Of a DNA stretch of 64,000 bases, positions 1 through 64,000 are shown piece by piece; the stretch's first letter is position 1; every line of letters starts with the position of its first letter. The stretch is from assembly GCF_900660745.1 (NCBI RefSeq), contig NZ_LR215048.1, positions 1,364,001 to 1,428,000 of the forward strand, in the 5' to 3' direction. Under the pieces are notes generated by a model that had not been told where the DNA came from, ran no database searches, and saw nothing but the letters and a program-made list of their open reading frames with translations. This DNA comes from Haploplasma axanthum (GTDB taxonomy: Bacteria > Bacillota_I > Bacilli_A > Acholeplasmatales > Acholeplasmataceae). Position numbers and translations under genes: made by a program.

Positions 1-353
1 TTCTATTAGAAAAAGAAAAAGGTGACTTAAGCCCACTCCCTAGAAAAGAAATCAGACAAAAGTATCACCTTAGTTTAAAAGAGGTTCATGTAACAAATGA
101 ATCACTAATATCCTATAAATCTAATAAATACTCTGTCCCTAGAAAATTTATTGGTTTAAAAGTAGGATTAACAGTTATCAAAGGAAATGAACTCCATATT
201 TATTATAAAGGAAAAATCATAACAATCCACAAAATAACGGATAAATTATTAAATATTAAAGATGAACATGATTTAAAATACGAAAAAGAAATAAAAACAA
301 AAGAAAGAACAACTATTATAAACAATGAGATGAGGAATATAAAATATGATTAA
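1..353 (+). CDS. istA: IstA transposase, C-terminal fragment (cut by window edge)
   Basis: This open frame runs in from the window edge and ends at TAA 351-353. It encodes the last ~117 residues of the same IS21-type transposase that is complete at 4549-5802. The catalytic DDE core is outside the window. The visible part is the C-terminal region beyond the integrase core. It overlaps the istB start by 8 bases, the usual coupled arrangement in this family. The truncation is an artefact of the window. Confidence 0.93.
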   Translation, partial: LLEKEKGDLSPLPRKEIRQKYHLSLKEVHVTNESLISYKSNKYSVPRKFIGLKVGLTVIKGNELHIYYKGKIITIHKITDKLLNIKDEHDLKYEKEIKTKERTTIINNEMRNIKYD

Positions 354-1098
354 CGAAGTACTTAATCAATTAACATATCTAAAACTTAAAAGTGCATATA
401 CATATTTAAAAGAACTGCATATTAATGATGAGATAACAAATACTGATTTAAAAGGAATTCATAAGATATTGAATAAAGAGGTTTTAGCTAAGGAAGAAAA
501 TAATAAATTATACAATGTTAAAGTAGCAGGTTTCCCGTTTCTTCGAACTATTGATGAATATGATTTTAGTTTTCAACCAGGTGTTAATGAAGAAAAAATA
601 AGAGGAATCATTGAATCAACCTTCTATGAAGAAGCAATTAATATATGCTTAATTGGTAACCCTGGTGTTGGTAAAACACATTTAGCTATATCAATAGCGT
701 ACTCAGTCGCTATAAGACGTAATAGTGTATATTTTATTAAGTTTAACAAACTAATAACAATCCTTAAAAACGCTTATAATGATGGAACATTTAATCGAAG
801 ACTAGGTCACTTCTTTAAATACAAACTACTTATCATTGATGAAGTGGGATTTAATGAAATAACACCTTTGGAAGCAAAGTTATTCTTTCAATTAATTGAT
901 TTACGATATACAAAAAGATCAACAATATTTACATCTAATATGACTTTTGATAAGTGGCCTCAAATATTAGGTAATGATGAAATGATAACAAAAGCTATAT
1001 TAGATAGAATTATTCATCAGTCTTATTTGTTTAATATTATTGGTCCTTCTTATAGACTTAAAGATAAACTTGAACTGAATCAAACTGAGGAATCTTAA
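346..1098 (+). CDS. istB: IstB-like ATP-binding transposition helper
   Basis: This 250-aa AAA+ ATPase helps the IstA transposase choose targets and assemble on DNA. The Walker A motif GNPGVGKTH lies near residue 106 and the Walker B stretch LLIIDEVGF near residue 161. The DnaA/DnaC-like AAA fold is preceded by a short helical N-terminus, and the length is normal for the family. The ATG overlaps the end of istA by 8 bases, so translation is probably coupled. The gene ends three bases before the terminal inverted repeat. It is identical to the IstB at 3804-4556. Confidence 0.95.
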   Translation: MINEVLNQLTYLKLKSAYTYLKELHINDEITNTDLKGIHKILNKEVLAKEENNKLYNVKVAGFPFLRTIDEYDFSFQPGVNEEKIRGIIESTFYEEAINICLIGNPGVGKTHLAISIAYSVAIRRNSVYFIKFNKLITILKNAYNDGTFNRRLGHFFKYKLLIIDEVGFNEITPLEAKLFFQLIDLRYTKRSTIFTSNMTFDKWPQILGNDEMITKAILDRIIHQSYLFNIIGPSYRLKDKLELNQTEES

Positions 1099-1100
1099 AT

Positions 1101-1135
1101 GCACACTTTTGTCCATTCTTATATTGACATTTATA
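1101..1135 (+). repeat. Terminal inverted repeat of IS copy A
   Basis: This 35-bp end starts with GCACACTTTTGTCC and finishes with ACATTTATA. It is the same as the istB-side end of copy B (3767-3801, read on the other strand). It marks the exact boundary between the IS and the flanking DNA. Confidence 0.9.
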
Positions 1136-1335
1136 AACCACGTCTTTACTTTCATACCATAAACAATTTGTTGATTAAGTTTCTTATGTTTTAAATTGGT
1201 TTCTAAAGTTTCTATGTCTTCTAATTCAAGGTCAAGTCTTACCACATCTTCATATGTTAGTTTTTTATAATTTAAAGCTAATGAATAATAGTAATTTATA
1301 ATCTCATCTGATAAATACTCTTTGTATAATCTCAT
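1136..1335 (-). pseudogene. Unknown gene, 5' part only, interrupted by IS copy A
   Basis: Starting at ATG 1335 behind an AAAGGGA ribosome site, the frame encodes about 66 natural residues (MRLYKEYLSDEIINYYY...). It then runs into the IS end at 1135, where reading continues into IS sequence until a chance stop near 1000. The visible part is hydrophilic and probably helical, and I do not recognise the family. It lies just outside the int end of the Tn916 remnant, so Tn916 inserted a few tens of bases upstream of this gene. It may be a neighbour of the truncated metallopeptidase on the other side of Tn916. Function unknown. Confidence 0.6.
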
Positions 1336-1379
1336 ACTTATTCCCTTTCATATTTGAATTAATAATATTTTTATCTTTA

Positions 1380-1552
1380 AACAAAGTATAAATTTCTAAT
1401 TATCTTTTTATATTTTCTTAAATGCTCGTAAAGCCTTATTCTATGTGCTTTCGAGTATTTTTACTGTAGGAAGATACTTCACGTTTCTTTGCATATTTCC
1501 TCATGTCTTAGCTGTCAGAAGTGGTAAATAAGTAGTAAATTCATTTGTACTA
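1380..1552. other. Right (int-side) terminus of Tn916, non-coding
   Basis: This AT-rich stretch between the int stop and the element end corresponds to the Tn916 right terminal region, where Int binds its arm and core sites. The outer boundary near 1379/1380 is placed by resemblance to the known terminal sequence and is accurate to a few bases. I see no gene in it. The 44 bases outside it (1336-1379) are AT-rich flank leading to the truncated gene at 1335. Confidence 0.7.
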
Positions 1553-2770
1553 CTAAGCAACAAGACGCTCCTGTTGCTTCTCTTTATTCAAGCGTTTCAT
1601 TTCTGCCATTGCAGAATCGAATGTTGCATGTGCGTAATAGTTCAGCGTCATGGCTATATTAGCATGTCCCATAATGTACTGTAATGCCTTTGGATTCATT
1701 CCTGCATTTGCATAGTTGGTACAGAATGTATGTCGCAAACTATGTGGAGTGATGTGTGGCAATTTATCCTCGTTATACTTATTGTATTTCTTAACAAGAC
1801 CTTTCATCATGCCGTTGTAATCACTTGCCACTTTTGGATAGTTCTTTCTATTAAGAAAGAGGAAATCACTATATCCATCAATCTCAACACGCTTATCATT
1901 CTTTCGATTCGCTAACACTCGCTTAAATGCTTGATAGGCTTCTTCAACCATAGGAACTTGACGTTCGCCACTTTTGGTCTTTGGTGTTTCAATGTAGTAC
2001 CCAATTTCAGTATCTCTCAATAGCTGATGGTCTATATTGACAAGACGATTCTCAAAATCTAAATCTGGAAGTGTCAAACCACCAAACTCTGAAATACGAA
2101 GACCTGTTTTTAAGAGTATCAGAATTTCATCATAATTTTTGCTGTAGGTTTTATCAGCTTTTGCAAAGGCTAACAGTTTTTCTTCCTGTTCTTCTGTTAG
2201 TACGGTCTTAGGGACAGTATCATCATCAAGAACTGCTTTCAGTTGAAAGTCAAATGGATTCTTCCGAACACAATCATCTTGTATAGCAATATAGAATGAA
2301 GCCTTTAAAGAACGTTTGTAGTTATTGATGGTTTGATAAGCATAACCATTTTCACTCATTCTAATAGCCCATTCTTTAGCGTCTGATGGCTTAATACTGT
2401 CAATACTTCTTACACCTAACTTGTCTTTCTTCAAAATATCCATAAGATATTTGCGTCCAGTTTCAGTGTTTTTTCTAACCTTTGGTCTTTGAGCGTTCTG
2501 TTTTGCGTAAAGCTGGCAGAGTGTCATTTTCTTTCCTACAACATCAATACCATCATGAATGTCTTTCTGTAACTCTGCGATTTTCTCTCTAAGTGAGATA
2601 CAATCACGCTTTCCTGCTGGTACTCGGTCTGTAGCCACAAGTTTCCACGAGTAAACAAATTGCGGTTCTCCAAATGAATCTATATATTTGTATAAGTATC
2701 TTCCGTCTTTTCGTTGGCTCTCTCCAGTCTTTAAGATTCGACCTTTATTGTCACGTCTTTTTTCTGACAT
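1553..2770 (-). CDS. int: Tn916 integrase (tyrosine recombinase)
   Basis: This 405-residue tyrosine recombinase catalyses excision and insertion of Tn916-family elements. The N-terminal arm-binding domain is followed by a SAM-like core-binding domain (about residues 80-175) and the catalytic domain. Visible catalytic motifs are TGLRISE (first Arg), HSLRHT and GHANIAMT, with the nucleophile Tyr379 in NYYAHA. Length and sequence match Tn916 Int, and I see no frameshift. It lies directly downstream of xis. The protein should be functional, but its left-end substrate is missing here. IS copies stand on both sides of the int-xis-orf8 segment. Confidence 0.97.
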   Translation of the reverse strand: MSEKRRDNKGRILKTGESQRKDGRYLYKYIDSFGEPQFVYSWKLVATDRVPAGKRDCISLREKIAELQKDIHDGIDVVGKKMTLCQLYAKQNAQRPKVRKNTETGRKYLMDILKKDKLGVRSIDSIKPSDAKEWAIRMSENGYAYQTINNYKRSLKASFYIAIQDDCVRKNPFDFQLKAVLDDDTVPKTVLTEEQEEKLLAFAKADKTYSKNYDEILILLKTGLRISEFGGLTLPDLDFENRLVNIDHQLLRDTEIGYYIETPKTKSGERQVPMVEEAYQAFKRVLANRKNDKRVEIDGYSDFLFLNRKNYPKVASDYNGMMKGLVKKYNKYNEDKLPHITPHSLRHTFCTNYANAGMNPKALQYIMGHANIAMTLNYYAHATFDSAMAEMKRLNKEKQQERLVA

Positions 2771-2851
2771 GGCATTTGCTCCTTTCCTTTATGGAAAGAG
2801 CCTTGATACGACTTAATACTATTTTATCATATACAAGACCCTTTGGCGACG

Positions 2852-3055
2852 CTAGATTGCGTCCAATGTATCTATAATTTTTTCAAATTGTTTTCGTTTA
2901 ATCTGAATACGATTGCCATTCATAATCAGCCAATTTGCATTTTTATTTTCCTCTGCCAAGCGTCGTAGCTTGTTTTCGCCAATACGAAAATATTTTGACG
3001 CTTCTTCAATGGTTAGGGTATAACGTTCCCAAATAGGAATGTCAGTCTGCTTCAT
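2852..3055 (-). CDS. xis: Tn916 excisionase
   Basis: This 67-residue basic DNA-binding protein has a winged-helix fold of the MerR/excisionase type. It includes [19 protein letters not shown], the usual Xis helix-turn-helix. In Tn916 it binds near the element ends and steers Int towards excision. Full length with a normal start. It precedes int by 81 bases, as in the parent transposon. Its usual readthrough transcription from the tet(M)/orf7 region is probably weakened, because the IS now separates it from orf7. Confidence 0.95.
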
Positions 3056-3515
3056 AAAATCCTCCTTTCCAAATCACTTATTTGGATTTCATAAAAGTTG
3101 TTTTACCAGCAATCGAACAGCTTTAGCAAAGCTCACGGGAGTTCCACCCCTGCATGGTTCTCATGTAGCCATACTCATTGCCTGCGACGGTTTTATCACG
3201 CTCGGACTATTGACTGTATGGGAGTATCATTATCACGATAAGAATGTCGTTGCAGGCAATCCTGCTAAAGATTGCTTCTCGGATCACTAACATGAATCGC
3301 TCGCTATCTTTATAAGATAGGTCATGGCGGTTAGTTCCGTTGGCTCTTTTCTTATCGAAACGTATTCGATTACTTTTATTCAGTTTTCAAAGAACAATGG
3401 CTCGTTAGCCTATCAAAACACATTGAAAGCTCAATATGCTTTGGTGGAATAACAAACCTCCCTGTTCGGGAAGCGTGGAATGGTTTAGCACGCTTCCACG
3501 AAAGGAGAGAGGATA
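3056..3515. other. xis-orf8 spacer of Tn916, non-coding, with a hairpin
   Basis: This 460-base stretch matches the untranslated segment between orf8 and xis in Tn916. Open frames in it lack ribosome sites and look fortuitous. The inverted repeat GGAAGCGTG / CACGCTTCC (3469-3477 and 3489-3497) lies just beyond the orf8 stop and could fold in the orf8-xis transcript. It is not followed by a T-run on the minus strand, so I do not call it a terminator. Confidence 0.55.
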
Positions 3516-3746
3516 TTACTTAATTTCAAATGACAAAATCTTTGTAATCAGTCTGGTTTCCATTCTTCCACGTAAGACTTCATCAACGACCATACTTTGA
3601 TTGCCATATTCATCTTTCATAAGTCGTAGGGAACGCTTCGTTATGTACCCTCTGTAATGATGTAGAATCTGGTTAATCGCTTCGGTATCGCCATCTGTTG
3701 CCTTTACAATGAGAGGAAAGGGAATCATAGGATATTGTGTTTTCAT
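3516..3746 (-). CDS. orf8: Tn916 Orf8, helix-turn-helix conjugative-transposon protein
   Basis: This 76-residue protein matches the small HTH-domain Orf8 of Tn916. In the parent element orf7 and orf8 are cotranscribed and activate expression running on through xis, int and, after circularisation, the transfer genes. Here it is intact: ATG 3746 follows the native site GGAGGAATTTGAAGA. The IS insertion just upstream (boundary 3766/3767) cuts it off from orf7 and from the normal promoter. It may be expressed poorly, or only by readthrough from the IS. Confidence 0.92.
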   Translation of the reverse strand: MKTQYPMIPFPLIVKATDGDTEAINQILHHYRGYITKRSLRLMKDEYGNQSMVVDEVLRGRMETRLITKILSFEIK

Positions 3747-3761
3747 TCTTCAAATTCCTCC

Positions 3762-3766
3762 ATAAA
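3762..3766. repeat. Target-site duplication of IS copy B, left (ATAAA)
   Basis: ATAAA directly abuts the IS end and is repeated at 5917-5921. In uninterrupted Tn916 the sequence occurs once at the orf7/orf8 junction. Confidence 0.88.
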
Positions 3767-3801
3767 TATAAATGTCAATATAAGAATGGACAAAAGTGTG
3801 C
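3767..3801 (+). repeat. Inverted repeat, left end of IS copy B
   Basis: This 35-bp end pairs imperfectly with 5882-5916. The matching blocks are TATAAATG at the tip, ATAAGA in the middle and AGTGTGC inside. Confidence 0.88.
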
Positions 3802-3803
3802 AT

Positions 3804-4556
3804 TTAAGATTCCTCAGTTTGATTCAGTTCAAGTTTATCTTTAAGTCTATAAGAAGGACCAATAATATTAAACAAATAAGACTGATGAATAATTCTATCT
3901 AATATAGCTTTTGTTATCATTTCATCATTACCTAATATTTGAGGCCACTTATCAAAAGTCATATTAGATGTAAATATTGTTGATCTTTTTGTATATCGTA
4001 AATCAATTAATTGAAAGAATAACTTTGCTTCCAAAGGTGTTATTTCATTAAATCCCACTTCATCAATGATAAGTAGTTTGTATTTAAAGAAGTGACCTAG
4101 TCTTCGATTAAATGTTCCATCATTATAAGCGTTTTTAAGGATTGTTATTAGTTTGTTAAACTTAATAAAATATACACTATTACGTCTTATAGCGACTGAG
4201 TACGCTATTGATATAGCTAAATGTGTTTTACCAACACCAGGGTTACCAATTAAGCATATATTAATTGCTTCTTCATAGAAGGTTGATTCAATGATTCCTC
4301 TTATTTTTTCTTCATTAACACCTGGTTGAAAACTAAAATCATATTCATCAATAGTTCGAAGAAACGGGAAACCTGCTACTTTAACATTGTATAATTTATT
4401 ATTTTCTTCCTTAGCTAAAACCTCTTTATTCAATATCTTATGAATTCCTTTTAAATCAGTATTTGTTATCTCATCATTAATATGCAGTTCTTTTAAATAT
4501 GTATATGCACTTTTAAGTTTTAGATATGTTAATTGATTAAGTACTTCGTTAATCAT
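3804..4556 (-). CDS. istB: IstB-like ATP-binding transposition helper (copy B)
   Basis: This 250-aa AAA+ ATPase is identical to the copy at 346-1098. Walker A is GNPGVGKTH and Walker B LLIIDEVGF, followed by sensor-type residues (FTSNMTF). It regulates the partner transposase and target selection. The start codon overlaps the istA stop by 8 bases, indicating translational coupling. No mutation is seen, so this copy should be active. Confidence 0.95.
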   Translation of the reverse strand: MINEVLNQLTYLKLKSAYTYLKELHINDEITNTDLKGIHKILNKEVLAKEENNKLYNVKVAGFPFLRTIDEYDFSFQPGVNEEKIRGIIESTFYEEAINICLIGNPGVGKTHLAISIAYSVAIRRNSVYFIKFNKLITILKNAYNDGTFNRRLGHFFKYKLLIIDEVGFNEITPLEAKLFFQLIDLRYTKRSTIFTSNMTFDKWPQILGNDEMITKAILDRIIHQSYLFNIIGPSYRLKDKLELNQTEES

Positions 4557-5802
4557 ATTTTATATTCCTCATCTCATTGTTTATAATAGTTGTTCTTTCT
4601 TTTGTTTTTATTTCTTTTTCGTATTTTAAATCATGTTCATCTTTAATATTTAATAATTTATCCGTTATTTTGTGGATTGTTATGATTTTTCCTTTATAAT
4701 AAATATGGAGTTCATTTCCTTTGATAACTGTTAATCCTACTTTTAAACCAATAAATTTTCTAGGGACAGAGTATTTATTAGATTTATAGGATATTAGTGA
4801 TTCATTTGTTACATGAACCTCTTTTAAACTAAGGTGATACTTTTGTCTGATTTCTTTTCTAGGGAGTGGGCTTAAGTCACCTTTTTCTTTTTCTAATAGA
4901 AACCTTCTTGGTAGTTTAGTAGCTTGACTGATATTATCATTATCTTCCTTATGAATTATTTCTAGTTTTTCATGCATTTCATAGATATCCTTATACTTAC
5001 CATTATAGTTTTTTAGCTGATCAACTATTTTATTTTGTGTTTCTGTTTTTCCTTTAGTTTGTGGTCTATATGGCATACATGGTTTAATCTTAATATTGTA
5101 GTCCTTAGCGAACTCTATTAATTTATTGGTAAAGATTGCTTCATTATCTTTATATCTTGGTTTTTCTACAAATTGTTTTAAGTTATCAATTACGAGTTCA
5201 TGTGGTACTCCACCTATTTCTTCAAAGCTTAAAGCTAAAAACTCTAACAAGTTTTCTGTTTTAGTATCTAATATTAGTTTTCTTACATTATATCTAGACC
5301 ATGATAATGTTAATGTTGGTATTGTTATAACTGTTTCAGTATTGTTTTTATCAATAAGCCTCACTTTCTCCTTCATATCAAACTGCGCTTGTACTCCCGG
5401 ATTTGTTTCAAATCTTTCTGTAAAACTCATATCTTTTTTTCTTTTAAATAGTTTATTTAAAAGGGTATCATTTCTTATATATCTATTTAAGCTAGTTCTT
5501 GAGCATGCTATATTTTTTTCTCTTTTTAAATATTTAAACAAGTGATCAATATAATCAAAGCTCTGATATTTATCAGTCAAGACTTCTAAGATATATTCTC
5601 TATGCTCATCTAAATATTTAACTCTCTTTCTAGTTTCCTTTGGAACTTCTCCATTTAAATATTTCTTAATTGTTTTTCTATCTTTCTTTAATTCTTTAGC
5701 TAGTTTACTAATATTCAATTTTATTAATCCCTCCTTGTATGCACTACTAAATAGTAGTAAGTCTTTAATGCTTGTTATTTGTTCTAGTATTATTTTTGTC
5801 AT
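4549..5802 (-). CDS. istA: IstA transposase, IS21 family (copy B)
   Basis: This 417-residue DDE transposase joins the IS ends to target DNA. An N-terminal HTH (about residues 28-50, ISKLAKELKKDRKTIKKYL) should bind the terminal repeats. The integrase-type catalytic core follows, with Asp in QFDMKE (about residue 141), Asp in VIDNLK (about residue 206) and Glu in GKTETQN (about residue 255). A C-terminal beta-rich domain completes it. The length is at the short end for IstA but all three catalytic acids are present. The overlap with istB supports a two-gene operon. Confidence 0.95.
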   Translation of the reverse strand: MTKIILEQITSIKDLLLFSSAYKEGLIKLNISKLAKELKKDRKTIKKYLNGEVPKETRKRVKYLDEHREYILEVLTDKYQSFDYIDHLFKYLKREKNIACSRTSLNRYIRNDTLLNKLFKRKKDMSFTERFETNPGVQAQFDMKEKVRLIDKNNTETVITIPTLTLSWSRYNVRKLILDTKTENLLEFLALSFEEIGGVPHELVIDNLKQFVEKPRYKDNEAIFTNKLIEFAKDYNIKIKPCMPYRPQTKGKTETQNKIVDQLKNYNGKYKDIYEMHEKLEIIHKEDNDNISQATKLPRRFLLEKEKGDLSPLPRKEIRQKYHLSLKEVHVTNESLISYKSNKYSVPRKFIGLKVGLTVIKGNELHIYYKGKIITIHKITDKLLNIKDEHDLKYEKEIKTKERTTIINNEMRNIKYD

Positions 5803-5881
5803 AATATCATCAACCTTTCGTTAATAACTATTCTAACAAAAAAGAGTACCTCTTAGTGTTAAGAATTGGGGATTCTTATTT

Positions 5882-5916
5882 GCACACTATTGGGTACTCT
5901 TATTTAACCATTTATA
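5882..5916 (-). repeat. Inverted repeat, right end of IS copy B
   Basis: This is the istA-side terminal repeat, imperfectly complementary to 3767-3801. The stop codon of the truncated orf7 (5904-5906) lies inside it. Confidence 0.88.
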
Positions 5917-6320
5917 ATAAACTTTTTAATTAAGGCTAGTCCACTGGTTCTATGCCGATAGACAGTAGAACGGTTCAATTTCAACAGGTCTGCAATTTCT
6001 GAATCGCTCATGTCCATAAAGTAAAACAGCAGTAGAATTTCACGTTTCTTGTCTGGCAACTCACGTAATGCTTCACTCAACAAATCATTTTCAACGCCTA
6101 CTGATAACCCATTGAGTGTAAAAATCTGAAAGTCAGTTGAATAGTTATCTGTTGTCGCAAACTGGCTAACAAGATAATCGCCAACATCCGAAAAGGACAC
6201 CTCACGCTTTGCAATCCTTGAAAGATAAAGCATATAATTCTTTCGCTCGTCTTCCATAGCACGTTTACAGATATAGTCAAACTGATTTTCTATTGTGGTC
6301 TGAAAAGAAGATGGTTTCAT
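5904..6320 (-). CDS. orf7: Tn916 Orf7, sigma-70-like regulator with IS-replaced C-terminus
   Basis: This protein of about 138 residues has a sigma-70 region-4 HTH (MSDSEIADLLKLNRSTVYRHR). In Tn916 Orf7 promotes transcription through orf8, xis and int. Start ATG 6320 follows GGGGTGAG; an upstream in-frame codon lacks a ribosome site. The IS entered near codon 134, so the native last residues are replaced by a short tail read from the IS end (FIING). The HTH is complete, so partial activity is possible. The downstream target operon is now physically separated from it. Confidence 0.9.
   Translation of the reverse strand: MKPSSFQTTIENQFDYICKRAMEDERKNYMLYLSRIAKREVSFSDVGDYLVSQFATTDNYSTDFQIFTLNGLSVGVENDLLSEALRELPDKKREILLLFYFMDMSDSEIADLLKLNRSTVYRHRTSGLALIKKFIING
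5917..5921. repeat. Target-site duplication of IS copy B, right (ATAAA)
   Basis: Second copy of the 5-bp duplication bounding the IS, within the last codons of orf7. Confidence 0.88.
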
Positions 6321-6824
6321 GTTTCTCACCCCCTTTCTGTCTAGGAAAGGAAGTGAGCCTTGCTCGTTTATCTCCTTTCACTCTTAGTCCCAATGTGAAA
6401 GGGGGATTTGTTGCATTACTGATAAATAAACTTTGTAAAAAAGTTCTGAATAGCCAAAAAAGCATATAAACAGATTTATTTCTCTGTTTACATGCTTCTG
6501 TTATTCTATCTATATGATTTATAAAACCACATTGGTGGACGTACTTATCTATTGCAGATAGACGACTTTTTTTGACAAGAACCCAATGTAAGGAAATTTA
6601 TTGTATATGATGTACTTCATGGCGACGTTGACCTCCAACAAACCGCCATTTGGAAGTAATATACAATATTTTAACAGCGTAAATAGCACTACCATATAAC
6701 GGTTTTTTTTATTGGCGTTTAGTAGTGCTTTTTATTAAATATAAACCTATAAACCATATAACACGTTTTTCTATACCTGTTTTTAATTCAGTAGGAACAA
6801 TAAAATGTATAGAGGTGGTCTACT
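6321..6824. other. Divergent regulatory region between orf7 and orf9
   Basis: This 500-base non-coding segment corresponds to the Tn916 control region, which holds the orf7 promoter (leftward) and the orf9 promoter (rightward). The inverted repeat AGCACTAC / GTAGTGCT (6685-6692, 6722-6729) precedes a T-rich stretch and could terminate leader transcripts. Small frames inside lack ribosome sites. Exact promoters are not resolved here. Confidence 0.5.
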
Positions 6825-7178
6825 ATGCGTAAAAAAGAAGATAAATATGATTTTAGAGCCTTTGGTTTAGCCATTAAAGAAGCTCGATTGAAACGAGGTT
6901 TAACTCGTGAACAAGTGGGAGCATTGATTGAAATTGACCCACGGTACTTAACTAATATTGAAAATAAAGGGCAACACCCCAGCATACAAGTTCTTTATGA
7001 CCTTGTATCGTTACTTCATGTTTCCGTTGATGAATTTTTCTTACCTGCTAATAACTTGGTAAAAAGCACCCGACGATTACAGATAGAGAAATACATGGAT
7101 AGCTTTACAGACAAAGAACTATCCTTAATGGAATCTTTAGCCAGCGGTATCAACGAAGCAAGAAACATCGAAGACTAA
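6825..7178 (+). CDS. orf9: Tn916 Orf9, Cro/CI-type repressor
   Basis: This 117-residue XRE-family regulator is encoded against the direction of the rest of the element, as in Tn916. The HTH covers about residues 15-68 ([20 protein letters not shown]...), followed by a short C-terminal helical tail. In Tn916 it is thought to repress orf7/orf8 transcription. Start ATG 6825 follows GAGGTGG. Downstream it shares a bidirectional terminator with orf6. Intact. Confidence 0.95.
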
Positions 7179-7204
7179 TTAAAAGAATCCATACATAACG
7201 GAAA

Positions 7205-7247
7205 GAGCCGATAAAATGAGATTGTATTAATCTCATTTTATCGGCTC
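7205..7247. terminator. Bidirectional terminator between orf9 and orf6
   Basis: A perfect 18-bp stem, GAGCCGATAAAATGAGAT and its complement, has a 7-base loop. It lies 27 bases past the orf9 stop and overlaps the orf6 stop. The position between convergent genes supports termination in both directions. The T-run is weak. Confidence 0.75.
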
Positions 7248-7426
7248 TGCGTCTTTGCGTCTGGCTCTGTAATCACAGTTACTTTGAACTGCTTTATTTC
7301 AATTAAATTTTCTTGTCTGCATTTCGGACAATAGAGGGGGAATTTTTTTAATTCAGTATCTTCCCTTATCTTTAATCGTGTTTTATTTCCACATACAGGA
7401 CACAATATCCACTTGTAGTTTATAAT
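7238..7426 (-). CDS. orf6: Tn916 Orf6-like cysteine-rich KTR-domain protein
   Basis: This short protein of about 62 residues contains ILCPVCGNKTR and YCPKCRQEN, the paired CxxC knuckles of the Cys-rich KTR family found downstream of tet(M) in Tn916 elements. It ends in KTQSR before the terminator. Function is not known; a small zinc-ribbon protein is likely. No ATG, GTG or TTG lies at the right distance behind AGGAGGAG (about 7433-7440). The first plausible codons there are ATA, GTT and ATT, so the start is uncertain and may be ATT at 7426. It follows tet(M) on the same transcript. Confidence 0.72.
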   Translation of the reverse strand: MINYKWILCPVCGNKTRLKIREDTELKKFPLYCPKCRQENLIEIKQFKVTVITEPDAKTQSR

Positions 7427-7523
7427 AACTATCTCCTCCTTTACACTTTAATTCAAATCTTTATTAAAAAATATTTCATCTTATTTAACAAGAAACCATA
7501 TTTATATAACAACATAAAATACA

Positions 7524-9443
7524 CTAAGTTATTTTATTGAACATATATCGTACTTTATCTATCCGACTATTTGGACGACGGGGCTGGCAAACAGGTTCAC
7601 CGGTAGTAACATGGTACCCTTTTAACTCTGTTAAACAAACACTACGTCCATTTGTAAAGAAAGTTAAATCACTACGATATTCTTGAATACACCGAGCAGG
7701 GATTTCTCCACTAAGAATGACCTCATTATTTTTCAATTGAGTGTCTACGATGTTCGCACAATATTTAGGAGCATCGTTGTATGCTCGTGAAAGATATTCC
7801 TGTGGCGCATAAATTTTAAAACTAAGATATGGCTCTAACAATTCTGTTCCAGCTTTTTTTAAGACTTGTTCCAATACAATAGGAGCAAGCATCCGAAAAT
7901 CTGCTGGGGTACTAACAGGGCTATAGTATAAGCCATACTTAAAACAGATTTTACAGTCCGTCACATTCCAACCATACAATCCTTGTTCACAGCCATAGCG
8001 TATCCCCTCCATAACTGCATTTTGAAACGATTGATTTAAGTATCCAAGAGAAACCGAGCTCTCATACTGTACTCCGCTCCCTAATGGAAGCTGTGCTACA
8101 GATAGACCAATGGAAGCCCAGAAAGGATTCGGTGGAACTTCGATGTGAATGGTATACTCTGCTTTTTTTAACGGTCTTTCCATATAAATGACTGTAGGCT
8201 CTTTTATTTCTATCTCCACATGATACTTTTCTTGCAGCAGAGCACAAGTCACTTCCATTTGTACTTTCCCTAAGAAAGAAAGTATGATTTCATGTGTCGC
8301 AGAATCCACATAATATCGCAGAAGCGGGTCACTGTCGGAGATTTCTAAAAGTGCATCAAGTAACATTTCCCTTTGTTGAGGTTTGCTCGGTTCAACAGTC
8401 GTTTGCAGCAGAGGGAGGGGATTTTCAATTCTCTCTCTCTGTGGCAATAGCTTTGTATCTCCAAGAACACTATTTAACTTCAAAAACTCATTCTGCAAAA
8501 TAACAATTTCCCCGGAATAAGCCTTATCGATTTTACATAATTCACCATTTATTGAAGTATACATTTCTGTAATTTTTATTTTTTCCTTTTCCGATATTCT
8601 AACCGAATCTCGCAAATGCAGTACGCCACTATAAAGACGTATATATGCAAGACGCTGTCTTTTTTCCGAATACTCAATTTTGAAAACTTTTCCGCAAAGT
8701 TCAGACTGACCTCGATGTGTTGATGAATAAAATTTATTCGTAATCACTTCTATAAGGTTATCAATCCCTATATTGTTTTTTGCACTTCCGTGATAAACAG
8801 GGAACAGGGAACAATTATGAAATCTTATGCTTTCCTCTTGTTCGAGTTCTAATGCTTCCAATAATTTCCCAGACGTATATTTCTCCAAAAGGTAATCATT
8901 TCCTTCTATTACCATATCCCATTGTTCAGATTCGGTAAAGTTCATTACACGCATATTAGGATGCAGTTCTACCTTCTGTTTGATTACAATTTCCGCAGAA
9001 AGTTTCTCTTTAATATCCTGATAAACCGTTGATAAATCAATTCCATTTTGGTCAATCTTATTGATAAAAAAGATTGTGGGAATACCTATTTTCCTAAGTG
9101 CATGAAACAATATACGAGTTTGTGCTTGTACGCCATCTTTTGCAGAAATCAGTAGAATTGCCCCATCTAATACTGATAATGAACGATATACTTCTGCTAA
9201 AAAATCCATATGTCCTGGCGTGTCTATGATGTTCATCTTAGTATTTTTCCACTGAAAAGAGGTTATCGCCGTCTGAATTGTAATTCCTCTCTGACGTTCT
9301 AAAAGCGTATTATCCGTTTTCGTTGTACCTCTGTCCACGCTTCCTAATTCTGTAATCGCTCCACTGTTATATAATAAGCTTTCTGTTAAGGTAGTTTTTC
9401 CCGCATCAACATGAGCTAAAACTCCAATATTAATAATTTTCAT
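7524..9443 (-). CDS. tet(M): Tet(M) ribosomal protection protein, tetracycline resistance
   Basis: This 639-residue EF-G-like GTPase removes tetracycline from the ribosomal A site. It has the G1 motif AHVDAGKTT, the G3 motif DTPGHMDF and the G4 motif NKID. The C-terminus carries the family-typical region ([17 protein letters not shown]). I start it at ATG 9443, eight bases behind GGAGG; the in-frame ATG at 9458 overlaps that ribosome site. The length equals known Tet(M) and no frameshift is seen. Expression is controlled by the transcription-attenuation leader upstream (9444-9750). Sequence differences from the textbook protein suggest one of its mosaic alleles. Confidence 0.98.
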
Positions 9444-9478
9444 GTGATTTTCCTCCATTCAAAAGCCCAAAAGGGCAT

Positions 9479-9518
9479 AAAAATCCCAGTGATAAATACT
9501 CTTATCACTGGGATTTTT
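9479..9518 (-). terminator. tet(M) leader terminator/attenuator hairpin
   Basis: A perfect inverted repeat, AAAAATCCCAGTGATAA and its complement around a 6-base loop, ends in TTTTT on the minus strand just 36 bases before the tet(M) start. It matches the Tn916 attenuator that stops most transcripts without tetracycline. Confidence 0.9.
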
Positions 9519-9523
9519 ATGCA

Positions 9524-9690
9524 TAACCATAGGCATACAAAGCATACAGATATTCTCCGGATACTTTAGAATCACATGATAAAGGTATTCTTAAACTGGG
9601 TACAAAAAACTAAGCCCTCCTAAAAAAGGACATCCAATTATTTGTTCCCACTATCAAATTGACAGTTTATTTAAGAATACCTTGCCGCAT
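9524..9690 (-). promoter_or_regulatory. tet(M) leader (orf12 region) with leader frames and antiterminator arms
   Basis: The leader holds a tiny ORF (ATG 9690, MRQGILK, behind AAAAGGAG). It also holds a downstream frame ending GEYLYALYAYGYA just before the attenuator; this frame lacks a canonical start. The long inverted repeat AAGGTATTCTTAAACTG (9582-9598) / 9663-9683 can fold with a 4-base bulge. In Tn916, ribosome behaviour on the leader under tetracycline decides whether transcription passes the 9479-9518 terminator. All of these parts are still present. Confidence 0.75.
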
Positions 9691-9721
9691 ATTTATTAAC
9701 TCCTTTTAAATAGATACTTAA

Positions 9722-9750
9722 ATAATAGCACGTAAGAGCATATTTGTAAA
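9722..9750 (-). promoter_or_regulatory. tet(M) promoter
   Basis: On the minus strand, TTTACA (9745-9750) and TATTAT (9722-9727) are separated by exactly 17 bases, at the position of the Tn916 tet promoter. Transcription would run leftward through the leader into tet(M). Confidence 0.8.
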
Positions 9751-9819
9751 GGAATCTCCAATTTTTTATCAAAGAGAGTACGTGATTACAAAATAGCTGT
9801 AATAATGTACCAATATTTG

Positions 9820-10570
9820 TTATTCTATAATCTTCCAATTACTCCCGTTCTTTTCAAGTACCAAATCAAATTGAGATACCTGCGTTGCTTTGGTCTGCTG
9901 GTCGATATACTCCACTGTCAGCGATACCGTGACTTGATTATCCTTACGATTGTGAATAGGATTTACCAGTTCTTGAAAGATGTACTCTTTTCCGATTGGT
10001 TTTAATATCCCGTCATTCACATAGTAGGAAAGTTCACTGGCTGTCGCTGTAGGATAGAGCTTGAAGAACGTCGTTAAAAACTCATTGATTTCATTGGTTG
10101 TAATGGAATCAACCGTCCCCTCACTTTCAATGGCTTTTGGTTTATAACTTGATTTCTTAGGTATGTTGGTAATGGTCGGATTCTTAACCAGTACCATATT
10201 TCCAGAACCATCTACATAGACACTCACTATATAAGCAGAGTGGACGGTCTTTGTATTTTCTCCCTCTGTAATGAGCTGGTCTACACTGTAGGTTACATTA
10301 AACTCATTGTCGCCAGTTGGCTCTACCGTCCATATCTGAAATCCTCTTACAGAAGACGATACAGGAATATCTTTGCGTACTGTATCAACATTGAGAGCTT
10401 GAAGTTCATCTGTCAGATAGCCTTTTAGACTTTCCATTCGATTATCAATGGACTTATCGGATTGCTCCCATGAATAGTAGACTTTCGCAAAGTTCTCTAC
10501 AAAATTTTCTACATGATGAGTATCAACGTATTCCTTTTCTATGATAGTTGTTTCGTGAATAGTATGAGTA
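9820..10570 (-). pseudogene. orf13: Tn916 Orf13 (TcpC-like transfer protein), N-terminus lost
   Basis: About 250 residues match the C-terminal periplasmic-type domains of Tn916 Orf13, a VirB8/TcpC-like conjugation-channel protein. Two NTF2-like domains can be seen, ending NGSNWKIIE. The N-terminal cytoplasmic part and the membrane anchor (about 60 residues) are missing because the transposon is truncated near 10570. Without the anchor and the rest of the transfer operon it should be non-functional. Reading begins by chance from an ATG at 10575, just across the junction. Confidence 0.92.
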
Positions 10571-10798
10571 TACAATTTGAAATAAATGTCTATATTCGTG
10601 TGTTATAGCTTTAGCACATTCAAAATAATCATTTTTAAATTTTCTGTTTATTACAATACTAAATTTAGGTTTTATATTTAATCTACTGTCATCTAAAATA
10701 GTATCATCAAATGATATTGGTATTTGTTCTATGTTAAAGTACTCTGATACTTTTTGAGAGAGTAATTCTATCTTTTTTTGCATATTTATGTCAGACAT
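10571..10798 (-). pseudogene. Metallopeptidase-like gene truncated by the Tn916 junction
   Basis: From ATG 10798 the frame encodes about 75 residues ending in AKAITHEYRHLFQ, an HExxH zinc-protease motif with a spacing like ImmA/IrrE-type peptidases. After ...FQIVYS the sequence switches to Tn916 orf13 DNA in another frame and stops at 10523. The third zinc ligand and the rest of the fold are lost. In phages and mobile elements such peptidases often cleave repressors, but the substrate here is unknown. The gene follows the recombinase operon by 71 bases on the same strand. Confidence 0.7.
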
Positions 10799-10869
10799 TT
10801 TATAGTTCTCTTTCTTAAGTTTCGTTTTCTGTGTTATAACATAAAAGCATCTAAAAAGGCCTTAGAACT

Positions 10870-12456
10870 TTATTCTTTAGCCTTAAATTTTAACCCGTTA
10901 TTAAATTTAAATGTTATATTCTTGTTACGATTCACTGTTCCTGATTCAACCATCAACATCCATATTCGCTCATCCCATTTATCAATGTCACTTTCAGATT
11001 TACGTAGTGCTTTTAAGAATGCTCTCATTTTAATTTCTAATGATTCTTTTTTAAATCTTTCACTTAATAGTTCCTCAAGTTTTGTTTTTAATTTTTCGTG
11101 TCTTGTTTCTAACGTTTTATACTTTTTTTCAAATTCATTTGAATTATCAGTTGTTTTTGAGTTATCTTTAATTGCTTTTGTTGCAAGTTCCACAACTACT
11201 GCTATCTCTTCACTAACTTTTTCAATTTCTGTTTCTAAATCTTTAGTATTAGCTACTAATTCAATTACTTCATTTAAATCATTAATAATTCTTTTTTTAT
11301 CTTTCATTGTTATATTATACGCTTCTATAAACTTTAATTTAATATCATCTTCAGTTAAATGTGGAGTCCTACATATGCATTTGTCTTTATCAAACTTATT
11401 ATTACATTGATAAACAAACCTTTCATATTTGGTATTTGAATGCCATTTCTTTTTACCATAGAAACCTCCACAATCACTGCATATCAATTTTGATGCAAAT
11501 ATATCAGATGATGAATACTTAGCTCCAAGGTTATCTCTTCTTTTAATTTCAATTTGCACTAACTCCCACATATCTTTATCAATAATAGCTGGATGGCTGT
11601 TTTCCACATAATACTGTGGTATCTGTCCAGTATTTTTTATTATGGTTTGCTCTAAAAAGTTATCAGTAAATGTTTTTTGAAGGAGAGCATCACCTTTGTA
11701 TTTTTCATTTTGAAGTATTGAAGTGATATTATTTTTGGTCCAGTTAGTTGATTTCTTTGAAGGAGTTTTTATTCCTCTTTCTTTTAATTCCTTAGCTATA
11801 CCTGTTGGAGTTTTCCCATAAACTAAAAAGCTTTTATATATTTCTCTTACAATCTCTGCTTCTTCTTCAACAACAACTATTTTGTCATCTACTTTTTTAT
11901 ATCCCAGAAAATTACTATACGCAAATGATACTTTACCTGATTGAAATGCCACACGCTTCCCCCATTGAACGTTCTGACTAATTGATCTTGATTCTTCTTG
12001 TGCGATTGATGCCATTATTGTAAGTATTAGTTCACTTTTAGAATCAAGTGTCCACAAATTTTCCTTTTCAAAGAAAACCTCGACACCTTTTTCTTTTAGC
12101 TTTCTAACATATGAAATAGTATCTAATGTGTTACGGGCAAATCTTGATATCGATTTAGTAATAATTAAGTTTATCTTTCCATCTAGCGCATCTTTAATCA
12201 TTTTATTAAAGCCGACTCTCCTCTTAGTGCTTGTTCCAGTTATACCTTCGTCAGCATACACAGTTACAAACTCCCAATCAAGTCTACCTTGAATATACTC
12301 TTTATAATAATTGACTTGCGCTTCATAACTAGTGTATTGTTCATCAGAACTTGTTGATACTCTGGCATATGCAGCAACTTTTAATTTTTCTTTGTTGTTC
12401 ACTGGCATTTGTGTTAATGGATCAATTGTTGATGGAATTACTGTTACTTTTGTCAT
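10870..12456 (-). CDS. Large serine recombinase, second of a tandem pair
   Basis: This 528-residue site-specific recombinase has an N-terminal resolvase domain with the nucleophile Ser34 in AYARVST and the EESRSIS helix region. A recombinase domain follows (about residues 175-290, TPTGIAKELKERG...). Then come a zinc ribbon (CSDCGG ... CNN ... C) and a long coiled coil (about residues 385-470), the parts that control synapsis in large serine integrases. It overlaps the upstream recombinase gene by 4 bases (ATGA). It probably acts with its partner in integration and excision. Full length, no obvious defect. Confidence 0.93.
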   Translation of the reverse strand: MTKVTVIPSTIDPLTQMPVNNKEKLKVAAYARVSTSSDEQYTSYEAQVNYYKEYIQGRLDWEFVTVYADEGITGTSTKRRVGFNKMIKDALDGKINLIITKSISRFARNTLDTISYVRKLKEKGVEVFFEKENLWTLDSKSELILTIMASIAQEESRSISQNVQWGKRVAFQSGKVSFAYSNFLGYKKVDDKIVVVEEEAEIVREIYKSFLVYGKTPTGIAKELKERGIKTPSKKSTNWTKNNITSILQNEKYKGDALLQKTFTDNFLEQTIIKNTGQIPQYYVENSHPAIIDKDMWELVQIEIKRRDNLGAKYSSSDIFASKLICSDCGGFYGKKKWHSNTKYERFVYQCNNKFDKDKCICRTPHLTEDDIKLKFIEAYNITMKDKKRIINDLNEVIELVANTKDLETEIEKVSEEIAVVVELATKAIKDNSKTTDNSNEFEKKYKTLETRHEKLKTKLEELLSERFKKESLEIKMRAFLKALRKSESDIDKWDERIWMLMVESGTVNRNKNITFKFNNGLKFKAKE

Positions 12457-13754
12457 TTCGCGCTCCCTCCTCCATATCTTTTTAACGTGTGTTGTCTTGC
12501 TTGTTCTTTCATGTCATCAGTCCATCCTTCACTTCGTGGTTTATGAGCCCATTCGTATTCTTTGACACTTCCATCATTTAATTCAAAACGAAGTATATTG
12601 TTTGGCTGTGCTACTACTTGCTGAACTAAATGTTTAAAAATCGGCATACTAAACTTGTTCATGTTTAACAGATGAATTGCGGCTTCTTTAATCTTGTCAT
12701 CAGGCACTTGTTGATTATCACAGTAGCTTTTACCTTTATCTCTAAATGTCGAACAAATCCAATAAATGTTATAAGGTCCCCTCCTATATGTATGCGTTTT
12801 TCCACATTTCCCACATCTGATATACCCTTTAAATTCATTATTATAACTTGAACTTTTGGCAAATTTCAGAGCTTTGCTTTTCCTTATTGCCTGAGCTTCC
12901 ATAAATATTTCTTTGCTTATAATTGGTTCGTGGGAATTACTTACAATGTATTTATCAAGTTCACCTTTATTATGCTTTAACTTTTTAGTCAAATGATTAT
13001 CAATAAAGGTTTTTTGAAGGATTAAATCACCAGTATAATTATAGTTTGCTAATATTTTTGTGATTGTTGTTACACCCCAAGTTTTTGTTCTGTATGGTTT
13101 TATTCCTTTTTCATCAAGTATAGTTCTAATCATTCTGTCTCCATAACCTTCTAAATATAGGCTATATATAAATCTAACTATTTCAGCTTCTTCTGGAACA
13201 ATATGATATTTTTTATTTTCAAGTTTATAACCAAACATTGATGTACTACCCCATATAAGTCCTTTTTCAAAATCTTTCTTAATTCGCCATTTCATATTTT
13301 CGGATATACTTCTTGACTCTTCTTGTGCAAAAGTCGCTAAGAACGTTAAGATCATTTCACCTTCACCACTTAAAGTATGTATGTTTTGTTCTTCAAAGAA
13401 AATGTTAACATTGATTGCTTTTAAGTCTCTCACTGTTTTTAATAGTGTCATTGTGTTTCTTGCAAATCTTGATATTGATTTTGTAATAATCATATCAATC
13501 TTACCCGCTTTACAATCACTCAACATTAGCTGGAACTCATCTCTCAACTCTTTTGTTCCAGTAACTGCCTCGTCCGTATACACTCCTACAAATTCCCACT
13601 CAGGTTTACTTTTAATATAGTTTTTGTAGTGGTTCACTTGTGAGGCTAATGAGTTAAGCATTGCATCTTTACCACTTGATACTCTGGCATAAGCAGCAAC
13701 TCGCAGCCTTTTTGGCATTTCTTTTATCGTTTCAATTTTTGTTATTTTTTTCAT
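12453..13754 (-). CDS. Large serine recombinase, first of a tandem pair
   Basis: This protein of about 433 residues has a resolvase domain (nucleophile Ser26 in AYARVSS), the EESRSIS motif, a recombinase domain and a zinc ribbon (CGKCGK ... C ... C). It has a short C-terminal tail and lacks the long coiled coil of its neighbour. Start ATG 13754 is chosen because AAGGAGGTGG lies 8 bases upstream. The size pair (about 433 + 528 aa, overlapping genes) recalls the ccrA/ccrB arrangement of staphylococcal cassettes. Two cooperating recombinases with different C-termini are likely. Confidence 0.92.
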   Translation of the reverse strand: MKKITKIETIKEMPKRLRVAAYARVSSGKDAMLNSLASQVNHYKNYIKSKPEWEFVGVYTDEAVTGTKELRDEFQLMLSDCKAGKIDMIITKSISRFARNTMTLLKTVRDLKAINVNIFFEEQNIHTLSGEGEMILTFLATFAQEESRSISENMKWRIKKDFEKGLIWGSTSMFGYKLENKKYHIVPEEAEIVRFIYSLYLEGYGDRMIRTILDEKGIKPYRTKTWGVTTITKILANYNYTGDLILQKTFIDNHLTKKLKHNKGELDKYIVSNSHEPIISKEIFMEAQAIRKSKALKFAKSSSYNNEFKGYIRCGKCGKTHTYRRGPYNIYWICSTFRDKGKSYCDNQQVPDDKIKEAAIHLLNMNKFSMPIFKHLVQQVVAQPNNILRFELNDGSVKEYEWAHKPRSEGWTDDMKEQARQHTLKRYGGGSAK

Positions 13755-13789
13755 AACTTCCACCTCCTTGAGCGTACTCTATTAATCAC

Positions 13790-13969
13790 TTATTTACTCA
13801 AATTAGTCAAGTCATTTAAGCGGTAAAGATTACCTGTCTTGATACAATATTTTCCTGCTATAAATGATTCTGATTTTAAGTAGTCGTTTTTACTAATTAC
13901 GCCGTCATTTAACATCTTTTGAATTGGTGCCATCGACAGATAATACATCTCTAAGTCACTTCGCTTCAT
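13790..13969 (-). CDS. Small SHOCT-like protein in recombinase operon
   Basis: The product has 59 residues from ATG 13969; the longer frame to 13981 would need a TTG. The sequence MAPIQKMLNDGVISKNDYLKSESF resembles SHOCT-type short C-terminal domains (hydrophobic helix, G-hIs, second helix). It overlaps the upstream zinc-finger gene by 14 bases and precedes the first recombinase by 35 bases. Such small proteins recur before serine recombinases in Bacillota mobile elements. A role as accessory or directionality factor is inference only. Confidence 0.65.
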   Translation of the reverse strand: MKRSDLEMYYLSMAPIQKMLNDGVISKNDYLKSESFIAGKYCIKTGNLYRLNDLTNLSK

Positions 13970-14357
13970 TATTGGCACCAACTTTACTTATTTTTGACTT
14001 TATGTAACATTCCTGACTACAGTAAATTCTTTTCTTATTACCATATGCTACAAACTCTTTATTACAGTTTTTACACTGATGAGTATAATAAGCCTTCTTA
14101 TTGACTTTATTTTGGTTTTTGTTCCACCAATTATAGCGACACTTGTCAGAACAGAAAACTTTTTTCCTTTTACCCTCAATTGAAATAATAGACAAAGAAC
14201 AATTCTTACAGTGTGTTGTTTTTGATTTCTCATCATTTTTTAAACATACATATCTGGCAGCACTAACTGATATGGATAGTTCTTTAGCAATCCTCTTATA
14301 TCCATATCCTTTATTTCTTAGTTTTAGTATTTGATTATTTAGGTCATCATTATTCAT
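13956..14357 (-). CDS. HTH plus double zinc-knuckle protein in recombinase operon
   Basis: The product has 133 residues from ATG 14357, nine bases behind AGGAGG; the frame to 14375 begins with TTG inside that ribosome site. N-terminal HTH (GYGYKRIAKELSISVSAARYV) is followed by two treble-clef-like Cys4 units: CKNC ... FCSDKC and CKNC ... YCSQEC. It is a likely DNA-binding protein, first gene of the recombinase operon. Similar products are often labelled sigma-70 because of the HTH. It may regulate recombinase expression or the direction of recombination. Confidence 0.7.
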   Translation of the reverse strand: MNNDDLNNQILKLRNKGYGYKRIAKELSISVSAARYVCLKNDEKSKTTHCKNCSLSIISIEGKRKKVFCSDKCRYNWWNKNQNKVNKKAYYTHQCKNCNKEFVAYGNKKRIYCSQECYIKSKISKVGANNEAK

Positions 14358-14369
14358 ATATTCATACCT

Positions 14370-14386
14370 CCTCAAAGGTTAATGGC
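14370..14386. repeat. 17-bp exact repeat, copy 1 (CCTCAAAGGTTAATGGC)
   Basis: The same 17 bases occur in the same orientation at 44142-44158. On the minus strand, both copies lie upstream of a gene start and run into a G-rich ribosome-site-like tract (TTTGAGGAGG here). It is most simply a conserved leader or operator segment of two phage operons. Confidence 0.6.
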
Positions 14387-14432
14387 AAGACGACCTTTAA
14401 ATTGCCGGTTTTTACTACATATAAAATAAAAA

Positions 14433-14471
14433 AAGCCTTGAAATTAGGTGTAATCCCTATCTTCAAGGCTT
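14433..14471 (-). terminator. Terminator after the HExxH gene
   Basis: The inverted repeat AAGCCTTGAA / TTCAAGGCTT is followed on the minus strand by a run of Ts. It lies 21 bases past the end of the peptidase gene and insulates it from the recombinase operon. Confidence 0.8.
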
Positions 14472-14491
14472 GGTATTAAAATCTATTTAGT

Positions 14492-14938
14492 TTAGAGCTT
14501 ATCTTTTACTTGTTCATATAGTGCATATGCGAATGATTCTGCTTGAACTTCTATTAGTAAGTTTTCATACTTCCCTTGTTCCATACTGTAGTTTTCATCT
14601 AAGAATTCATGCTTCATCTGTTCTAGTTCTTCTTTTGTAAATATACCATGATCCATTCCTAGATCAGCTTCAACGATACATGCATGCTGCAACACGTGAA
14701 ACACCTCGTGAAAAGCGGTCTTAATAACATTTTCTTTTCGAGCTGTCTTCAACCACTCTTTGTTATATCTTATTAAAAAATTGTCTTTATCATATAGAGC
14801 TGAGTGTTCTATTCCTTTAAAGTGATTAATCTCGTTAATAAACACCCAGAGGTCTTTATCAATCTTTAATAAGGATCTAGCATACTCAGTTGCTTTTAGT
14901 ATTAATTCTTCGTTTGTTGTTAGATTTTTATTTGTCAT
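14492..14938 (-). CDS. Phage HExxH metallopeptidase, ImmA/IrrE-like
   Basis: This 148-residue protein contains AFHEVFHVLQHA (zinc-binding HExxH, about residues 76-87) and a later EVQAESFAYALY that offers a third acidic ligand, as in ImmA/IrrE peptidases. No signal peptide or membrane segment is seen. It has its own promoter (14968-14997), a terminator on each side and a good ribosome site (GAAAGGTG). It therefore looks like a separately expressed lysogen gene rather than part of the late operon. Possible roles are cleavage of a repressor or host protein, and the substrate is unknown. It occupies the slot where an endolysin would normally be. Confidence 0.78.
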   Translation of the reverse strand: MTNKNLTTNEELILKATEYARSLLKIDKDLWVFINEINHFKGIEHSALYDKDNFLIRYNKEWLKTARKENVIKTAFHEVFHVLQHACIVEADLGMDHGIFTKEELEQMKHEFLDENYSMEQGKYENLLIEVQAESFAYALYEQVKDKL

Positions 14939-14967
14939 GTTTATTCACCTTTCAATTGTCATAAGCA

Positions 14968-14997
14968 ATTATAGCCCATTTCAATTTTAAAGTGTAA
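14968..14997 (-). promoter_or_regulatory. Promoter of the HExxH gene
   Basis: On the minus strand, TTACAC (14992-14997) and TATAAT (14968-14973) are 18 bases apart, 30 bases upstream of the start codon. The perfect -10 box between two terminators indicates an independent transcription unit. Confidence 0.65.
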
Positions 14998-15019
14998 TTT
15001 TTTTTTGAAAAACAAAAAA

Positions 15020-15044
15020 CGCCAGAGTCTATTTGACCCCAGCG
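15020..15044 (-). terminator. Terminator of the phage late operon
   Basis: The stem CGCTGGGGTC / GACTCTGGCG (10 bp with G-T pairs, 5-base loop) is followed by TTTTTT on the minus strand. It overlaps the last codons of the holin gene, so late transcription should end here. Confidence 0.8.
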
Positions 15045-15358
15045 GTATTGTTAATTGATTTTGTGATCGTGATGATTCCTTCAATGATCTGTTCTATGAT
15101 TTCCTTATCTACATTCAAATTATTTTCGATTAAAAAACTATTAATGTTTGATACTACATATTTCTTTTTCATAGCACCATCAGTATACGCCGCTTCAGCA
15201 GCAACACATAGTTCTTTAATCTTAGCTTCAACTTTCAAGTATGCTTCATAGTGCTTCATGGTCTTTTCATTCTTCTTTAAGAAATAACCTAAGATTGAAC
15301 CAAGTACACTAAATACAATCGTTATAATAGTAATAATTAATTCTGAGTTATTCATCAT
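15029..15358 (-). CDS. Putative holin, LLH-type
   Basis: The product has about 109 residues. One N-terminal transmembrane segment (LIITIITIVFSVLGSILGYFL) precedes a charged helical domain, the layout of Lactobacillus LL-H-type phage holins. The start is taken at ATG 15358 behind GAGG; the GTG at 15370 lies too early. It overlaps the preceding holin gene by a few bases and is the last gene of the late operon. It should act at the cytoplasmic membrane in lysis. A second, different holin-like gene directly precedes it, so one may be an antiholin. Confidence 0.75.
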   Translation of the reverse strand: MMNNSELIITIITIVFSVLGSILGYFLKKNEKTMKHYEAYLKVEAKIKELCVAAEAAYTDGAMKKKYVVSNINSFLIENNLNVDKEIIEQIIEGIITITKSINNTAGVK

Positions 15359-15776
15359 TTTCATCCTCACTCTTATTTAGCACTTCAAGTGCATTTTTTA
15401 TTATCCTTGGAACAGGAAGTCCTGCAAGCGTTGCATTTTCTAAAATACTGATACCTTCCATTGAAATAAACGCTATGACAACTCCATCTCTTACTATGCT
15501 GGTACCAAGCACTAAATCTAACTGGGTGGCCACAGTTACTAAAAATAATATAAAGATTTTCTTAGCAAGCCCTCTAATACCTGCTTCACTACTAACTCTG
15601 CCATTTTTAGTTTTACTGCTATTCTTAAAAACTATGGCCAAAATTAATCCTGAAAGAAAATCAATAATCATAAAGATTATAAGTGCGATTAACAATTTAT
15701 CAAATCCTCCAAATAGGTATGAAGCAAACGATCCAATGGATCCAATTATTGTTAATACGGTATGTTTAACTTTCAT
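15348..15776 (-). CDS. Phage holin, phi29/Cp-1 (holin_4_1) family
   Basis: This 142-residue membrane protein has three hydrophobic stretches (about residues 8-27, 29-50 and 75-95) and the family-typical segment GRVSSEAGIRGLAKKIFIL. The family is known as phage lysis or toxin-secretion holins. It should permeabilise the membrane at the end of infection. It overlaps the NTase gene upstream by 4 bases. No endolysin follows, which is unusual for this position. Confidence 0.85.
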   Translation of the reverse strand: MKVKHTVLTIIGSIGSFASYLFGGFDKLLIALIIFMIIDFLSGLILAIVFKNSSKTKNGRVSSEAGIRGLAKKIFILFLVTVATQLDLVLGTSIVRDGVVIAFISMEGISILENATLAGLPVPRIIKNALEVLNKSEDENDE

Positions 15777-16426
15777 GTGCTCAACCCTTCCCTTATTGTT
15801 ATAATTTCATCGAGATACGTTTTTAATTGAAGTAAGTGTTCTTCTGTACTTAAGGTCTTATCCCAATTCTTTTTATGGTCAAATATTTTCTCAAGCCATA
15901 CTTCATCTAAATTAACATCATACTTTCCGGTAGTTAAAAACTTCTCTAAGATTCCTCTAACTCTAATAATGTGATAACTTCTTTTAACTACTACTTTTTC
16001 TACATTAATAAGCTGATTAAAATAAGTAATTACAGCGTCTAAGTATTCTGGTAAAACATCTTCAAATTTTAATGATTTAACATGGTTGTAATCGGTTAGA
16101 TATAATTCATTCATATAGATGATATTTTCTTCCATGTTAATGATGTCATCTGCATGAATTAAGTTATATAGCGGCAAAGTATCGTTAATGGATTGTCTTT
16201 GTAAGAAATCTCCATATCCATAAGCAAAGATATCTACACCATCAATTGATGCGTGAATAATACCATTAAAGTCTTTTAAAACTACCGTCAAATCAGTATC
16301 AGATTTCTTTTGTTTAGTTTTATAGTTATCAGAACCACAGTAATAAATAAACATCACTTCATTCATCGAAAACATATTAATGACTATTTCGGTTAATTTT
16401 GCTTTATCAAATTTTCTAGCCATCAT
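15773..16426 (-). CDS. Phage nucleotidyltransferase-domain protein
   Basis: This 217-residue protein has an N-terminal polymerase-beta-type nucleotidyltransferase signature: YYCGSDNYKTKQKKSDTDLT, that is GS followed by a DxD pair. Continuing strands (VDIFAYGYGDF) could carry the third acidic residue. The C-terminal half is helical (about residues 110-215). It sits between tail-fibre genes and holins, where accessory genes are common. It overlaps both neighbours by 4 bases. It might modify a protein, RNA or small molecule, and I cannot tell which. The start may be the ATG one codon later. Confidence 0.72.
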   Translation of the reverse strand: MMARKFDKAKLTEIVINMFSMNEVMFIYYCGSDNYKTKQKKSDTDLTVVLKDFNGIIHASIDGVDIFAYGYGDFLQRQSINDTLPLYNLIHADDIINMEENIIYMNELYLTDYNHVKSLKFEDVLPEYLDAVITYFNQLINVEKVVVKRSYHIIRVRGILEKFLTTGKYDVNLDEVWLEKIFDHKKNWDKTLSTEEHLLQLKTYLDEIITIREGLST

Positions 16427-16725
16427 ACTTCCTCAACTTTCTCTAAGTCATCAATTGATTCATCAAAACCTTCAACATTTTCTTTTAACCATAAGTAGGC
16501 AATCCCTCTTGGATCCTCACCAACGAATAATTCAAAATCAGTATCTGGCACTTCAATATCTACTACTTCTAATGCTTCAAAGTTATTAATTCTTTTCTCT
16601 TTAGATATATAAGATGCGACACATAGGACCGCCTTTTTATCACGATAATTTAGATTGATTCCAATAATTCTGTGATAGCTTACTTCTATTCCAACTCTTG
16701 AATCTAATGTTTTAATAATTGCCAT
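16423..16725 (-). CDS. Small phage tail-region protein, function unknown
   Basis: This 100-residue acidic protein has an N-terminus (MAIIK) resembling those of the two upstream fibre proteins, which suggests the same assembly region. It has no clear motif; the C-terminal half is acidic (FDESIDDLEKVEEV). It directly follows a fibre gene and overlaps the nucleotidyltransferase gene. It may be a small tail or fibre accessory protein. Confidence 0.6.
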   Translation of the reverse strand: MAIIKTLDSRVGIEVSYHRIIGINLNYRDKKAVLCVASYISKEKRINNFEALEVVDIEVPDTDFELFVGEDPRGIAYLWLKENVEGFDESIDDLEKVEEV

Positions 16726-16727
16726 TT

Positions 16728-17411
16728 TTATTTCCTTCTCTTTCTATATAAACTTACTTGAATTGTATCGGTTGCTCCAAGATCAAGTCCTGGATCAATT
16801 AATATTTGACCGATTGTTCCATCTACTGAATGGACAAACTCAGCCAATGTAATGGTTGCATTTGATTGGTCTGAAACACTAGCAATACTTTTACCTTTGA
16901 TAATCCATTGATAAGTACTAGTTGTGCTTGACTCAAATGATGGCATGATATCCATATCAATTGTTTTTGTAATTGCATAACTTGGTGTAACGCCACCAGA
17001 ATGGGCATCAGCTATTAAGAAGTTTGATGTATTCCTTGAACTAAACTTTGATTGGCTTGAATAAACATCATTATTAAAAAGGGTCAAATAACTACCACTT
17101 AAAATAGTTCCACTACTTGTTTTGTAAGTTATAACTGTTTGGCTGGTATCACTACCTTTATAATTAGTTGATGCTAAAACAACAAGCCGGTAAATATATG
17201 CATTGTTAAATGAATAACTAAAGTTATGACTTGATACGTTTCCTGTATATGAATACTCAAGCTCCTCAATGCCACCACCAATTTTTACAACACTACTATT
17301 TCCTCTAATAAAAAGTTCATTAGTATTTGTGTTAAATCCCATTTCACCAACTTGCGTTAAATTACTTGTAGTAGGAGTTGTTGTTCCTCTTTTAACTTTG
17401 ATGATAGCCAT
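16728..17411 (-). CDS. Phage tail fibre/tip protein with glycine-serine-rich beta repeats
   Basis: This 227-residue protein is rich in Thr, Ser, Asn and Tyr. The N-terminus (KRGTTTP..., ... VGEMGFNTNTNELFIRG) is the widespread attachment segment of minor tail and fibre proteins. The rest is predicted beta-rich and probably trimeric, acting in receptor contact. It overlaps the upstream fibre gene by one base. Exact receptor specificity cannot be read from the sequence. Confidence 0.72.
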   Translation of the reverse strand: MAIIKVKRGTTTPTTSNLTQVGEMGFNTNTNELFIRGNSSVVKIGGGIEELEYSYTGNVSSHNFSYSFNNAYIYRLVVLASTNYKGSDTSQTVITYKTSSGTILSGSYLTLFNNDVYSSQSKFSSRNTSNFLIADAHSGGVTPSYAITKTIDMDIMPSFESSTTSTYQWIIKGKSIASVSDQSNATITLAEFVHSVDGTIGQILIDPGLDLGATDTIQVSLYRKRRK

Positions 17412-18097
17412 TAATAAGTTCCACCATCAATTGTTGAGGTTGGTGTTAATACCTTAGCCTTATCAATTCCAATATAATAAATAGTTTTTGTTGGATTATA
17501 GTTGGTATCATGAATTGTATGAAGGATTAATCCATTTGATATTACAGCTGCATCGAATGATGACTTTGTAACATTAAAGTAAGATCCTACTCCTTGACTA
17601 ATTGAGACGTTTTTACTATTAGCAATCTTTGTTCTTTGGTCATCAGTTAAGTGAAGATTACTTGATACGTGTGCATTATAAGTAGATGCTGCAACGCCAC
17701 CTAATTCTGATAATGTAATAACTACAGCACCGGTTTTACTATTAACACTTGTTACTGGACTAACCGCTGGAATAATTGAGGTTGGAAGTTTACCATCAGC
17801 ACCAATTAAAGGGACTGTTCCATTAGATGTTCCGGTATTTCTTTTAGATGCTGTTCCTAGTGCTAATGCAGTAATCTTTGCATCAACTGAAGCATCTTGA
17901 TTTGCTTTACTAGCATATTCGATATAATCACTTGCTGATAGCGGATTCGCTGATGTTGCTGTTTTATCCGCTTTAGAAATATATAAATTCCCGCCATTTA
18001 AATCAATTAGTGGCTCCCCTGCTTTAACAGTACCACTTGAACCTACAATTGGACCAGTTCCTGATGAGGTTCTTCTTTTTATTTGAATTATTGCCAT
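17411..18097 (-). CDS. Phage tail fibre protein
   Basis: This 228-residue protein starts with MAIIQIKRRTSSGTGP and continues with KAGEPLIDLNGGNLYIS, the same attachment-type module as in the next gene. A central segment with DGKLPTSIIPAVSPVTSVNSK resembles the collar or neck motif common in fibres. It should project from the tail tip. Two paralogous fibre genes in tandem suggest a composite fibre or alternative receptor binders. Confidence 0.78.
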   Translation of the reverse strand: MAIIQIKRRTSSGTGPIVGSSGTVKAGEPLIDLNGGNLYISKADKTATSANPLSASDYIEYASKANQDASVDAKITALALGTASKRNTGTSNGTVPLIGADGKLPTSIIPAVSPVTSVNSKTGAVVITLSELGGVAASTYNAHVSSNLHLTDDQRTKIANSKNVSISQGVGSYFNVTKSSFDAAVISNGLILHTIHDTNYNPTKTIYYIGIDKAKVLTPTSTIDGGTY

Positions 18098-18112
18098 TTT
18101 TCTTTTCCTTTC

Positions 18113-18892
18113 CTAAAACCTATAAAAAATGACTCTACTAATTGTGTGTGTTGTAGAGCCACAAGTTAAAGTCAAATTCCCATTTTGATATGATACATAC
18201 ATTGAATAAGTAGATCCATGATACGTATAATTCACTGATGTGTATGAACCTAGTATTTCAAAGATTAATGGTCCTGGTAGATTAACTACCGTTCCATTAC
18301 CTAATATGATTACTAAAAAGGCTCGCATCAGGTTATTAGAATAATTATCACTTATCCTATAAACACCACTTGAGACATATGTTGGAACAATCACGCTAGG
18401 TGCTGTATTATCTCTTAACTTTTGTTCTAAGTTATAAACAAGCGAGTCAGCATTAAGTAATGTTTCTCTTTTGAACTGATTATTTAGCGTAACTGAAGTA
18501 GTTGTTTTACTGTATGCACATAAAACAAACTCATATTGTCCTTGCCCACTCGATAAATCATTTTGAATTAAAGATGGATAACTTGAAGCTTGTTCTTTGG
18601 TATAAATTGAAACTGTATTACTTGTTAAATTAACACTTAATATTACATAACCTAATCTACTCGCATTTGGTGTAATTGATACTTGCGTATTATTTTCAAT
18701 ATAGATTAATCTTCCTTGAATCATGACGTAGCCATCTTGAAATGTTATTGTGTTATTTGCAAGCGTATAATAAACACTACTCCTACTTCCAGCAAGAACT
18801 CCTGTTCCTACTGAAAAGATAAAATCATTTAAATCAGCATCATGCCTAGATGCAACACTTGCGCCATCAAAGGTTATTTTTACTGCACCCAT
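18113..18892 (-). CDS. Phage baseplate/upper-fibre-type protein
   Basis: This 259-residue protein begins with VKITFDGASVASRHDADLNDFIF and has a beta-rich body with repeated Thr/Ser/Asn strands and no membrane segment. Its location between the tail-hub gene and the fibres, and a start overlapping the hub stop by one base, suggest a tail-tip or upper-fibre component. I do not recognise a specific enzyme motif. Confidence 0.65.
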   Translation of the reverse strand: MGAVKITFDGASVASRHDADLNDFIFSVGTGVLAGSRSSVYYTLANNTITFQDGYVMIQGRLIYIENNTQVSITPNASRLGYVILSVNLTSNTVSIYTKEQASSYPSLIQNDLSSGQGQYEFVLCAYSKTTTSVTLNNQFKRETLLNADSLVYNLEQKLRDNTAPSVIVPTYVSSGVYRISDNYSNNLMRAFLVIILGNGTVVNLPGPLIFEILGSYTSVNYTYHGSTYSMYVSYQNGNLTLTCGSTTHTISRVIFYRF

Positions 18893-20010
18893 TAAAACTC
18901 TCCTCCATCTAAATCAGAATACCCAGTGTTATTCACTGTGATATTACTGATGTTACTTTTTACATTCTTACTTAATATCTGAATTTTCTCTGTTAACTTT
19001 AATCTAAACTCACCCAAGGTGATACTTGCTACTTCAAAGGTGTTAAAGTACTTAATGCCTGTAACGAGTGAATCATATCTTTTACCCTTATAAATAAACT
19101 CAACAAAATCACAAATCTCTAAATTTCTTAAAACTTCTAAAGAGTGGTTTTTCTTATTGATCGTAAAACTAATTTGATGATCTGTTTTATCAACACTTAA
19201 AATTGATAGTGCTTTTGTATCTAAATCAAGGTAATCGTTATCCGAATAAGTCTCTACTTTACATATCACTTTTTGATACCTTAATGAGCTGTTATTATCT
19301 TTAGTAATTGAACCATCTGTTTGTAGATAATAAATAACGGTATCCTTAAAAAATAAATTAGATGCCTTAGGGTGGTAGATTGCTTTATTAACACTTTCTT
19401 TACTTGAATCATTAATCACTAAATCTTCTAAGATTAGTTTATCTGCTTTAATCTTTACACCACTTATAACATTAACAATTCTTATCATCACACCACTAAA
19501 TTTACCGTTATTAAAAACCACTTCATGTCTGATGTAAACGCCATACATTTTATTTGCAAGTTCTAATAATTCATAGATAGTCATTACTTTATCTTCATCA
19601 AAAATAAAACTACCTGTCCTAGATGTTTCCACATTAATACTTAGGTAGTATAAGTTTTGTTTTAAATCACTATTTTGTAGATATGTCTTTCTAATCACTT
19701 CTTCTAAATATGTGGCAACATTACCATTATAATTTTTAACCAATACTTCAATTTTAAATACTTCTTTAAAGTCTACGGTTGAGATAATCAAATGTGTCTT
19801 TTCATCTTCAATGTTTTCAACAATACCAAAATAAGCATTATCATTTTTCACATAGACATAGTCACCAACCTTAGCATTGAGTTCATTTTTATTAATCTTA
19901 AAGTATGACTTCTGGGTGATAACAATATCATGTATAATCTCAAACTCATCACCAATGACCGCATGGTCTTTATATGCAAACGTTAAATAATCTAATATAA
20001 TCAAATCCAT
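18892..20010 (-). CDS. Phage tail hub / tail-associated protein (Tal-like)
   Basis: This protein of about 372 residues follows the Dit gene, the usual place for the Tal/hub protein that closes the tail tube. Beta-rich N-terminal half (EFEIIHDIVITQKSYFKINKNELNAKVGDYVYV) resembles hub domains of the Gp44/Gp37-like group. The start is set at ATG 20010 behind GGGGTGATGG; a GTG at 20019 is the other option. No peptidase or lysozyme motif is visible, although many Tal proteins carry one. Confidence 0.68.
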   Translation of the reverse strand: MDLIILDYLTFAYKDHAVIGDEFEIIHDIVITQKSYFKINKNELNAKVGDYVYVKNDNAYFGIVENIEDEKTHLIISTVDFKEVFKIEVLVKNYNGNVATYLEEVIRKTYLQNSDLKQNLYYLSINVETSRTGSFIFDEDKVMTIYELLELANKMYGVYIRHEVVFNNGKFSGVMIRIVNVISGVKIKADKLILEDLVINDSSKESVNKAIYHPKASNLFFKDTVIYYLQTDGSITKDNNSSLRYQKVICKVETYSDNDYLDLDTKALSILSVDKTDHQISFTINKKNHSLEVLRNLEICDFVEFIYKGKRYDSLVTGIKYFNTFEVASITLGEFRLKLTEKIQILSKNVKSNISNITVNNTGYSDLDGGEF

Positions 20011-20015
20011 AACCA

Positions 20016-20840
20016 TCACCCCAGATGATATTCAAAGATATGAACTTTGCATAAAGTATTAGTTGATACTCCTGATTTAAATTCAAGTGTGTTTTGTCCT
20101 GGACTAAGTTCGATGAAGTTATCCTTTTCAAAATCTTGATAAGAATATATATCAGTTTCAATTTCCTCTTTAATCATTTTTAGATATTTATTATCTGGAA
20201 CTGATGATGTAATAATTACTGCATCTTCTGCCACCATATTTAATCTTAATGATGATATTAATTTTCCCGACTGGATCACATTGATTTCTGGGTGATCGAC
20301 ATTACCTTCCATTTCAATAATTAGACTTGCATTAAAAAAACCACCAATATCAATTGTGGTTCTACCTTCTCTTGTGATTTGATAATTATATGTATAGTTA
20401 TAAGGATAAATCTTACCGCCAGATTGATTAGTAATATCAATGATGATTTGTCTTTCTTTTATCCAGTAACTTTTCTTATTAAAAACAATTTCACTTTTTA
20501 AGATACCTGCTTCTAACTCCGCTTTAGATAAAGAAACAATATCTACATAAACATACTTGGTTTCATTAGTGACGTAGTAAAGTTTTAAATTTTCACTACC
20601 TTGGTTTAAATAGTCAATAAACTTTTGATAGCCATCATAGCCATCTAAAAAATTTAAAGCAGCACTTATTTCTAATAGTGGTGTTTCTTTTTTGACAGTT
20701 TTATGGATATGGCCATACTTTAAATAACTTAAACTAAACTCAAATCCAAGTCCAACAATATCAGATATTAAAACACCGGTATAATACTTAAAATGAAACT
20801 GCACACCATTTTCGTTTTCTAAATAAAATCTTCTTATCAT
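20016..20840 (-). CDS. Distal tail (Dit) / siphovirus tail component
   Basis: This 274-residue protein lies directly after the tape measure gene and overlaps it by 4 bases, the canonical place for Dit. The N-terminal part (MIRRFYLENENG...) matches the phage tail component family, and the C-terminal part looks like a beta-sandwich. Dit forms a hexameric ring between tail tube and hub. Its length is typical for Dit proteins without large insertions. Confidence 0.8.
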   Translation of the reverse strand: MIRRFYLENENGVQFHFKYYTGVLISDIVGLGFEFSLSYLKYGHIHKTVKKETPLLEISAALNFLDGYDGYQKFIDYLNQGSENLKLYYVTNETKYVYVDIVSLSKAELEAGILKSEIVFNKKSYWIKERQIIIDITNQSGGKIYPYNYTYNYQITREGRTTIDIGGFFNASLIIEMEGNVDHPEINVIQSGKLISSLRLNMVAEDAVIITSSVPDNKYLKMIKEEIETDIYSYQDFEKDNFIELSPGQNTLEFKSGVSTNTLCKVHIFEYHLG

Positions 20841-23026
20841 ATATATTTACCACCTAACGCTTTATTAATGGAATCAATATCAAAGGTGGATGATGTGGTG
20901 TTAATGGTAATTGAATTATTTGTTTGATTGCTTGAAGTGCTAGTGTTTGTATTAGAGTTCTTCTTTAAATTAAAAGTATTACTAAACCAACCGCCTACTT
21001 TACTTGCAACACTTGAAACTGCATTCTTAGCTGTTGATACTGCATTTGATACGCCATTTGTTACATTCTTTCCAACATTTGATACAGCACTAACAGCGCC
21101 ACTTACTGCATTTGATACTCCACTTGCGACATTTCCTGCAACACCTGATACCTTATTTGCAACGCCACCAACAAAATCACTAATACCACCAAAGACATTA
21201 CCGACTTTATTACCAACATCACCGACAAAGTTTCCTACCTTGCCTGCTACATCGCCTATAAAGTCACCTATGCCACCGACAACATTGCCAATCGTATCAC
21301 CAATTCCACCTAAAACACCACCAACTACATCGCCTACATTACCAGCAAAATCAAAGATCTGTTTAAAAAAGTTAATGATCGTTTCTAATATCTTGATGAT
21401 CGGTGCAAGTATTTTCTCTAAAGCTTGAAAAGCCGGAACTAAGATAGCTTGTAATACATTACCTACAATTTCAATTAAAGGTGAAATCATTTCAAAAATA
21501 TCTGCTAAAAAGTCTAGTTGTTTAATTAGTGGTGCAAGGATCATGTCGATGATCGGAACTAAGATATCAATTAATCTTGTAATGATATTTATAATGATTT
21601 CAATAATAGGCATTAATGCATCCATCAAGACTTCGACTATTTCAATGATTGGTTCTAAGAGTCTTTGGAATACTTCCATTAGTTTTTCTAATAACTCTTT
21701 AAACTTCTCGCTGCGCATTAAAGCCGTAACGACAATTGCGATTAAAGCACCAATACCTAGTGTTGCTGCATTAATTCCTATGCCAGCAGCTGCCGCTGCA
21801 GCACCGACACCTTTTATGGCAACCGCTACTATCTTTAGTAATGGTCCAACTTTACCAATAATAGTTAAGACTGGTCCAACTGCTGCTACAATTCCTACTA
21901 GGGTTGCTATTAACTTTTTATTACCTTCGCTTAGGTTAGTCCACCATGAAATCATATTACTTATTGCAGGTATTAATTTATATGTAATCATTTCAACTAC
22001 ACTTTGCATAGCAGGAACTAAAGCTACAGCTAGTTCAACCGTTAGTGCAGATGTTGATTGTTTTAAACTATCCAGTGAATCATTAAATGCACCAGTAACT
22101 TCTGCTTGTTCACTTGTAATAATTCCAAGTTCTCTAGCTTGATTACGGAGTTCACTAATTGCTTCACTTTCTAAATTAAGCATTGGCAGTAACTCTGCGC
22201 CTAACTTATCACCAAATAAATGATTAGCAAGTGCAGTCTTTAATGATTGATTCTCAACCTTAGATAGTGCATCTCGCATAATCTCAAAAGCTTCACTGGT
22301 ATCTTTACCTTCAAGTTCATCCATTGAAATACCAAGTGCATGAAATACACCAGCAAATGATTTAACATCACCAAGTGCAATATCACCTAAGATTGAGTTT
22401 ACTTTAATGAAGGCTCGCTCTAAACTCGAAGTCTCAGTTCCGGCAATTGTTGCCACATGATTCCACTCTTGTAATGCTTCAATTGACATACCAATTTTTG
22501 ATGCCGTATCATTTAATGCATCAGCGGTATCAGCACCCTTTTTAGCAAGCATTCCTAACGCAGTAACGGCTCCTAAAATAGGAACCGTTACACTCTTAGT
22601 TAAAGTACTACCAACTTTAGCAATGTTATCAAACTTAACATTACCTAAATCTTTAATCTTAGTTTTGGTTTTCTCTAACTCATTATTTAATCTTTTTACT
22701 TCAGCTTCTGAGTATGCAACGTTTCTTTGAACTTTCCTGAATTCAGCATCTGATGTTGTCCCTAGTTTAAGTCCTTGTTTAGCCTTTTCTAACGCCTTAT
22801 TTTGCGTATCTAGGCGTTTTTTAGTTGTTTCCAACATCTCATTCAACTGGGTTTGTTTCTTGCGCCAAAGCTCAACATTTGAACTATCATATCTTAGGTT
22901 TGTATTAATGGCACGCAAGTCTTTTTGTTGTTCTTTTAACTCTTTACTTATTTCTTTTAATTCGTTATCTAAGTCCTTACCATCAAGACTTAATTTAATA
23001 TTAATCCCTTTAATGGTTTCTGCCAT
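20837..23026 (-). CDS. Tape measure protein
   Basis: This 729-residue protein has an N-terminal coiled coil (about residues 10-110, KELKEQQKDLRAINTNL), the TP901-type minor-tail domain, several hydrophobic helices (about residues 370-500) and a low-complexity Gly/Val/Ser region (about residues 570-690) of repeating GxVGGIGD-like units. It fixes tail length and is ejected with DNA. By the usual 1.5 angstrom per residue, the tail would be about 110 nm. The glycine repeats may make this segment membrane-active. Confidence 0.92.
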   Translation of the reverse strand: MAETIKGINIKLSLDGKDLDNELKEISKELKEQQKDLRAINTNLRYDSSNVELWRKKQTQLNEMLETTKKRLDTQNKALEKAKQGLKLGTTSDAEFRKVQRNVAYSEAEVKRLNNELEKTKTKIKDLGNVKFDNIAKVGSTLTKSVTVPILGAVTALGMLAKKGADTADALNDTASKIGMSIEALQEWNHVATIAGTETSSLERAFIKVNSILGDIALGDVKSFAGVFHALGISMDELEGKDTSEAFEIMRDALSKVENQSLKTALANHLFGDKLGAELLPMLNLESEAISELRNQARELGIITSEQAEVTGAFNDSLDSLKQSTSALTVELAVALVPAMQSVVEMITYKLIPAISNMISWWTNLSEGNKKLIATLVGIVAAVGPVLTIIGKVGPLLKIVAVAIKGVGAAAAAAGIGINAATLGIGALIAIVVTALMRSEKFKELLEKLMEVFQRLLEPIIEIVEVLMDALMPIIEIIINIITRLIDILVPIIDMILAPLIKQLDFLADIFEMISPLIEIVGNVLQAILVPAFQALEKILAPIIKILETIINFFKQIFDFAGNVGDVVGGVLGGIGDTIGNVVGGIGDFIGDVAGKVGNFVGDVGNKVGNVFGGISDFVGGVANKVSGVAGNVASGVSNAVSGAVSAVSNVGKNVTNGVSNAVSTAKNAVSSVASKVGGWFSNTFNLKKNSNTNTSTSSNQTNNSITINTTSSTFDIDSINKALGGKYI

Positions 23027-23042
23027 TATTACTCACCTGCCT

Positions 23043-23234
23043 TTATAATAAGAATAAATCAATATCCTTTTGAGTAGCTCGTCTTATCGGTGTTTCATTA
23101 GACATAGTCTTAACTTCTAATTCAATTAGTTTTGCATACACTTCAATATCAAAATATTTAGTATCTTTAATTGAAATGCCAAGATGAGCAAGATTATATA
23201 TGATGTTTGCGGTGGTATTTTGCTCATCCTGCAT
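23043..23234 (-). CDS. Tail assembly chaperone, downstream (T) frame
   Basis: This short frame of about 63 residues lies between the gpG-like gene and the tape measure. It has a weak start of its own. It is in the -1 frame of the upstream gene, and a canonical slippery heptamer (23240-23246) sits just before that gene's stop. The natural product is therefore probably a fusion of the upstream 112 residues and this segment (about 177 aa). By analogy with lambda G/GT, the T part would contact the major tail protein and the G part the tape measure protein. Confidence 0.75.
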   Translation of the reverse strand: MQDEQNTTANIIYNLAHLGISIKDTKYFDIEVYAKLIELEVKTMSNETPIRRATQKDIDLFLL

Positions 23235-23236
23235 TT

Positions 23237-23575
23237 CTACTTTGGGTCCTCTTTACCTTCTTTACCACCTAATAGTTCTGTAATTGTATTTGAAATGTTT
23301 TCTAATTCTTTAACATCTGATAAAACACTAAAATCCAGATCCATTAAAAACTCATCATAGCTCTTCTTTGTAAATGGTTTATGAAGGATATAAATAATCC
23401 TAAATAAAACATCAATTACAACAGCTGCATCAGTATCATCTTGATTAATCTTTTCTAACTTCTTTATATCACTAAACAGTTCTGTTCCAAAGACATTACG
23501 ATAAGAGATAATAGTAAAAAGCGAGGACTTTAATCTAATGTCCTCACCTGCTATATTAATTGTCTTTTCCATCAT
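23237..23575 (-). CDS. Tail assembly chaperone, upstream (G) frame
   Basis: This 112-residue helical, acidic protein (INIAGEDIRLKSSLFTIISYRNVFGTELF) lies between the major tail protein and the tape measure gene. It is the usual gpG-type chaperone that coats the tape measure during tail assembly. It ends in GKEGKEDPK, whose last codons form the slippery site. The start overlaps the stop of the major tail gene. Confidence 0.82.
   Translation of the reverse strand: MMEKTINIAGEDIRLKSSLFTIISYRNVFGTELFSDIKKLEKINQDDTDAAVVIDVLFRIIYILHKPFTKKSYDEFLMDLDFSVLSDVKELENISNTITELLGGKEGKEDPK
23240..23246 (-). promoter_or_regulatory. Programmed -1 ribosomal frameshift site CCCAAAG
   Basis: On the minus strand the zero-frame codons are C CCA AAG followed at once by TAG. 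The heptamer is of the X XXY YYZ type. A -1 slip yields CCC AAA GTA GAA ATG CAG, entering the downstream chaperone frame at its own ATG in phase. Position between the two tail chaperone genes is exactly where phages use such a site. Confidence 0.8.
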
Positions 23576-24144
23576 TAAACACCAATCACAGGAAGTTCTG
23601 GAACTTGTGTAAAGAATGATGAATAGTTAGTATCACCGTATTTTGCGATTGTTCTAATAACTGAATAGTTACCAACTTCAATAGATCTTGCTGTAATATC
23701 AATTGACACTTCATTTGGTTCAATTGATTCAGCCTTTGTTTTTGTATTATCACTAATTGGACTTGCTGTACATAAGAAATACCAAATACGTCTCGATTTA
23801 GCATCACCTTGTATTTCATAACCTAGTGCAAATGTTTTAGTACGATGATTAATCACTTCTACTAAGTTACCATTAGAGTCTTTTGCAAAACCTAAAACAT
23901 CTACTTTAAAGTCATCATCAAGTTCAGTTAATTTTAATGTGATATTAGAACCACTACTTGATGCCAGAGTTGCGATAATTTTATCATCTGCATAAACATC
24001 AGTTTTACCAGCGATAACTTCTGCACTTAATTCTTGTGCGCCGTTTAGTTTCTTAGGTGTTCCAAAATCCCATGAGTCATCTTCATTTGGTGTAGCTACT
24101 GAATAGTGGACATTTTTAAGTCCGAATGTTACTTTATTACTCAT
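23575..24144 (-). CDS. Major tail tube protein
   Basis: This 189-residue beta-rich protein of the phi13/TP901 major tail type begins with VTFGLKNVHYSVATPNEDDSWDFGTPKKLNGA. It polymerises into the tail tube. The start follows GGAGG, the strong ribosome site expected of an abundant structural protein. No extra Ig-like domain is fused to the C-terminus. Confidence 0.9.
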   Translation of the reverse strand: MSNKVTFGLKNVHYSVATPNEDDSWDFGTPKKLNGAQELSAEVIAGKTDVYADDKIIATLASSSGSNITLKLTELDDDFKVDVLGFAKDSNGNLVEVINHRTKTFALGYEIQGDAKSRRIWYFLCTASPISDNTKTKAESIEPNEVSIDITARSIEVGNYSVIRTIAKYGDTNYSSFFTQVPELPVIGV

Positions 24145-24487
24145 TTTTAAATTCCTCCATTTTTATTTCATAAATTCTATGAATGCCAGTATCAATTAAT
24201 GGATATTCACTAATCAATCTAAAATCAATACCAGCAAGGTCAAGGGCGTCTTCTAACTTACCTTCTAAAACAACATCTTTATTCTTTGTAACAAGTGTTA
24301 TTTGAATCGTTATTTGTTTAAGTAGATATAAGTCATCTGCATATGTTTTTGGATTCTTACTTATTTCTTGATAAACAATAAATGGCACTTCAGCATTATC
24401 TTCAACGTAGAGTGCATAATAAACTTTATTAGGTAAGACTTCGTTCAATAAACTATAGATGTATTCTAATCTTTCTTTAGTAGCCAC
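24137..24487 (-). CDS. Tail terminator/completion-type protein
   Basis: This protein of about 116 residues begins at GTG 24487, eight bases after GGAGG; the longer frame to 24535 has no ribosome site and overlaps its neighbour deeply. The body (ERLEYIYSLLNEVLPNKVYYALYVE... VPFIVYQEI) has the fold pattern of tail terminator proteins (gpU/gp17-like). It sits between the gp10-like gene and the major tail gene, as expected. Confidence 0.75.
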   Translation of the reverse strand: MATKERLEYIYSLLNEVLPNKVYYALYVEDNAEVPFIVYQEISKNPKTYADDLYLLKQITIQITLVTKNKDVVLEGKLEDALDLAGIDFRLISEYPLIDTGIHRIYEIKMEEFKNE

Positions 24488-24854
24488 GAATAATCCTCCT
24501 AATGTCATCAAGCATTTTTGGTGTAAAGTATTCAAATGCTGGTCTCATAAAAGGTCGTGCCGCTACATACTTACCACCTTTATGTTGGAATCCAAATTCT
24601 ATCAAGTGAACAAGTCTACCTTTTTCTTTAGCATGAATCACAATAGTTTTATTAATTCCTTCACCAATTTCTGTTTTAGTAAATTCATCGGCCATTGCAC
24701 CTTTTCTACCACTTCTAGGGGTATTAGCAATAACGTATTCTAAAATCTTAGCACCTGTTTCATCAAGATTTCTTTCTAACTCTTTTTTAACATCATCAGT
24801 GTATTCTTTAATTGCATCATTTACTTCATCTAAAAAGTTATTAAGTGTAGCCAT
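24477..24854 (-). CDS. HK97 gp10-like head-tail joining protein
   Basis: This protein of about 125 residues has the characteristic C-terminal run GKYVAARPFMRPAFE and a central LIEFGFQHKGG of the HK97-gp10 family, which takes part in head-tail joining or tail completion. The start is set at ATG 24854, nearest to GGGATGAG. It overlaps both neighbours by a few bases. Confidence 0.86.
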   Translation of the reverse strand: MATLNNFLDEVNDAIKEYTDDVKKELERNLDETGAKILEYVIANTPRSGRKGAMADEFTKTEIGEGINKTIVIHAKEKGRLVHLIEFGFQHKGGKYVAARPFMRPAFEYFTPKMLDDIRRIIRGY

Positions 24855-25176
24855 TAATCTCATCCCTTTTGATCTTAGTTTCCATTAAGTAAAGTTCCAA
24901 AAACTGACCGGTTAGGTAAGTACGCTCAATTTGATATATAACATCATCAATAGTTGCGTACTTACTACCGTCATATAAGAAGCTTTGAATCTTTAAAGCA
25001 ACATCTACCTTGTATTCGTTTTTCTTACTTTCGTAATACTCTTTAGATGTTACAGATTTAGATATTCCTAAAACTTCCTTTTTACTAATTAATTGATAAC
25101 CCTTATTTCCGATCGCATCTCTCATTGATGTGATCTTAAGTAAGGTTATTCTAATATTAGGACTACTCGGAAACAT
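24841..25176 (-). CDS. Head closure protein
   Basis: This protein of about 111 residues is small and beta-rich (SKSVTSKEYYESKKNEYKVDVALKIQSFLYDGSKYATI), typical of the SPP1 gp16 / phage head-tail adaptor type that closes the connector after packaging. It lies between the connector gene and the gp10-like gene. ATG 25176 follows GGTGATAG; the GTG at 25188 is less likely. Confidence 0.75.
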   Translation of the reverse strand: MFPSSPNIRITLLKITSMRDAIGNKGYQLISKKEVLGISKSVTSKEYYESKKNEYKVDVALKIQSFLYDGSKYATIDDVIYQIERTYLTGQFLELYLMETKIKRDEINGYT

Positions 25177-25453
25177 AACTATCACCACTTGATAAAGCTA
25201 GTTGATTTAATAACATTTCAAAACTCTTAGGTAATTCTTTTACTGAACCATCAGACTTAAAACCAAAAAACGTCTTACAATAAATCACAACTAACGAATG
25301 GGCTATCGGATGACTATTTGCAACCTCTGGTTTTATGCCTGTTGTTATGAGTAAGTTTTTACATGCTAAAATATGATTGTTTAATTCATCATCTGCATAG
25401 TTTTCAGATAACGGTATTAAGAGTGATTTTTTAACTGTTTCAAGTAGTCCCAT
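25163..25453 (-). CDS. Head-tail connector (gp6-like adaptor)
   Basis: This 96-residue all-helical protein (DDELNNHILACKNLLITTGI) has the pattern of HK97 gp6-like adaptor proteins that ring the portal. It directly follows the major capsid gene, the usual place. It overlaps the head closure gene slightly. Confidence 0.82.
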   Translation of the reverse strand: MGLLETVKKSLLIPLSENYADDELNNHILACKNLLITTGIKPEVANSHPIAHSLVVIYCKTFFGFKSDGSVKELPKSFEMLLNQLALSSGDSYVSE

Positions 25454-25464
25454 TTTTTAAACCT

Positions 25465-26607
25465 CTATTCGCTTGGTGTGGCAACTTTCTTTTTAACTCT
25501 TAAGAAGCCTTTATATCCGACAACATTACCACCAGTAAATACTGATGCTTTATAACTGATAATGCCATCTTTAAACTTGTAATCATTTGACTTACTAATC
25601 TCTACCGGTGAGAAGATTGGCACTTCGTAGTTAAGTAATGAACCGTATGCAATACCATATTCACCAGCAGATGTATTTGTATCGCTAATCGCTTTACAAT
25701 AGGAATTAATGATATAAGGAATTCCATCAATTGTATTGTTAACATAATCAATTGTATGAACCTTTCTACCTTCACTTGTACGTAGTCCAGCAAATGCTCT
25801 TAAATCATTTTTGTTTAAGATTAGGAATGCGCCACCTTCAACTTCTTCATCTCCACCATAAGCAAAGATGATATCATCTAAGGTTGAGTCAGTGATTGCA
25901 GCAAGCTCTAAATCAGTTGTATCTGATAGTGCTACTGCCTTATCACTAAAGATACCAGTAAATGTATTTGATGTACCAGGACCTCTTAAGATTTGTTCAC
26001 TAATCTTTTTCTTTAGTGAAACGTTAATATTCTTTAAGACTTCTGCTTGATATGGTAAGTTAGGTAGTTTTTCTAACTCTTCAGTAATTTCTGTATACGC
26101 AGTTACCTTAACTTTGGTAATAGTTAAATAACCATATTCAGGTTCAGTCTCACTGTATGATTCACCTTCATTAGTTAAACCAGCAATACCACTACCTTTT
26201 ACAAATGACTTCTTATAAGTCTCACCACCATTAAGGTTTACAACTTTAACTCTATCAACTAAAGCTGATACCTGTGTAAATGGATATGGTGCAATACCAT
26301 CAGCTACATGTTCTGGCAATAAGATCTCATCACTTGAAACTTGGATCACACGTGATTCTTTTAAACTCTTACCACGTACTTCAAGTTCCTCTTTATTCAC
26401 TTGATTGCCTCTTTCAATGACAATCGGATTAAACTTAGTTTTATTTTGAATTGCTAGTTTTCTTTCGATTGTTTCTTGTTCTTCTTTTAATTCATCAACT
26501 TCAGCTTCTAATTCTTCTAGCACTTCAAGTGTTACTTCAGCACCAATCAAACCTTTAATTTCAGTGATACGTGCTTTAATTTCATTACTTCTTTTTTCTA
26601 AATTCAT
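25465..26607 (-). CDS. Major capsid protein, HK97 fold
   Basis: This 380-residue protein begins with a coiled-coil delta domain (about residues 1-70) that serves as internal scaffold and is removed by the upstream protease. The HK97-fold shell domain follows, with a segment resembling the N-arm and E-loop (YKKSFVKGSG) and the C-terminal VFTGGNVVGYKGFLRVKKK. It follows the protease gene by 4 bases and should be the most abundant virion protein. Confidence 0.93.
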   Translation of the reverse strand: MNLEKRSNEIKARITEIKGLIGAEVTLEVLEELEAEVDELKEEQETIERKLAIQNKTKFNPIVIERGNQVNKEELEVRGKSLKESRVIQVSSDEILLPEHVADGIAPYPFTQVSALVDRVKVVNLNGGETYKKSFVKGSGIAGLTNEGESYSETEPEYGYLTITKVKVTAYTEITEELEKLPNLPYQAEVLKNINVSLKKKISEQILRGPGTSNTFTGIFSDKAVALSDTTDLELAAITDSTLDDIIFAYGGDEEVEGGAFLILNKNDLRAFAGLRTSEGRKVHTIDYVNNTIDGIPYIINSYCKAISDTNTSAGEYGIAYGSLLNYEVPIFSPVEISKSNDYKFKDGIISYKASVFTGGNVVGYKGFLRVKKKVATPSE

Positions 26608-26611
26608 GATT

Positions 26612-27208
26612 TTACTCTCCTATTTTTATTTTTAAATTTAGTTTTCTTCTTACGAGTTCAACTTGTCTTTTACGCTCTTCTAATTCCATAGTCTTTAGTT
26701 CTAAGTCCATAGCCTCTAAAGAACGAGCATATATTGAAGTCTTATCGTAAGCAGGTGTATCAACAATTGAAACATCATACAAACGTTCAATTTTTCTAAT
26801 ATATCTTTTTGGAACATCACCATTTTGGTCCCATTCCTGTTCACTAACCACAAAAGCAAAACTCATCTTGTCTAAGAGTCCTGATTTAACCATCTTAAAG
26901 ATGTCTTGATTGCTTTGAGTATCTAGTAATTCCGCACGAACTTTTAATCCTACATCATCACTAGTTAATGTGAGCGAACCATTCTTAGTTCTTGCGATAA
27001 TTAAAAATGAATCCATGTGGTTATATTTCATTGGTACATCTTTAATTGCAGCATCAGTAATCGCATCCCTACTAATACTTTCAATAAAGCCATATGTTTC
27101 ATCACCAATTAAAGTAGGTTCATCATAGACAATCGCATAGCCTTCTAAAATCATTTTGTCTTCAGTTTCTTCTAACCTAACCTCAGCAATTCTTGTTTCT
27201 TTTTTCAT
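26612..27208 (-). CDS. Prohead maturation protease, HK97 family
   Basis: This 198-residue serine protease (peptidase U35 type) has the catalytic His in PMKYNHMDSFL (about residue 63), the Ser in DKMSFAF (about residue 113) and an acidic residue in VSIVDTPAY. It cleaves the capsid delta domain and itself. It overlaps the upstream small gene by 4 bases. Complete and typical in size. Confidence 0.92.
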   Translation of the reverse strand: MKKETRIAEVRLEETEDKMILEGYAIVYDEPTLIGDETYGFIESISRDAITDAAIKDVPMKYNHMDSFLIIARTKNGSLTLTSDDVGLKVRAELLDTQSNQDIFKMVKSGLLDKMSFAFVVSEQEWDQNGDVPKRYIRKIERLYDVSIVDTPAYDKTSIYARSLEAMDLELKTMELEERKRQVELVRRKLNLKIKIGE

Positions 27209-27405
27209 CTGGTTTCTACCTCCTTTGCTTTGGTTTTAGTTGGTGATATTTCGTAATCATACTCTAAGACATTATCTTTGTATGATAGTTCTGTAATCTT
27301 ATGCTTCTTACAAAAGGTAGTAATTGTTTCTATCTTTTCTTTTTGTTCAGCTAAGATTGTATTTAATGCTTCTTTGCTAACTTGACCATTAATCGTTACT
27401 TTCAT
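27205..27405 (-). CDS. Small phage protein between portal and protease
   Basis: This protein of about 66 residues starts at ATG 27405, with GGAAAGG nine bases upstream; longer starts lie inside the portal gene. It has a helical core with paired Lys/Glu (ILAEQKEKIETITTFCKKHKI) and no recognised domain. It overlaps both the portal and protease genes. Possibly a capsid assembly accessory. Confidence 0.6.
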   Translation of the reverse strand: MKVTINGQVSKEALNTILAEQKEKIETITTFCKKHKITELSYKDNVLEYDYEISPTKTKAKEVETR

Positions 27406-28603
27406 TTTCATCGCCCTTTCCGACTTGATATTCATTTGCCTTAGTGGCATCTACATAATTAAGTGATTGCAATCTCTTATCGCCGTTTTCTACTGGTTCT
27501 AATCCAAGAAGTGCTCTTGATTCATTTAATGACATAATACCTAAGCCCATTAACTTCTCAATTGCAGTAATCTTACTATTCCATGATGCATACTGTAATC
27601 TTTCACTATAAAAGATGATTTCCTCACCACGCATGATTTCATTTCTTGTAAGTAACCCTAAAGAAAAAGCCTCAGACATCTGAATGGCTAAAGGCTCTAT
27701 GGTTTGTTCATAAAATGAATTGAATTCATCTTCTGTATAATCAGAATTAAAGATTGCTGCAGATACGCCAAAGTAATCTAATATCTTTGATTGTAAGAAC
27801 TCTAGTGTATCTTTATCAACTAACTTAGGGTCAGTATTAAGCGGAACATAATCACCCTTTAAATCAACTGGAATAATCGAACTTCCTTTACTCTTAACTG
27901 ACTCTCTTAAAATTTCATTAAATGAATCTAGTTGTTTTTTCTTATCACTTTCACTTAACATTGCACTCATCTTAAGGAGACCTTTGATTTGCATTGAACT
28001 CTTAAGAGCATTATCAATTCCTTGTAGGACATTTTCATTTATTTGAATTGTTTTAAGTAGTGCTTCTTGGTCACCACTTGAACTGGATCCACCAAAGATC
28101 TGATTAGAATGATAAAATCTTTTTAAATGAATGATATTCTCATAGGGAACAGTAAATGATTCGCTTGTTTCAAAGTTAAATTTTAAGTAATAATTATTGG
28201 CTGTATCTACAATAGGTTCAACAATTGTTGGCTTTAATGGATAAAGGCTATGCAGTTGACCAGTTTTGCTATCAAACATTGGATAAATAAAAGCATTATC
28301 CGTCATGAATAGTGTAGTTACTATAAAATAAATAAACTGATATGTAGACATCACTTCATTTGGCTGATGCTTTAAAAGAAAAGACAGCCTACCAGATTTC
28401 TCTGTAACTGTCTTATCATTTTCTTTTTTTATGTATCTTGGTTTAAGTTTTGCACATTGACTAGCAATTCTATCAATCGCAATCTTTACTACATCTGACT
28501 TTGATATATTAGAACCAAAGTTTGATAATGGTAGATTAAGTTCACTTATTAATTTAAAGGACTCTTTCGAGCCCTCTTTTTTCTTTCTTTTAAATATGGC
28601 CAT
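27389..28603 (-). CDS. Portal protein, HK97 family
   Basis: This protein of about 404 residues forms the dodecameric ring for DNA entry. Typical family segments are SFTVPYENIIHLKRFYH and LEFLQSKILDYFGVSAAIFNSDYTEDEFNSF. ATG 28603 is chosen, five bases after GGAGG; the in-frame ATG at 28615 overlaps that site. It follows terL by 11 bases. Confidence 0.93.
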   Translation of the reverse strand: MAIFKRKKKEGSKESFKLISELNLPLSNFGSNISKSDVVKIAIDRIASQCAKLKPRYIKKENDKTVTEKSGRLSFLLKHQPNEVMSTYQFIYFIVTTLFMTDNAFIYPMFDSKTGQLHSLYPLKPTIVEPIVDTANNYYLKFNFETSESFTVPYENIIHLKRFYHSNQIFGGSSSSGDQEALLKTIQINENVLQGIDNALKSSMQIKGLLKMSAMLSESDKKKQLDSFNEILRESVKSKGSSIIPVDLKGDYVPLNTDPKLVDKDTLEFLQSKILDYFGVSAAIFNSDYTEDEFNSFYEQTIEPLAIQMSEAFSLGLLTRNEIMRGEEIIFYSERLQYASWNSKITAIEKLMGLGIMSLNESRALLGLEPVENGDKRLQSLNYVDATKANEYQVGKGDENESND

Positions 28604-28614
28604 AGAGACCTCCA

Positions 28615-30255
28615 TTAAATCATATTTTCATATTCAAGTTTATATCTATTTAAAACAGCATAAGCAATAATGAGTGCTACTGCACCATCAATTCTTTTAT
28701 ACTTACTCCCAAGTTTTGATGGTTGGATATTTCCATTTATATCAATCTTTGCTTGTGTGTTCGCTAGATTCCATTTCATGATTGGATTGTTATTATAAAT
28801 AACATTACCATTCTTTAAGTCAGCTTCTAATTGTTTCATTGGTTCAGACAATGAATAAATGCCTTGTCTAACCTTTTCCATTTCAAAACCTAACTCTTCC
28901 ATTTCCTTAGTCCAATACTGACTGTTCCATGGGTCATAGCCAACCCAGAGCGGTCTTATCTCATGGGTTCTAATCATCATTAAGAACCACTGGGTAACTA
29001 ATGTAAAATCATTTTGATTACCATTGGTCACTGTAATTAAGCCTCGCTCAACCCAGATATCATAAGGAACATTATCTTCCTCTTTCCTGCGTTTGATAAC
29101 TTCACTTGGCATAAAGAATTGTGGAATCACATACTTCTTACCATCTTTAATTAATAGTAACAACGCTACTGTTAAGTCAGTTGTTGATGATAAGTCAACA
29201 CCGCCAATTGCATAGCTGTTTCTTAAATCATCAATGTTATAGGTTACATCATTATTTAGATCATCAAATGTCAACCATGATCCTTGTTCTAATTGTTTAA
29301 TATTGAAGTCTTTGCATAACATGGTAACGCGTGTCGCCAAATCATGTCTTGCTTTATTCATCAAGTCCTCTAAGTAATGATGAGTTTTTACTACCCCTAA
29401 ACTAGGATTAGATTTTTGCCATGTTTTCTTATCTTGGTAAATTTCATCAACTGAATCTTGAGTATATAACCAAGGAAGGACTCTTTCATCTTGGATCTCA
29501 CCTTTGATCATCTTTCTAACATAATCTAACTTGTTATCTAAAAATCCACCAACTGTAGTCCCCTCTGTTGTAATAATGAATATCAGAGGTTCTTCTTTTG
29601 TTGATTGACTTTGTTTAATTGCATCATATACTTTAGAATCAGTCATTTCATGAACTTCGTCAATACAACCCACTTCAATGTTATATCCATCCTTGTTTCT
29701 TGATTGAGCAGATAACTTCTTGATTTTATTTTTTGTCTTTGGTGAGTAAATGTGAAAGATGTTCTTTTTGCTTCGTCTTTCATTAGACAGTGCTTTAGAT
29801 TGCTCTCTCATATTATTGATTTCTTCAAAAAGAATGTTTGCTTGTTCAGTCGTATTTGATGCACATACAATATCAACACCACCTTTTGATAAGAAAAACT
29901 CAGCAAGGTCAATAGCAGCAATAAATGTAGTCTTACCATTTTTTCTGGCAATGAGTAAGATAACTTCATTAAATCTTCTAAGATTAGTATCTGCCATCTT
30001 AAAACCATATGCTACTTGCAATACTGCTTTTTCCCAAAGCTCTAATATAAACGGCTCACCATTAAACGGACTTTTTGTATGCTTACAAAAGGTTTCAATA
30101 AAATCAATTCTAATATTGCCAGGCTTTAAATCAAAGTGGTATCTAGGGTTCTGTAAATCTTTCACTAAACCATCTAAAACGATTTTTAATTCTTTACCTA
30201 CTAGGATTTCACCACTGTTAATCTTTTCATAGTATTCTAATAAATAGTTACTCAT
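28615..30255 (-). CDS. terL: Terminase large subunit (Terminase_1 type)
   Basis: This 546-residue packaging motor has the ATPase Walker A-like ARKNGKTT (about residue 107) and the acidic motif with VGCIDEVHEM (about residue 200). A nuclease domain with acidic residues (IGGVDLSSTTDL, VGYDPWN, RIDGAVALIIAYA) fills the second half. The length is normal. It overlaps terS by 4 bases. Together with the neighbouring HNH gene it suggests cos-type packaging. Confidence 0.94.
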   Translation of the reverse strand: MSNYLLEYYEKINSGEILVGKELKIVLDGLVKDLQNPRYHFDLKPGNIRIDFIETFCKHTKSPFNGEPFILELWEKAVLQVAYGFKMADTNLRRFNEVILLIARKNGKTTFIAAIDLAEFFLSKGGVDIVCASNTTEQANILFEEINNMREQSKALSNERRSKKNIFHIYSPKTKNKIKKLSAQSRNKDGYNIEVGCIDEVHEMTDSKVYDAIKQSQSTKEEPLIFIITTEGTTVGGFLDNKLDYVRKMIKGEIQDERVLPWLYTQDSVDEIYQDKKTWQKSNPSLGVVKTHHYLEDLMNKARHDLATRVTMLCKDFNIKQLEQGSWLTFDDLNNDVTYNIDDLRNSYAIGGVDLSSTTDLTVALLLLIKDGKKYVIPQFFMPSEVIKRRKEEDNVPYDIWVERGLITVTNGNQNDFTLVTQWFLMMIRTHEIRPLWVGYDPWNSQYWTKEMEELGFEMEKVRQGIYSLSEPMKQLEADLKNGNVIYNNNPIMKWNLANTQAKIDINGNIQPSKLGSKYKRIDGAVALIIAYAVLNRYKLEYENMI

Positions 30256-30584
30256 TCTATTCGTGCCATAAATTTATCGAACTCATCATCATCGTCTATA
30301 ACATTCTTGCCCATTATGGAGTTTAGAGTTTTAATTACAGTTCCATAAGAATTCACAAGCTTTGTGTAATATTTGGCAGCTTCTGTTTGCCTCTGATTAC
30401 CTTTAGATGATATTTGAACTGCACCATGTTTCTTGATTTGTTCTTGAAGGGTTGACAACTGAACTTTCATAAATGCTGCTTCGTTAATTAAATTATCTAC
30501 AAGTTCTGTTTTAGTTGGATCTACTGAATTAAATAATGATTTTAATCTTAAGTATTCAACATTAACATTACTCATCTTTCCCAT
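30252..30584 (-). CDS. terS: Terminase small subunit, P27 family
   Basis: This 110-residue protein (SQ... KYYTKLVNSYGTVIKTLNSIM) matches the P27-type small terminase that recognises the packaging site. The start at ATG 30584 is supported by GAGGT nine bases upstream. It lies directly between the presumed packaging region (30630-30748) and terL. Confidence 0.85.
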   Translation of the reverse strand: MGKMSNVNVEYLRLKSLFNSVDPTKTELVDNLINEAAFMKVQLSTLQEQIKKHGAVQISSKGNQRQTEAAKYYTKLVNSYGTVIKTLNSIMGKNVIDDDDEFDKFMARIE

Positions 30585-30748
30585 AAGTATTACCTCGCTT
30601 TACAACAAAAAAAGCCACAAGTGTGACTTAATTCGTTAAATGTTTTTCAGATTTTCAAAAAATTGGCCTTGCGTTTTTTAATTGCCCACCCATGCGGTAC
30701 CCTAAGCGTTCATATATTTATCTTAGTGGGGGGATTGTTTTATAATAC
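30585..30748. other. Non-coding gap between HNH gene and terS; candidate cos region
   Basis: The 164-base gap holds a terminator-like hairpin next to terS (AAGCCACA... 30612-30629, T-run on the minus strand) and an unusually GC-rich patch around GCCCACCCATGCGGTACCC (30684-30703). In cos phages the cohesive end lies beside terS and the HNH gene. No open frame of note. The cos assignment is inference. Confidence 0.45.
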
Positions 30749-31033
30749 TTATCCTATAAAATTACCATCATCATCAAACAACACTTCTTTTTTCTTAAAC
30801 CTTCCATGCTCTTCATTATGACAATCTTTGCATAGCAATTCCAAGTTATCTTGATTTAAACTTATATTAACATCATTCACATTATCGACTGTTAACCTGA
30901 TCTTGTGATGTACCTCTTCACCTATCGCACCACACCGCTCACACTTGCCCTGTGTGGCGTTTGTTTTAAGATTGCGAGCAATGAGCCAAGCCTTCGATTT
31001 ATAAAACCTGTGGAGTTCTTTTGGTTTTCCCAT
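30749..31033 (-). CDS. HNH endonuclease, packaging-associated
   Basis: This 94-residue HNH nuclease has CERCG, the HHKI pair and NLELLCKDCHNEEHG, i.e. a complete zinc-binding betabetaalpha metal motif. HNH proteins adjacent to terS-terL-portal in HK97-type phages assist terminase in cleaving cos. It overlaps metK by 35 bases and has a good ribosome site (AAGGGAAA). Confidence 0.9.
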   Translation of the reverse strand: MGKPKELHRFYKSKAWLIARNLKTNATQGKCERCGAIGEEVHHKIRLTVDNVNDVNISLNQDNLELLCKDCHNEEHGRFKKKEVLFDDDGNFIG

Positions 31034-32147
31034 AAGTTTCCCTTAATTTATCTGCTTTGGATTTGGTATCTTCCCATTTAACATTAAGATCCATTCTACC
31101 AACATGACCAAAGTGTGAAAGTTTTCTAAACTTAACCTTATCAAGTTTGAGTTCTTTTCTAATGTTTGCTGGTGTAAAATCAAAATGCAACTTTAAAAGG
31201 TAGAGTAAATCTTCATCAGATGCTACGCCTGTTCCAAAGGTATCAATATAAAGTGATACTGGTTGTGCCACGCCAATTGAGTATGCTACACCAATTTCAC
31301 AACGCTTAGCTAGTCCTGCGTCAACGAAGCTCTTTGCAGCATAGCGTGCATAATAAGCAGCGCTTCTATCTACCTTTGAAGTATCCTTACCACTAAAAGC
31401 ACCACCACCATGATGAGAGAAACCTCCATAAGTATCAACTATAATCTTTCTACCAGTTAAACCTGCGTCAGCTTCTGGACCACCAATGATAAATTCACCA
31501 GTTGGATTGATTAAAATATTGATGTCTTCAATGTCTCCAAAGAGTGGTATTAATATTTCATCTAAGATAACTCTATTAACTTCTGTTTGATTTGCATACT
31601 TTCTTGTTTGAGCTGATACAACAATTGTTTCAATTGCTCTTGGTTTATCATTTACATATGAACAAGTAACCTGACATTTACCATCTGGACCAAAAAGGTA
31701 AAAGTATTTGTTATTTCTTATTTCTTTAAACTTTCTAGCAATTGCGTGTGCAGCAGCAAGTGGTAGTGGTATACGTTCTTCTGTTTCATCAGTTGCATAA
31801 CCATACATCATGCCTTGGTCTCCTGCACCTTGTTCTTTGTTATATCGTTCATTCACACCGATTGCGATATCCGGTGATTGTTCTGATAGATGAACTAAGA
31901 TATCAAACTCTTCAGGATAACCAATATCTAATAGAACTCTTCCTGCAATTAATTTATAGTTAACCTTTGCTGTAGTTGTTACCTCACCAAAGATAAATAC
32001 TTTGTTACCCTTGATTGCAGTTTCAACTGCTACCCTCGCATCTATATCTTCTTTTAAGATTTCATCTAAGATCGCATCGCTGATCTGGTCACAGACCTTA
32101 TCTGGATGACCTTCAAAGACTGACTCGCTTGAAATGTATTTTATCAT
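30999..32147 (-). CDS. metK: S-adenosylmethionine synthetase carried by the prophage
   Basis: This 382-residue complete MetK makes S-adenosylmethionine from methionine and ATP. Signatures present are GHPDKVCDQISDAILD, the hexapeptide GAGDQG, GGGAFSGKD and the catalytic lysines. It lies inside the packaging module, before the HNH gene, and is read with the phage genes. It probably supplies methyl donor for the phage methylase at 33474. A terminator-like hairpin stands 65 bases upstream, so it may have its own promoter. I see no SAM riboswitch in the short leader. Confidence 0.95.
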   Translation of the reverse strand: MIKYISSESVFEGHPDKVCDQISDAILDEILKEDIDARVAVETAIKGNKVFIFGEVTTTAKVNYKLIAGRVLLDIGYPEEFDILVHLSEQSPDIAIGVNERYNKEQGAGDQGMMYGYATDETEERIPLPLAAAHAIARKFKEIRNNKYFYLFGPDGKCQVTCSYVNDKPRAIETIVVSAQTRKYANQTEVNRVILDEILIPLFGDIEDINILINPTGEFIIGGPEADAGLTGRKIIVDTYGGFSHHGGGAFSGKDTSKVDRSAAYYARYAAKSFVDAGLAKRCEIGVAYSIGVAQPVSLYIDTFGTGVASDEDLLYLLKLHFDFTPANIRKELKLDKVKFRKLSHFGHVGRMDLNVKWEDTKSKADKLRETYGKTKRTPQVL

Positions 32148-32212
32148 TTTGAAATTTCCCTTCTGTTTGTTTTATAAGTTAGTTTGAGTGTAAGTCCTTA
32201 TAAGACTTAAAA

Positions 32213-32238
32213 AGGCCACACGTGCGAACGTGGAGCCT
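32213..32238 (-). terminator. Terminator upstream of phage metK
   Basis: The hairpin AGGCTCCACGT / ACGTGTGGCCT on the minus strand is followed by TTTTT. It lies between the stop of the 32277 gene and metK. A second small hairpin (TAAGTC / GACTTA, 32191-32209) follows it. Confidence 0.65.
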
Positions 32239-32276
32239 AAGTGTTTGAAATTAAAGGCTGTTTAAAGCCGTTAATC

Positions 32277-32657
32277 TTATTTAATTTTCCATGCTGTATA
32301 AACTGAGCGGTAACTTGAGTCCCAAGTATCTAATAACTTACCATCTTTAATACATGCGATGTGCTTCGATAGTTTGACTATATAAGTTCCTTCTTTAAAC
32401 AATTCTACAAAGTCATCAACTTTAACTCTAGGTACTCCTTTTGGAACTTTTAATACGATTCTATCAAATCTCTCTAAATATTTATAAATGAACTTTGTTT
32501 CTTTGTAACTACCAAAGCCTAATTCTTTTTTACTTTGGTTTAGTTCTCTTCTTACTTCTAAGTAGTCTTTATCAAATGCTAGTGCAATTGCTCTTACAAC
32601 ACAATCAGTTGTAAGTAGTCCTTTTGGATGAGGATTACTATATTCAAATACACTCAT
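32277..32657 (-). CDS. Phage papain-fold-like protein, possible cysteine peptidase
   Basis: The product has about 126 residues from ATG 32657, overlapping the previous stop by ATGA. The order is Cys in LTTDCVVRAIA (N-terminal helix), His in LSKHIACIKDG and Asp/Asn near LLDTWDSS. It matches the Cys-His-Asp layout of small papain-like folds. Such proteins occur in phages without a proven role. It is not an obvious endolysin because no cell-wall-binding part is present. Confidence 0.6.
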   Translation of the reverse strand: MSVFEYSNPHPKGLLTTDCVVRAIALAFDKDYLEVRRELNQSKKELGFGSYKETKFIYKYLERFDRIVLKVPKGVPRVKVDDFVELFKEGTYIVKLSKHIACIKDGKLLDTWDSSYRSVYTAWKIK

Positions 32658-33082
32658 TGAAGTACACCGTTTAACCATTTAACTAATTCTCTACTTGAGT
32701 TTGTAAGTAAGACTGGTTTATCAAAGAAGTCATCAACACTATAAACCACATACTTTGTATCTTCCCAAGGTGAGTCCAATTGAACTAGTAATTGTGTTGC
32801 ACCATCGTTGATGTTTGCAATTCTAAAATCATCATATAGTGGACCACTCATTGGACAGTTATTTTTAAACCATACATACATATTATTTAAATCAACTTTG
32901 CCACCATCTTTAATCTGTTTGATAATTTGACCCATCTTCTTGGTTTTGTTTTTTAAGCTTGTATCTCTACAAAACCAATCATACCAGCCAGCTTCAATTT
33001 GAACATTAGTGTTTTCATTTTCAAATTCATTATTATTAAATCTTTCAATCCAAGTTTTAAGGGATATTCTTTTTTCAGTCAT
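32654..33082 (-). CDS. Phage protein of unknown function
   Basis: This 142-residue acidic, tryptophan-rich soluble protein contains GWYDWFCRD and VWFKNNCPMSGPLYDDFRI. It has no catalytic motif I recognise. Its neighbours overlap on both sides by 4 and 8 bases, so the three small genes 33386-32277 form a translationally coupled unit upstream of metK. Confidence 0.65.
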   Translation of the reverse strand: MTEKRISLKTWIERFNNNEFENENTNVQIEAGWYDWFCRDTSLKNKTKKMGQIIKQIKDGGKVDLNNMYVWFKNNCPMSGPLYDDFRIANINDGATQLLVQLDSPWEDTKYVVYSVDDFFDKPVLLTNSSRELVKWLNGVLQ

Positions 33083-33386
33083 GACGGACCTCTACAACAT
33101 GGCATCTTCTTAAAAATGCTGAGTATCTTGCATAACCATATCCTTCTGATTGAACTAAGATTCCATAATCAATATCTTTTGCTGTTACATAAATTGCATG
33201 CCAAACATTATCCCTATCAACATACATTAAATGTTTTCTCTCTTCAATGAATTTATAATCACCTAGCATGTCATCTAAAAACTTATTAAATTCTTTGATT
33301 GGTAATTCAACTACTGTTTCAATTACAAAATCATCCTCTGGAACAATCTGTTCTTTAAATGCTTTTCTTTCAAATTTAACCTTCAT
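33075..33386 (-). CDS. Phage protein of unknown function
   Basis: The product has about 103 residues from ATG 33386, behind AGAAGG; the longer frame to 33446 would add a hydrophobic, unlikely leader. Sequence KAFKEQIVPEDDFVIE ... MLGDYKFIEE resembles small conserved phage proteins of unknown role. It contains no membrane segment or known catalytic motif. Confidence 0.62.
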   Translation of the reverse strand: MKVKFERKAFKEQIVPEDDFVIETVVELPIKEFNKFLDDMLGDYKFIEERKHLMYVDRDNVWHAIYVTAKDIDYGILVQSEGYGYARYSAFLRRCHVVEVRHD

Positions 33387-33473
33387 TAGTTTACCTTCTT
33401 TCTTTTTCGTTACTACTATATATAAATAAAAGAAGCAAAATAGCAAGTCATATTTTCACTATAGTGACTTTAT

Positions 33474-34679
33474 TTAAAGATTAAATTCTAATATCTCACT
33501 TAATGGTGTTTTAACACCTTCTCGTATTCTATAAAAGTCATCGATGTTACTTTCTTTATAACGAATAAATCGCTTTATGATAACATCAACGAACTTCTCA
33601 TCAAGTTCCATTAAGTATGCAGACCTACCAAGTTGATCAGCTGCAATTAAAGTTGATCCACTACCACCAAATAGGTCTAATACTGTCTCACCAACTCTTG
33701 ATGAGTTTGCGATTGCTTTACCTACTAACTCTAGTGGTTTCATGGTTGGATGCTCTTCGTTTCTTCTTGGTTTATTATATTCCCAGATAGTATCTTGAGT
33801 TCTATCATCTATAAAGTAATGAGCGGCTCCTTCTTTCCAACCATAAAGAATAGGCTCATGTCTCCAGTGGTAATCTTGTCTACCTAAAACTAAAGCATTT
33901 TTTACCCATATTAAACACTCTGCAAGTTTGTAACCTGCATTTTTATATGCATTCCTAAAATTAAGTCCTTCAGTATCAGCGTGACAAACATAAATAGCAC
34001 CACCTTTTTTAGTGTTTTCAAACATATTAGTAAATGCATCTAATAAAAAAAGATAGAATGCACTATCTTCCATTTTGTCATTTTGAATTTTCCCAGCTGT
34101 CCCTTCATAATCAACATTATATGGTGGATCTGTAAAGATCATATCAACTAACTTTTCATTAACTAAATTATCGACATCTTCTTTTAATGTCGAGTCTCCA
34201 CATAAGACTCTGTGTTTTCCAAGTACATAAAGGTCACCTTTCCTGCTAACTGGAACTTCAGGTATTTCAGCATCTGGGTCAAAGTCATCATCAGTTGCAT
34301 TATCAGGAATATCAGATTCTAAATCTTCAAAGCCAAATTGTAACATATCCATCTCAATTAATGAGAGTTCTTCTTCTAACTTTGAAAAATCCCAAGAAGC
34401 AAGCTCTGCTGTTTTATTATCCGCAAGTCTAAATGCTTTAACTTGTTCATCAGTTAAATCATCCGCAATAATACAAGGAACTTCTAATAAACCAAGTTTA
34501 ATACTCGCCTTTAATCTTGTATGACCTGCAATAATTACATTTTTACTTGTAACTACAATTGGAACCTTAAAACCGAACTCTTCAATACTTTTAGCAACAG
34601 CATCTACTGCTGCATCATTATTTCTTGGATTGTTTTCGTACTCTTTGAGTTCTGTTATTTGTTTCATCACTATGTTCAT
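33474..34679 (-). CDS. ParB-domain / DNA N-methyltransferase fusion
   Basis: This protein of about 401 residues has an N-terminal ParB/Srx-like nuclease-fold domain (residues about 5-95, IIAGHTRLKASIKLG). A beta-class amino-methyltransferase follows, with DPPYNVDYEG (motif IV) and DLFGGSGSTLIAADQ (motif I). It should methylate adenine N6 or cytosine N4 in phage or host DNA, perhaps to evade restriction. The start is set at ATG 34679; alternatives lie within 20 bases. The end of the preceding HTH gene overlaps it. MetK downstream may supply its cofactor. Confidence 0.9.
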   Translation of the reverse strand: MNIVMKQITELKEYENNPRNNDAAVDAVAKSIEEFGFKVPIVVTSKNVIIAGHTRLKASIKLGLLEVPCIIADDLTDEQVKAFRLADNKTAELASWDFSKLEEELSLIEMDMLQFGFEDLESDIPDNATDDDFDPDAEIPEVPVSRKGDLYVLGKHRVLCGDSTLKEDVDNLVNEKLVDMIFTDPPYNVDYEGTAGKIQNDKMEDSAFYLFLLDAFTNMFENTKKGGAIYVCHADTEGLNFRNAYKNAGYKLAECLIWVKNALVLGRQDYHWRHEPILYGWKEGAAHYFIDDRTQDTIWEYNKPRRNEEHPTMKPLELVGKAIANSSRVGETVLDLFGGSGSTLIAADQLGRSAYLMELDEKFVDVIIKRFIRYKESNIDDFYRIREGVKTPLSEILEFNL

Positions 34680-35139
34680 TAGTCCACTCTTCCTCATCTT
34701 TCTCTAATCGTCTGGCCATCAACTCAAGCTCAGCCTTCTTTTCATTAAATTCAATACCAAAATGAATCACAAGCAAATACTTAATTGCAGAAACATCCGG
34801 AAGTGCTCGTTTCTTATATTTTGTGATTCGTTTTTTATTACTTGTCTTTGTCTCCTCAATAATTGTTTGTGACTCTTCATATTCAAAACCGATGGCTTTT
34901 TGATATATTGCATCAAGTAATGTATTTTTAAGTACTTCATCACCATAAGAAAATGCATCGTTTAATTTAGGATGTACTTTCCTTAGTTTTATTATTGTTT
35001 TTTCTGATATACCTAAATACTCGGCAACTTGTCTTTGTGTTGCTCGTTTAGCCACCATTTCTTTAATTGCCTCTAATTTTTCATCAAGATGACCAGACTT
35101 TTCCCACTTTTCATAAGTATCTAGCATTTTTCCTTTCAT
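34618..35139 (-). CDS. HTH protein, small-terminase-like or regulator
   Basis: This 173-residue protein has an HTH at about residues 33-55 (ATQRQVAEYLGISEKTIIKLR), a central beta pair (YEESQTIIEETK ... ITKYKKRALPD) and a charged C-terminal coiled coil. The layout resembles phage terminase small subunits, but a separate P27-type TerS exists at 30252. It may be a second DNA-recognition protein for the methylase or a regulator. It overlaps the methylase gene by 62 bases. Confidence 0.65.
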   Translation of the reverse strand: MKGKMLDTYEKWEKSGHLDEKLEAIKEMVAKRATQRQVAEYLGISEKTIIKLRKVHPKLNDAFSYGDEVLKNTLLDAIYQKAIGFEYEESQTIIEETKTSNKKRITKYKKRALPDVSAIKYLLVIHFGIEFNEKKAELELMARRLEKDEEEWTNEHSDETNNRTQRVRKQSKK

Positions 35140-35167
35140 ATAATCACTCCAACTGCTATATAAAACT

Positions 35168-35194
35168 GTAATATTTTACCAGTTGGAATACTAC
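35168..35194. promoter_or_regulatory. Imperfect palindrome upstream of the 35139 gene
   Basis: GTAATATT ... AATACTAC form an imperfect 27-bp dyad centred 42 bases upstream of the start codon, a plausible operator for the leftward packaging operon. No experimental counterpart known to me. Confidence 0.35.
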
Positions 35195-35215
35195 AAGTAT
35201 TTCTGCAAAAACAAA

Positions 35216-35241
35216 AAAGAACTCAAATTAATGAATTCTTT
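35216..35241 (-). terminator. Terminator downstream of the HIRAN-protein gene
   Basis: AAAGAATTC / GAGTTCTTT around an AT-rich loop is followed by TTTTTT on the minus strand, between the 35395 stop and the next gene. The rest of 35140-35394 is non-coding, with GCTCA-rich segments but no gene. Confidence 0.6.
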
Positions 35242-35394
35242 ATAGTTTCTAGGCTGGTCTTTAAGCCAGTATTCCATTTCGCTTATTTTTAATTTAGAAC
35301 AAAGCACACCTTGCGATGGCTTTGCTCATTTTAATAATATCATGCTCTTGACAATTTCACAAGCGCTCAAGGCTGCTCAGGCTTGCTCATTATT

Positions 35395-36651
35395 TTAATC
35401 AAATTCATGGTCGATAAAATCTATAAAGTCGCCTAAAAAATCATCATTATCATCATATGGGTCATTATCTTCATATGGATTGTAGTCCTCATATGGATTG
35501 TAGTCCTCATATGGATTGTAGTCCTCATATGGATTATAATAATATGAAGGATAGGTTTTTTTTATTGGTCTGGACTTTTCTATAGCACCTGATTTGGGAC
35601 CTTGTAAAAGATTTCCTTCTTGTTTTTCACCCAGAACTTGCTCTTCTATATATACATTAACACCTTTATATTTATATCCATAACCAGTTATTGAAGATAT
35701 ACTCATTTTAAACTTAATACCTTTATCAATTTTATCAGCAAGTTCACTGTTATTTCTTCTAGGAATATATCCTAACTCTAAGCCAGATTCAGTTTTTATT
35801 AGAATCGCATTTTTATCATAAAAATTATTAGGTTCTCTAAAATACTTTAACCTATCACCTACTTTTGCTTTTTTAACATTATCTTGTCTTCCTTCCATTG
35901 ATACACCGCTAAGTTTTAAATAAAAACCCTTCTTGTAAACAATTTTTGATTCTAATTCTTCCTTTTCATTTTCTTTTAATTTAGCAAACATTCTTAACCC
36001 CATAGATAATTCAATAACAGAGAATAACATAGAATCTGTTAACTCATTCAACAATTTATTCATGGGATTTACTTTTGTGTGTGCTAATTCATGTAAAGGA
36101 GATATTAATTCAGATGTTAATTGGGTAATAAGTGTTTTTTTTAACAATACATTTCTAATCTCTTGTTTAGCTTTTTTTTCCTTATGCCTTTTTATTTCAT
36201 CTTCTCGTTTTAATCTTTCAATTTTTGTTTTGTATGTTTCTTCCCATTTAGCAATAATTTTTGTGTCTTGCGTTAGGTCCCAAACGCTAGAAACAGAACT
36301 TCCATTTACAAAAGTCCACCCCCTAAAAATATAGCCTTCTTTTATAGGTTTAGTTATATCTTTTAGTTTTAATTTTTTTTTATTAAATTCATCAATTTCA
36401 ACTAAAACTGTTGTATTAGATTTTTTTTCTTTAGTACTAATATATTTAAATTTATACGAAAAATAAGCTGGGAGAAAGATAAGCATAATCAAAATACTAC
36501 CTAAACCAAATGTTAACAAGTTAAATAAAAATCCTAATACGTAAAAAAACATATATATTAGTGCTAAAAAATTATTTTTAGGTGGATTAAATTTCTCTAT
36601 ATATTTTTCATACCATTCATCAAACGTTAACATTCTAGGATACCCAATCAT
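35395..36651 (-). CDS. Membrane-anchored HIRAN-domain protein with InlB-like repeat
   Basis: This 418-residue protein has an unusual order of parts. An N-terminal segment is followed by two transmembrane helices (about residues 25-65). Next come one InlB/Flg_new-type unit (EGYIFRGWTFVNG ... WDLTQDTKIIAKWEE, about 104-137), a basic coiled coil (about 138-170) and a helical region. Then a HIRAN-like domain (GVSMEGRQ ... FREPNNFYDKNAILIKTESG ... LGYIPRRNN, about 253-335) and a C-terminal tail with four NPYEDY units. HIRAN domains bind single-stranded DNA ends in helicases. Its role in the phage is unknown. It stands alone between two small gaps, like a moron gene. Confidence 0.75.
   Translation of the reverse strand: MIGYPRMLTFDEWYEKYIEKFNPPKNNFLALIYMFFYVLGFLFNLLTFGLGSILIMLIFLPAYFSYKFKYISTKEKKSNTTVLVEIDEFNKKKLKLKDITKPIKEGYIFRGWTFVNGSSVSSVWDLTQDTKIIAKWEETYKTKIERLKREDEIKRHKEKKAKQEIRNVLLKKTLITQLTSELISPLHELAHTKVNPMNKLLNELTDSMLFSVIELSMGLRMFAKLKENEKEELESKIVYKKGFYLKLSGVSMEGRQDNVKKAKVGDRLKYFREPNNFYDKNAILIKTESGLELGYIPRRNNSELADKIDKGIKFKMSISSITGYGYKYKGVNVYIEEQVLGEKQEGNLLQGPKSGAIEKSRPIKKTYPSYYYNPYEDYNPYEDYNPYEDYNPYEDNDPYDDNDDFLGDFIDFIDHEFD
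35472..35540. repeat. 18-bp tandem repeat encoding NPYEDY units
   Basis: The unit CATATGGATTGTAGTCCT occurs about four times in tandem, the last copy degenerate. Being a multiple of three, copy-number changes keep the frame, so the acidic Tyr-rich tail of the HIRAN protein can vary in length. Confidence 0.85.
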
Positions 36652-36707
36652 ACTAACAACTCCTTGGTATTTTACTATATTTTACCATAATTCTTAAGGA
36701 TTTTATT

Positions 36708-37121
36708 TTAATCAGGTGTTTTTATTAATTCTACAGCCTTTTCATGCCACCTTCTAATTGTTGCTTGTGAACAATACATTTTATCTGCTATTTGTCTCCA
36801 AGTCATCCAGTCGATATATTTGTAAATTAAAAGTCTCTCTAATTCTGGATCTTCTAATTCACTAATTACTGAAAGTATTTCACCTTTTACAATTGGCAGA
36901 TCTTTCTTTAAATTTTCAATATCAAAATCTACTCCCATAGCTTTATGTATCCACTTAACAAAAGGAGCATCTAAGTTTCTAGTTCCCGAAACCCTAATCT
37001 GATTAAACTGAACACTAGGAATTGAATGTGACATACGGATATATTCATCATATAAATCTTGTAACTTTCTAAGTTTTATAGTCATGTAGTGGTATCTACT
37101 TAAATATTTTTGAACTTCCAT
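36708..37121 (-). CDS. Phage late-transcription regulator, sigma-70 region-4-like (ArpU/DUF1492 type)
   Basis: The product has about 137 residues from ATG 37121 behind AGGAGG. C-terminal HTH (MTWRQIADKMYCSQATIRRWHEKAVELI) follows a helical N-terminal region. Proteins of this kind in phages of Bacillota switch on late genes. It lies at the end of the early block and before packaging genes, which fits that role. It overlaps the rusA gene by translation coupling distance (stop and start 3 bases apart). Confidence 0.8.
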   Translation of the reverse strand: MEVQKYLSRYHYMTIKLRKLQDLYDEYIRMSHSIPSVQFNQIRVSGTRNLDAPFVKWIHKAMGVDFDIENLKKDLPIVKGEILSVISELEDPELERLLIYKYIDWMTWRQIADKMYCSQATIRRWHEKAVELIKTPD

Positions 37122-37123
37122 TG

Positions 37124-37534
37124 TCACTCCTCCTTAAATCTGTCTAATACCTTGATTTCTATTTCTATACCTGTTGGGTCATTTGACCACAACTTTTCAA
37201 CATGCTCAACGACAACCTGTGAGTCATCTTTCCAAAAACCAACCTCAGTCATACAATCCTTTAGCATCTTTTCTAAATTATCTGTATCTGGTTTAGTTAC
37301 TCTCCACTCATTATGTTTATATCTTTTACCTTTTGGAAATCTCCATATAACTTCTAACTTAATAGGTCCTTCTAATGGTCCCTCTGGTTTAAAAGGTTTT
37401 AAATGAGTAATGATTGTAGCTCTTGCTTGTTTTACTTTTTCAGGTTTATAAAAAATCGGCCTATTGTTTACAATTGCTACTTTATTCATTTGAGCTGTAA
37501 TGGTTGGTGGATCGAATATTAGAAATATTTTCAT
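37124..37534 (-). CDS. rusA: RusA-family Holliday junction resolvase
   Basis: This 136-residue endonuclease has the conserved KPDTDNLEKMLKDCM and WKDDSQV motifs, which carry the metal-binding aspartates of RusA. It resolves recombination junctions during phage DNA replication before packaging. Full length. It sits between the putative origin region and the late regulator. Confidence 0.92.
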   Translation of the reverse strand: MKIFLIFDPPTITAQMNKVAIVNNRPIFYKPEKVKQARATIITHLKPFKPEGPLEGPIKLEVIWRFPKGKRYKHNEWRVTKPDTDNLEKMLKDCMTEVGFWKDDSQVVVEHVEKLWSNDPTGIEIEIKVLDRFKEE

Positions 37535-37755
37535 TACTTTCTCCTTTTCTTAATTATTCTTTTGGTAGAAAGGATGTGCTGACGGATGAGGCATTTGTTT
37601 GGAATAGGGCGTGCTATAAGCCCTATTCTACAAACGATGCGTCAGCTGTTGTTGGCAACAACTATATATAAGCCCTTTCTGCCAGTTTTTCTGCCAGCTG
37701 GCAGATAGGAGTTTTTTCCTTTTTGCCAGAGATAGTGTTTTTGTGCTGGCAGACA
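37535..37755. other. Structured gap downstream of the primase gene; candidate replication origin
   Basis: This 221-base gap has no gene but dense symmetry: a 69-nt compound hairpin (37578-37646), a near-palindrome GTTGTTGGCAACAAC (37648-37662), a perfect 14-bp palindrome CTGCCAGCTGGCAG (37691-37704) and repeated TGCCAG motifs. The next gene upstream encodes the primase-helicase, and phage origins often lie in or beside such genes. Confidence 0.5.
37578..37646. repeat. Compound inverted repeat (69 nt)
   Basis: The outer stem is GCTGACG / CGTCAGC, followed by GCATTTGTTT / AAACGATGC (imperfect). The inner perfect stem is GAATAGGGC / GCCCTATTC (37602-37610 and 37620-37628) around a 9-base loop. 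Either DNA cruciform or RNA fold; no T-run follows on either strand. Confidence 0.75.
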
Positions 37756-37776
37756 TCATTTTTCCCTTTCTGCCAG
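37680..37776. repeat. Array of six TGCCAG motifs
   Basis: TGCCAG occurs at 37680, 37692, 37724 and 37771, and its complement CTGGCA at 37698 and 37746. Two copies form a palindrome. The last copy lies inside the 3' end of the primase gene. CTGGCAGAAAGGG appears twice on the minus strand. This looks like a protein-binding array (origin iterons or operator). Confidence 0.65.
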
Positions 37777-39771
37777 GTCTTGTTTTCTTGTAATAATTCC
37801 TTTTTCTGTTTGATATTCATCACTAAACTCTTTAACTCTTGCTCTTACTGTTCTATCTGAAATATCTAAATATTCTGCTAGGACTGTTGCTTCACAAGTT
37901 CCATCCTCAAGTTTATTTAAATCAAAGGCTGTATCAAACTCTTCTTTTCTCAACTCAGGTGTCTGCTTTCTTTTACCGCTTTTTTCAAGATTTCCTTTAG
38001 GGTCTCCTTCTGCAAAGTGCTTAGTAAGAATGCCTTTTTCATCTACTCTATGAATTGGATATTCAAACCAAAAGTTAACTGGATTTATATTCTTAAACTC
38101 TCTAAGGCTACTCTCTAAACGCCATGCAGTTGATGATAATACATCAGCATTAACAGCCATAAATTCATCACTGGTTTCAAGTTGTATCATGTCTAGTTGT
38201 GCATCTGGATCTCTTGCAAACACACCTGATCCTGAAGCTCTATCCATTGCTTTTTTGAATCCTTGAGCACCCTTTGAATGATGATGACAATAAATAGCAG
38301 CACATCCTGTTTCATTACAAATCTTATCGAATTGATTACTAAATGCACCCATTTCTGATGCATTGTTTTCATCTCCTGTAATAACTTTATATATAGGGTC
38401 AATAATGATAGCGTCATAACCTTGATTTTGAACTTTTCTTATCAACCTAGGCACTAATTTATCTAAAGGCATTGCTCTACCACGAAGGTTCCAAATTACA
38501 ATGTCATGACTATACTTAGGTTTTAGTTTCAATGCTTTATATATTTCAGCAAATCTATTTATACAGCTTGCACCATCAATTTCTAAATTGACATATAAAA
38601 CCTTTGATTTCTTACACTTGAATCCTAGCCATTTAAGACCTTCCGATAGTGCTATAGCCAGTTGCATTAATAAAAAACTTTTACCTGCTTTTGATGAACC
38701 TGAAATTAACATTTTGTGTCCAACTCTTACAATGCCATCAATTAGTACTTCTGGTAGCTTTGGAGGATTTGCTAAGGCTTCATCAAGATATATTAAACTA
38801 GGCATTTCATCAACAATACCTTCAGCAAAATCTAGCCACTCATTCCAATTTCGTCTACCTATATTTGTATCTACTAAAGTTTGAATAACACCTTTTCTTT
38901 GTACACCTGGAATTCTTGATAATCTTGAAGGATTACGGTTTGCTCTATCAACTTTAAGTCCACTTTTATCTAAGAAATCATATAAGTAATCAACACGTTT
39001 TCTATATTCATCTGCATCTTTAGCATCAACTTTTACTATTGCATGTAAACTTCTACTACCACTATGAACTAAGCAAGCAATCGGTAGTTCTAATTTTCTA
39101 TATATTGCATCTTGTTCAGAAATTGGTATATCGTCTGATTCAACTAGAGCATAAGTAAATCTAGTTATGTTATCATTTTTTACACCACCACCGTCAACTG
39201 GATTAAATCTAATCCAACCACCACAATCTTCTTTAACATCTCCAAGTACAGCACCCATATCCTCTGGATTCTTTTTAAGTTGTGTTATAAGTTCTTTTGC
39301 AGTCCTATCAAATTGTCCTTTGCTTGGCATCCACTTACCTGTCGAGTCTTGCCAAACATCACTTGTTACATAGCCTACAAATTCATCATCTTTAAATAGT
39401 GTCTCAAGATATTTAATGAGTTGTTCTGTTGGCTTCATTTCTACCGAAGGTTCATAGATTGCACCAGCGCCATCATATTCAATAATGTCATCCCATTCTA
39501 AGAATCCATCCTTAAGATCAACCGGATGTATCCAACCATAATCTTTTGCAAGTTTAACAATCGTACCACCTGCAACAGGTTCGGAGGAACCACCAAAGCT
39601 CCCCCATTTCCTATCACACTCACCAGGTTTATATCTGGTGTCATTTTTACTCCACTCATCCCATACCGATACATCATAACCTTCAGCTTTAAGTGCCATA
39701 CCGACACTTATCCAATCATGATATGAAACCTTTGATACATCTATATTTTTAAGTGTCGCTAATAAATCCAT
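37756..39771 (-). CDS. Phage primase C-terminal-domain / RepA-type helicase protein
   Basis: This 671-residue replication protein begins with a PriCT-2-type domain (about residues 8-75, VSYHDWISVGMALKAEG). A primase-polymerase-like middle part (about 110-320, RFTYALVESDDIP ... CLVHSGSRSLHAIVKVD) is followed by a RecA/RepA-type ATPase (about 335-560). The ATPase has Walker A GSSKAGKS, Walker B AIIIDPIY and CHHHSKG. A C-terminal winged-helix-like tail (VLAEYLDISDRTVRAR) may read the nearby origin motifs. It probably primes and unwinds phage DNA. Confidence 0.86.
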   Translation of the reverse strand: MDLLATLKNIDVSKVSYHDWISVGMALKAEGYDVSVWDEWSKNDTRYKPGECDRKWGSFGGSSEPVAGGTIVKLAKDYGWIHPVDLKDGFLEWDDIIEYDGAGAIYEPSVEMKPTEQLIKYLETLFKDDEFVGYVTSDVWQDSTGKWMPSKGQFDRTAKELITQLKKNPEDMGAVLGDVKEDCGGWIRFNPVDGGGVKNDNITRFTYALVESDDIPISEQDAIYRKLELPIACLVHSGSRSLHAIVKVDAKDADEYRKRVDYLYDFLDKSGLKVDRANRNPSRLSRIPGVQRKGVIQTLVDTNIGRRNWNEWLDFAEGIVDEMPSLIYLDEALANPPKLPEVLIDGIVRVGHKMLISGSSKAGKSFLLMQLAIALSEGLKWLGFKCKKSKVLYVNLEIDGASCINRFAEIYKALKLKPKYSHDIVIWNLRGRAMPLDKLVPRLIRKVQNQGYDAIIIDPIYKVITGDENNASEMGAFSNQFDKICNETGCAAIYCHHHSKGAQGFKKAMDRASGSGVFARDPDAQLDMIQLETSDEFMAVNADVLSSTAWRLESSLREFKNINPVNFWFEYPIHRVDEKGILTKHFAEGDPKGNLEKSGKRKQTPELRKEEFDTAFDLNKLEDGTCEATVLAEYLDISDRTVRARVKEFSDEYQTEKGIITRKQDLAEREK

Positions 39772-39782
39772 GTTTGTTCCTC

Positions 39783-41360
39783 CTAAGGTTGATAAGTATT
39801 TGTATTAATCTCTCTTGGTACTAACCAACCATTATCTGCAATGCGAGTAATCATCTTACTTGCAGCTTCAAAAGGCCACATACCAACATGGATAAATCCA
39901 TATCTTTCTAATAATCGTATTTGTTTTGGTGTTGCTAATCCTTCAGCTTTTCTGTTTATTAACTTATCAATTAGCGTGCTTGCCATTCCAGAGCTTGTTA
40001 CTGCAGCTGAGTGAATACCTTGTTTTTCTAAATACTCAAGTTGTTTTTCTGAAGCAGGTCCCATCTCCCACGCAAATGTTGGTTCATAGTTTGCTAGGTC
40101 TTCAGCAGCGATAGAAAATGCATATTGAATAGGATCAACCAGTCCGCGTTTTCTTTTACGCATTGCATCCAGTTCTCTTTTTAAAGCATCCTCGCGTTCT
40201 TTGACAACATCACTTTGTGCTTCTGTTTCAGCATCTAATAAATCAATACCACTTTCTTTGTTCATCATTTTTTCATCTATGCGTTTTGCTAATTCTGCAT
40301 CTTTTGAAATAAGTGCTGACGGCCTACATAAATCATGACGTTCTGTCATCCATAAAAAATCTAATAATAGTAAGTTTTCTTTACCTGGATGAATACGCAT
40401 CCCACGACCTACCATTTGCTGATATAAACTTCTAATCTTTGTAGGACGCAAAACAACAATACAATCTACACTGGGAGAATCCCAACCTTCAGTAAGTAAC
40501 ATAGAATTACAAAGCACATCATATTCACCAGCTTCAAAATCTGCCAGTATTTGTTCTCTATCTTTACTTTCACCATTAATTTCTGCAGCTCTTAGGCCGT
40601 GAAGATTTAGTAATTCACAGAACTTCTGCGATGTTTTAATCAGCGGTAAAAATACGACTGTCTTTCTACCTTTTGCATATTTAAGTATCTCAAGTGCTAT
40701 CTGATTTAAATATGGATCAAGTGCAGATCCAACTTGACCTACTGCATAATCACCATTTGAAATACCTACTTCATGAATGTCTAATTCAAGTGGAATCATC
40801 TGAGCTCTAACCGGACTTAAGTATCCTTCTTTAATTGCTTGATGCATTGAATATTCATATGCTTTTGAGTCAAAAAACTTACCCAGGCTTCTCTGATCTG
40901 CACGATCAGGTGTTGCAGTAACACCTAGTATATTTGCACCATCAAAATGCTTTAAAACTCTTTGATAAGTATCACTCATTGCATGATGTGTTTCATCCAC
41001 AACTATTGTCTTAAAATAATCTCTTGGATAAGCTGTTAACCGTTTTTCTTGTGAGAGTGTTTGAATGGATGCAACAGTAACTTTTTTTGACGAACCAACC
41101 GCAGTTGACTCAGCCTTTTCCAAGGCTGAATCTAAACCGCTAGTTACTTTTAATTTATCTGCTGCTTGATCTAATAGTTCACCACGATGTGCAATAACTA
41201 AAGCTTTGTCGCCATCTTTAGTTTCTTCTTCAATAACTTTTGAAAATACGACTGTTTTGCCTGTTCCCGTTGGCAACACCAACAATGTCTTTGCATTGCC
41301 ATTCTTCCATTCATTACGAATAGCTTTTACAGCCTCATTTTGGTATGGTCTTAAAATCAT
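39783..41360 (-). CDS. Phage DEAD/DEAH-box helicase, superfamily 2
   Basis: This 525-residue SF2 helicase has Walker A LPTGTGKTVVF, DETHH (motif II), GVTATPDR (motif III) and YQQMVGRGMRIHP (motif VI). It begins with the RPYQNEAV Q-motif-like start common to UvsW/RecG-related phage helicases. The C-terminal part has charged coiled segments and two ASEKQLEYLEKQGI-like repeats (also TPKQIRLLERYGF), typical of phage versions. It acts in replication or recombination with its operon partners. Confidence 0.93.
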   Translation of the reverse strand: MILRPYQNEAVKAIRNEWKNGNAKTLLVLPTGTGKTVVFSKVIEEETKDGDKALVIAHRGELLDQAADKLKVTSGLDSALEKAESTAVGSSKKVTVASIQTLSQEKRLTAYPRDYFKTIVVDETHHAMSDTYQRVLKHFDGANILGVTATPDRADQRSLGKFFDSKAYEYSMHQAIKEGYLSPVRAQMIPLELDIHEVGISNGDYAVGQVGSALDPYLNQIALEILKYAKGRKTVVFLPLIKTSQKFCELLNLHGLRAAEINGESKDREQILADFEAGEYDVLCNSMLLTEGWDSPSVDCIVVLRPTKIRSLYQQMVGRGMRIHPGKENLLLLDFLWMTERHDLCRPSALISKDAELAKRIDEKMMNKESGIDLLDAETEAQSDVVKEREDALKRELDAMRKRKRGLVDPIQYAFSIAAEDLANYEPTFAWEMGPASEKQLEYLEKQGIHSAAVTSSGMASTLIDKLINRKAEGLATPKQIRLLERYGFIHVGMWPFEAASKMITRIADNGWLVPREINTNTYQP

Positions 41361-41371
41361 AGTAGCCCTCC

Positions 41372-41827
41372 TTAAAATGGAAGATCATCTATAAAATTCG
41401 CTTGATCATAGTCAATGAATCTGTCTAAGTCGTTATAAGTTCTATCTTCACCACTTTGATTTGTATATGTTTTTTGTTTGAAGTAACCACGACCTTTTGA
41501 ACCTACTACTTTATTCCAATCCATAGATAGTTTCTCACCATGTTTCTTTTGTCCGATTGATCTAAAGAATGCTGATAATTTCCACTCTAAAGATTTATAT
41601 AAAAGTAGGTCGAATTTCACTGTTGCAACCCCTTCTTTTGAATCTACTTGAACAGTAATGGTTGCTTTATTACAAGGCGGAACTTTTGCTCCACCAGGAA
41701 ATCTACCTCTTTCAAAATTTGTAACTGTAAAGTTGTACTCACCATCAGGAAGTAATATAAACTCCTGACCATCACTTTCAATTGAATCATTCCAATCCAT
41801 TAACATATCTTTATTATTTTCTTGCAT
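41372..41827 (-). CDS. DUF669 phage protein, SSB-like
   Basis: This 151-residue protein of the DUF669 family (PDGEYNFTVTNFERGRFPGGAKVPPCNKATI) resembles proteins that often lie beside recombination ATPases in phages of Bacillota and may bind single-stranded DNA. It ends in an acidic tail (YDQANFIDDLPF), as seen in single-strand-binding proteins. Two bases separate it from the ATPase gene. Confidence 0.88.
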   Translation of the reverse strand: MQENNKDMLMDWNDSIESDGQEFILLPDGEYNFTVTNFERGRFPGGAKVPPCNKATITVQVDSKEGVATVKFDLLLYKSLEWKLSAFFRSIGQKKHGEKLSMDWNKVVGSKGRGYFKQKTYTNQSGEDRTYNDLDRFIDYDQANFIDDLPF

Positions 41828-41829
41828 TT

Positions 41830-42774
41830 TTATTGTTCTCCTTTTTTATTTTTAATTGTTTCTAATACACGTTCCCAATTTGGAATAATCCATCTTGTAA
41901 TAAATTCATCTGAATAATTTTGAACCAGCACACTTAATTCATAGTGTCCTTTTTCTGCTACTACTTCTTGTAATTCAAGTTCACTAATCCCAGCATCAAC
42001 AATCATCTTGTTTAGTCTTTGAACAGTTAAGCTTAGTTCTGGTTCCTTTACAGGTTGTTCTAAGCCTTCAAATAAATGAGCAATTGATTTAAAATCAAGT
42101 TCTAACTCTTCTCGTAAATCAAAGCGGTTCTTTGCATCGTATGTTGGGTTATGAGTTGTATATAAAACTCTTTTTCCGCCTTGTGCTTTCCTACGATTAC
42201 TTTCTGTTGTAACTACATAAATCTTGTAGTTGGTAAAGAATAGCGCGTCTGACCATTCCTTAATTACTGGCGCTACCTGTTTCGTTAGTTTCATTTCATA
42301 TCTATCGAATGCACCTTGCTCTTCTGGAAGCTCAAACTTGCGAGGCTTTGCATGGGCAGTAATAACAACATTAATACCCGCTTCTATTACTTGGTCGAAC
42401 AAGGTTAATAGTTTTGTATATTCATCAAGTAGATAGACATAGCCCTTACCGTAACCAAAATCCTCAATGTTATTTTTTCTATACTTTTCAGTTACTGCAT
42501 TAATACATAAAGTTTCTGACCAATCTGCAGTATCTAAAACTAACGTTTTACAAATTGTAGGATTCTTAATAACCTCTTTGACTATTAGTAATAATTCATC
42601 CCATGACTTATTACATTTGATTCTTCTAACATCTAAATTGCTTGTACCACCCTCGGTATCTATAAATAGTGGGTCAGGGAACTTGCTGGCAAAGGTAGAT
42701 TTACCTATGCCTTCTGGACCATAAATCACTACTTTTAGTGGTCTTTTTTCTTTTCCTTCAATAATTTTCAACAT
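41830..42774 (-). CDS. Phage RecA-like ATPase (Sak4-type / AAA_24)
   Basis: This 314-residue ATPase has Walker A GPEGIGKST (about residue 19) and Walker B TLVLDTADW, followed by VVITAHAKP. It resembles phage nucleotide-binding proteins of the Sak4 group, which anneal DNA single strands. It lies between a Cas4-like nuclease and an SSB-like protein, a common phage recombination set. No frameshift. Confidence 0.87.
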   Translation of the reverse strand: MLKIIEGKEKRPLKVVIYGPEGIGKSTFASKFPDPLFIDTEGGTSNLDVRRIKCNKSWDELLLIVKEVIKNPTICKTLVLDTADWSETLCINAVTEKYRKNNIEDFGYGKGYVYLLDEYTKLLTLFDQVIEAGINVVITAHAKPRKFELPEEQGAFDRYEMKLTKQVAPVIKEWSDALFFTNYKIYVVTTESNRRKAQGGKRVLYTTHNPTYDAKNRFDLREELELDFKSIAHLFEGLEQPVKEPELSLTVQRLNKMIVDAGISELELQEVVAEKGHYELSVLVQNYSDEFITRWIIPNWERVLETIKNKKGEQ

Positions 42775-42776
42775 TC

Positions 42777-43964
42777 CTATTTGTCTCCTTCTTTTATAAT
42801 CTCTGCCTCTTTTCGAGGATCTTCATCTGGGACTAAACTTAACGAGCCCGTCTGCATTTCTAAGTGAGGTGCAATTAAACTATTAAATCTTTCTTTTCCT
42901 AATCGTTTAGTTAATTCGGTTATCCCTGCCACTTTGCTTTCAACATATGGATCAATTTCTAAACTTTTGCAAATTTTAATTACCGCATCTTCATTAACGA
43001 TCTTTCTACTGCCCTTACCATAAACTAATTTAAATCCGTTCCACTTGTGTCCATCTATCGCTTTCTTAAGTACATGTTTTTTTAAGTCTTCTGCATACTT
43101 TATGAATTCATCAAGTTTTGGTAGGATTTCCTCAATTTCTTTATCCGTTAATAAATTAAATGCTTTGTTCATTTCTTGTGTAATCTCAAGATTTACTTCA
43201 GCTCTTTTACTGCATACAGCATTTGCTGAACAATATCTACAATGTTTGCCTGGATTAGCTTCCGGATTTTCTTCTTTAGTTCTAATAACTGCAGGGCGTA
43301 GAACCATCGCTTCAAACACTAGTAAATCGTCTATATCCATTTCATATTCATTTGTATTTGAAATTACCGGTTGATAAACTATTAATCTTACCTTTTTGAT
43401 TGGATATAAATCTTTGTATGCTTTATAGAAATAAAGTGCATAAATTCCTAATTGTGAATTAAACATTTTAGTTTCATCATCAAATGTATAAACTGGTATC
43501 CTTCCAGTTTTTAAATCAATTACAGTGAGGGTTCCACCATTCATAGATGAGATGATTCCACAATCTAATGTCCCTTTAGCATCTTCATCAAAGTCCATCT
43601 TTAAAAGCTGCTCAATAATAATTAATGGTTTCTCACCAGATCTTGTTTTTTCAAACTCAAATGTATTAACAACAAAATCTGCATAACCATCAGCAATCTC
43701 CTGCATCTCAGGTGAATACATATCAAGCTCTTTAATTAACTCTTCTACCGGCTTACTTTCATTTTCATAATCAATAAGCTTTAAAGATTTATTAATTAAT
43801 GCTGAACTTAATTCATGACACTGAGTTCCAAATTCTGCTTGTGGGCTTATCTCTTCACCACTACCATCATTCAATAGAGTGCTGAGTGGACAATTTAGCC
43901 AAATATTACTTTTACTTGGACTATATTTTTTACTATGAGTCGTTGAACTATTTCCCACTTTCAT
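42777..43964 (-). CDS. DUF2800 Cas4-like PD-(D/E)XK exonuclease
   Basis: This 395-residue nuclease of the DUF2800/Cas4 type has the N-terminal SKSNIWLNCPLSTLL with the first Cys. The catalytic residues are in GTLDCGIIS and TVIDLKTGR (D ... DxK). The C-terminal cluster CRYCSANAVC offers the remaining iron-sulphur ligands. It resects DNA ends for recombination with the ATPase downstream. The start is ATG 43964 or GTG 43958; both lie close behind AAGGAGGTGATG. Confidence 0.88.
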   Translation of the reverse strand: MKVGNSSTTHSKKYSPSKSNIWLNCPLSTLLNDGSGEEISPQAEFGTQCHELSSALINKSLKLIDYENESKPVEELIKELDMYSPEMQEIADGYADFVVNTFEFEKTRSGEKPLIIIEQLLKMDFDEDAKGTLDCGIISSMNGGTLTVIDLKTGRIPVYTFDDETKMFNSQLGIYALYFYKAYKDLYPIKKVRLIVYQPVISNTNEYEMDIDDLLVFEAMVLRPAVIRTKEENPEANPGKHCRYCSANAVCSKRAEVNLEITQEMNKAFNLLTDKEIEEILPKLDEFIKYAEDLKKHVLKKAIDGHKWNGFKLVYGKGSRKIVNEDAVIKICKSLEIDPYVESKVAGITELTKRLGKERFNSLIAPHLEMQTGSLSLVPDEDPRKEAEIIKEGDK

Positions 43965-44106
43965 CACCTCCTTTATCTGGCTTGTCTTTTGGAGTTAACA
44001 TAATCTCCTGAGCCAAAACTTTACTGGTTTCACTAATAAGTAGTAATGTTTCTACAAGATCTTTATTAGTGAGACTTTTATCCTTGTCTTTTGGATCTTT
44101 TTCCAT
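43948..44106 (-). CDS. Small phage protein (52 aa)
   Basis: This ORF encodes 52 residues (MEKDPKDKDKSLTNKDLVET...), lysine- and glutamate-rich with one amphipathic helix. It starts at ATG 44106 with GCGAGG upstream, and its end overlaps the DUF2800 start by 17 bases, so translational coupling is likely. Small charged proteins in this position are common ahead of DUF2800 genes. Function unknown. Confidence 0.65.
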   Translation of the reverse strand: MEKDPKDKDKSLTNKDLVETLLLISETSKVLAQEIMLTPKDKPDKGGDESGK

Positions 44107-44141
44107 TCTTCTATCCTCGCTTTCTAATGGGGATTATTTCC

Positions 44142-44158
44142 CCTCAAAGGTTAATGGC
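44142..44158. repeat. 17-bp exact repeat, copy 2 (CCTCAAAGGTTAATGGC)
   Basis: Identical to 14370-14386 and in the same orientation. It lies upstream of the 44106 gene, next to a GGGG/CCCC hairpin (44129-44143) and a CCGG-bounded dyad (44156-44180). Confidence 0.6.
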
Positions 44159-44183
44159 CGGTAGAGTTATAAAAAACCGGATT

Positions 44184-44714
44184 TTATCTAAACTTTGTTG
44201 CTTTTTCTTTTAATTTTTCAATTAACCTAACTCTTCTCTCTTGAACTGATGAAGTTGCCCTATTAATTGCTACACCAATTTGTGCATCTGTATATCCTTC
44301 AAAATGAAGTCTAATAATTGTTTGTTCTATCTCTTTAAACTCAGATATTAATTCCCATAAGTAATCCACAAGATCCTCTTCTTGTTGTTTTTCTATATTT
44401 TCTGCATAAGAAGGATCTGGAAATTCATAATTATATTTATCTTTTAGGTCATCCATTGAAACAGGACACTTTTCTCTTGCTCTGTTTTCTCTTCTTTGCT
44501 CATTCCTATTTAGATTTCGATGTTTATGAAAATACTCCTCAGTACATGGAACAAATCTTCTATGTCCATCAATGTCTATAAAATGTATCCAATTTGTTAA
44601 TCTGATACCTTGTTCGTCAAATATTCCTTTATCAATTTCTTTTTTTAATACTTCTAAATCTCCATATCCATAAATATTTGGATACATATCTTTTTCTTTT
44701 TTTGTTTTATTCAT
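44184..44714 (-). CDS. Phage early regulator with sigma-70 region-4-like HTH
   Basis: This 176-residue protein has a helical N-terminal part and a basic middle (RNLNRNEQRRENRAREK). The C-terminal HTH is FEGYTDAQIGVAINRATSSVQERRVRLIEKLK, resembling sigma-70 region 4. It is the first gene of the leftward phage operon, downstream of a long structured leader (44715-45000). It may control early transcription. The start ATG 44714 follows GGAGG. Confidence 0.78.
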   Translation of the reverse strand: MNKTKKEKDMYPNIYGYGDLEVLKKEIDKGIFDEQGIRLTNWIHFIDIDGHRRFVPCTEEYFHKHRNLNRNEQRRENRAREKCPVSMDDLKDKYNYEFPDPSYAENIEKQQEEDLVDYLWELISEFKEIEQTIIRLHFEGYTDAQIGVAINRATSSVQERRVRLIEKLKEKATKFR

Positions 44715-44779
44715 TAAAAAAACCTCCGCTTCAGTGTTAATCCTGAAATGAAGGCTTCTTAATAGATCAAGGCATGTAG

Positions 44780-44960
44780 AAAAAACGGATTACAAAAACC
44801 TTGAAATTTCGGATTTCTCCATTTCAAATGTTTGTATCCACTCTTTCCTTATAAGAGTTGATCTTGATTAAATTTCATTCATTGAAATTAAGGACCGTTT
44901 GCTGCAGCAACGGAAGTAAATGAATGTTTGAAAGAACGATAATACTATTAGCTTCTTTCA
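44780..44960 (-). ncRNA. Candidate structured RNA / leader with terminal hairpin
   Basis: On the minus strand, five stems follow one another. (1) TGAAAGAA/TTCTTTCA (44929-44960). (2) CATTCATT/AATGAATG (44876-44926) enclosing CCGTTGC/GCAAACGG (44895-44913). (3) AATTTCA/TGAAATT (44871-44889), which shares bases with the outer stem of (2) and so excludes it. (4) ACTCTT/AAGAGT (44840-44858). (5) A long terminator-like hairpin (44787-44839) followed by GTTTTTT. This could be a small RNA or an attenuating leader of the gene at 44714. No known family recognised. Confidence 0.55.
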
Positions 44961-45000
44961 TCACTATTCTACATCTTAAATACTTGATAAAAAACGTCCA

Positions 45001-45033
45001 GCAGCCGGCAATAGTCGGCACCGAGACGGCAGA
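45001..45033. other. GC-rich island in the divergent control region
   Basis: About 33 bases with three spaced CGGCA units (CCGGCA, TCGGCA, ACGGCA) in otherwise AT-rich DNA. Read on the minus strand, it is followed by GGACGTTTTTT, so it may be part of a terminator or RNA stem. It may equally be a cluster of operator half-sites. Confidence 0.45.
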
Positions 45034-45142
45034 ATTAAATCAGTTTTTTAAAAGTGCAAAAAATAGTATTAACATTACCTATAAACAAAATTAAATATAT
45101 GTTTTTTTGTAATATTATTGCTGTTTTAGTTAGTTGATTAGA

Positions 45143-45171
45143 TTGTGAAAAAACCGCTTACATGATATAAT
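45143..45171 (+). promoter_or_regulatory. Promoter of the regulator-Hachiman operon
   Basis: TTGTGA (45143-45148) and TATAAT (45166-45171) are 17 bases apart, 37 bases upstream of the HTH gene start. It is the only strong consensus match in the gap. Confidence 0.75.
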
Positions 45172-45208
45172 TTAATAAAATAAACATGAAAATGAGGAGG
45201 AATTATAG

Positions 45209-45412
45209 ATGACATTCTCATATAACAAATTATGGAAACTTTTAATAGACCATAAGATGATAAAAAAAGATCTAATGGACAAAGCAAAGATCAATGCCAC
45301 TACTATGTCTAACATGAGTAAAGGGAAGTCGGTCAGTCTTGAAACATTGGGTCGTATTTGCAAAGCGCTAAATTGTAATATTGGCGATATCGTTGATTTT
45401 ATCAATGATTAA
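45209..45412 (+). CDS. Small Cro/CI-type HTH regulator ahead of the defence genes
   Basis: This 67-residue single-domain XRE-like regulator (HTH_26 type) contains IKKDLMDKAKINATTMSNMSKG as helices 1-3. It has a strong ribosome site (GAGGAGG). It is divergent from the phage early operon and cotranscribed with the defence genes 26 bases downstream. It could repress its own promoter and perhaps the phage early promoter. The prophage otherwise has no visible CI-type repressor. Confidence 0.85.
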   Translation: MTFSYNKLWKLLIDHKMIKKDLMDKAKINATTMSNMSKGKSVSLETLGRICKALNCNIGDIVDFIND

Positions 45413-45438
45413 TTTTATCTGAAAAGAGGTGATTATAT

Positions 45439-46893
45439 TTGAAAAAATTATGTCTCGGTACTCTTCTTCGTATATTATGTGATGCTAGAATACCCACTTC
45501 AAAGCAATACTTATTTTTAAATGATCTATTATCTACTGTAAAATCTGATCCTAGTTATATTGACTCTAAGGCTCAAAGTGCTTTATTATCTGGCAAAAAC
45601 AATCTTACACATTATGATGATATTTTAACTTGTGATAAAGATAGACTAAAAGATAAATTTGAAAATAATATTAAACCTTATTTTAACGAAGATAGTCAAA
45701 AACTAATTATTATATGTATCCAGGATGTTCTAAAAGAGGATACAGCTATTAAAGAAACTGATAATATAGGTTTTGAAACTGATGGATATACTAAACAAGA
45801 CATAATCACTAAACAAATATTTCCATTTTCAGAGTTTTTAACAAATGTATATTATTATTGCACCACAGAAGTTGAGAACATTCCATATAAGGCTAATATT
45901 GCTGAAATTAAAGATTATACCAAAAAACAGACTGGTAGAATTAATGATGTTCAACTAGAGACCGCTGTAACTCACGTTAGTTCAAAAGTTAAATTATCAT
46001 TAGATCCACAACCATTCAGCACGGTTTTTAAAGAAGTTAAATATCTTAAACTTGCCATACCAAATCCTAACGATTTAAAAATTTATAGATTAGATGTAAC
46101 GAACAGCAAAATTGACTATAATAAATTACACGGTTTTATTGCTGATAACATTGGAAGATATATTTATTCACGAGGATCTCGAAATCGCTATAATTTAGAG
46201 AAAAATTCAATGCACTTAGCAATAAAAACATTAAGGGCTTATCACGATAGAGTTAGAAAAACACCAACTACAAATCACTTTAATGAAATCATGCTATATT
46301 CATTTCTTGAATGCATTTTAGGTGCACCTAAAATTTTTTCAAAGATGGAATTACAAAACAAAAGTGGCATGTATGATAGCCTTTCATCAGGAATCCATAT
46401 AAATACTTTTAAAAATGGTGGAATGTTTTTTAATCAACTTATTTTTGGAGCTACTGATACAATAGAAAATTTAGAAGACGCAGTGGATAACGCTTTAAAT
46501 CAAGTATTATCTATACAATCTGCTTCAAGTAGTGAGTATGAATTTTTAGAAAACACAATCTTAAACAATGAATTTGATGTTGAAACCAATAAAGCTTTAG
46601 AGAGTATGATTATCCCTGAAAAGGGATCAGGATTAACAAAACCTGATAATGCTTTTGGCTTATTTTTAGGATATACAGTGAAAACTCCTTATGAACCTGA
46701 TAATACTATTTACTCTGCAAATCTAGAAGCGCAAATGGATATAGATATAACCAATATTTCTACATACTTAGAAAAAAGAATCACAGCTTTAAAGTTATTG
46801 AACTATTCATTTTATGTTTATGTGCTTCCACTAAATGATGCCATAATTGACAAAGAAACTATAATGAAAAATGCATTGGAGGTGAGTAAGTAA
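45439..46893 (+). CDS. hamA: HamA-like protein (DUF1837), long variant with altered nuclease motif
   Basis: The product has 484 residues from TTG 45439 behind AAGAGGTGAT. The C-terminal ~290 residues follow the DUF1837/HamA pattern: FNEIMLYSFLECILGAPKIFSKM (E283, K302), then SSGIHI, then QLIFGATDTIENLEDAVDNAL. In the family as I remember it, these last two read GxDGxH and GExKxY (the D-ExK nuclease site). Here Ser317 and A338-T339-D340 stand there instead. The N-terminal ~190 residues are an extension not seen in typical ~300-aa HamA. It overlaps hamB by one base. Hachiman HamA-HamB complexes sense damaged or phage DNA. Confidence 0.72.
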   Translation: MKKLCLGTLLRILCDARIPTSKQYLFLNDLLSTVKSDPSYIDSKAQSALLSGKNNLTHYDDILTCDKDRLKDKFENNIKPYFNEDSQKLIIICIQDVLKEDTAIKETDNIGFETDGYTKQDIITKQIFPFSEFLTNVYYYCTTEVENIPYKANIAEIKDYTKKQTGRINDVQLETAVTHVSSKVKLSLDPQPFSTVFKEVKYLKLAIPNPNDLKIYRLDVTNSKIDYNKLHGFIADNIGRYIYSRGSRNRYNLEKNSMHLAIKTLRAYHDRVRKTPTTNHFNEIMLYSFLECILGAPKIFSKMELQNKSGMYDSLSSGIHINTFKNGGMFFNQLIFGATDTIENLEDAVDNALNQVLSIQSASSSEYEFLENTILNNEFDVETNKALESMIIPEKGSGLTKPDNAFGLFLGYTVKTPYEPDNTIYSANLEAQMDIDITNISTYLEKRITALKLLNYSFYVYVLPLNDAIIDKETIMKNALEVSK

Positions 46894-49499
46894 TGAAACC
46901 TCGTTATGCAACTCTTGGTGAACATATATATTATAAACTTGAAGAAAATGAGTATTTAAACGAGCTCTATGAAATCATCTTATTTAATTACTCAATGGAT
47001 TTAATGGGTTCACCACAAAGAAAAAAACCTATAAAAAAAGAGCATGCTTTGCGTTTTGCTGACATACTCTCTAAATCATATGGACAACCCAACTCTGAAA
47101 AACATCGTGCTTGGGCTCAAGAAATAATTGCTTTATTAAACGCAACATACTCTGATGATGCAGTAATAAAAGCATATGCTACTTCTGTTTTGGCAAACAT
47201 TGGTAATTACCGTGGATTACAACTTATTAAAACTAAATATAAAAACACTTCATTTTTGGATGAACTTTACCAGAGTTTTGATCTTGATTATCTTAAAATA
47301 CCACATCAGGAAAATATGTATTTTTTTCATCCTCAAAAAGAGATATACGATCATTTGAGTGACAAATCTTTTTCTTATTCTGGTCCAACTTCAATGGGCA
47401 AATCACTTGTAATGAGAACCTTTATTAAAGACAAAATAATGAATGATTTTAAAGGTAATTTTGCAATTTTAGTTCCCACTAAGGCGTTAATTAGCGAAAT
47501 ATCTTCAAACATTATTAAAATTGATTTACAAGATGAGCTTAGTAATAAAAATTACAAAGTGGTTACATCAGGAAACTCACTATTTTTTAAACAAGAAAAC
47601 TTAAACTATATTATGGTTATGACACCAGAAAGGCTGTTGTATACTTTAATATCTTATCCTGAAATGTCAGTGGATTATCTTTTTATTGATGAAGCACATA
47701 AACTGTCAGAAGCGGATGGTAGAGCCACTTTTTACTTTAAAGTTACCGATATGTTAATAGAGAGACCAAGAAAACCTCGCGTTATTTTAGCATCACCAAA
47801 TATACCAAATCCAGAAATATATCTTGATGCACTCCCGAGCGAACAAATTAATAATCCTACATATTTAAGAACAACTTTTACTCCAGTTAGCCAAATGAAG
47901 TATGTTTTAGATACAGTATCTAAAGAATTTAAAGTCTTTAATGAGCGCACTAATAAAAAGGACCCTTTCAAAACTATCTATTCGTTAAATGAAGCAGATA
48001 CAACTCTTGTTTTAATTCAAAAGATTATACAAAAAGACCTAAATAAATCTAACATTGTTTACTGTTCTGGAAGAGATAGAACTGTAGAAATGGCCAGAGA
48101 TTTCGCTAAATCGCTCCCGTATTTAGATAACAAAATACTAAACGATCTAGCAAAAGAGATCGAGGATGAAATTCATTCAGATTATTATTTAGCAGATATC
48201 ATAAGAAAAGGCGTCTCTTATCATGTTGGATATTTACCTCTATATATAAGGTCCAAAATTGAAGATCTTTATAGGAATAGAGATATCAAAACAATTTTCT
48301 GCACTTCTACTCTTATTGAAGGAGTAAATCTTCCTGCCGATAATCTTATAGTAATAAGTGTGAGAATAGGTCGAAAGGGAAACATGAACCAAGTAGAATT
48401 CAAAAACTTATTGGGACGTGTTGGAAGAATTGAATACAATCTTTATGGTAATGTATTTATTATTCGCGACTCTAATATGGCTGAAAAAACAATGAATAAC
48501 CTTCTTCTAAATGATGTGGAAAATCAAGAAATATCCCTAAAAACACAATTAAATAATGAAACTAAAGAATACATTATAAATCAGTTTTTAAATGGGAGTT
48601 CACAACTGAATCCTCTCCCAGAACAAAAGCCTAATGAATATGATTTAATGAGAAAAACTGGTCTCATTTTATTAAATGATATTACTAAAAATAGGAACAG
48701 TGTTGTGAGAAAACAATTTAGTCATTTACTTGATGAGCAAAAAATTGATACTATAAAATTATTGTTTGGAATAAATAATTCCACTAAACCAAAACCTGAT
48801 GATGATATTAATGTATCCTTAGATCAAACAGAAAATTTAATATCGGCTATTAACAATGGACTGAAGTATCCTGAGTTATTAGATGGCCGTGTTCAATACG
48901 ATGATTTAGTTAATTTTTTGTCGGAATTAAGAAAGATCTTTAAATGGGATGTCTATGAAAAAACAACACTGGGGCTTGGAGACAGAATAAAATATTATGC
49001 AGTTATACTTTCTCGATGGATGAATGAATATGGTTTAAGTTTTTTATTAAAAGAAACAATTGATCACGCAGCTGAAAATAATGGCTTTGTAAATAAAAAC
49101 TATGAACTTATACCTTATAATGGTTCACAAGAGCATAAAAACTTAATAATTGGTGATACTCTCCAAATTATAGAAAATGTTATTCTATTTAGTCTTGCTA
49201 ATTATTTTCTTAGATTTTCAACCGAGTATAAAAAATTAAAAACTAATAATGAACCCTTCGATAATGACTGGTATGAATATGTCGAGTTTGGTTCAACTAA
49301 CCAACTTACTATATTTTTCCAAAGAAACGGACTAACGAGAGAAACAGCGGATTACATTCGTAGACATCAAGAATATGTTATTTACACTCAACAGGGTTAT
49401 AAATTGAAGAAATCACTTCTTAATTGTGGAAAGAGATCTGTGGAGGATGAAATCGCAGATATATTATTTAACGTTCCAGAATTATTTATTAATGAATAA
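46893..49499 (+). CDS. hamB: HamB-like SF2 helicase of a Hachiman defence system
   Basis: This 868-residue superfamily-2 helicase has Walker A GPTSMGKS (residues 164-171), DEAH (266-269), motif III-like LASPNIPNP and motif VI LLGRVGRIEYN. The large C-terminal region (about residues 560-868) is helical and typical of HamB. Start ATG 46893 overlaps the hamA stop (TAATG) after GGAGGTGAG. It should use ATP to scan DNA and control HamA. All helicase motifs look intact even though the HamA active site does not. Confidence 0.85.
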   Translation: MKPRYATLGEHIYYKLEENEYLNELYEIILFNYSMDLMGSPQRKKPIKKEHALRFADILSKSYGQPNSEKHRAWAQEIIALLNATYSDDAVIKAYATSVLANIGNYRGLQLIKTKYKNTSFLDELYQSFDLDYLKIPHQENMYFFHPQKEIYDHLSDKSFSYSGPTSMGKSLVMRTFIKDKIMNDFKGNFAILVPTKALISEISSNIIKIDLQDELSNKNYKVVTSGNSLFFKQENLNYIMVMTPERLLYTLISYPEMSVDYLFIDEAHKLSEADGRATFYFKVTDMLIERPRKPRVILASPNIPNPEIYLDALPSEQINNPTYLRTTFTPVSQMKYVLDTVSKEFKVFNERTNKKDPFKTIYSLNEADTTLVLIQKIIQKDLNKSNIVYCSGRDRTVEMARDFAKSLPYLDNKILNDLAKEIEDEIHSDYYLADIIRKGVSYHVGYLPLYIRSKIEDLYRNRDIKTIFCTSTLIEGVNLPADNLIVISVRIGRKGNMNQVEFKNLLGRVGRIEYNLYGNVFIIRDSNMAEKTMNNLLLNDVENQEISLKTQLNNETKEYIINQFLNGSSQLNPLPEQKPNEYDLMRKTGLILLNDITKNRNSVVRKQFSHLLDEQKIDTIKLLFGINNSTKPKPDDDINVSLDQTENLISAINNGLKYPELLDGRVQYDDLVNFLSELRKIFKWDVYEKTTLGLGDRIKYYAVILSRWMNEYGLSFLLKETIDHAAENNGFVNKNYELIPYNGSQEHKNLIIGDTLQIIENVILFSLANYFLRFSTEYKKLKTNNEPFDNDWYEYVEFGSTNQLTIFFQRNGLTRETADYIRRHQEYVIYTQQGYKLKKSLLNCGKRSVEDEIADILFNVPELFINE

Positions 49500-49502
49500 A
49501 AA

Positions 49503-49537
49503 AAGCGACTCAACTCAATTTCAGAGCTGGGTCGCTT
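49503..49537. terminator. Terminator between hamB and the convergent 374-aa gene
   Basis: A 14-bp stem with one mismatch and one G-T pair (AAGCGACTCAACTC / GAGCTGGGTCGCTT) lies directly after the hamB stop, with A/T runs at both ends. It can terminate both convergent transcripts. Confidence 0.82.
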
Positions 49538-49560
49538 ATATTTTTGAAACAATTTTGTCT

Positions 49561-50685
49561 TTATAGTAATCTTCGTCTTCGTTCAACTATAACTTCCTCG
49601 TGCTTAAAAAACTCCTCTAAAGTAAAATCCTGTTGCATCATGTTGGATAAATGCTTAGACCAAAAAACGTTTGTTGGTCTCGAAGGAGGAAGCACACACT
49701 TTTTAATTGAATCCCAAACAAATCTATTTCTATTAACAGATTCATCATGTGTAAAGTCAAGGTTATTAGGATGATTCTTATTTTTTATACTAAAATCCAT
49801 AATATCAATAGCTTCAACTTGAATAGGATCATAGAGTATATTATCACCAATTCTTTTACCAATAATAACACTTGGATGATTGTCACAATAGTCTAATAAA
49901 TTACCCGTATATACTTCTGATTCATATTTTGCTTCTCTTAGATGCTTTCTTAAATTCAGCATAATTTTGTTAAATTTATTTTTATTATTTTCTTCTAATG
50001 TTTCATATTTAATACTATGCATTGCAAAATACGCCATTGTTAAATCAAGATCTAATGCAACATCAGCATTCAAATATTCAACAGCTGGATTAAATAATGT
50101 AATGTTACCGCTGTGACTTTCTTTACTATTTTGTTGACCACCTCGAATCGATACAAATAAAAAACCACTCCATTTTTCATTTCCAATACCACCAGATATA
50201 TCTTGTTTCAAGTAAAAATCAGAATAATTATTTTCGTTAATTACTACTACATTTCCTTTATAATAAACTTCTGTGTTTTGTAATAATTTATTAAAATATT
50301 CTCTCTGATGAAATGATGACGATGTGCCTGTTTCACTTCTAAAAGTAAGTATAGCAGAAACATTTTCATCACTACCAATTCTATTAATGAGTTCAATAAA
50401 TGTTGGATTGTCTCTGTTTTCTTCATTAAAATAGTCCTCATTTACTAATTCAACTGTAACTCCACCACTAAATGAATCCAGTTGTTCAATTGTCAAATTA
50501 TTATCCCTCACTGACGACCAGGTGATTAAAGATCTGTTTTTTCTGTGAGTACGTCTTTGAAAAATCTCAAGTGGCACACTATAACTTCCTGTTTTACCAC
50601 TAATATTTGTAAATTTTGTTCTTATATCTTCATGGAATGAACCAAGAAAGTTAAACACCTCTAACCTTGTTTGACTACGTGTCAT
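49561..50685 (-). CDS. Unknown 374-aa protein beside a DNA methyltransferase, possible restriction enzyme
   Basis: I do not recognise the family. The N-terminal part (RSQTRLEVFNFLGSFHED, about residues 3-20) is helical. The middle is beta-rich (VSAILTFRSETGTSSSFHQREYF; IGNEKWSGFLFVSIRGGQ). The C-terminal third carries LPPSRPTNVFWSKHLSNMMQQDF and ends in a basic RRRR tail. No clear PD-(D/E)XK, HNH or GIY-YIG motif is visible. It follows the methylase gene by 142 bases, with a terminator between them, so it probably has its own promoter. The pairing suggests a type II-like restriction enzyme, but only by position. Confidence 0.55.
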   Translation of the reverse strand: MTRSQTRLEVFNFLGSFHEDIRTKFTNISGKTGSYSVPLEIFQRRTHRKNRSLITWSSVRDNNLTIEQLDSFSGGVTVELVNEDYFNEENRDNPTFIELINRIGSDENVSAILTFRSETGTSSSFHQREYFNKLLQNTEVYYKGNVVVINENNYSDFYLKQDISGGIGNEKWSGFLFVSIRGGQQNSKESHSGNITLFNPAVEYLNADVALDLDLTMAYFAMHSIKYETLEENNKNKFNKIMLNLRKHLREAKYESEVYTGNLLDYCDNHPSVIIGKRIGDNILYDPIQVEAIDIMDFSIKNKNHPNNLDFTHDESVNRNRFVWDSIKKCVLPPSRPTNVFWSKHLSNMMQQDFTLEEFFKHEEVIVERRRRLL

Positions 50686-50725
50686 ATAAACCCCTCTATT
50701 CTCTTTGTTTTTTATAACAAAAAAA

Positions 50726-50750
50726 GTTATAATCTTAATAAGATTATAAC
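50726..50750 (-). terminator. Terminator between the methylase and 374-aa genes
   Basis: A perfect 11-bp stem GTTATAATCTT / AAGATTATAAC with a 3-base loop is followed by TTTTTTT on the minus strand, 78 bases after the methylase stop. Separate control of the two genes is likely. Confidence 0.85.
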
Positions 50751-50827
50751 AGTTTTGAGATAGTTTTACAATGAAAACTTATTAGTTGATAATGGTAATA
50801 TCTAGTTAATTTACTTTCTTTTAATTA

Positions 50828-52885
50828 TTATTTCTTGAATATCTTTTCTAAGGATAATTCATAATATTCTTTATTCAGTTCAATTCCCAAACCCTTATAA
50901 CCATTTTGTAGTGCCCATTTAAGTGATGTACCACTACCTAAGTATGGGTCGAGAATATAATCATCTTTTAAAGTAAAATCCTTTAATAAATCTACCAATT
51001 CTAGTGGATAAGGAGCAGTATGTTTATATGTATTTTCGCCCTTTGAATTTATTTTAATTACTGGATTGATTTTTACTACTTTACTAGGGTTCTTTTTTGA
51101 TGTTCCTTTTAAGAAAACTAGGACATGCTCATAGCAGTTGATACATTTTACATAACCCGAAAATAAATTTACAGTTGAATTTCTTTTAGATTGTACTTGA
51201 CCTTTATCCCAAATGATATTACCAATAAGATTAAAACCTGCAATTTCAAATATCATTGAAGATAGAAATCCTAACTGAATTCTTTTCTTTGACATAAGGG
51301 ATACAACATAAACATTATCTTCAGCAACGATGTCACCTATATTATATAAATAATATGAATCCTCTTTTAAGGAATTGTATACTGCATCAGCATTTAAAAG
51401 CATATCAACAAAATAAAGTATCATGTTTCCCCATTGTGAGTATTCTCTTGCATTATAATATGGTGGGGACGTAATGGCTGAACCAACTTGAGCAGGTTTT
51501 AGTTTATTTAAAAAACTGGTAGAGTTATCATTAATTACTTCTATATCTTTTTCCAAAACTATATTTCGTTTAGTATTTTCTTCTTTACCATCAAAGATAC
51601 CCTTAAATAAATTAAATATTGGCAACTTTTCAAATTCTTTCACAATATTTAAAGCCGTTTTTGTTTCATTTGTAATCTCATTCGTAATGTTTCTACCATA
51701 AGAGTTTATATTGTTAACATTTTTAACTAGTATATTTTCATCATTATATGAATAGTTTTTAATTAAATATTTTTTCCAATCAGCATCATTATCAAATATA
51801 TCTCTTCGCCAACTGTAATATAAATCATCATCTATTTGATTAGACTCTGAATTCTTTGCTAGTTTAAAATATCGATAAGTACCATATTCATCAAATCGTT
51901 TACCCCTTCCAGACTTACTTCTATCTGGGCAGGATGGGTTTGCACACTCCCAACTTTTTATAAATACCTCAGGATAAGAATTACCTCTTTGTTCTGTAGT
52001 AAAACATGAAGGGCAAGGTACATTAGAATTATCTAATTCAATTTTTTTAAGGATTAAGATTTTAGTTGTTTGATTTTCACTTATATATAAATCTTCAAAT
52101 TTGTAGCCATATGACATTCCATCATAAAAACTTAAAGCCAAAGTTTGAGCATTTTTAATATTTTTCTCATCTAGAAAATTAGCTAAAATTTTTGTTTGAT
52201 TTTCACTTTTAAAAGCATGGAATTTTTCTGTATGTTGTACAAAATTTTCAGCATAAATACCAGCCTTATAAATCAATTGCCAAGTCTTATCAAAATCATT
52301 TTTATCTTTAATATTATCAGCAAAAACTATAGCCAAGTGCCTGTAGTTAATTAATTTATCATATGTATTAAATATAAATTCATTTATAAAATTAGGATTA
52401 TAATCATTTCTTTCAAACTCAGCTTGATCAACTTTGTAAATCATTAACGAATAATCTACATTAGAATATTTTTCTTTATAGTAATCTAACCATTTATCAG
52501 CGTGTCTGCCGATTTTATTGCCTTTTTCTAAATCCATAATATTTGTTTTTAATGATTTAATAATTTTATCAGGATCATATGTTTCTAGTCTAGAGTAAAA
52601 ATCATTAAAGACTTCTTTTAATTCCTCTTCATTGTATGTAAAAGTTCTAATTTTATATTCTGAAAACTCTTCTGTATCCAATAATTCATCTCTAAAATAA
52701 TAGTACTTCCTAAATTTATTTCTCATAACTGTATTGAAAACAATATCGTTTTCTTTTTGTATTCTTTGTAATTCAACTACAAACTCTTTGTCTTTTTTTC
52801 TAGTCATTTCAAATACTAATGAAATTAATAACTTATCAGGAATATCCATATTTAATTTATCTTTTACTTTATCAAATTCTTTCAT
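50828..52885 (-). CDS. Large DNA amino-methyltransferase with zinc-ribbon insert
   Basis: This 685-residue protein has a long helical N-terminal region (1-300) and a zinc ribbon (CPSC ... CANPSCPD, about 305-335). The C-terminal beta-class methyltransferase has motif IV SPPYYNAREY (residues 473-482) and motif I DPYLGSGTS (about 650). SPPY suggests N4-cytosine or N6-adenine methylation. The ribosome site AGGAGG is strong. It is unlike the phage ParB-methylase, being larger with its own DNA-reading parts. It may be the modification half of a restriction-modification system with the 374-aa protein, or a solitary methylase. Confidence 0.8.
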   Translation of the reverse strand: MKEFDKVKDKLNMDIPDKLLISLVFEMTRKKDKEFVVELQRIQKENDIVFNTVMRNKFRKYYYFRDELLDTEEFSEYKIRTFTYNEEELKEVFNDFYSRLETYDPDKIIKSLKTNIMDLEKGNKIGRHADKWLDYYKEKYSNVDYSLMIYKVDQAEFERNDYNPNFINEFIFNTYDKLINYRHLAIVFADNIKDKNDFDKTWQLIYKAGIYAENFVQHTEKFHAFKSENQTKILANFLDEKNIKNAQTLALSFYDGMSYGYKFEDLYISENQTTKILILKKIELDNSNVPCPSCFTTEQRGNSYPEVFIKSWECANPSCPDRSKSGRGKRFDEYGTYRYFKLAKNSESNQIDDDLYYSWRRDIFDNDADWKKYLIKNYSYNDENILVKNVNNINSYGRNITNEITNETKTALNIVKEFEKLPIFNLFKGIFDGKEENTKRNIVLEKDIEVINDNSTSFLNKLKPAQVGSAITSPPYYNAREYSQWGNMILYFVDMLLNADAVYNSLKEDSYYLYNIGDIVAEDNVYVVSLMSKKRIQLGFLSSMIFEIAGFNLIGNIIWDKGQVQSKRNSTVNLFSGYVKCINCYEHVLVFLKGTSKKNPSKVVKINPVIKINSKGENTYKHTAPYPLELVDLLKDFTLKDDYILDPYLGSGTSLKWALQNGYKGLGIELNKEYYELSLEKIFKK

Positions 52886-53284
52886 CTTTTTATTCCTCCT
52901 GCTGTGATATTACCATCAAAAAAGATATTAATCCACTCATAAATGAAACATCATTTTTTACTTTATATTATCAAAATTAACGTTTTAATTATAACATTTT
53001 ATGACGCTTTTTACAATGACATTATTAAAGTACATGTTTTGTTACCTGTAATTTTTTATTACCTGTCATAAATGTTATAATTATCTGTTTTAAGTAATCG
53101 TGTAAATCGTTGTGTAATCGTTAAATTGTAAGGTAATCGTTAAATTGTAAGGTAATCGTTAAATTGTAGTTATATTTTTTTCGTTTCTGTCTATTTAAAA
53201 CGTTTATTCATCTAATTCTCAAGAATATAATTTTAAATTATTTCTGGCTGAAAGGACAAACCTTCCTATCTGCCAAACAAAAAA
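52886..53284. other. Non-coding boundary region between defence genes and tRNA-Leu
   Basis: Four hundred AT-rich bases hold no gene. They contain two TTACCTGT units (53042-53049 and 53059-53066 region), the 19-bp tandem repeats (53095-53168) and a CTGGCTGAAAGG...CTGCCA stretch (53243-53276) that recalls the TGCCAG motifs near 37.7 kb. This is a plausible right end of the mobile region, though no attachment repeat was found. Confidence 0.45.
53095..53168. repeat. Tandem 19-bp repeats beside tRNA-Leu
   Basis: TAATCGTTAAATTGTAAGG occurs at 53115-53133 and 53134-53152, with a 16-bp partial copy at 53153-53168. A degenerate 20-bp copy precedes them at 53095-53114. Head-to-tail without spacers, so iteron-like rather than CRISPR. 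Confidence 0.85.
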
Positions 53285-53310
53285 AGGCCTGATACATTTG
53301 TATCAAACCT
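53285..53310 (-). terminator. Terminator of tRNA-Leu
   Basis: On the minus strand, AGGTTTGATACA / TGTATCAGGCCT forms a stem followed by a T-run, 12 bases past the tRNA 3' end. Confidence 0.8.
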
Positions 53311-53322
53311 ATTCTATCAACT

Positions 53323-53407
53323 TGGTCCCCGCGGTCGGATTCGAACCAACACGGATTTCTCCACAGGATTTTGAGTCCAGCACGTCTACCAGTTTCATCA
53401 CGCGGGG
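53323..53407 (-). tRNA. tRNA-Leu (CAA anticodon)
   Basis: This 85-nt tRNA with a long variable arm and an encoded CCA has the acceptor stem CCCCGCG / CGCGGGG, the T-loop GGTTCGAATCC and the anticodon loop CTCAAAA (anticodon CAA at 53371-53373). It reads UUG leucine codons. The anticodon stem appears to hold one T-T mismatch. It lies between the mobile region and the fatty-acid operon, a typical integration neighbourhood. Confidence 0.93.
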
Positions 53408-53466
53408 TTTTTATTATGCTTAATCATTATAACATTTTAGTTTTTGGTTGTAAATAGACAAAAATA

Positions 53467-53490
53467 AATAATAGAAAGTAATCTACTATT
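53467..53490 (-). terminator. Weak terminator at the end of the fatty-acid operon
   Basis: A 9-bp AT-rich stem AATAGTAGA / TCTATTATT (one G-T pair) overlaps the birA stop and is followed by TATTTTTG on the minus strand. Confidence 0.45.
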
Positions 53491-54041
53491 TATTTTGTCG
53501 TACTTAAAAAACGTTTGAATATCGTTAAATATTCTTTTAATAGGCTGTTAACTTGATATTTTTTATTACTAATACCAAACATTGAAATAGCTTCTAAATC
53601 ATCATTAAATATTATTTGATTAACGTTTAGCCCTATTCCTATTATTACATACTCATACTTATGTGTTATTGTTAGTGTTTCTATTAAAATACCACATAAT
53701 TTTTTATTTTCATAGTAAATATCATTTGGTTCTTTGAATCTTGATTTTATATTATTTTTAATTAATAAATCCAATAATGAGTTTATTACTACTAATCTAA
53801 TATCATCAATTAAACTGATATCTATATCTTTTAAAAGGATTGAAAAAAGTAAGTTTTCATCACTGTTTGATAACCATTTTCTTTCAAATTGGCCTCTACC
53901 ATTTGTTTGATATTTACTCGTTACTACTGTAAAATTAGGAAGATTATCATAGTTTCTCTTTAAATAGTCATTAGTTGAATCAATTTCATCAAAATAGATT
54001 AGTTTTAGACTATCCAACGATAAATCTGATAATTGCTTCAC
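53490..54041 (-). CDS. birA: Biotin-protein ligase, short form without HTH
   Basis: This ligase attaches biotin to AccB. Visible motifs are EIDSTNDYLK, TNGRGQFERKWLS (the GRGxxxRxW biotinyl-adenylate loop) and EPNDIYYENKKLCGILIE with the catalytic Lys. At about 183 residues it lacks the N-terminal repressor domain and the usual C-terminal SH3-like domain is very short. The start is GTG 54041, nine bases behind GAAGGAG; the ATG at 54086 lies well inside fabZ. As last gene of the operon it ties biotinylation to carboxylase synthesis. Confidence 0.9.
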   Translation of the reverse strand: MKQLSDLSLDSLKLIYFDEIDSTNDYLKRNYDNLPNFTVVTSKYQTNGRGQFERKWLSNSDENLLFSILLKDIDISLIDDIRLVVINSLLDLLIKNNIKSRFKEPNDIYYENKKLCGILIETLTITHKYEYVIIGIGLNVNQIIFNDDLEAISMFGISNKKYQVNSLLKEYLTIFKRFLSTTK

Positions 54042-54432
54042 TAACAAGTTCTCCTTCAACATAAGCTTTTGTTCGTGCAGAACCAAAGTTTCTTTTCAAT
54101 TTAATAACTTCTGAAACTAAAGTTAATTTATCTCCCGGAAGTACGCTTTTTCTAAATTTTACTTTATCAGCACCAGCAAATAGAATTAATTTATCTTTAT
54201 AGTCCTCTAATGACATAAGTGATATTGCACCTGACTGTGCCATTGCTTCAAGAATTAATACTCCCGGCATAACAGGATTACCTGGAAAATGGCCTTTAAA
54301 AAACTCTTCATCTTCCTTAACATACTTTATAGCAGTACATGTTTTACCTGATTCAACTGAAACAATTTCGTCAATAAATAAAAATGGTTCTCTATGTGGG
54401 ATAATACTTTTTACTTTTTCAATATCATTCAT
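54010..54432 (-). CDS. fabZ: 3-hydroxyacyl-ACP dehydratase
   Basis: This 140-residue hotdog-fold dehydratase removes water from 3-hydroxyacyl-ACP. It contains the signature FFKGHFPGNPVMPGVL with catalytic His and, 14 residues on, Glu in LEAMAQ. Full length. It starts three bases after fabF, with GGAGG in the fabF end, and overlaps birA. Confidence 0.96.
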   Translation of the reverse strand: MNDIEKVKSIIPHREPFLFIDEIVSVESGKTCTAIKYVKEDEEFFKGHFPGNPVMPGVLILEAMAQSGAISLMSLEDYKDKLILFAGADKVKFRKSVLPGDKLTLVSEVIKLKRNFGSARTKAYVEGELVSEAIIRFIVG

Positions 54433-54435
54433 AAA

Positions 54436-55674
54436 TTAATCCTCCATTTTTTTGAAAATTAAAACTCCGTTATGTCCACCAAATCCTAAATTCATATTTA
54501 ATGCGTATTTAATATCTTTTTTTACAAATTTATTTGGTGTATAGTTTAAATCACATTCTTCATCAACCACTTGGTAGTTAATTGTTGGAGGTATTAGACC
54601 TTTTCTAAGTGCCTCTATACAAACAATTGATTCAACACCACCTGTAGCTCCTAACATATGTCCTGTCATTGATTTTGTCGAACTTATACTAACTTTATTG
54701 GCATAATCTTTAAAAGTCTTCTTTATCGCTAATGTTTCAGTTTGATCATTTAACTTTGTAGATGTACCATGTGCATTTACATACCCAATATCTTTTGGTT
54801 CAATATTTGCATCTTTAAGAGCATCAAGAATTGCTCTTGATATTCCTTCTGCTTCACTATCTGGAGCAGTAATATGGTAAGCATCACTTGTTGTTCCATA
54901 TCCAACAACTTCAGCAAGAATATTAGCACCACGTTTTTTAGCATGTTCATATTCTTCTAGTAAAACAATTCCAACACCTTCACTCATAACAAATCCACTT
55001 CGTTCTTTATCAAATGGAATTGAAGATCTGTTTATATCTTCTGATGAACTAAGTGCACGTAGTGAAGCAAAAGAGCTTAAACCTAATTTATTTAATGATG
55101 ATTCTACTCCACCTGCAAGTGCAAGATCAAGATAACCATCTTTAATACTACGATATGCTTCTCCAATAGCATTATTAGAAGCTGAACAAGCTGTTACAAT
55201 CGGAACAACAGGTCCTTTAAGACCGTATTTTATTGAAATAACTGCACCTGGCATGTTAATTATTGTATTTGTTGTAAAGTATGGTGATATTCTACTAAAT
55301 CCTTTTACTAAGCCTATTTGTGCTTGTTCAAATAAAGTATTAATTCCACCAATTCCACTTGTTACATATACACCAAAACGATATGGATCATACTCACTTT
55401 CAGAAACTTTTGAACCTTCAAATGCTTCTTTTGCAGCAAGTAAAGCAAGTAAAATTACTCTGTCATTCTTTCTTATTTCTTGATGATCAAAATGTTCTGA
55501 AAAATCTAAATCTTTTATTTCACCTGCAATTTTAACTTTAAAATCTGTTGTGTCAAAAGATTTAATATAATCAATACCATTTTTACCTTTAATCATATTT
55601 TCAAACATTTCATTAACATTATTTCCAACTGGTGTTACAGCACCTTGTCCTGTAATTACAACTCTTCTTTTCAT
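54436..55674 (-). CDS. fabF: 3-oxoacyl-ACP synthase II
   Basis: This 412-residue condensing enzyme extends acyl-ACP with malonyl-ACP. It has the active-site Cys in VTACSASNNAIGEAY and His in NAHGTSTKLND and KSMTGHMLGATG, plus the conserved Lys. Normal length. No fabH or acpP is in this operon. The start overlaps the fabG stop by one base (TAATG). Confidence 0.97.
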   Translation of the reverse strand: MKRRVVITGQGAVTPVGNNVNEMFENMIKGKNGIDYIKSFDTTDFKVKIAGEIKDLDFSEHFDHQEIRKNDRVILLALLAAKEAFEGSKVSESEYDPYRFGVYVTSGIGGINTLFEQAQIGLVKGFSRISPYFTTNTIINMPGAVISIKYGLKGPVVPIVTACSASNNAIGEAYRSIKDGYLDLALAGGVESSLNKLGLSSFASLRALSSSEDINRSSIPFDKERSGFVMSEGVGIVLLEEYEHAKKRGANILAEVVGYGTTSDAYHITAPDSEAEGISRAILDALKDANIEPKDIGYVNAHGTSTKLNDQTETLAIKKTFKDYANKVSISSTKSMTGHMLGATGGVESIVCIEALRKGLIPPTINYQVVDEECDLNYTPNKFVKKDIKYALNMNLGFGGHNGVLIFKKMED

Positions 55675-56417
55675 TAGATTGATAAACCTCCATCAATAGC
55701 TATTACTTGTCCTGTTATATAACTTGCGTCATCACTAACTAAGAACTTAACTGCTTTTGCAACATCAGATACTACGCCAATTCTTGATAAAGGAATATGC
55801 TTTACTGCTTCATCAATAATTGCATCAGATAATTTTTCAGTCATTTCTGTATCAATGAATCCAGGTGCAACCACATTTACAGTGACATTTCTAGATGCAA
55901 GTTCTTTTGCTAGTGATTTACTTAATCCAATAACTCCTGCTTTTGCAGCACTATAATTCGTTTGTCCGATATTTCCTCTTATTCCCGCAACACTCGAAAT
56001 ATTAACAATTCTCGCATTTGGAGATTTTAATAAGTATTTACTTGCTACTTTACAAACATTCCAAACACCTTTTAAATTTACATCAATAACACTATCAAAT
56101 TGTTCTTCTTTCATTCTTAAAATTAAGGCATCACTAGTTATACCTGCATTATTAATAACTATATTTAAAACCGGAAAAACTTCATTCACTTTTTTAAGTA
56201 GGTTTTCTACTTCTTCATATTTACTAACATCAGCTTGAATAGCAATAGCTTCAACACCTAAACTCTTCATTTCTTCAACAATTTTTGATGCTTCTTCTTG
56301 TCTTTTTCGATAATTAATTGCTACATTAATACCACTTCTTGCAAGTTCAAGAGCAATTTCCTTACCTATTCCTGCTGATCCTCCAGTAACTAATGCGTAT
56401 TTTTTATTATTTTCCAT
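55674..56417 (-). CDS. fabG: 3-oxoacyl-ACP reductase
   Basis: This NADPH-dependent short-chain reductase of about 247 residues has the Rossmann GGSAGIGKEI, NNAG, the catalytic Ser in NISSVAG, and YSAAKAG (Tyr-x3-Lys). The start is ATG 56417, nine bases after GGAG; the ATG at 56426 overlaps that site. It overlaps fabD by about 11 bases. Confidence 0.96.
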   Translation of the reverse strand: MENNKKYALVTGGSAGIGKEIALELARSGINVAINYRKRQEEASKIVEEMKSLGVEAIAIQADVSKYEEVENLLKKVNEVFPVLNIVINNAGITSDALILRMKEEQFDSVIDVNLKGVWNVCKVASKYLLKSPNARIVNISSVAGIRGNIGQTNYSAAKAGVIGLSKSLAKELASRNVTVNVVAPGFIDTEMTEKLSDAIIDEAVKHIPLSRIGVVSDVAKAVKFLVSDDASYITGQVIAIDGGLSI

Positions 56418-57336
56418 TAAATCCATCTCCTTCCAATATTTCTAAATCAGTCAATTTATTAATATTAAACGTTTTTACTTCCGGATAATTTTTCTTTATT
56501 AATTGTGTTAATACATTTCCAGGTCCAATTTCAATAAACTCTTGATATCCATTATTTATCATTTCTTCAATACTTTGATAAAATTTTACGGGTGACTTTA
56601 TTTGTTGTTCCATGTTATCTAATAATTCATCATATATTAATGGCTTACCTGTTACATTCATAAAACATTCTTTTTCATTCTCATTTGTTTTAAAACTTTT
56701 CAAATATGTTTTTAATAAAATACCTGCTTCACTCATTAAATTAGAATGAAATGCTCCACTAACATTTAATGGTAGAACTCTTTTAACACCTAATTCTTTT
56801 AGTACTTTTGAAGCTTGTTCAATTCCTAAACTTGTTCCTGATATAACAATTTGATTTTTAGAATTATAGTTAGCAATTGTCACATAATTTTCTTTCGATA
56901 CTTCATTACATATTCTTTCTATATCAGATAGATTTGCATTTAATACAGCAGCCATTCCACCTTGATTTTTAGTTGATGCTTCATTCATTAGTTTTGCTCT
57001 TTTATCAATTATTCTTATAATTGATTCAAAATCATATATTCCTGATGCGTATAATGCAACATATTCTCCAAGACTAAATCCAAGAAATCCGTTAATATCA
57101 ATACCATACTCTAAAAATCTTTCATACATAATAATTGTTATTAAAGCAACTATTGGTTGAGTATACAATGTATTGTTTAGCTCTCCATTTTCATTTTCGA
57201 GAATTTTTCTAATATCATATCCTAAGATTTTTGTTGCTTTGTTTATTAAATTTTCTGCTTTATCATTGTTAAGAAAATCAATTCCCATATTAGTATATTG
57301 ACTTCCTTGACCTACAAAAAGTACTGCTCTTTTCAT
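56407..57336 (-). CDS. fabD: Malonyl-CoA:ACP transacylase
   Basis: This 309-residue enzyme transfers malonyl groups from CoA to ACP. It contains FVGQGSQYTNMG at the start, GFSLGEYVAL with the catalytic Ser, SGAFHSNLM with the His, and IEIGPGNVLTQL at the end. Complete. It overlaps fabK by 4 bases. Confidence 0.96.
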   Translation of the reverse strand: MKRAVLFVGQGSQYTNMGIDFLNNDKAENLINKATKILGYDIRKILENENGELNNTLYTQPIVALITIIMYERFLEYGIDINGFLGFSLGEYVALYASGIYDFESIIRIIDKRAKLMNEASTKNQGGMAAVLNANLSDIERICNEVSKENYVTIANYNSKNQIVISGTSLGIEQASKVLKELGVKRVLPLNVSGAFHSNLMSEAGILLKTYLKSFKTNENEKECFMNVTGKPLIYDELLDNMEQQIKSPVKFYQSIEEMINNGYQEFIEIGPGNVLTQLIKKNYPEVKTFNINKLTDLEILEGDGFNGK

Positions 57337-58262
57337 AATACTTCTAAACTTTCTTTATATTCATTAACTCCATCAAAAAGATCTTCTAGAACTTCTTTAA
57401 CAGTTTTTTCTTCTTTTACTAATCCTGATATTTGACCAGCCATAAAAGACCCTTCTTCAACATTTCCATCAAATACCGCTTTTCTTAATGAACCTAGCGT
57501 CATTTTCTCTAATTCTTCAAGTGAAACATCTGTTTTAGCAAGTGCTATATAATCAACTGCCATTTTATTTTTAATTACACGAACTGGTGCTTTATCAGAT
57601 CCTGTAATAACTGTGCTAGTATCGGTTGCGTCTATAACCATTTTTTTAAAATTATCATGAACTGGACATTCTTTAGTCGCTAATAACACTGTTCCAATTT
57701 GGACTCCTTTTGCACCTAATGCAAAAGCTGCTAAAACACCACGTTTATCAGCAATTCCACCTGCTGCTATTACTGGAATATTAACTGCATCTACAACTTG
57801 AGGAATCATCGCCATTGTTGTTAATTTTCCAATATGGCCTCCAGCTTCCATTCCTTCAGCTACGACAGCATCAGCACCAGCTTTTTCCATTCTTTGAGCA
57901 AGCCTTGCTGCTGGAATAACCGGAATAACAATAATACCAGCATCTTTCCAATCTTTAATATAAGGCCCAGGATTTCCTGCTCCTGTTGTTACAACTTTAA
58001 CTTTTTCTTCTATGACCATTGCCGCAATATCCTTTGCATGTGGACTCATAAGCATAATATTTACACCAAATGGCTTATCAGTTAATTTTTTACATTTTCG
58101 AATTTCTTCTCTAACCCAATTAACATCATTTCCACCTGATCCAATTAGTCCTAATCCTCCTGCATTTGAAACTGCTGATGCAAGTTCTGCTGTTGCTATG
58201 TTAGCCATTCCACCTTGAATGACAGGATACTTAACTCCTAATAATTCACTAATGTTCTTCAT
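57333..58262 (-). CDS. fabK: Enoyl-ACP reductase II (FMN-dependent)
   Basis: This 309-residue flavoprotein of the nitronate monooxygenase fold reduces enoyl-ACP. It has YPVIQGGMANIA at the start, GMEAGGHIGK and PVIAAGGIADKRGVLAAFALGAKGVQIGT for FMN binding. FabK replaces FabI in many Bacillota, such as streptococci and clostridia. Its overlap with accA (14 bases) and fabD (4) shows tight coupling. Confidence 0.96.
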   Translation of the reverse strand: MKNISELLGVKYPVIQGGMANIATAELASAVSNAGGLGLIGSGGNDVNWVREEIRKCKKLTDKPFGVNIMLMSPHAKDIAAMVIEEKVKVVTTGAGNPGPYIKDWKDAGIIVIPVIPAARLAQRMEKAGADAVVAEGMEAGGHIGKLTTMAMIPQVVDAVNIPVIAAGGIADKRGVLAAFALGAKGVQIGTVLLATKECPVHDNFKKMVIDATDTSTVITGSDKAPVRVIKNKMAVDYIALAKTDVSLEELEKMTLGSLRKAVFDGNVEEGSFMAGQISGLVKEEKTVKEVLEDLFDGVNEYKESLEVL

Positions 58263-59079
58263 TATTATTCTCCATTTCTGTACTTATAACTTTATAAACA
58301 CCGATGTTTCTAAATTTTTGATATCGTTTATGTAATAATTCATTAATTTCAATATTTTGATATTTATTAAGCGAGTTACTTAAAAACTTTTTGAATGCTT
58401 CAATTCCAAGTTTTGGATTAATGCTAAGTGGTTCTACTTCAGGGATTATTTCATCAATTACTCTAAGCTCTAATAAATCACTAGCTGCTAATTTCATCAT
58501 CTCTGAAACTTCTGGCGCTTTTTTACTATCTTTAAATGAAATACTTGCAAATCCTTCAGGTGATAAAACTGAGTAAATACTATTTTCAAACATTCCAATA
58601 TAATCTGATACACCAATAGCTAACGCCCCACCAGAACCACCTTCACCTAAAACAACAGTAATGATTGGAACTTTTATTTGCATCATCTCTTTTAGATTAA
58701 CAGCAATCGCGTTTGCTTGTCCACGTTCTTCTGCACCAACACCAGGATAAGCACCTGGAGTATCAATAATTGTTAAAATTGGTCGATTGAATTTTTCAGC
58801 TTGCTTCATTAATCTTAATGCTTTATGATAGCCTTCTGGATGTGCCATTCCAAAGTTTCTATTTATTTTATCTTTTGTATCGACACCTTTTTCATTACCA
58901 ATAATTGTTAATGAAATTCCATTAAAACTTCCAAGTCCAGCAATTATTGCTTTATCATCACCAATTAATCTATCTCCGTGTAATTCTAAAAAATCAGGAA
59001 AAACTTCCTTAATTAATGTTTTAGTTGTTATTCGATTTGCGTGTCTTGCTAGTTGAACTTTTTCCCATGCATTATTCAT
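58249..59079 (-). CDS. accA: Acetyl-CoA carboxylase carboxyltransferase subunit alpha
   Basis: This 276-residue subunit pairs with AccD to transfer carboxyl from biotin to acetyl-CoA. It contains IDTPGAYPGVGAEERGQA and GEGGSGGALAIGVSD, typical crotonase-fold motifs. Slightly shorter than E. coli AccA because the N-terminal extension is reduced. It lies one base after accD. Confidence 0.96.
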   Translation of the reverse strand: MNNAWEKVQLARHANRITTKTLIKEVFPDFLELHGDRLIGDDKAIIAGLGSFNGISLTIIGNEKGVDTKDKINRNFGMAHPEGYHKALRLMKQAEKFNRPILTIIDTPGAYPGVGAEERGQANAIAVNLKEMMQIKVPIITVVLGEGGSGGALAIGVSDYIGMFENSIYSVLSPEGFASISFKDSKKAPEVSEMMKLAASDLLELRVIDEIIPEVEPLSINPKLGIEAFKKFLSNSLNKYQNIEINELLHKRYQKFRNIGVYKVISTEMENNNEEH

Positions 59080-59080
59080 T

Positions 59081-59941
59081 TTATTTCACCTTATGAAATG
59101 ATATTAATCTTGATATCGTATTTTTCATATCTTTTCTTTGGACTATTAAATCAATTTGTCCTTTTTCCATTTGAAATTTCTCAGTTTGAAATCCTTGTGG
59201 AAGGTCTTGTTGAATTGTTTGTTTAATTACTCTTGCTCCTGCAAATCCAATCAATGAAGTTGTTTCTGCAATATTTATATCGCCAAGTGCCGCAAAAGAT
59301 GCAGCAACTCCACCAGTTGTTGGGTTAGTCATTATACTTATATATAATCCTTTAAAGTAACTAAGTGCTGCTGATGTTTTAGCCATTTGCATTAAAGAGA
59401 TAATCCCTTCTTGCATTCTTGCTCCGCCTGATGCAGAGAAAATCACTAACGGAATCTCTTCACTTCCAGCAAATTCAATAAGTCGTGTTATTTTTTCTCC
59501 AACAACACTTCCCATACTTCCCATAATGAAATTACTATCTAAAACACCAATTGCAACTCGTTCATTATTAATATTTGCTTCCCCACATAAAAAAGCTTCA
59601 TTATTACCAGTTAGTTCTTTACCAGCTTTTAATTTATTATCATATCCGGGTATATTTAAAAAGTTGACGGATTCTAAATCATCAAACATTGGTTTAAATG
59701 TATTCTTATCAACTGTAACTTCTAATCTTTTTTGTGCACCAATTCTAAAGTGATGTCCACAATATGGACAAACATACATACTCTCTTCCAAATCTTTAGT
59801 ATATAAAGCACTTAAACATTGCTCACATTGACTAAATATATGTTCTGGAATATTAATTGGTTTAAATTCATATTCTTTTTTTCTAACAATTTTTCTAAAT
59901 TCAATTAATCGTTTTTTTCGCTCATTTAACAATTGTTTCAT
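59081..59941 (-). CDS. accD: Acetyl-CoA carboxylase carboxyltransferase subunit beta
   Basis: This 286-residue subunit has an N-terminal zinc ribbon (CEQCLSALY ... CPYCGHH, about residues 32-56) and a carboxyltransferase domain with FSASGGARMQEG and NPTTGGVAASFA. Start ATG 59941 lies behind GGAGGAG; the longer frame to 59980 has no such site. It overlaps accC by 20 bases. Confidence 0.95.
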   Translation of the reverse strand: MKQLLNERKKRLIEFRKIVRKKEYEFKPINIPEHIFSQCEQCLSALYTKDLEESMYVCPYCGHHFRIGAQKRLEVTVDKNTFKPMFDDLESVNFLNIPGYDNKLKAGKELTGNNEAFLCGEANINNERVAIGVLDSNFIMGSMGSVVGEKITRLIEFAGSEEIPLVIFSASGGARMQEGIISLMQMAKTSAALSYFKGLYISIMTNPTTGGVAASFAALGDINIAETTSLIGFAGARVIKQTIQQDLPQGFQTEKFQMEKGQIDLIVQRKDMKNTISRLISFHKVK

Positions 59942-61304
59942 GATACTCCTCCAAGAATAGGGAATGGAATTTAGCAACAAATCCTGTATCGTAATTTCCT
60001 CTTATAAAATCTGGATGATGTGTAATTAAATAAACGTATTCTAGGTTTGTCTTAATTCCTTCAATAACTAGTTGTTCCAAAGCAACACGCATCTTTCTAA
60101 TTGCTTCAATTCGTGTTGGAGCAACAACTATTACTTTACCAATCATTGAATCATAAAAAGGTTGAACATCATAATCCGGATATATAAAACTATCAAATCT
60201 TACACCCATACCACCTGGCACTAAAATTCTTTTAATTCTTCCTGGTGTTGGCATAAAGTTATTAACCGGATCTTCAGCTGTTATTCGACATTCAATAGCA
60301 TGTCCCAATATTTTGATATCTCTTTGTTTAATTGATAATGCTTGGCCAAATGCAACCCTAATTTGCTCTTTAACAATATCAACACCTGTTATCATTTCAG
60401 TAACCGGGTGTTCAACTTGAATTCTAGCATTCATTTCAATGAAATAGTATTTTCCTTTATTATCAACCAAAAACTCAATTGTTCCAGCACTCGTATAACC
60501 AACAGCTTTAGCTATCTTAATAGCCGCCATTCCTAACTTTCTTCTTAATAATTCATTAACAGCATTTGATGGTGCTTCTTCAATCATCTTTTGATTTCTT
60601 CTTTGTAACGAACAATCTCTTTCAAACAAATGAACTACATTACCATAATCATCTGCTAATATTTGCACTTCAACATGTCTTGGATTATCGATATATTTTT
60701 CAATGTATAAAGCTTTATCCCCAAAACTTGTTTCTGCTTCTAATGATGTTTTTTCAAAAACTTTTAAAAAATCTTGATCAGAATAAACAACATTTATTCC
60801 TCTTCCACCACCACCAGATGTAGCTTTGAACATAACCGGATATCCAATTCTTTTAGCAACTGCCATACCTTCTTGAACATCTTTAATAATATCATTACTA
60901 CCTTCAATTATTGGCACTAAGTTCTTTTTAGCAATTTTTCTTGCCTCTGCTTTTTTTCCCATTTTTTCCATTACTTCTGATTTAGGTCCAATAAACTTTA
61001 TATTACATTCCTCAACTAATTTCACAAACTTTGGATTTTCTGATAAAAAACCATATCCAGGATGAATTGCCGTACACCCAGTTGATATGGCAGCACTTAA
61101 TATTCTATTCATATTCAAGTAACTATCTTTTGATCTTTCACTACCAATACAAACTGCTTCATCTGCTAAATCAACATGTAAACTATCTTTGTCAGCGGTT
61201 GAATAAACTGCAACAGTAGCAATTCCCATTTCTTTTGCAGCTCTAATAATTCTTACAGCAATTTCTCCTCGATTGGCAACTAATATTTTATTTTGTATTT
61301 GCAT
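59922..61304 (-). CDS. accC: Biotin carboxylase
   Basis: This 460-residue ATP-grasp enzyme carboxylates the biotin on AccB. It contains NRGEIAVRIIRAAKE, the glycine-rich KATSGGGGRGI, EMNARIQVEHPVTE and the terminal carboxylase domain. Complete. The start ATG 61304 overlaps the accB stop by 17 bases, with AAGG upstream. Confidence 0.97.
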   Translation of the reverse strand: MQIQNKILVANRGEIAVRIIRAAKEMGIATVAVYSTADKDSLHVDLADEAVCIGSERSKDSYLNMNRILSAAISTGCTAIHPGYGFLSENPKFVKLVEECNIKFIGPKSEVMEKMGKKAEARKIAKKNLVPIIEGSNDIIKDVQEGMAVAKRIGYPVMFKATSGGGGRGINVVYSDQDFLKVFEKTSLEAETSFGDKALYIEKYIDNPRHVEVQILADDYGNVVHLFERDCSLQRRNQKMIEEAPSNAVNELLRRKLGMAAIKIAKAVGYTSAGTIEFLVDNKGKYYFIEMNARIQVEHPVTEMITGVDIVKEQIRVAFGQALSIKQRDIKILGHAIECRITAEDPVNNFMPTPGRIKRILVPGGMGVRFDSFIYPDYDVQPFYDSMIGKVIVVAPTRIEAIRKMRVALEQLVIEGIKTNLEYVYLITHHPDFIRGNYDTGFVAKFHSLFLEEYHETIVK

Positions 61305-61764
61305 CGCTAACTACCTTAAACAAAACATCATTATATCCAACAACATCACCATTTTTAAAGAAAACTTCTTCAACAGTTCCTGTTATATCAGATTTAATCT
61401 CGTTCATAATTTTCATTGCTTCAATTATACAAACTGTATCACCTTTATTAACTCTACTTCCAACTTCTAAATAAGGTTTAGATTCTGGAGTTGCAGATTC
61501 ATAAAACGTTCCAACTAATGGAGATTTTATTACTAATTCAGGTAAATTAATTTGTGGTTCAATTTCATTTTTAACTTCTTTAATAGTCTGAAATATACTT
61601 TCATCAATCTTATTTTTTGAAAGTTTTATTTTAAACTCGCCCATCTCAAGCTCTAAAGTCATTAAGTTTGATTCTTCAAATTCCTTCATAATGGTTTGGA
61701 TTTCTTTTAACTTAACTTCTTTCACTTTTGTCAATCCTTTCACTATTGTAAGAACATTCTTCAT
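61288..61764 (-). CDS. accB: Biotin carboxyl carrier protein
   Basis: This 158-residue carrier has the biotin-accepting Lys in CIIEAMKIMNEI and the hammerhead SPLVGTFYESATPESKPYLEVG. Its N-terminal helix (EIQTIMKEFEESNLMTLELEMGEF) precedes a charged linker. ATG 61764 is used. A GTG at 61725, behind AAAGGAT, is an alternative start that would drop a 13-residue leader. First gene of the operon. Confidence 0.95.
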   Translation of the reverse strand: MKNVLTIVKGLTKVKEVKLKEIQTIMKEFEESNLMTLELEMGEFKIKLSKNKIDESIFQTIKEVKNEIEPQINLPELVIKSPLVGTFYESATPESKPYLEVGSRVNKGDTVCIIEAMKIMNEIKSDITGTVEEVFFKNGDVVGYNDVLFKVVSDANTK

Positions 61765-61788
61765 TTTTGCTCTTCATCAATTACACAT

Positions 61789-61794
61789 ATTATA
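61789..61794 (-). promoter_or_regulatory. Presumed -10 box of the accB-birA operon
   Basis: TATAAT on the minus strand lies 24 bases upstream of the accB ATG. The matching -35 is poor (T-rich tract near 61812). No FapR- or FabT-like operator was recognised. Confidence 0.5.
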
Positions 61795-61842
61795 CCATTT
61801 TTTTCCATTTTTTAGAAAAATCACTATCTAATAATAAAAAAA

Positions 61843-61867
61843 GATGTTCAATTTTAGTTTGAACATC
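61843..61867 (-). terminator. Terminator of the ABC-exporter operon
   Basis: A perfect 9-bp stem GATGTTCAA / TTGAACATC with a 7-base loop is followed by TTTTTTT on the minus strand, between the exporter and accB. The bases 61868-61949 hold nothing else recognisable. Confidence 0.85.
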
Positions 61868-61949
61868 AAAATAATATTTATTTTTCAATTATTCTTAATC
61901 TTTCTTTTTTAAAATAAAAATATTTCACTTATTTAAAGTTTTTTTTATT

Positions 61950-63758
61950 TTAGTCTAATTGAAATTGACTATTATATAATTCAGCATAGAATCCATTTTC
62001 ACTTAGAAGTTTATCGTGATTTCCAGATTCAATAATATCGCCATTTTTCATAACAAGAATTAAATCAGCATTTTTAATTGTTGATAATCTATGTGCAATT
62101 ACAAAACTTGTTCTACCTTTCATCAATTCATCCATTGCTTTTTGAATTAATGCTTCAGTTCTAGTATCAACACTTGATGTTGCTTCATCAAGAATTAATA
62201 ATGGCGAGTTTTTAATCATTGCACGTGCGATTGTTATTAATTGTTTTTGTCCTTCAGATAAACTTGATTTATCAGTTAAAATAGTTTCATATCCATCTGA
62301 TAAAGTTCTAATAAAATGATCAAGTCCTAAAGTTTTACAAGCTTTAACAACATCTTCTTTAGTCACATTTTCTTGACTATAAATTATATTATCATAAACT
62401 GTTCCTTCAAAAATCCAAGTATCTTGTAAAACCATACAAAATTGGTCATGAACATTTTCTCTAGTAACATCATTTGTATTAATGCCATCTATTTTGATAC
62501 TTCCTTCATTTATTTCATAGAATCTCATTAATAGATTAACAATAGTTGTTTTTCCTGCTCCTGTAGGTCCAACAATAGCAACTTTTTCACCAGCATTAAT
62601 TTTCGCACTGAAATCATTAATAATTACTTTTTCAGGATTATATCCGAATTTAACATTTTTAAATTCGACTATTCCTTTTGTATCACTAATTTTTTCTTGT
62701 TTATAATCTTCATTTTCAAGTTCTTCTTGTTCTAGAAATTGGAATACTCTCTCACTTGCAGCAGCGGTTAGTTGGAAACTATTAATACCTTGTGCCATTG
62801 ATCCTAATGAGTTAGTAAAGAATCCAACATATGACATAAATGCAATAATAACTGAAAATTCAATAATTGTATTAGCTACAAGTACAGCACCAATAATTGA
62901 AACTGCAACATAACCTAAATTACCAATAAATGAGAATAAAGGCATCATTAATCCAGAAAAGAATTGTGACTTCCATGCACTATTATAAAGTTTGTCATTA
63001 ATCACTCTAAAGTCCTTTATTGATTTTTTACTTGCATTATATGATTTTACTACACTGTGATTAGTGTATATTTCTTCAACAAAACCATTTAATTCCCCAA
63101 TTTGCATTTGTTGTGCAATAAAATGTTTTTGTGACTTTGACATAATAAATCCTACTAATAAGAATCCTATTATACTAGAACCAATTGCAGCAAAAGCTAA
63201 AATCCAATTAGTAATAAACATCATTAATATTGATCCTAAGAATAATATAATTGCCGAAATAGTACTTGAAATACTTTGATTCATTGTTTGACCAATTGTA
63301 TCAACGTCATTAATAACTCTACTTATTGTATCACCGCTATTTGTTGAGTCAAAATATTTCAATGGAATCTTATTAATCTTTTCAGCTAATTTTTTTCTCA
63401 TATCATTTTCAACTCTTCTAGTGACAGTTGACATAATAAAACTTTGTGTAGCATTTAATAACATAGCGATTACAAATAAAGTAACCAAAGTGATTGTTAT
63501 CTGCTTAACTCGGTCCATATCTATTCTTGTAAATAATGGTAGACCCGTTGTAGTATCAAGTTTCGCTATAACAGCTATCTCGGTAACAAGTTGTTGTAAT
63601 ATTTTTGGACTAGCAACTTGAATAACTGTTGCACCAATAACAGCTAAAATTGCTATTATTATAAACAGATTATATTTTCTAGAAAACTTTAATAATTTTA
63701 CCCATGAATCTTTAAGATTAGTTGGCTTTTCTTTTTTCATCTTTTGATTTCTTTTCAT
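61950..63758 (-). CDS. ABC exporter, second half-transporter (membrane + ATPase fused)
   Basis: This 602-residue half-transporter has six transmembrane segments (about residues 30-310) followed by the ATPase domain: Walker A GPTGAGKTT (about residue 390), signature LSEGQKQL, Walker B LLILDEATS and the His in IAHRLST. It is of the multidrug/lipid exporter type and overlaps the partner gene by 4 bases, indicating a heterodimer. Substrate cannot be told. Confidence 0.93.
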   Translation of the reverse strand: MKRNQKMKKEKPTNLKDSWVKLLKFSRKYNLFIIIAILAVIGATVIQVASPKILQQLVTEIAVIAKLDTTTGLPLFTRIDMDRVKQITITLVTLFVIAMLLNATQSFIMSTVTRRVENDMRKKLAEKINKIPLKYFDSTNSGDTISRVINDVDTIGQTMNQSISSTISAIILFLGSILMMFITNWILAFAAIGSSIIGFLLVGFIMSKSQKHFIAQQMQIGELNGFVEEIYTNHSVVKSYNASKKSIKDFRVINDKLYNSAWKSQFFSGLMMPLFSFIGNLGYVAVSIIGAVLVANTIIEFSVIIAFMSYVGFFTNSLGSMAQGINSFQLTAAASERVFQFLEQEELENEDYKQEKISDTKGIVEFKNVKFGYNPEKVIINDFSAKINAGEKVAIVGPTGAGKTTIVNLLMRFYEINEGSIKIDGINTNDVTRENVHDQFCMVLQDTWIFEGTVYDNIIYSQENVTKEDVVKACKTLGLDHFIRTLSDGYETILTDKSSLSEGQKQLITIARAMIKNSPLLILDEATSSVDTRTEALIQKAMDELMKGRTSFVIAHRLSTIKNADLILVMKNGDIIESGNHDKLLSENGFYAELYNSQFQLD

Positions 63759-64000
63759 GCCAATTCCTCCTCACTTAATTGCGATAAGGCAATTTCTTTA
63801 TATACAGAACTTGTTTTTAAAAGTTCATGATGCGTTCCAATGCCAGCAACCTTACCTTCATTTAAAACAACAATTTTATTTGCATCCATAATTGTTCCTA
63901 TTCTTTGAGCAACAATCATACTTGTAACACCTTTTGTTTCTTTTCTCAAAGTTGTACGTAATTTTCTATCTGTTTTATAGTCAAGTGCGCTAAATGAATC
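63755..64000 (-). CDS. ABC exporter, first half-transporter, C-terminal end (cut by window edge)
   Basis: The open frame enters from the window edge as DSFSALDYKTDRKLR (the end of Walker B/D-loop) and continues through SMIVAQRIGTIMDANKIVVLNEGKV to its stop. In place of the usual H-loop His it has Gln (VAQRIGT). Many heterodimeric exporters show such a degenerate site in one half, which would fit. The rest lies outside the window. Confidence 0.88.
   Translation of the reverse strand, partial: DSFSALDYKTDRKLRTTLRKETKGVTSMIVAQRIGTIMDANKIVVLNEGKVAGIGTHHELLKTSSVYKEIALSQLSEEELA

Follow-up and report, generated by a model that had tools for sequence, protein, structure and literature searches.

Genomic context of the leader

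The window (the whole stretch of 64,000 nucleotides that was analysed) belongs to a genome that consists of a single contig of 1,883,099 bases. On its minus strand, a gene for a sigma-region-4-like protein that starts at 44714 (the 44714 gene) is followed by genes for a DUF2800 nuclease-like protein, an AAA protein, a helicase and then a primase, and this gene set, judged from its content, is the early operon of a prophage. The likeness of the 44714 gene product to phage sigma factors (phrog_351 and phrog_36) sits in its C-terminal part, and a Pfam search of the protein gave no match. The operon is adjoined on the plus strand (45209-49499) by a gene for an HTH_26 regulator of 67 amino acids, at 45209, and by the Hachiman defence genes for HamA and HamB; at two related loci, L003 and L010, a 640-aa regulator-like gene lies where the window has these three genes.

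Further elements were noted elsewhere in the window. Over 6500-10572, tet(M) segments of Enterococcus and Ligilactobacillus plasmids are 97% identical over 95% of a 4.3-kb query, and this probably explains the Enterococcus-type Rfam matches SQ2397 and sRNA_0030 in a mollicute genome. A pair of adjoining large serine recombinases (phrog_95) is encoded on the minus strand at 10870-13763, in a window that has both a prophage and a tet(M) element. On the same strand at 49561-52885, near a tRNA-Leu at 53323, a 374-aa protein without a Pfam match is encoded beside a type II DNA methyltransferase, and the two genes are, from their sequences, a probable restriction-modification pair.

Between the divergent gene sets, the leader described below is preceded by a separate terminator-like hairpin (Table 1); a similar hairpin lies before the leader in some relatives, and in the window no minus-strand gene is visible for the hairpin at 45028-44989. 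The hexamer TAGAAT is a possible but weak -10 element for the leader transcript and was not listed by the promoter scan. Between this hexamer and the leader lies a dyad, GAAAGAA-GC-TAATAGTATTA-TC-GTTCTTTC (44927-44956), with a related half site at 45061-45071, which might serve as the operator of a repressor; additional occurrences of the dyad core TAATANTATTA across the window are at chance level (25 found, 17.7 expected).

Table 1. Positions of the leader, its parts and neighbouring features in the window
Feature	Position	Strand	Sequence and basis
DUF2800 / PD-(D/E)XK gene, second in the early operon	42777..43967	-	PF10926, E 6.8e-84
Gene for the 176-aa sigma-region-4-like protein, first of the early operon and the putatively regulated gene	44184..44714	-	phrog_351, E 4.5e-6; phrog_36, E 1.3e-5
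Whole structured leader RNA, 219 nt, ending at the start codon of the 44714 gene	44712..44930	-	R2 and nhmmer
SD-sequestering hairpin, 11 bp + 6 bp, with GGAGG and U-run in the 3' arm	44717..44760	-	MFE fold, alignment
Shine-Dalgarno GGAGG	44723..44727	-	sequence
Antisequestor target, shared with the SD hairpin (5' arm)	44744..44753	-	CUUCAUUUCA; sequence comparison
Core domain, closed by P2	44765..44863	-	GAUCAA/UUGAUC (44863-44858 with 44770-44765); MFE structure
P2b/P3, taking in the T-run 44785-44780	44781..44845	-	AAGAGU-GGAU-ACAAA with UUUGU-A-AUCC-GUUUUU; MFE fold, alignment
P4 hairpin	44801..44827	-	UUGAAAU-GGA-gaaa-UCC-gaa-AUUUCAA; MFE fold, alignment
Antisequestor strand in the core, 10 bp with 44753-44744	44817..44826	-	UGAAAUGGAG; best partner of the SD-hairpin arm, 4/300 shuffles as good
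Pseudoknot strand 2	44846..44851	-	UAAGGA; complementary to 44894-44889
5' hairpin	44876..44926	-	P1 CAUUCAUU/AAUGAAUG (44926-44919 with 44883-44876), inner P1b CCGUU/AACGG (44913-44909 with 44899-44895)
Pseudoknot strand 1, unpaired in the 5' hairpin	44889..44894	-	UCCUUA; complementary to 44851-44846
Possible -10 hexamer, weak	44966..44971	-	TAGAAT; sequence only
Separate terminator-like hairpin with U6, outside the leader	44989..45028	-	CGUC.CGGUGCCG/CGGC.GCUG.GACG; z -2.83, 1/200 shuffles

A conserved structured leader 5' of the 44714 gene

The original prediction had placed a multi-hairpin RNA with alternative folds at 44780-45060. The stems that it described on the minus strand are present (the hairpin with U6 at 45028-44989, the dyad at 44956-44927, P1 at 44926/44876 and nested P3/P4 at 44839-44787), and the interval does hold structure, but it fuses the upstream terminator-like hairpin and the dyad with two thirds of the leader, counted from its 5' end, and stops short of the final 66 nt, in which the SD hairpin lies. 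Folding of this interval gave a z of only -1.91 on the minus strand (7 of 200 shuffles as good) and a better value, -3.27, on the plus strand, and an Rfam scan of the region returned, both far below threshold, a Glutamine riboswitch with 21.7 bits (plus strand, cut-off 35) and rli38 with 19.3 bits (minus strand, cut-off 49). Taken alone, the modest z without an Rfam match is weak evidence; a loose base-pair descriptor failed to discriminate, being equalled in 96 of 1000 shuffles, and chance stems in AT-rich intergenic DNA could also give such results. The probability that we leave to chance stems after the comparisons that follow is negligible, as they are refuted by a covariance model that was built without the window.

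Homologues of the 44714 protein were found on IMG/VR contigs and in two genomes of the same family, and a conserved leader lies immediately 5' of their genes. We refer to the leaders before the closer 44714 homologues as subtype A and to the window's own leader type with its nearer relatives as subtype B. The best match of a subtype A sequence profile (15 leaders, window excluded) in the window was 44828-44716 on the minus strand, at 16.6 bits and E 1.9e-4, the next having E 13; the maximum on shuffled sequence was 8.7 bits (100 shuffled windows, 6.4 Mb) and 8.6 bits (5,000 local shuffles of the leader). Scanning with the same profile also gave L125 (genome G020) and L116, the nearer relatives of the window leader.

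The covariance model R2 was built only from the four homologous prophage leaders L116, L052, L230 and L125, with the window left out, and it matched the window leader over its entire length (1-228/228) at 82.8 bits, E 3.1e-15, the runner-up being a plus-strand match of 14.5 bits. Over the whole genome the window leader was found with E 9e-14, and across the order R2 found the leader in 4 of 160 genomes. A subtype B profile in nhmmer recovered the window leader at 63.9 bits, L039 proved to be a further subtype B member (61.6 bits), and R2 reached 30.1, 24.7 and 23.1 bits on the subtype A leaders L020, L010 and L027. A short shared motif matched in 5 of the 160 genomes, with none for the reversed control; four of the five are leaders (G000, G003, G020 and G151), and the fifth, L252 in G075, was rejected as a chance match with no leader. 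Among 80 viral stretches with this motif, L204, L230 and L240 passed a filter for carriers of the leader. Other searches were less productive: the subtype A model R1 did not find the leader in the window (7.1 bits), four weight matrices derived from single blocks of subtype A supported it weakly or not at all (353, 4251, 143 and 2461 of 5000 shuffles as good), and a search of phages and plasmids for DNA closely related to the gap yielded nothing of use, a 53-nt phage match falling in the HTH coding region.

When folded at the borders given by the homologues (44925-44714, minus strand), the leader had a z of -4.77, with 1 of 200 shuffles as good, and full-length folding of relatives gave -4.37 (L125), -7.22 (L116) and -6.11 (L027). 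The covariance analysis of homologous gaps that had been put forward as a check found covariation in both subtypes. In the subtype A alignment (11 cores, 10 of them distinct, without the window) two-sided changes occur in 10 of 42 pairs, and 90.6% of the cells pair as against 32-45% once the partners are slid; in a five-sequence subtype B alignment that includes the window the changes affect 14 of 61 pairs, with 84.2% pairing vs 34-51% when slid. At the level of sequence comparison, these data demonstrate a real, conserved, structured cis RNA with covariation, and they support the proposal of a cis-acting leader with alternative folds before the 44714 gene, which relatives have retained through compensatory changes. 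A different conserved leader, TTAACCATTCGGGTGGAGAA...TTGCTCCGATA..GGCAACAACATTGTCTACAAAATT, was seen before the more distant sigma-like homologues of L160, L165 and L167, most strongly in L165 and L167.

Architecture of the leader

The helices listed in Table 1 are supported unequally by the alignments. In the 5' hairpin, two-sided changes are seen in relatives at 3 of 8 P1 pairs and 2 of 5 P1b pairs, and the equivalent of the pseudoknot is 100% paired in subtype A, with both sides changed at 4 of 6 pairs. P2 is the weakest helix on the five-sequence alignment (63% of cells paired), and the P3 pairing GGAU/AUCC of the window is GUAC/GUAC in relatives.

The T-run at 44785-44780 had been read in the original prediction as the end of a nested terminator-like hairpin. 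P3/P4 are indeed followed by this run 66 nt before the gene, but it is mostly a paired strand of the core: subtype relatives keep it as CGTTTTTTCnnCATGCC and its partner is AAGAG/GGGG, so that it belongs mainly to a helix, P2b, of which it forms the 3' strand. A stand-alone small RNA ending at 44780, as had been suggested, would agree with the resemblance of P3 and U6 to a terminator (z -1.97, 13 of 200 shuffles) and is nevertheless highly improbable, given that the T-run is paired and that, in the aligned relatives, both conservation and structure extend past it, across the SD hairpin and as far as the start codon. The conserved element is more probably a leader than an sRNA.

Mutually exclusive pairings of the core and the SD hairpin

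We compared 27 leaders from which near-duplicates such as L010, L014, L017, L020, L022, L040, L041 and L149 had been left out, although those remaining are still not independent. In the predicted folds of all 27, every base of the SD is paired within a hairpin. In 26 of them, no upstream segment pairs better with the 5' arm of this hairpin than the core strand around GAAAUGGAG, which lies 89-118 nt before the start codon. The only exception is L157, whose contig begins inside the core and for which a different arm was picked automatically; on inspection by eye, GAAAUGG(A) is able to pair with the arm of L157. The pairing of arm and core strand was equalled by at most 15 of 300 shuffles in 25 of the 27 leaders and by at most 3 in 15 of them, while in L038 the partner is also the core but 16 of 300 shuffles were as good. 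Compensated forms of arm and strand are found as CGAGAUGGA/UCCAUCUCG in L116, GGAAUGGAGG/CCUCCAUUCC in L113, GAUAUGGAG/CUUCAUAUC in L026, AUGGAAGU/ACUUCCAU in L038 and UAAAGAUGGA/UCCAUCUUUA in L080. Within the switch helix alone, two pairs show two-sided changes in alignment A4 (a number reached by 31 of 500 shuffles) and two in A5 (157 of 500); these changes are few and unexceptional in the narrow alignments, and the strength of the case therefore lies in the wider comparison of leaders.

Two pairings thus compete, as the original prediction had said of two of its stems, but the conserved competition is the one between the core strand 44826-44817 and the SD for the arm 44753-44744. The leader has two mutually exclusive conserved pairings of which one hides the SD, as is characteristic of a riboswitch or translational switch. 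Conservation, covariation, burial of the SD and exclusion of one pairing by the other are all established by comparison of sequences and their predicted folds; that the exclusion is used for regulation is what we infer from them. With the core-arm pairing forced, the fold of the window leader lost 14.9 kcal/mol of stability relative to the OFF fold and those of four other leaders lost 7.2-21.2 kcal/mol, the pseudoknot not being counted, and in the forced fold of the window the SD took other partners. Because the core-arm state is costly, the leader is predicted to be OFF at equilibrium.

Most leaders carry GGAGG followed by a U-run of 5-8 nt straight before the start codon, and the leader might accordingly be a transcription attenuator, with the SD hairpin and its U-run (44760-44716) as intrinsic terminator, the core strand as antiterminator and the U-run after P3 (44785-44780) as a second possible terminator. 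The U6 behind P3 in the window and the exclusion of the SD hairpin by an upstream pairing would fit such an arrangement, and a U-run behind the SD hairpin is what the leaders often have in common with attenuators and intrinsic-terminator switches in general. Both U-runs, however, sit in helices of the window fold, the terminator scan listed neither, and the SD hairpin persists without a U-run in L125, L157 and L039 (L039, like L108, was found later and read by eye only), so that the run is not shared by all members. We regard attenuation as rather unlikely, and translation is favoured over termination because these three leaders retain the hairpin without the run.

Control by a leader peptide was weighed on the same set minus L057, L066 and L069. 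In this reading, translation of a short ORF from an AUG in P4 (44822 in the window, MEKSEISRFL) would open the core, and the start is ATG in 23 of the 24 leaders and CTG in one. What follows the start is not conserved: the ORFs range from 2 to 245 codons, their stops fall from -98 to +633 and all three frames are used, and on this variation of length, stop position and frame the candidate ORFs were rejected. L039 moreover has GUUGG at the AUG site, the RF02960 consensus has c at the corresponding place and no SD lies close by, which leaves peptide control improbable. The AUG itself, kept without the frame behind it, could mimic the SD arm.

Relation to DUF2800 RNA

The DUF2800 RNA (RF02960) reportedly stems from a 2017 study of 224 candidate structured RNAs. 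Its model did not match the window leader at the gathering score of 60.2 bits, nor at E up to 10 over 44700-45215, and L116 was likewise without a match. The statement that the RNA matches no family is nevertheless not supported, since relatives match RF02960 at the leader position below the cut-off (L017 at 16.1 bits, G031 at 21.4 and G034 at 30.5, the top score among the 160 genomes of the order; L125 over the full length of the model at 24.2), and L087 and L113 exceed it with 88.7 and 122.4 bits, both just 5' of a sigma-like gene. Conversely, R2 matched the threshold-level DUF2800 RNA of L087 from end to end up to the start codon, though weakly (13.6 bits, E 1.8). Across the phylum, RF02960 gave one weak match in 392 genomes and none over the cut-off.

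The two RNAs are also alike in position and architecture. Each occupies the 5' end of a phage early operon in which a sigma-like gene and the DUF2800/DUF2815/primase set follow, and in the window the DUF2800 gene (42777-43967) is the second of the operon. Both have, in this order, a 5' hairpin, an unpaired strand complementary to a loop of the core, and a P2 that encloses P3 and P4. The complementarity of the 5'-hairpin strand to the P2-P3 loop, UCCUUA/UAAGGA in the window, covaries in relatives; the corresponding pseudoknot of DUF2800 RNA was read by us from the Rfam consensus and is absent from the annotation of the Rfam model. A difference is that the Rfam model ends after P2, with the SD hairpin and the core-arm pairing lying beyond it, yet both are present in L087 and L113. 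By sequence and structure, the window leader is a divergent relative of DUF2800 RNA that falls below the Rfam cut-off. In L091, a gut-2 RNA was matched by Rfam at 4388-4435 (+), about 4.6 kb before the primase, in the part in which similar phages have a DUF2800-type leader.

Proposed mechanism and implications

The explanation that we consider best, and hold to be probable, is that the window encodes a structured 5' leader of the early mRNA in which sequestration of the SD gates translation and is released by core-arm pairing. The unpaired UCCUUA of the 5' hairpin would form a pseudoknot with the nested core, and the hairpin that buries the SD would come next. In the OFF state, with the core folded, the arm 44753-44744 would be available to the SD region as a pairing partner, and the sigma-like gene would not be translated; transcription may also stop at the SD hairpin where a U-run follows. 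In the ON state, with the core opened or late to form, UGAAAUGGAG would capture the arm 44753-44744 and free the SD, which would need folding during transcription, a ribosome or a core-opening factor. We presume that regulation is exerted at the level of translation and that the state would be set by a factor acting on the pseudoknotted core. The first genes behind the leaders differ (phrog_11138, phrog_13787 and another kind in L132 and L039), and this diversity speaks against simple autoregulation by a single protein. From its position, the leader may plausibly act at the lysis-lysogeny boundary.

Riboswitches and protein-binding leaders are a general class of RNAs that gate translation by sequestering the SD. 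The candidate leader resembles them in its sensor-like core and its mutually exclusive sequestor and antisequestor, and it differs in being without a known ligand or protein and in a predicted equilibrium that is strongly OFF. The put RNAs of phage HK022 bring about antitermination at the start of the phage early operon; by description rather than sequence they can be set beside the leader as structured RNAs at that position, whereas the structure in the window is tied to the SD of one gene. If the pseudoknotted RNA likewise bound RNA polymerase or a protein and caused antitermination through the whole early operon, the SD hairpin would be secondary; the position at the 5' end of the operon, the elaborate pseudoknotted core and the varied first genes downstream would all be in keeping with this. 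We think it unlikely, as coevolution of the core strand with the SD-hairpin arm ties the core to the start site of the first gene.

As far as the literature that we searched shows, DUF2800 RNA has so far been an orphan among predicted cis-regulatory phage RNAs, and in that literature, with the original description outside it, no mechanism was proposed. The location of the window leader is itself ordinary, but the RNA is conserved and uncatalogued, with a conserved SD platform that is absent from the Rfam model. The SD hairpin, and with it the competition for its arm, falls immediately beyond that model and offers a testable mechanism for DUF2800 RNA, and since the window holds a divergent subtype in Acholeplasmatales prophages that Rfam misses, the class is wider than catalogued. 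We tentatively suggest, as a possibility that is less likely than not, that the window leader and the DUF2800 RNAs together make up a single broad class of phage RNA switches, in which the pseudoknotted core would sense a molecule or protein reporting the state of the host or prophage and the competition for the arm would decide on translation of the early (lytic) regulator. If the core does sense something, the leader may, by acting on translation, control whether the lytic cycle is entered, and if the wider suggestion is true, an orphan Rfam family would gain both a mechanism and a role in the control of lysogeny.

Follow-up and report, generated by a model that had tools for sequence, protein, structure and literature searches.

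A prophage Hachiman locus of Haploplasma axanthum in which a HamA lacking its nuclease residues is fused to a helical domain also found in an ABC-3C protein

Introduction

HamA proteins that combine a fused domain with a dead nuclease core have already been published. AbpA joins a nuclease to a dead HamA (PMC12278908, PMC10732053), and this fused, Cap4-like nuclease is required for defence (PMC10732053). In HamMAB, the dead HamA is fused to an activating protease that is likewise required, and forced dimerisation can replace the dead HamA (PMC12799240). Nuclease activity tends to be lost in fused HamAs, and the retention of a dead HamA by AbpAB has been considered enigmatic (PMC12278908). In canonical Hachiman from ECOR31, mutation of HamA residues D119, E138 and K140 abolishes defence, E138A,K140A being the mutant named (PMC12278908). 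Here, we compare these systems with a HamA-HamB pair in a stretch of 64,000 nucleotides of the Haploplasma axanthum genome (NZ_LR215048.1, positions 1,364,001 to 1,428,000; hereafter the window), using relatives drawn from genomes of the window's own phylum and from viral contigs, which are cited by locus label (L002 and so on).

Results and discussion

A Hachiman pair in a prophage

The features of the locus, in window coordinates, are as follows.

45209-45412, + strand: 67-aa XRE-like HTH protein, probable operon regulator (orthologues upstream of relatives)
45439-45954, + strand: HamA N-terminal domain (NTD), residues 1-172, all-helical module (AlphaFold2 model; homology to the NTD of an ABC-3C CTD11 protein)
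45955-46014, + strand: linker, about residues 173-192 (pLDDT below 50 at 176-188)
46015-46890, + strand: HamA (DUF1837) core, predicted nuclease-dead, residues 193-484 (PF08878, motif table, hhalign, weak Foldseek match)
46893-49499, + strand: HamB, Ski2-like helicase, 868 aa (PADLOC PDLC00190, 1021 bits; PDB 9wh1_B, E = 6e-76)

The hamA gene (45439-46893, + strand) starts with TTG and encodes 484 aa. A preliminary description made from the sequence had called its DUF1837 frame clear, which is borne out by the Pfam HamA family (PF08878; residues 229-465, E = 2.3e-31, cut-off passed) and by the PADLOC HamA model PDLC00164 (residues 1-482 on model positions 1-487 of 490, E = 5e-101). HamB retains its helicase motifs (GPTSMGKS at 164, DEAH at 266, GRVGR at 508), and its start codon shares one base with the hamA stop codon (TAATG). 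The pair is a Hachiman system: a DUF1837/PF08878 HamA with an adjacent HamB helicase of intact motifs, in the same two-gene order and with the same homologous core and HamB as ECOR31 HamAB (8vx9, PMC12278908). Since the PDLC00164 match runs along the full protein, N-terminal domain included, this architecture is already present in the PADLOC collection, although the models PDLC00164 and PDLC00190 are silent on the lost motif and on the identity of the NTD. The closest solved relatives are the HamAB structures PDB 9wh1, 9whk and 9whu (HamB E = 6e-76; HamA core profile E = 8e-23); the HamA domain of 9wh1 also lacks D-ExK in the alignment, and the N-terminal part of the three gave no match to the window NTD.

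The pair lies in a prophage spanning 10870-53407, between the replication genes (37756-44714) and a putative methyltransferase pair; the defence genes sit beside tRNA-Leu(CAA) (53323-53407), which is just beyond that pair. At 10870-13763, at a prophage end, are two genes that we take by recognition to be serine recombinases, similar to those of L003. The prophage at L004 is syntenic (HamA 58%, HamB 69%, five shared replication genes), and at L040, L043, L044 and L020 the cassette adjoins an opposite-strand replication gene that we presume, again by recognition, to be DUF2800-like. Convergent with HamAB, the stretch 49561-52885 (- strand) encodes a 374-aa protein without family match and a 685-aa N4/N6 DNA methyltransferase, possibly a restriction-modification pair at the prophage end. 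At L017 and L031-L034, the NTD-bearing HamA and HamB are found directly downstream of restriction genes, and at L017 the two proteins encoded upstream are matched by type II restriction enzyme models of PADLOC (REase_II).

A small HTH gene is found directly upstream in seven loci with an NTD-bearing HamA (the window, L002, L003, L004, L040, L043, L044) and also at L020. We considered and rejected this gene as part of an effector cassette: relatives at 40-50% identity precede methyltransferase or other genes in related genomes, which makes the 67-aa protein probably a general operon regulator, and its sequence relatives suggest a regulator family common to defence operons. Such relatives precede methyltransferase or restriction genes at L092-L095 and L081, in related genomes and a phage.

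Loss of the nuclease residues

The preliminary description held that Ser317 and Ala338/Asp340 replace the D and ExK of the HamA active site while Glu283 and Lys302 of the family core remain. In a MAFFT alignment of 30 HamAs, S317, A338 and D340 occupy the canonical D, E and K positions, and E283 and K302 are kept. The three replaced positions correspond to D119, E138 and K140 of ECOR31 HamA, and E283 aligns with its E84. Profile alignment of 13 NTD-type cores with six canonical HamAs (hhalign, E = 8e-18) pairs SSGIHI with YDCFHF and FGATD with FGESK; the canonical profile in turn meets ECOR31 HamA (8vx9_A) in a weak match (E = 0.29) that places GED at D119 and TEAK at E138/K140. The three alignments, the last of them weak, thus agree with the residue assignments, and the window HamA lacks the D-GExK site that marks nuclease Hachiman. 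Comparison with many DUF1837 proteins, which had been proposed as a check, further shows that loss of ExK is common to the whole group: it is absent in 20/20 HamAs bearing the same NTD. D-ExK is kept in six HamAs lacking the NTD (L014, L056, L062, L064-L066) and in the shorter L057, and D-GExK persists in the canonical short HamAs of the bacterial class to which the window belongs.

Whether the core still cuts DNA through a migrated or alternative DUF1837 site was weighed against the same alignments. Such a site would be in keeping with E283 and K302, which most members retain, and with the D at position 317 kept in the clostridial branch; however, no NTD-bearing member has E338 or K340, position 317 is Ser in the window subclade (L002, L003, L004) and in L009-L012, and L009-L011, of the same architecture, have lost E283 and K302 as well. 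The alignment of relatives reveals no migrated acid-Lys site in the window core, and we regard residual cutting as very unlikely. The G337-A338 pair is invariant in 16 aligned members, so in these sequences the replaced position 338 is fixed rather than drifting.

Two short HamAs without the NTD, at L018 (5980-6921) and L007 (1501-2424, - strand), keep D and have lost ExK, so that ExK loss alone does not require the NTD. Partly on our own reading, we take the former to lie in a type III-like restriction-modification operon and the latter to adjoin a type I-like R subunit.

The NTD-bearing group is a maintained form

NTD-bearing HamAs are spread through Bacilli genomes and viral contigs; none was found on the plasmids searched, and weak hits at L079 and L080 were rejected as chance matches to unrelated ORFs. 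On the HamA core tree the NTD form clusters, its label lying far from shuffled labels, and a single origin is possible. Wherever dS could be estimated without saturation, dN/dS was 0.03-0.24 in NTD and core alike; such purifying selection on both domains indicates that dead core and NTD are maintained together as a stable form rather than as a decaying gene. It might be argued that what the prophage carries in the window is a Hachiman remnant, decaying or without function, given that some relatives are broken: the NTD-HamA genes of L047 (4091-5356) and L027 (6001-7275) are interrupted or truncated beside transposase genes, and L077 and L019 carry fragments. This is most improbable for the window, where the genes are intact and overlap stop to start, the relatives show the selection just described, and operon and site are conserved across distant prophages.

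A helical N-terminal domain without solved relative

The preliminary description had noted about 190 extra N-terminal residues. The extra part is present, but the domain proper comprises about 172 residues, followed by a linker modelled at low confidence between residues 176 and 188. Modelled alone with AlphaFold2, the NTD is all-helical (mean pLDDT 90, pTM 0.89). Sequence searches of Pfam (over cut-off), NCBIfam, PHROGs and PDB returned no match to it, the PADLOC HamA model alone covering the NTD, and Foldseek of the model against PDB gave nothing better than E = 1.2. In the full-length HamA model the NTD is confident and the core weaker; the best Foldseek matches, AbpA (8zue_A, at the top) and HamA 8vxy, are both weak, which probably reflects the poorer modelling of the core.

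We recognised no catalytic motif in the domain. Among its polar residues, it is mainly D101 and K119 that are strongly conserved between divergent members, and in the aligned sequences this conservation gives no pointer to a known catalytic site. A Cap4-like, trypsin-like or other known effector was rejected for want of any sequence or fold match, and a membrane or DNA-binding role is unsupported (maximum 19-residue hydropathy 0.82, net charge -4). The model and the alignments fit a conserved helical module, which could act as a new kind of effector or as an adaptor.

The domain is shared with an ABC-3C protein

The same domain occurs outside Hachiman, and a Hachiman-specific NTD was therefore rejected. 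On phage PV036457 (L020), it stands on a protein whose C-terminal part is ABC-3C CTD11 (Pfam E = 8e-12). The L020 and HamA NTDs align by hhalign with 99.4% probability (E = 1e-21), and the NTD of the PADLOC HamA model matches that of L020 at E = 3e-29. The NTD tree places L020 among the HamA NTDs as the partner of the HamA of L044 (support 99/98), and the identity of L020 is 38% to L044 vs 22-30% to other NTDs. This closeness to a HamA NTD points to a module that moved between two defence systems. Besides the NTD, the two loci have in common an HTH gene upstream and their prophage site; they differ in that the L020 gene is followed by a DUF2326 ATPase and then a methyltransferase, whereas the window protein ends in HamA and is partnered by a helicase, and so lacks the ABC ATPase and C-terminal domain that define ABC-3C. 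Scans of viral contigs with the ABC-3C NTD or the full protein gave no second example, which leaves a single ABC-3C protein as the basis for the exchange. Within L020 (4998-6377), a CxxC...CxxxC stretch between NTD and CTD11 resembles by eye a degenerate HNH or a zinc ribbon.

What the shared domain does can be read in two ways. We put forward tentatively that it is an as yet unnamed effector with a new fold, which has passed between Hachiman and ABC-3C and is active when clustered; if true, the same killing or arrest module would be driven by two unrelated phage sensors. Somewhat more doubtful is an adaptor or oligomerisation module that, when HamB fires, brings in a host factor or an enzyme encoded nearby, for example a restriction enzyme. 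An adaptor would suit an all-helical domain with neither catalytic motif nor fold match that serves two mechanistically different systems, and it would also suit the position of many relatives directly downstream of restriction enzyme genes (e.g., REase_II at L017) and of the short ExK-less HamAs within or adjoining restriction-modification genes. Against it, no restriction gene was seen to precede the cassette directly on its own strand at the window locus, L040, L043 or L044, and in the AbpA and HamMAB precedents the position of the NTD is held by an enzyme. We somewhat favour an effector over an adaptor.

Comparison with described systems and a proposed mechanism

An extra N-terminal domain on a HamA without D-GExK places the window protein in the class of AbpAB and HamMAB, and both this class and the window architecture are already known. 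Accordingly, the Hachiman branch with a non-cutting HamA anticipated by the preliminary description holds as regards the lost D-ExK, with ExK loss conserved in all NTD relatives, but not as a novelty, since dead-core fusions have been published. Relative to canonical Hachiman, the window has Ser, Ala and Asp for D119, E138 and K140 and an extra NTD of 172 residues. Like E. coli AbpA/AbpB (8zue), it combines an N-terminal fusion on inactive HamA with a Ski2-like helicase; the AbpA NTD, however, is a Cap4-like nuclease (PMC10732053), whereas the window NTD is all-helical, has no nuclease motif and matches neither a Pfam nuclease, PF14130 included, nor a nuclease fold. HamMAB (PMC12799240) likewise fuses a domain to HamA without D-GExK next to an intact HamB helicase; the window HamA, in contrast, has no trypsin-like Pfam match and no MBL nuclease gene beside the pair, the gene upstream of hamA being the 67-aa HTH. 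What looks new is the NTD itself and its occurrence in an ABC-3C protein: neither was described in the literature searched, a search that covered PMC12799240 short of its supplement, where HamA fusions are listed.

By analogy with AbpA and HamMAB (PMC10732053, PMC12799240), we consider it reasonably probable that this prophage Hachiman acts as a dead-HamA fusion, with HamB as the sensor, the HamA core as the docking and clustering part, and the NTD as the effector or its recruiter. HamB would sense phage DNA that is damaged, abnormal or being replicated; the HamA core, no longer cutting DNA, would dock to HamB and cluster on activation; and the NTD, released or brought together, would act against the virus or arrest growth, whether it is itself an unrecognised effector or recruits one. 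The observations behind this scheme are the gene order, the D-ExK loss, the conservation of the fusion, the intact helicase motifs and the NTD shared with ABC-3C. Against it stand an NTD without catalytic motif whose fold is unlike any solved effector, and the ExK-less HamAs of L018 and L007, which have no NTD.

The group formed by this NTD and dead HamA is a further case bearing on dead HamA as a docking and clustering part. Its NTD has a compact fold, modelled with confidence and without solved relative, and occurs in two unrelated defence systems that occupy the same prophage site. As an effector, the NTD would be of a new type; as an adaptor, it could reveal what Hachiman recruits.
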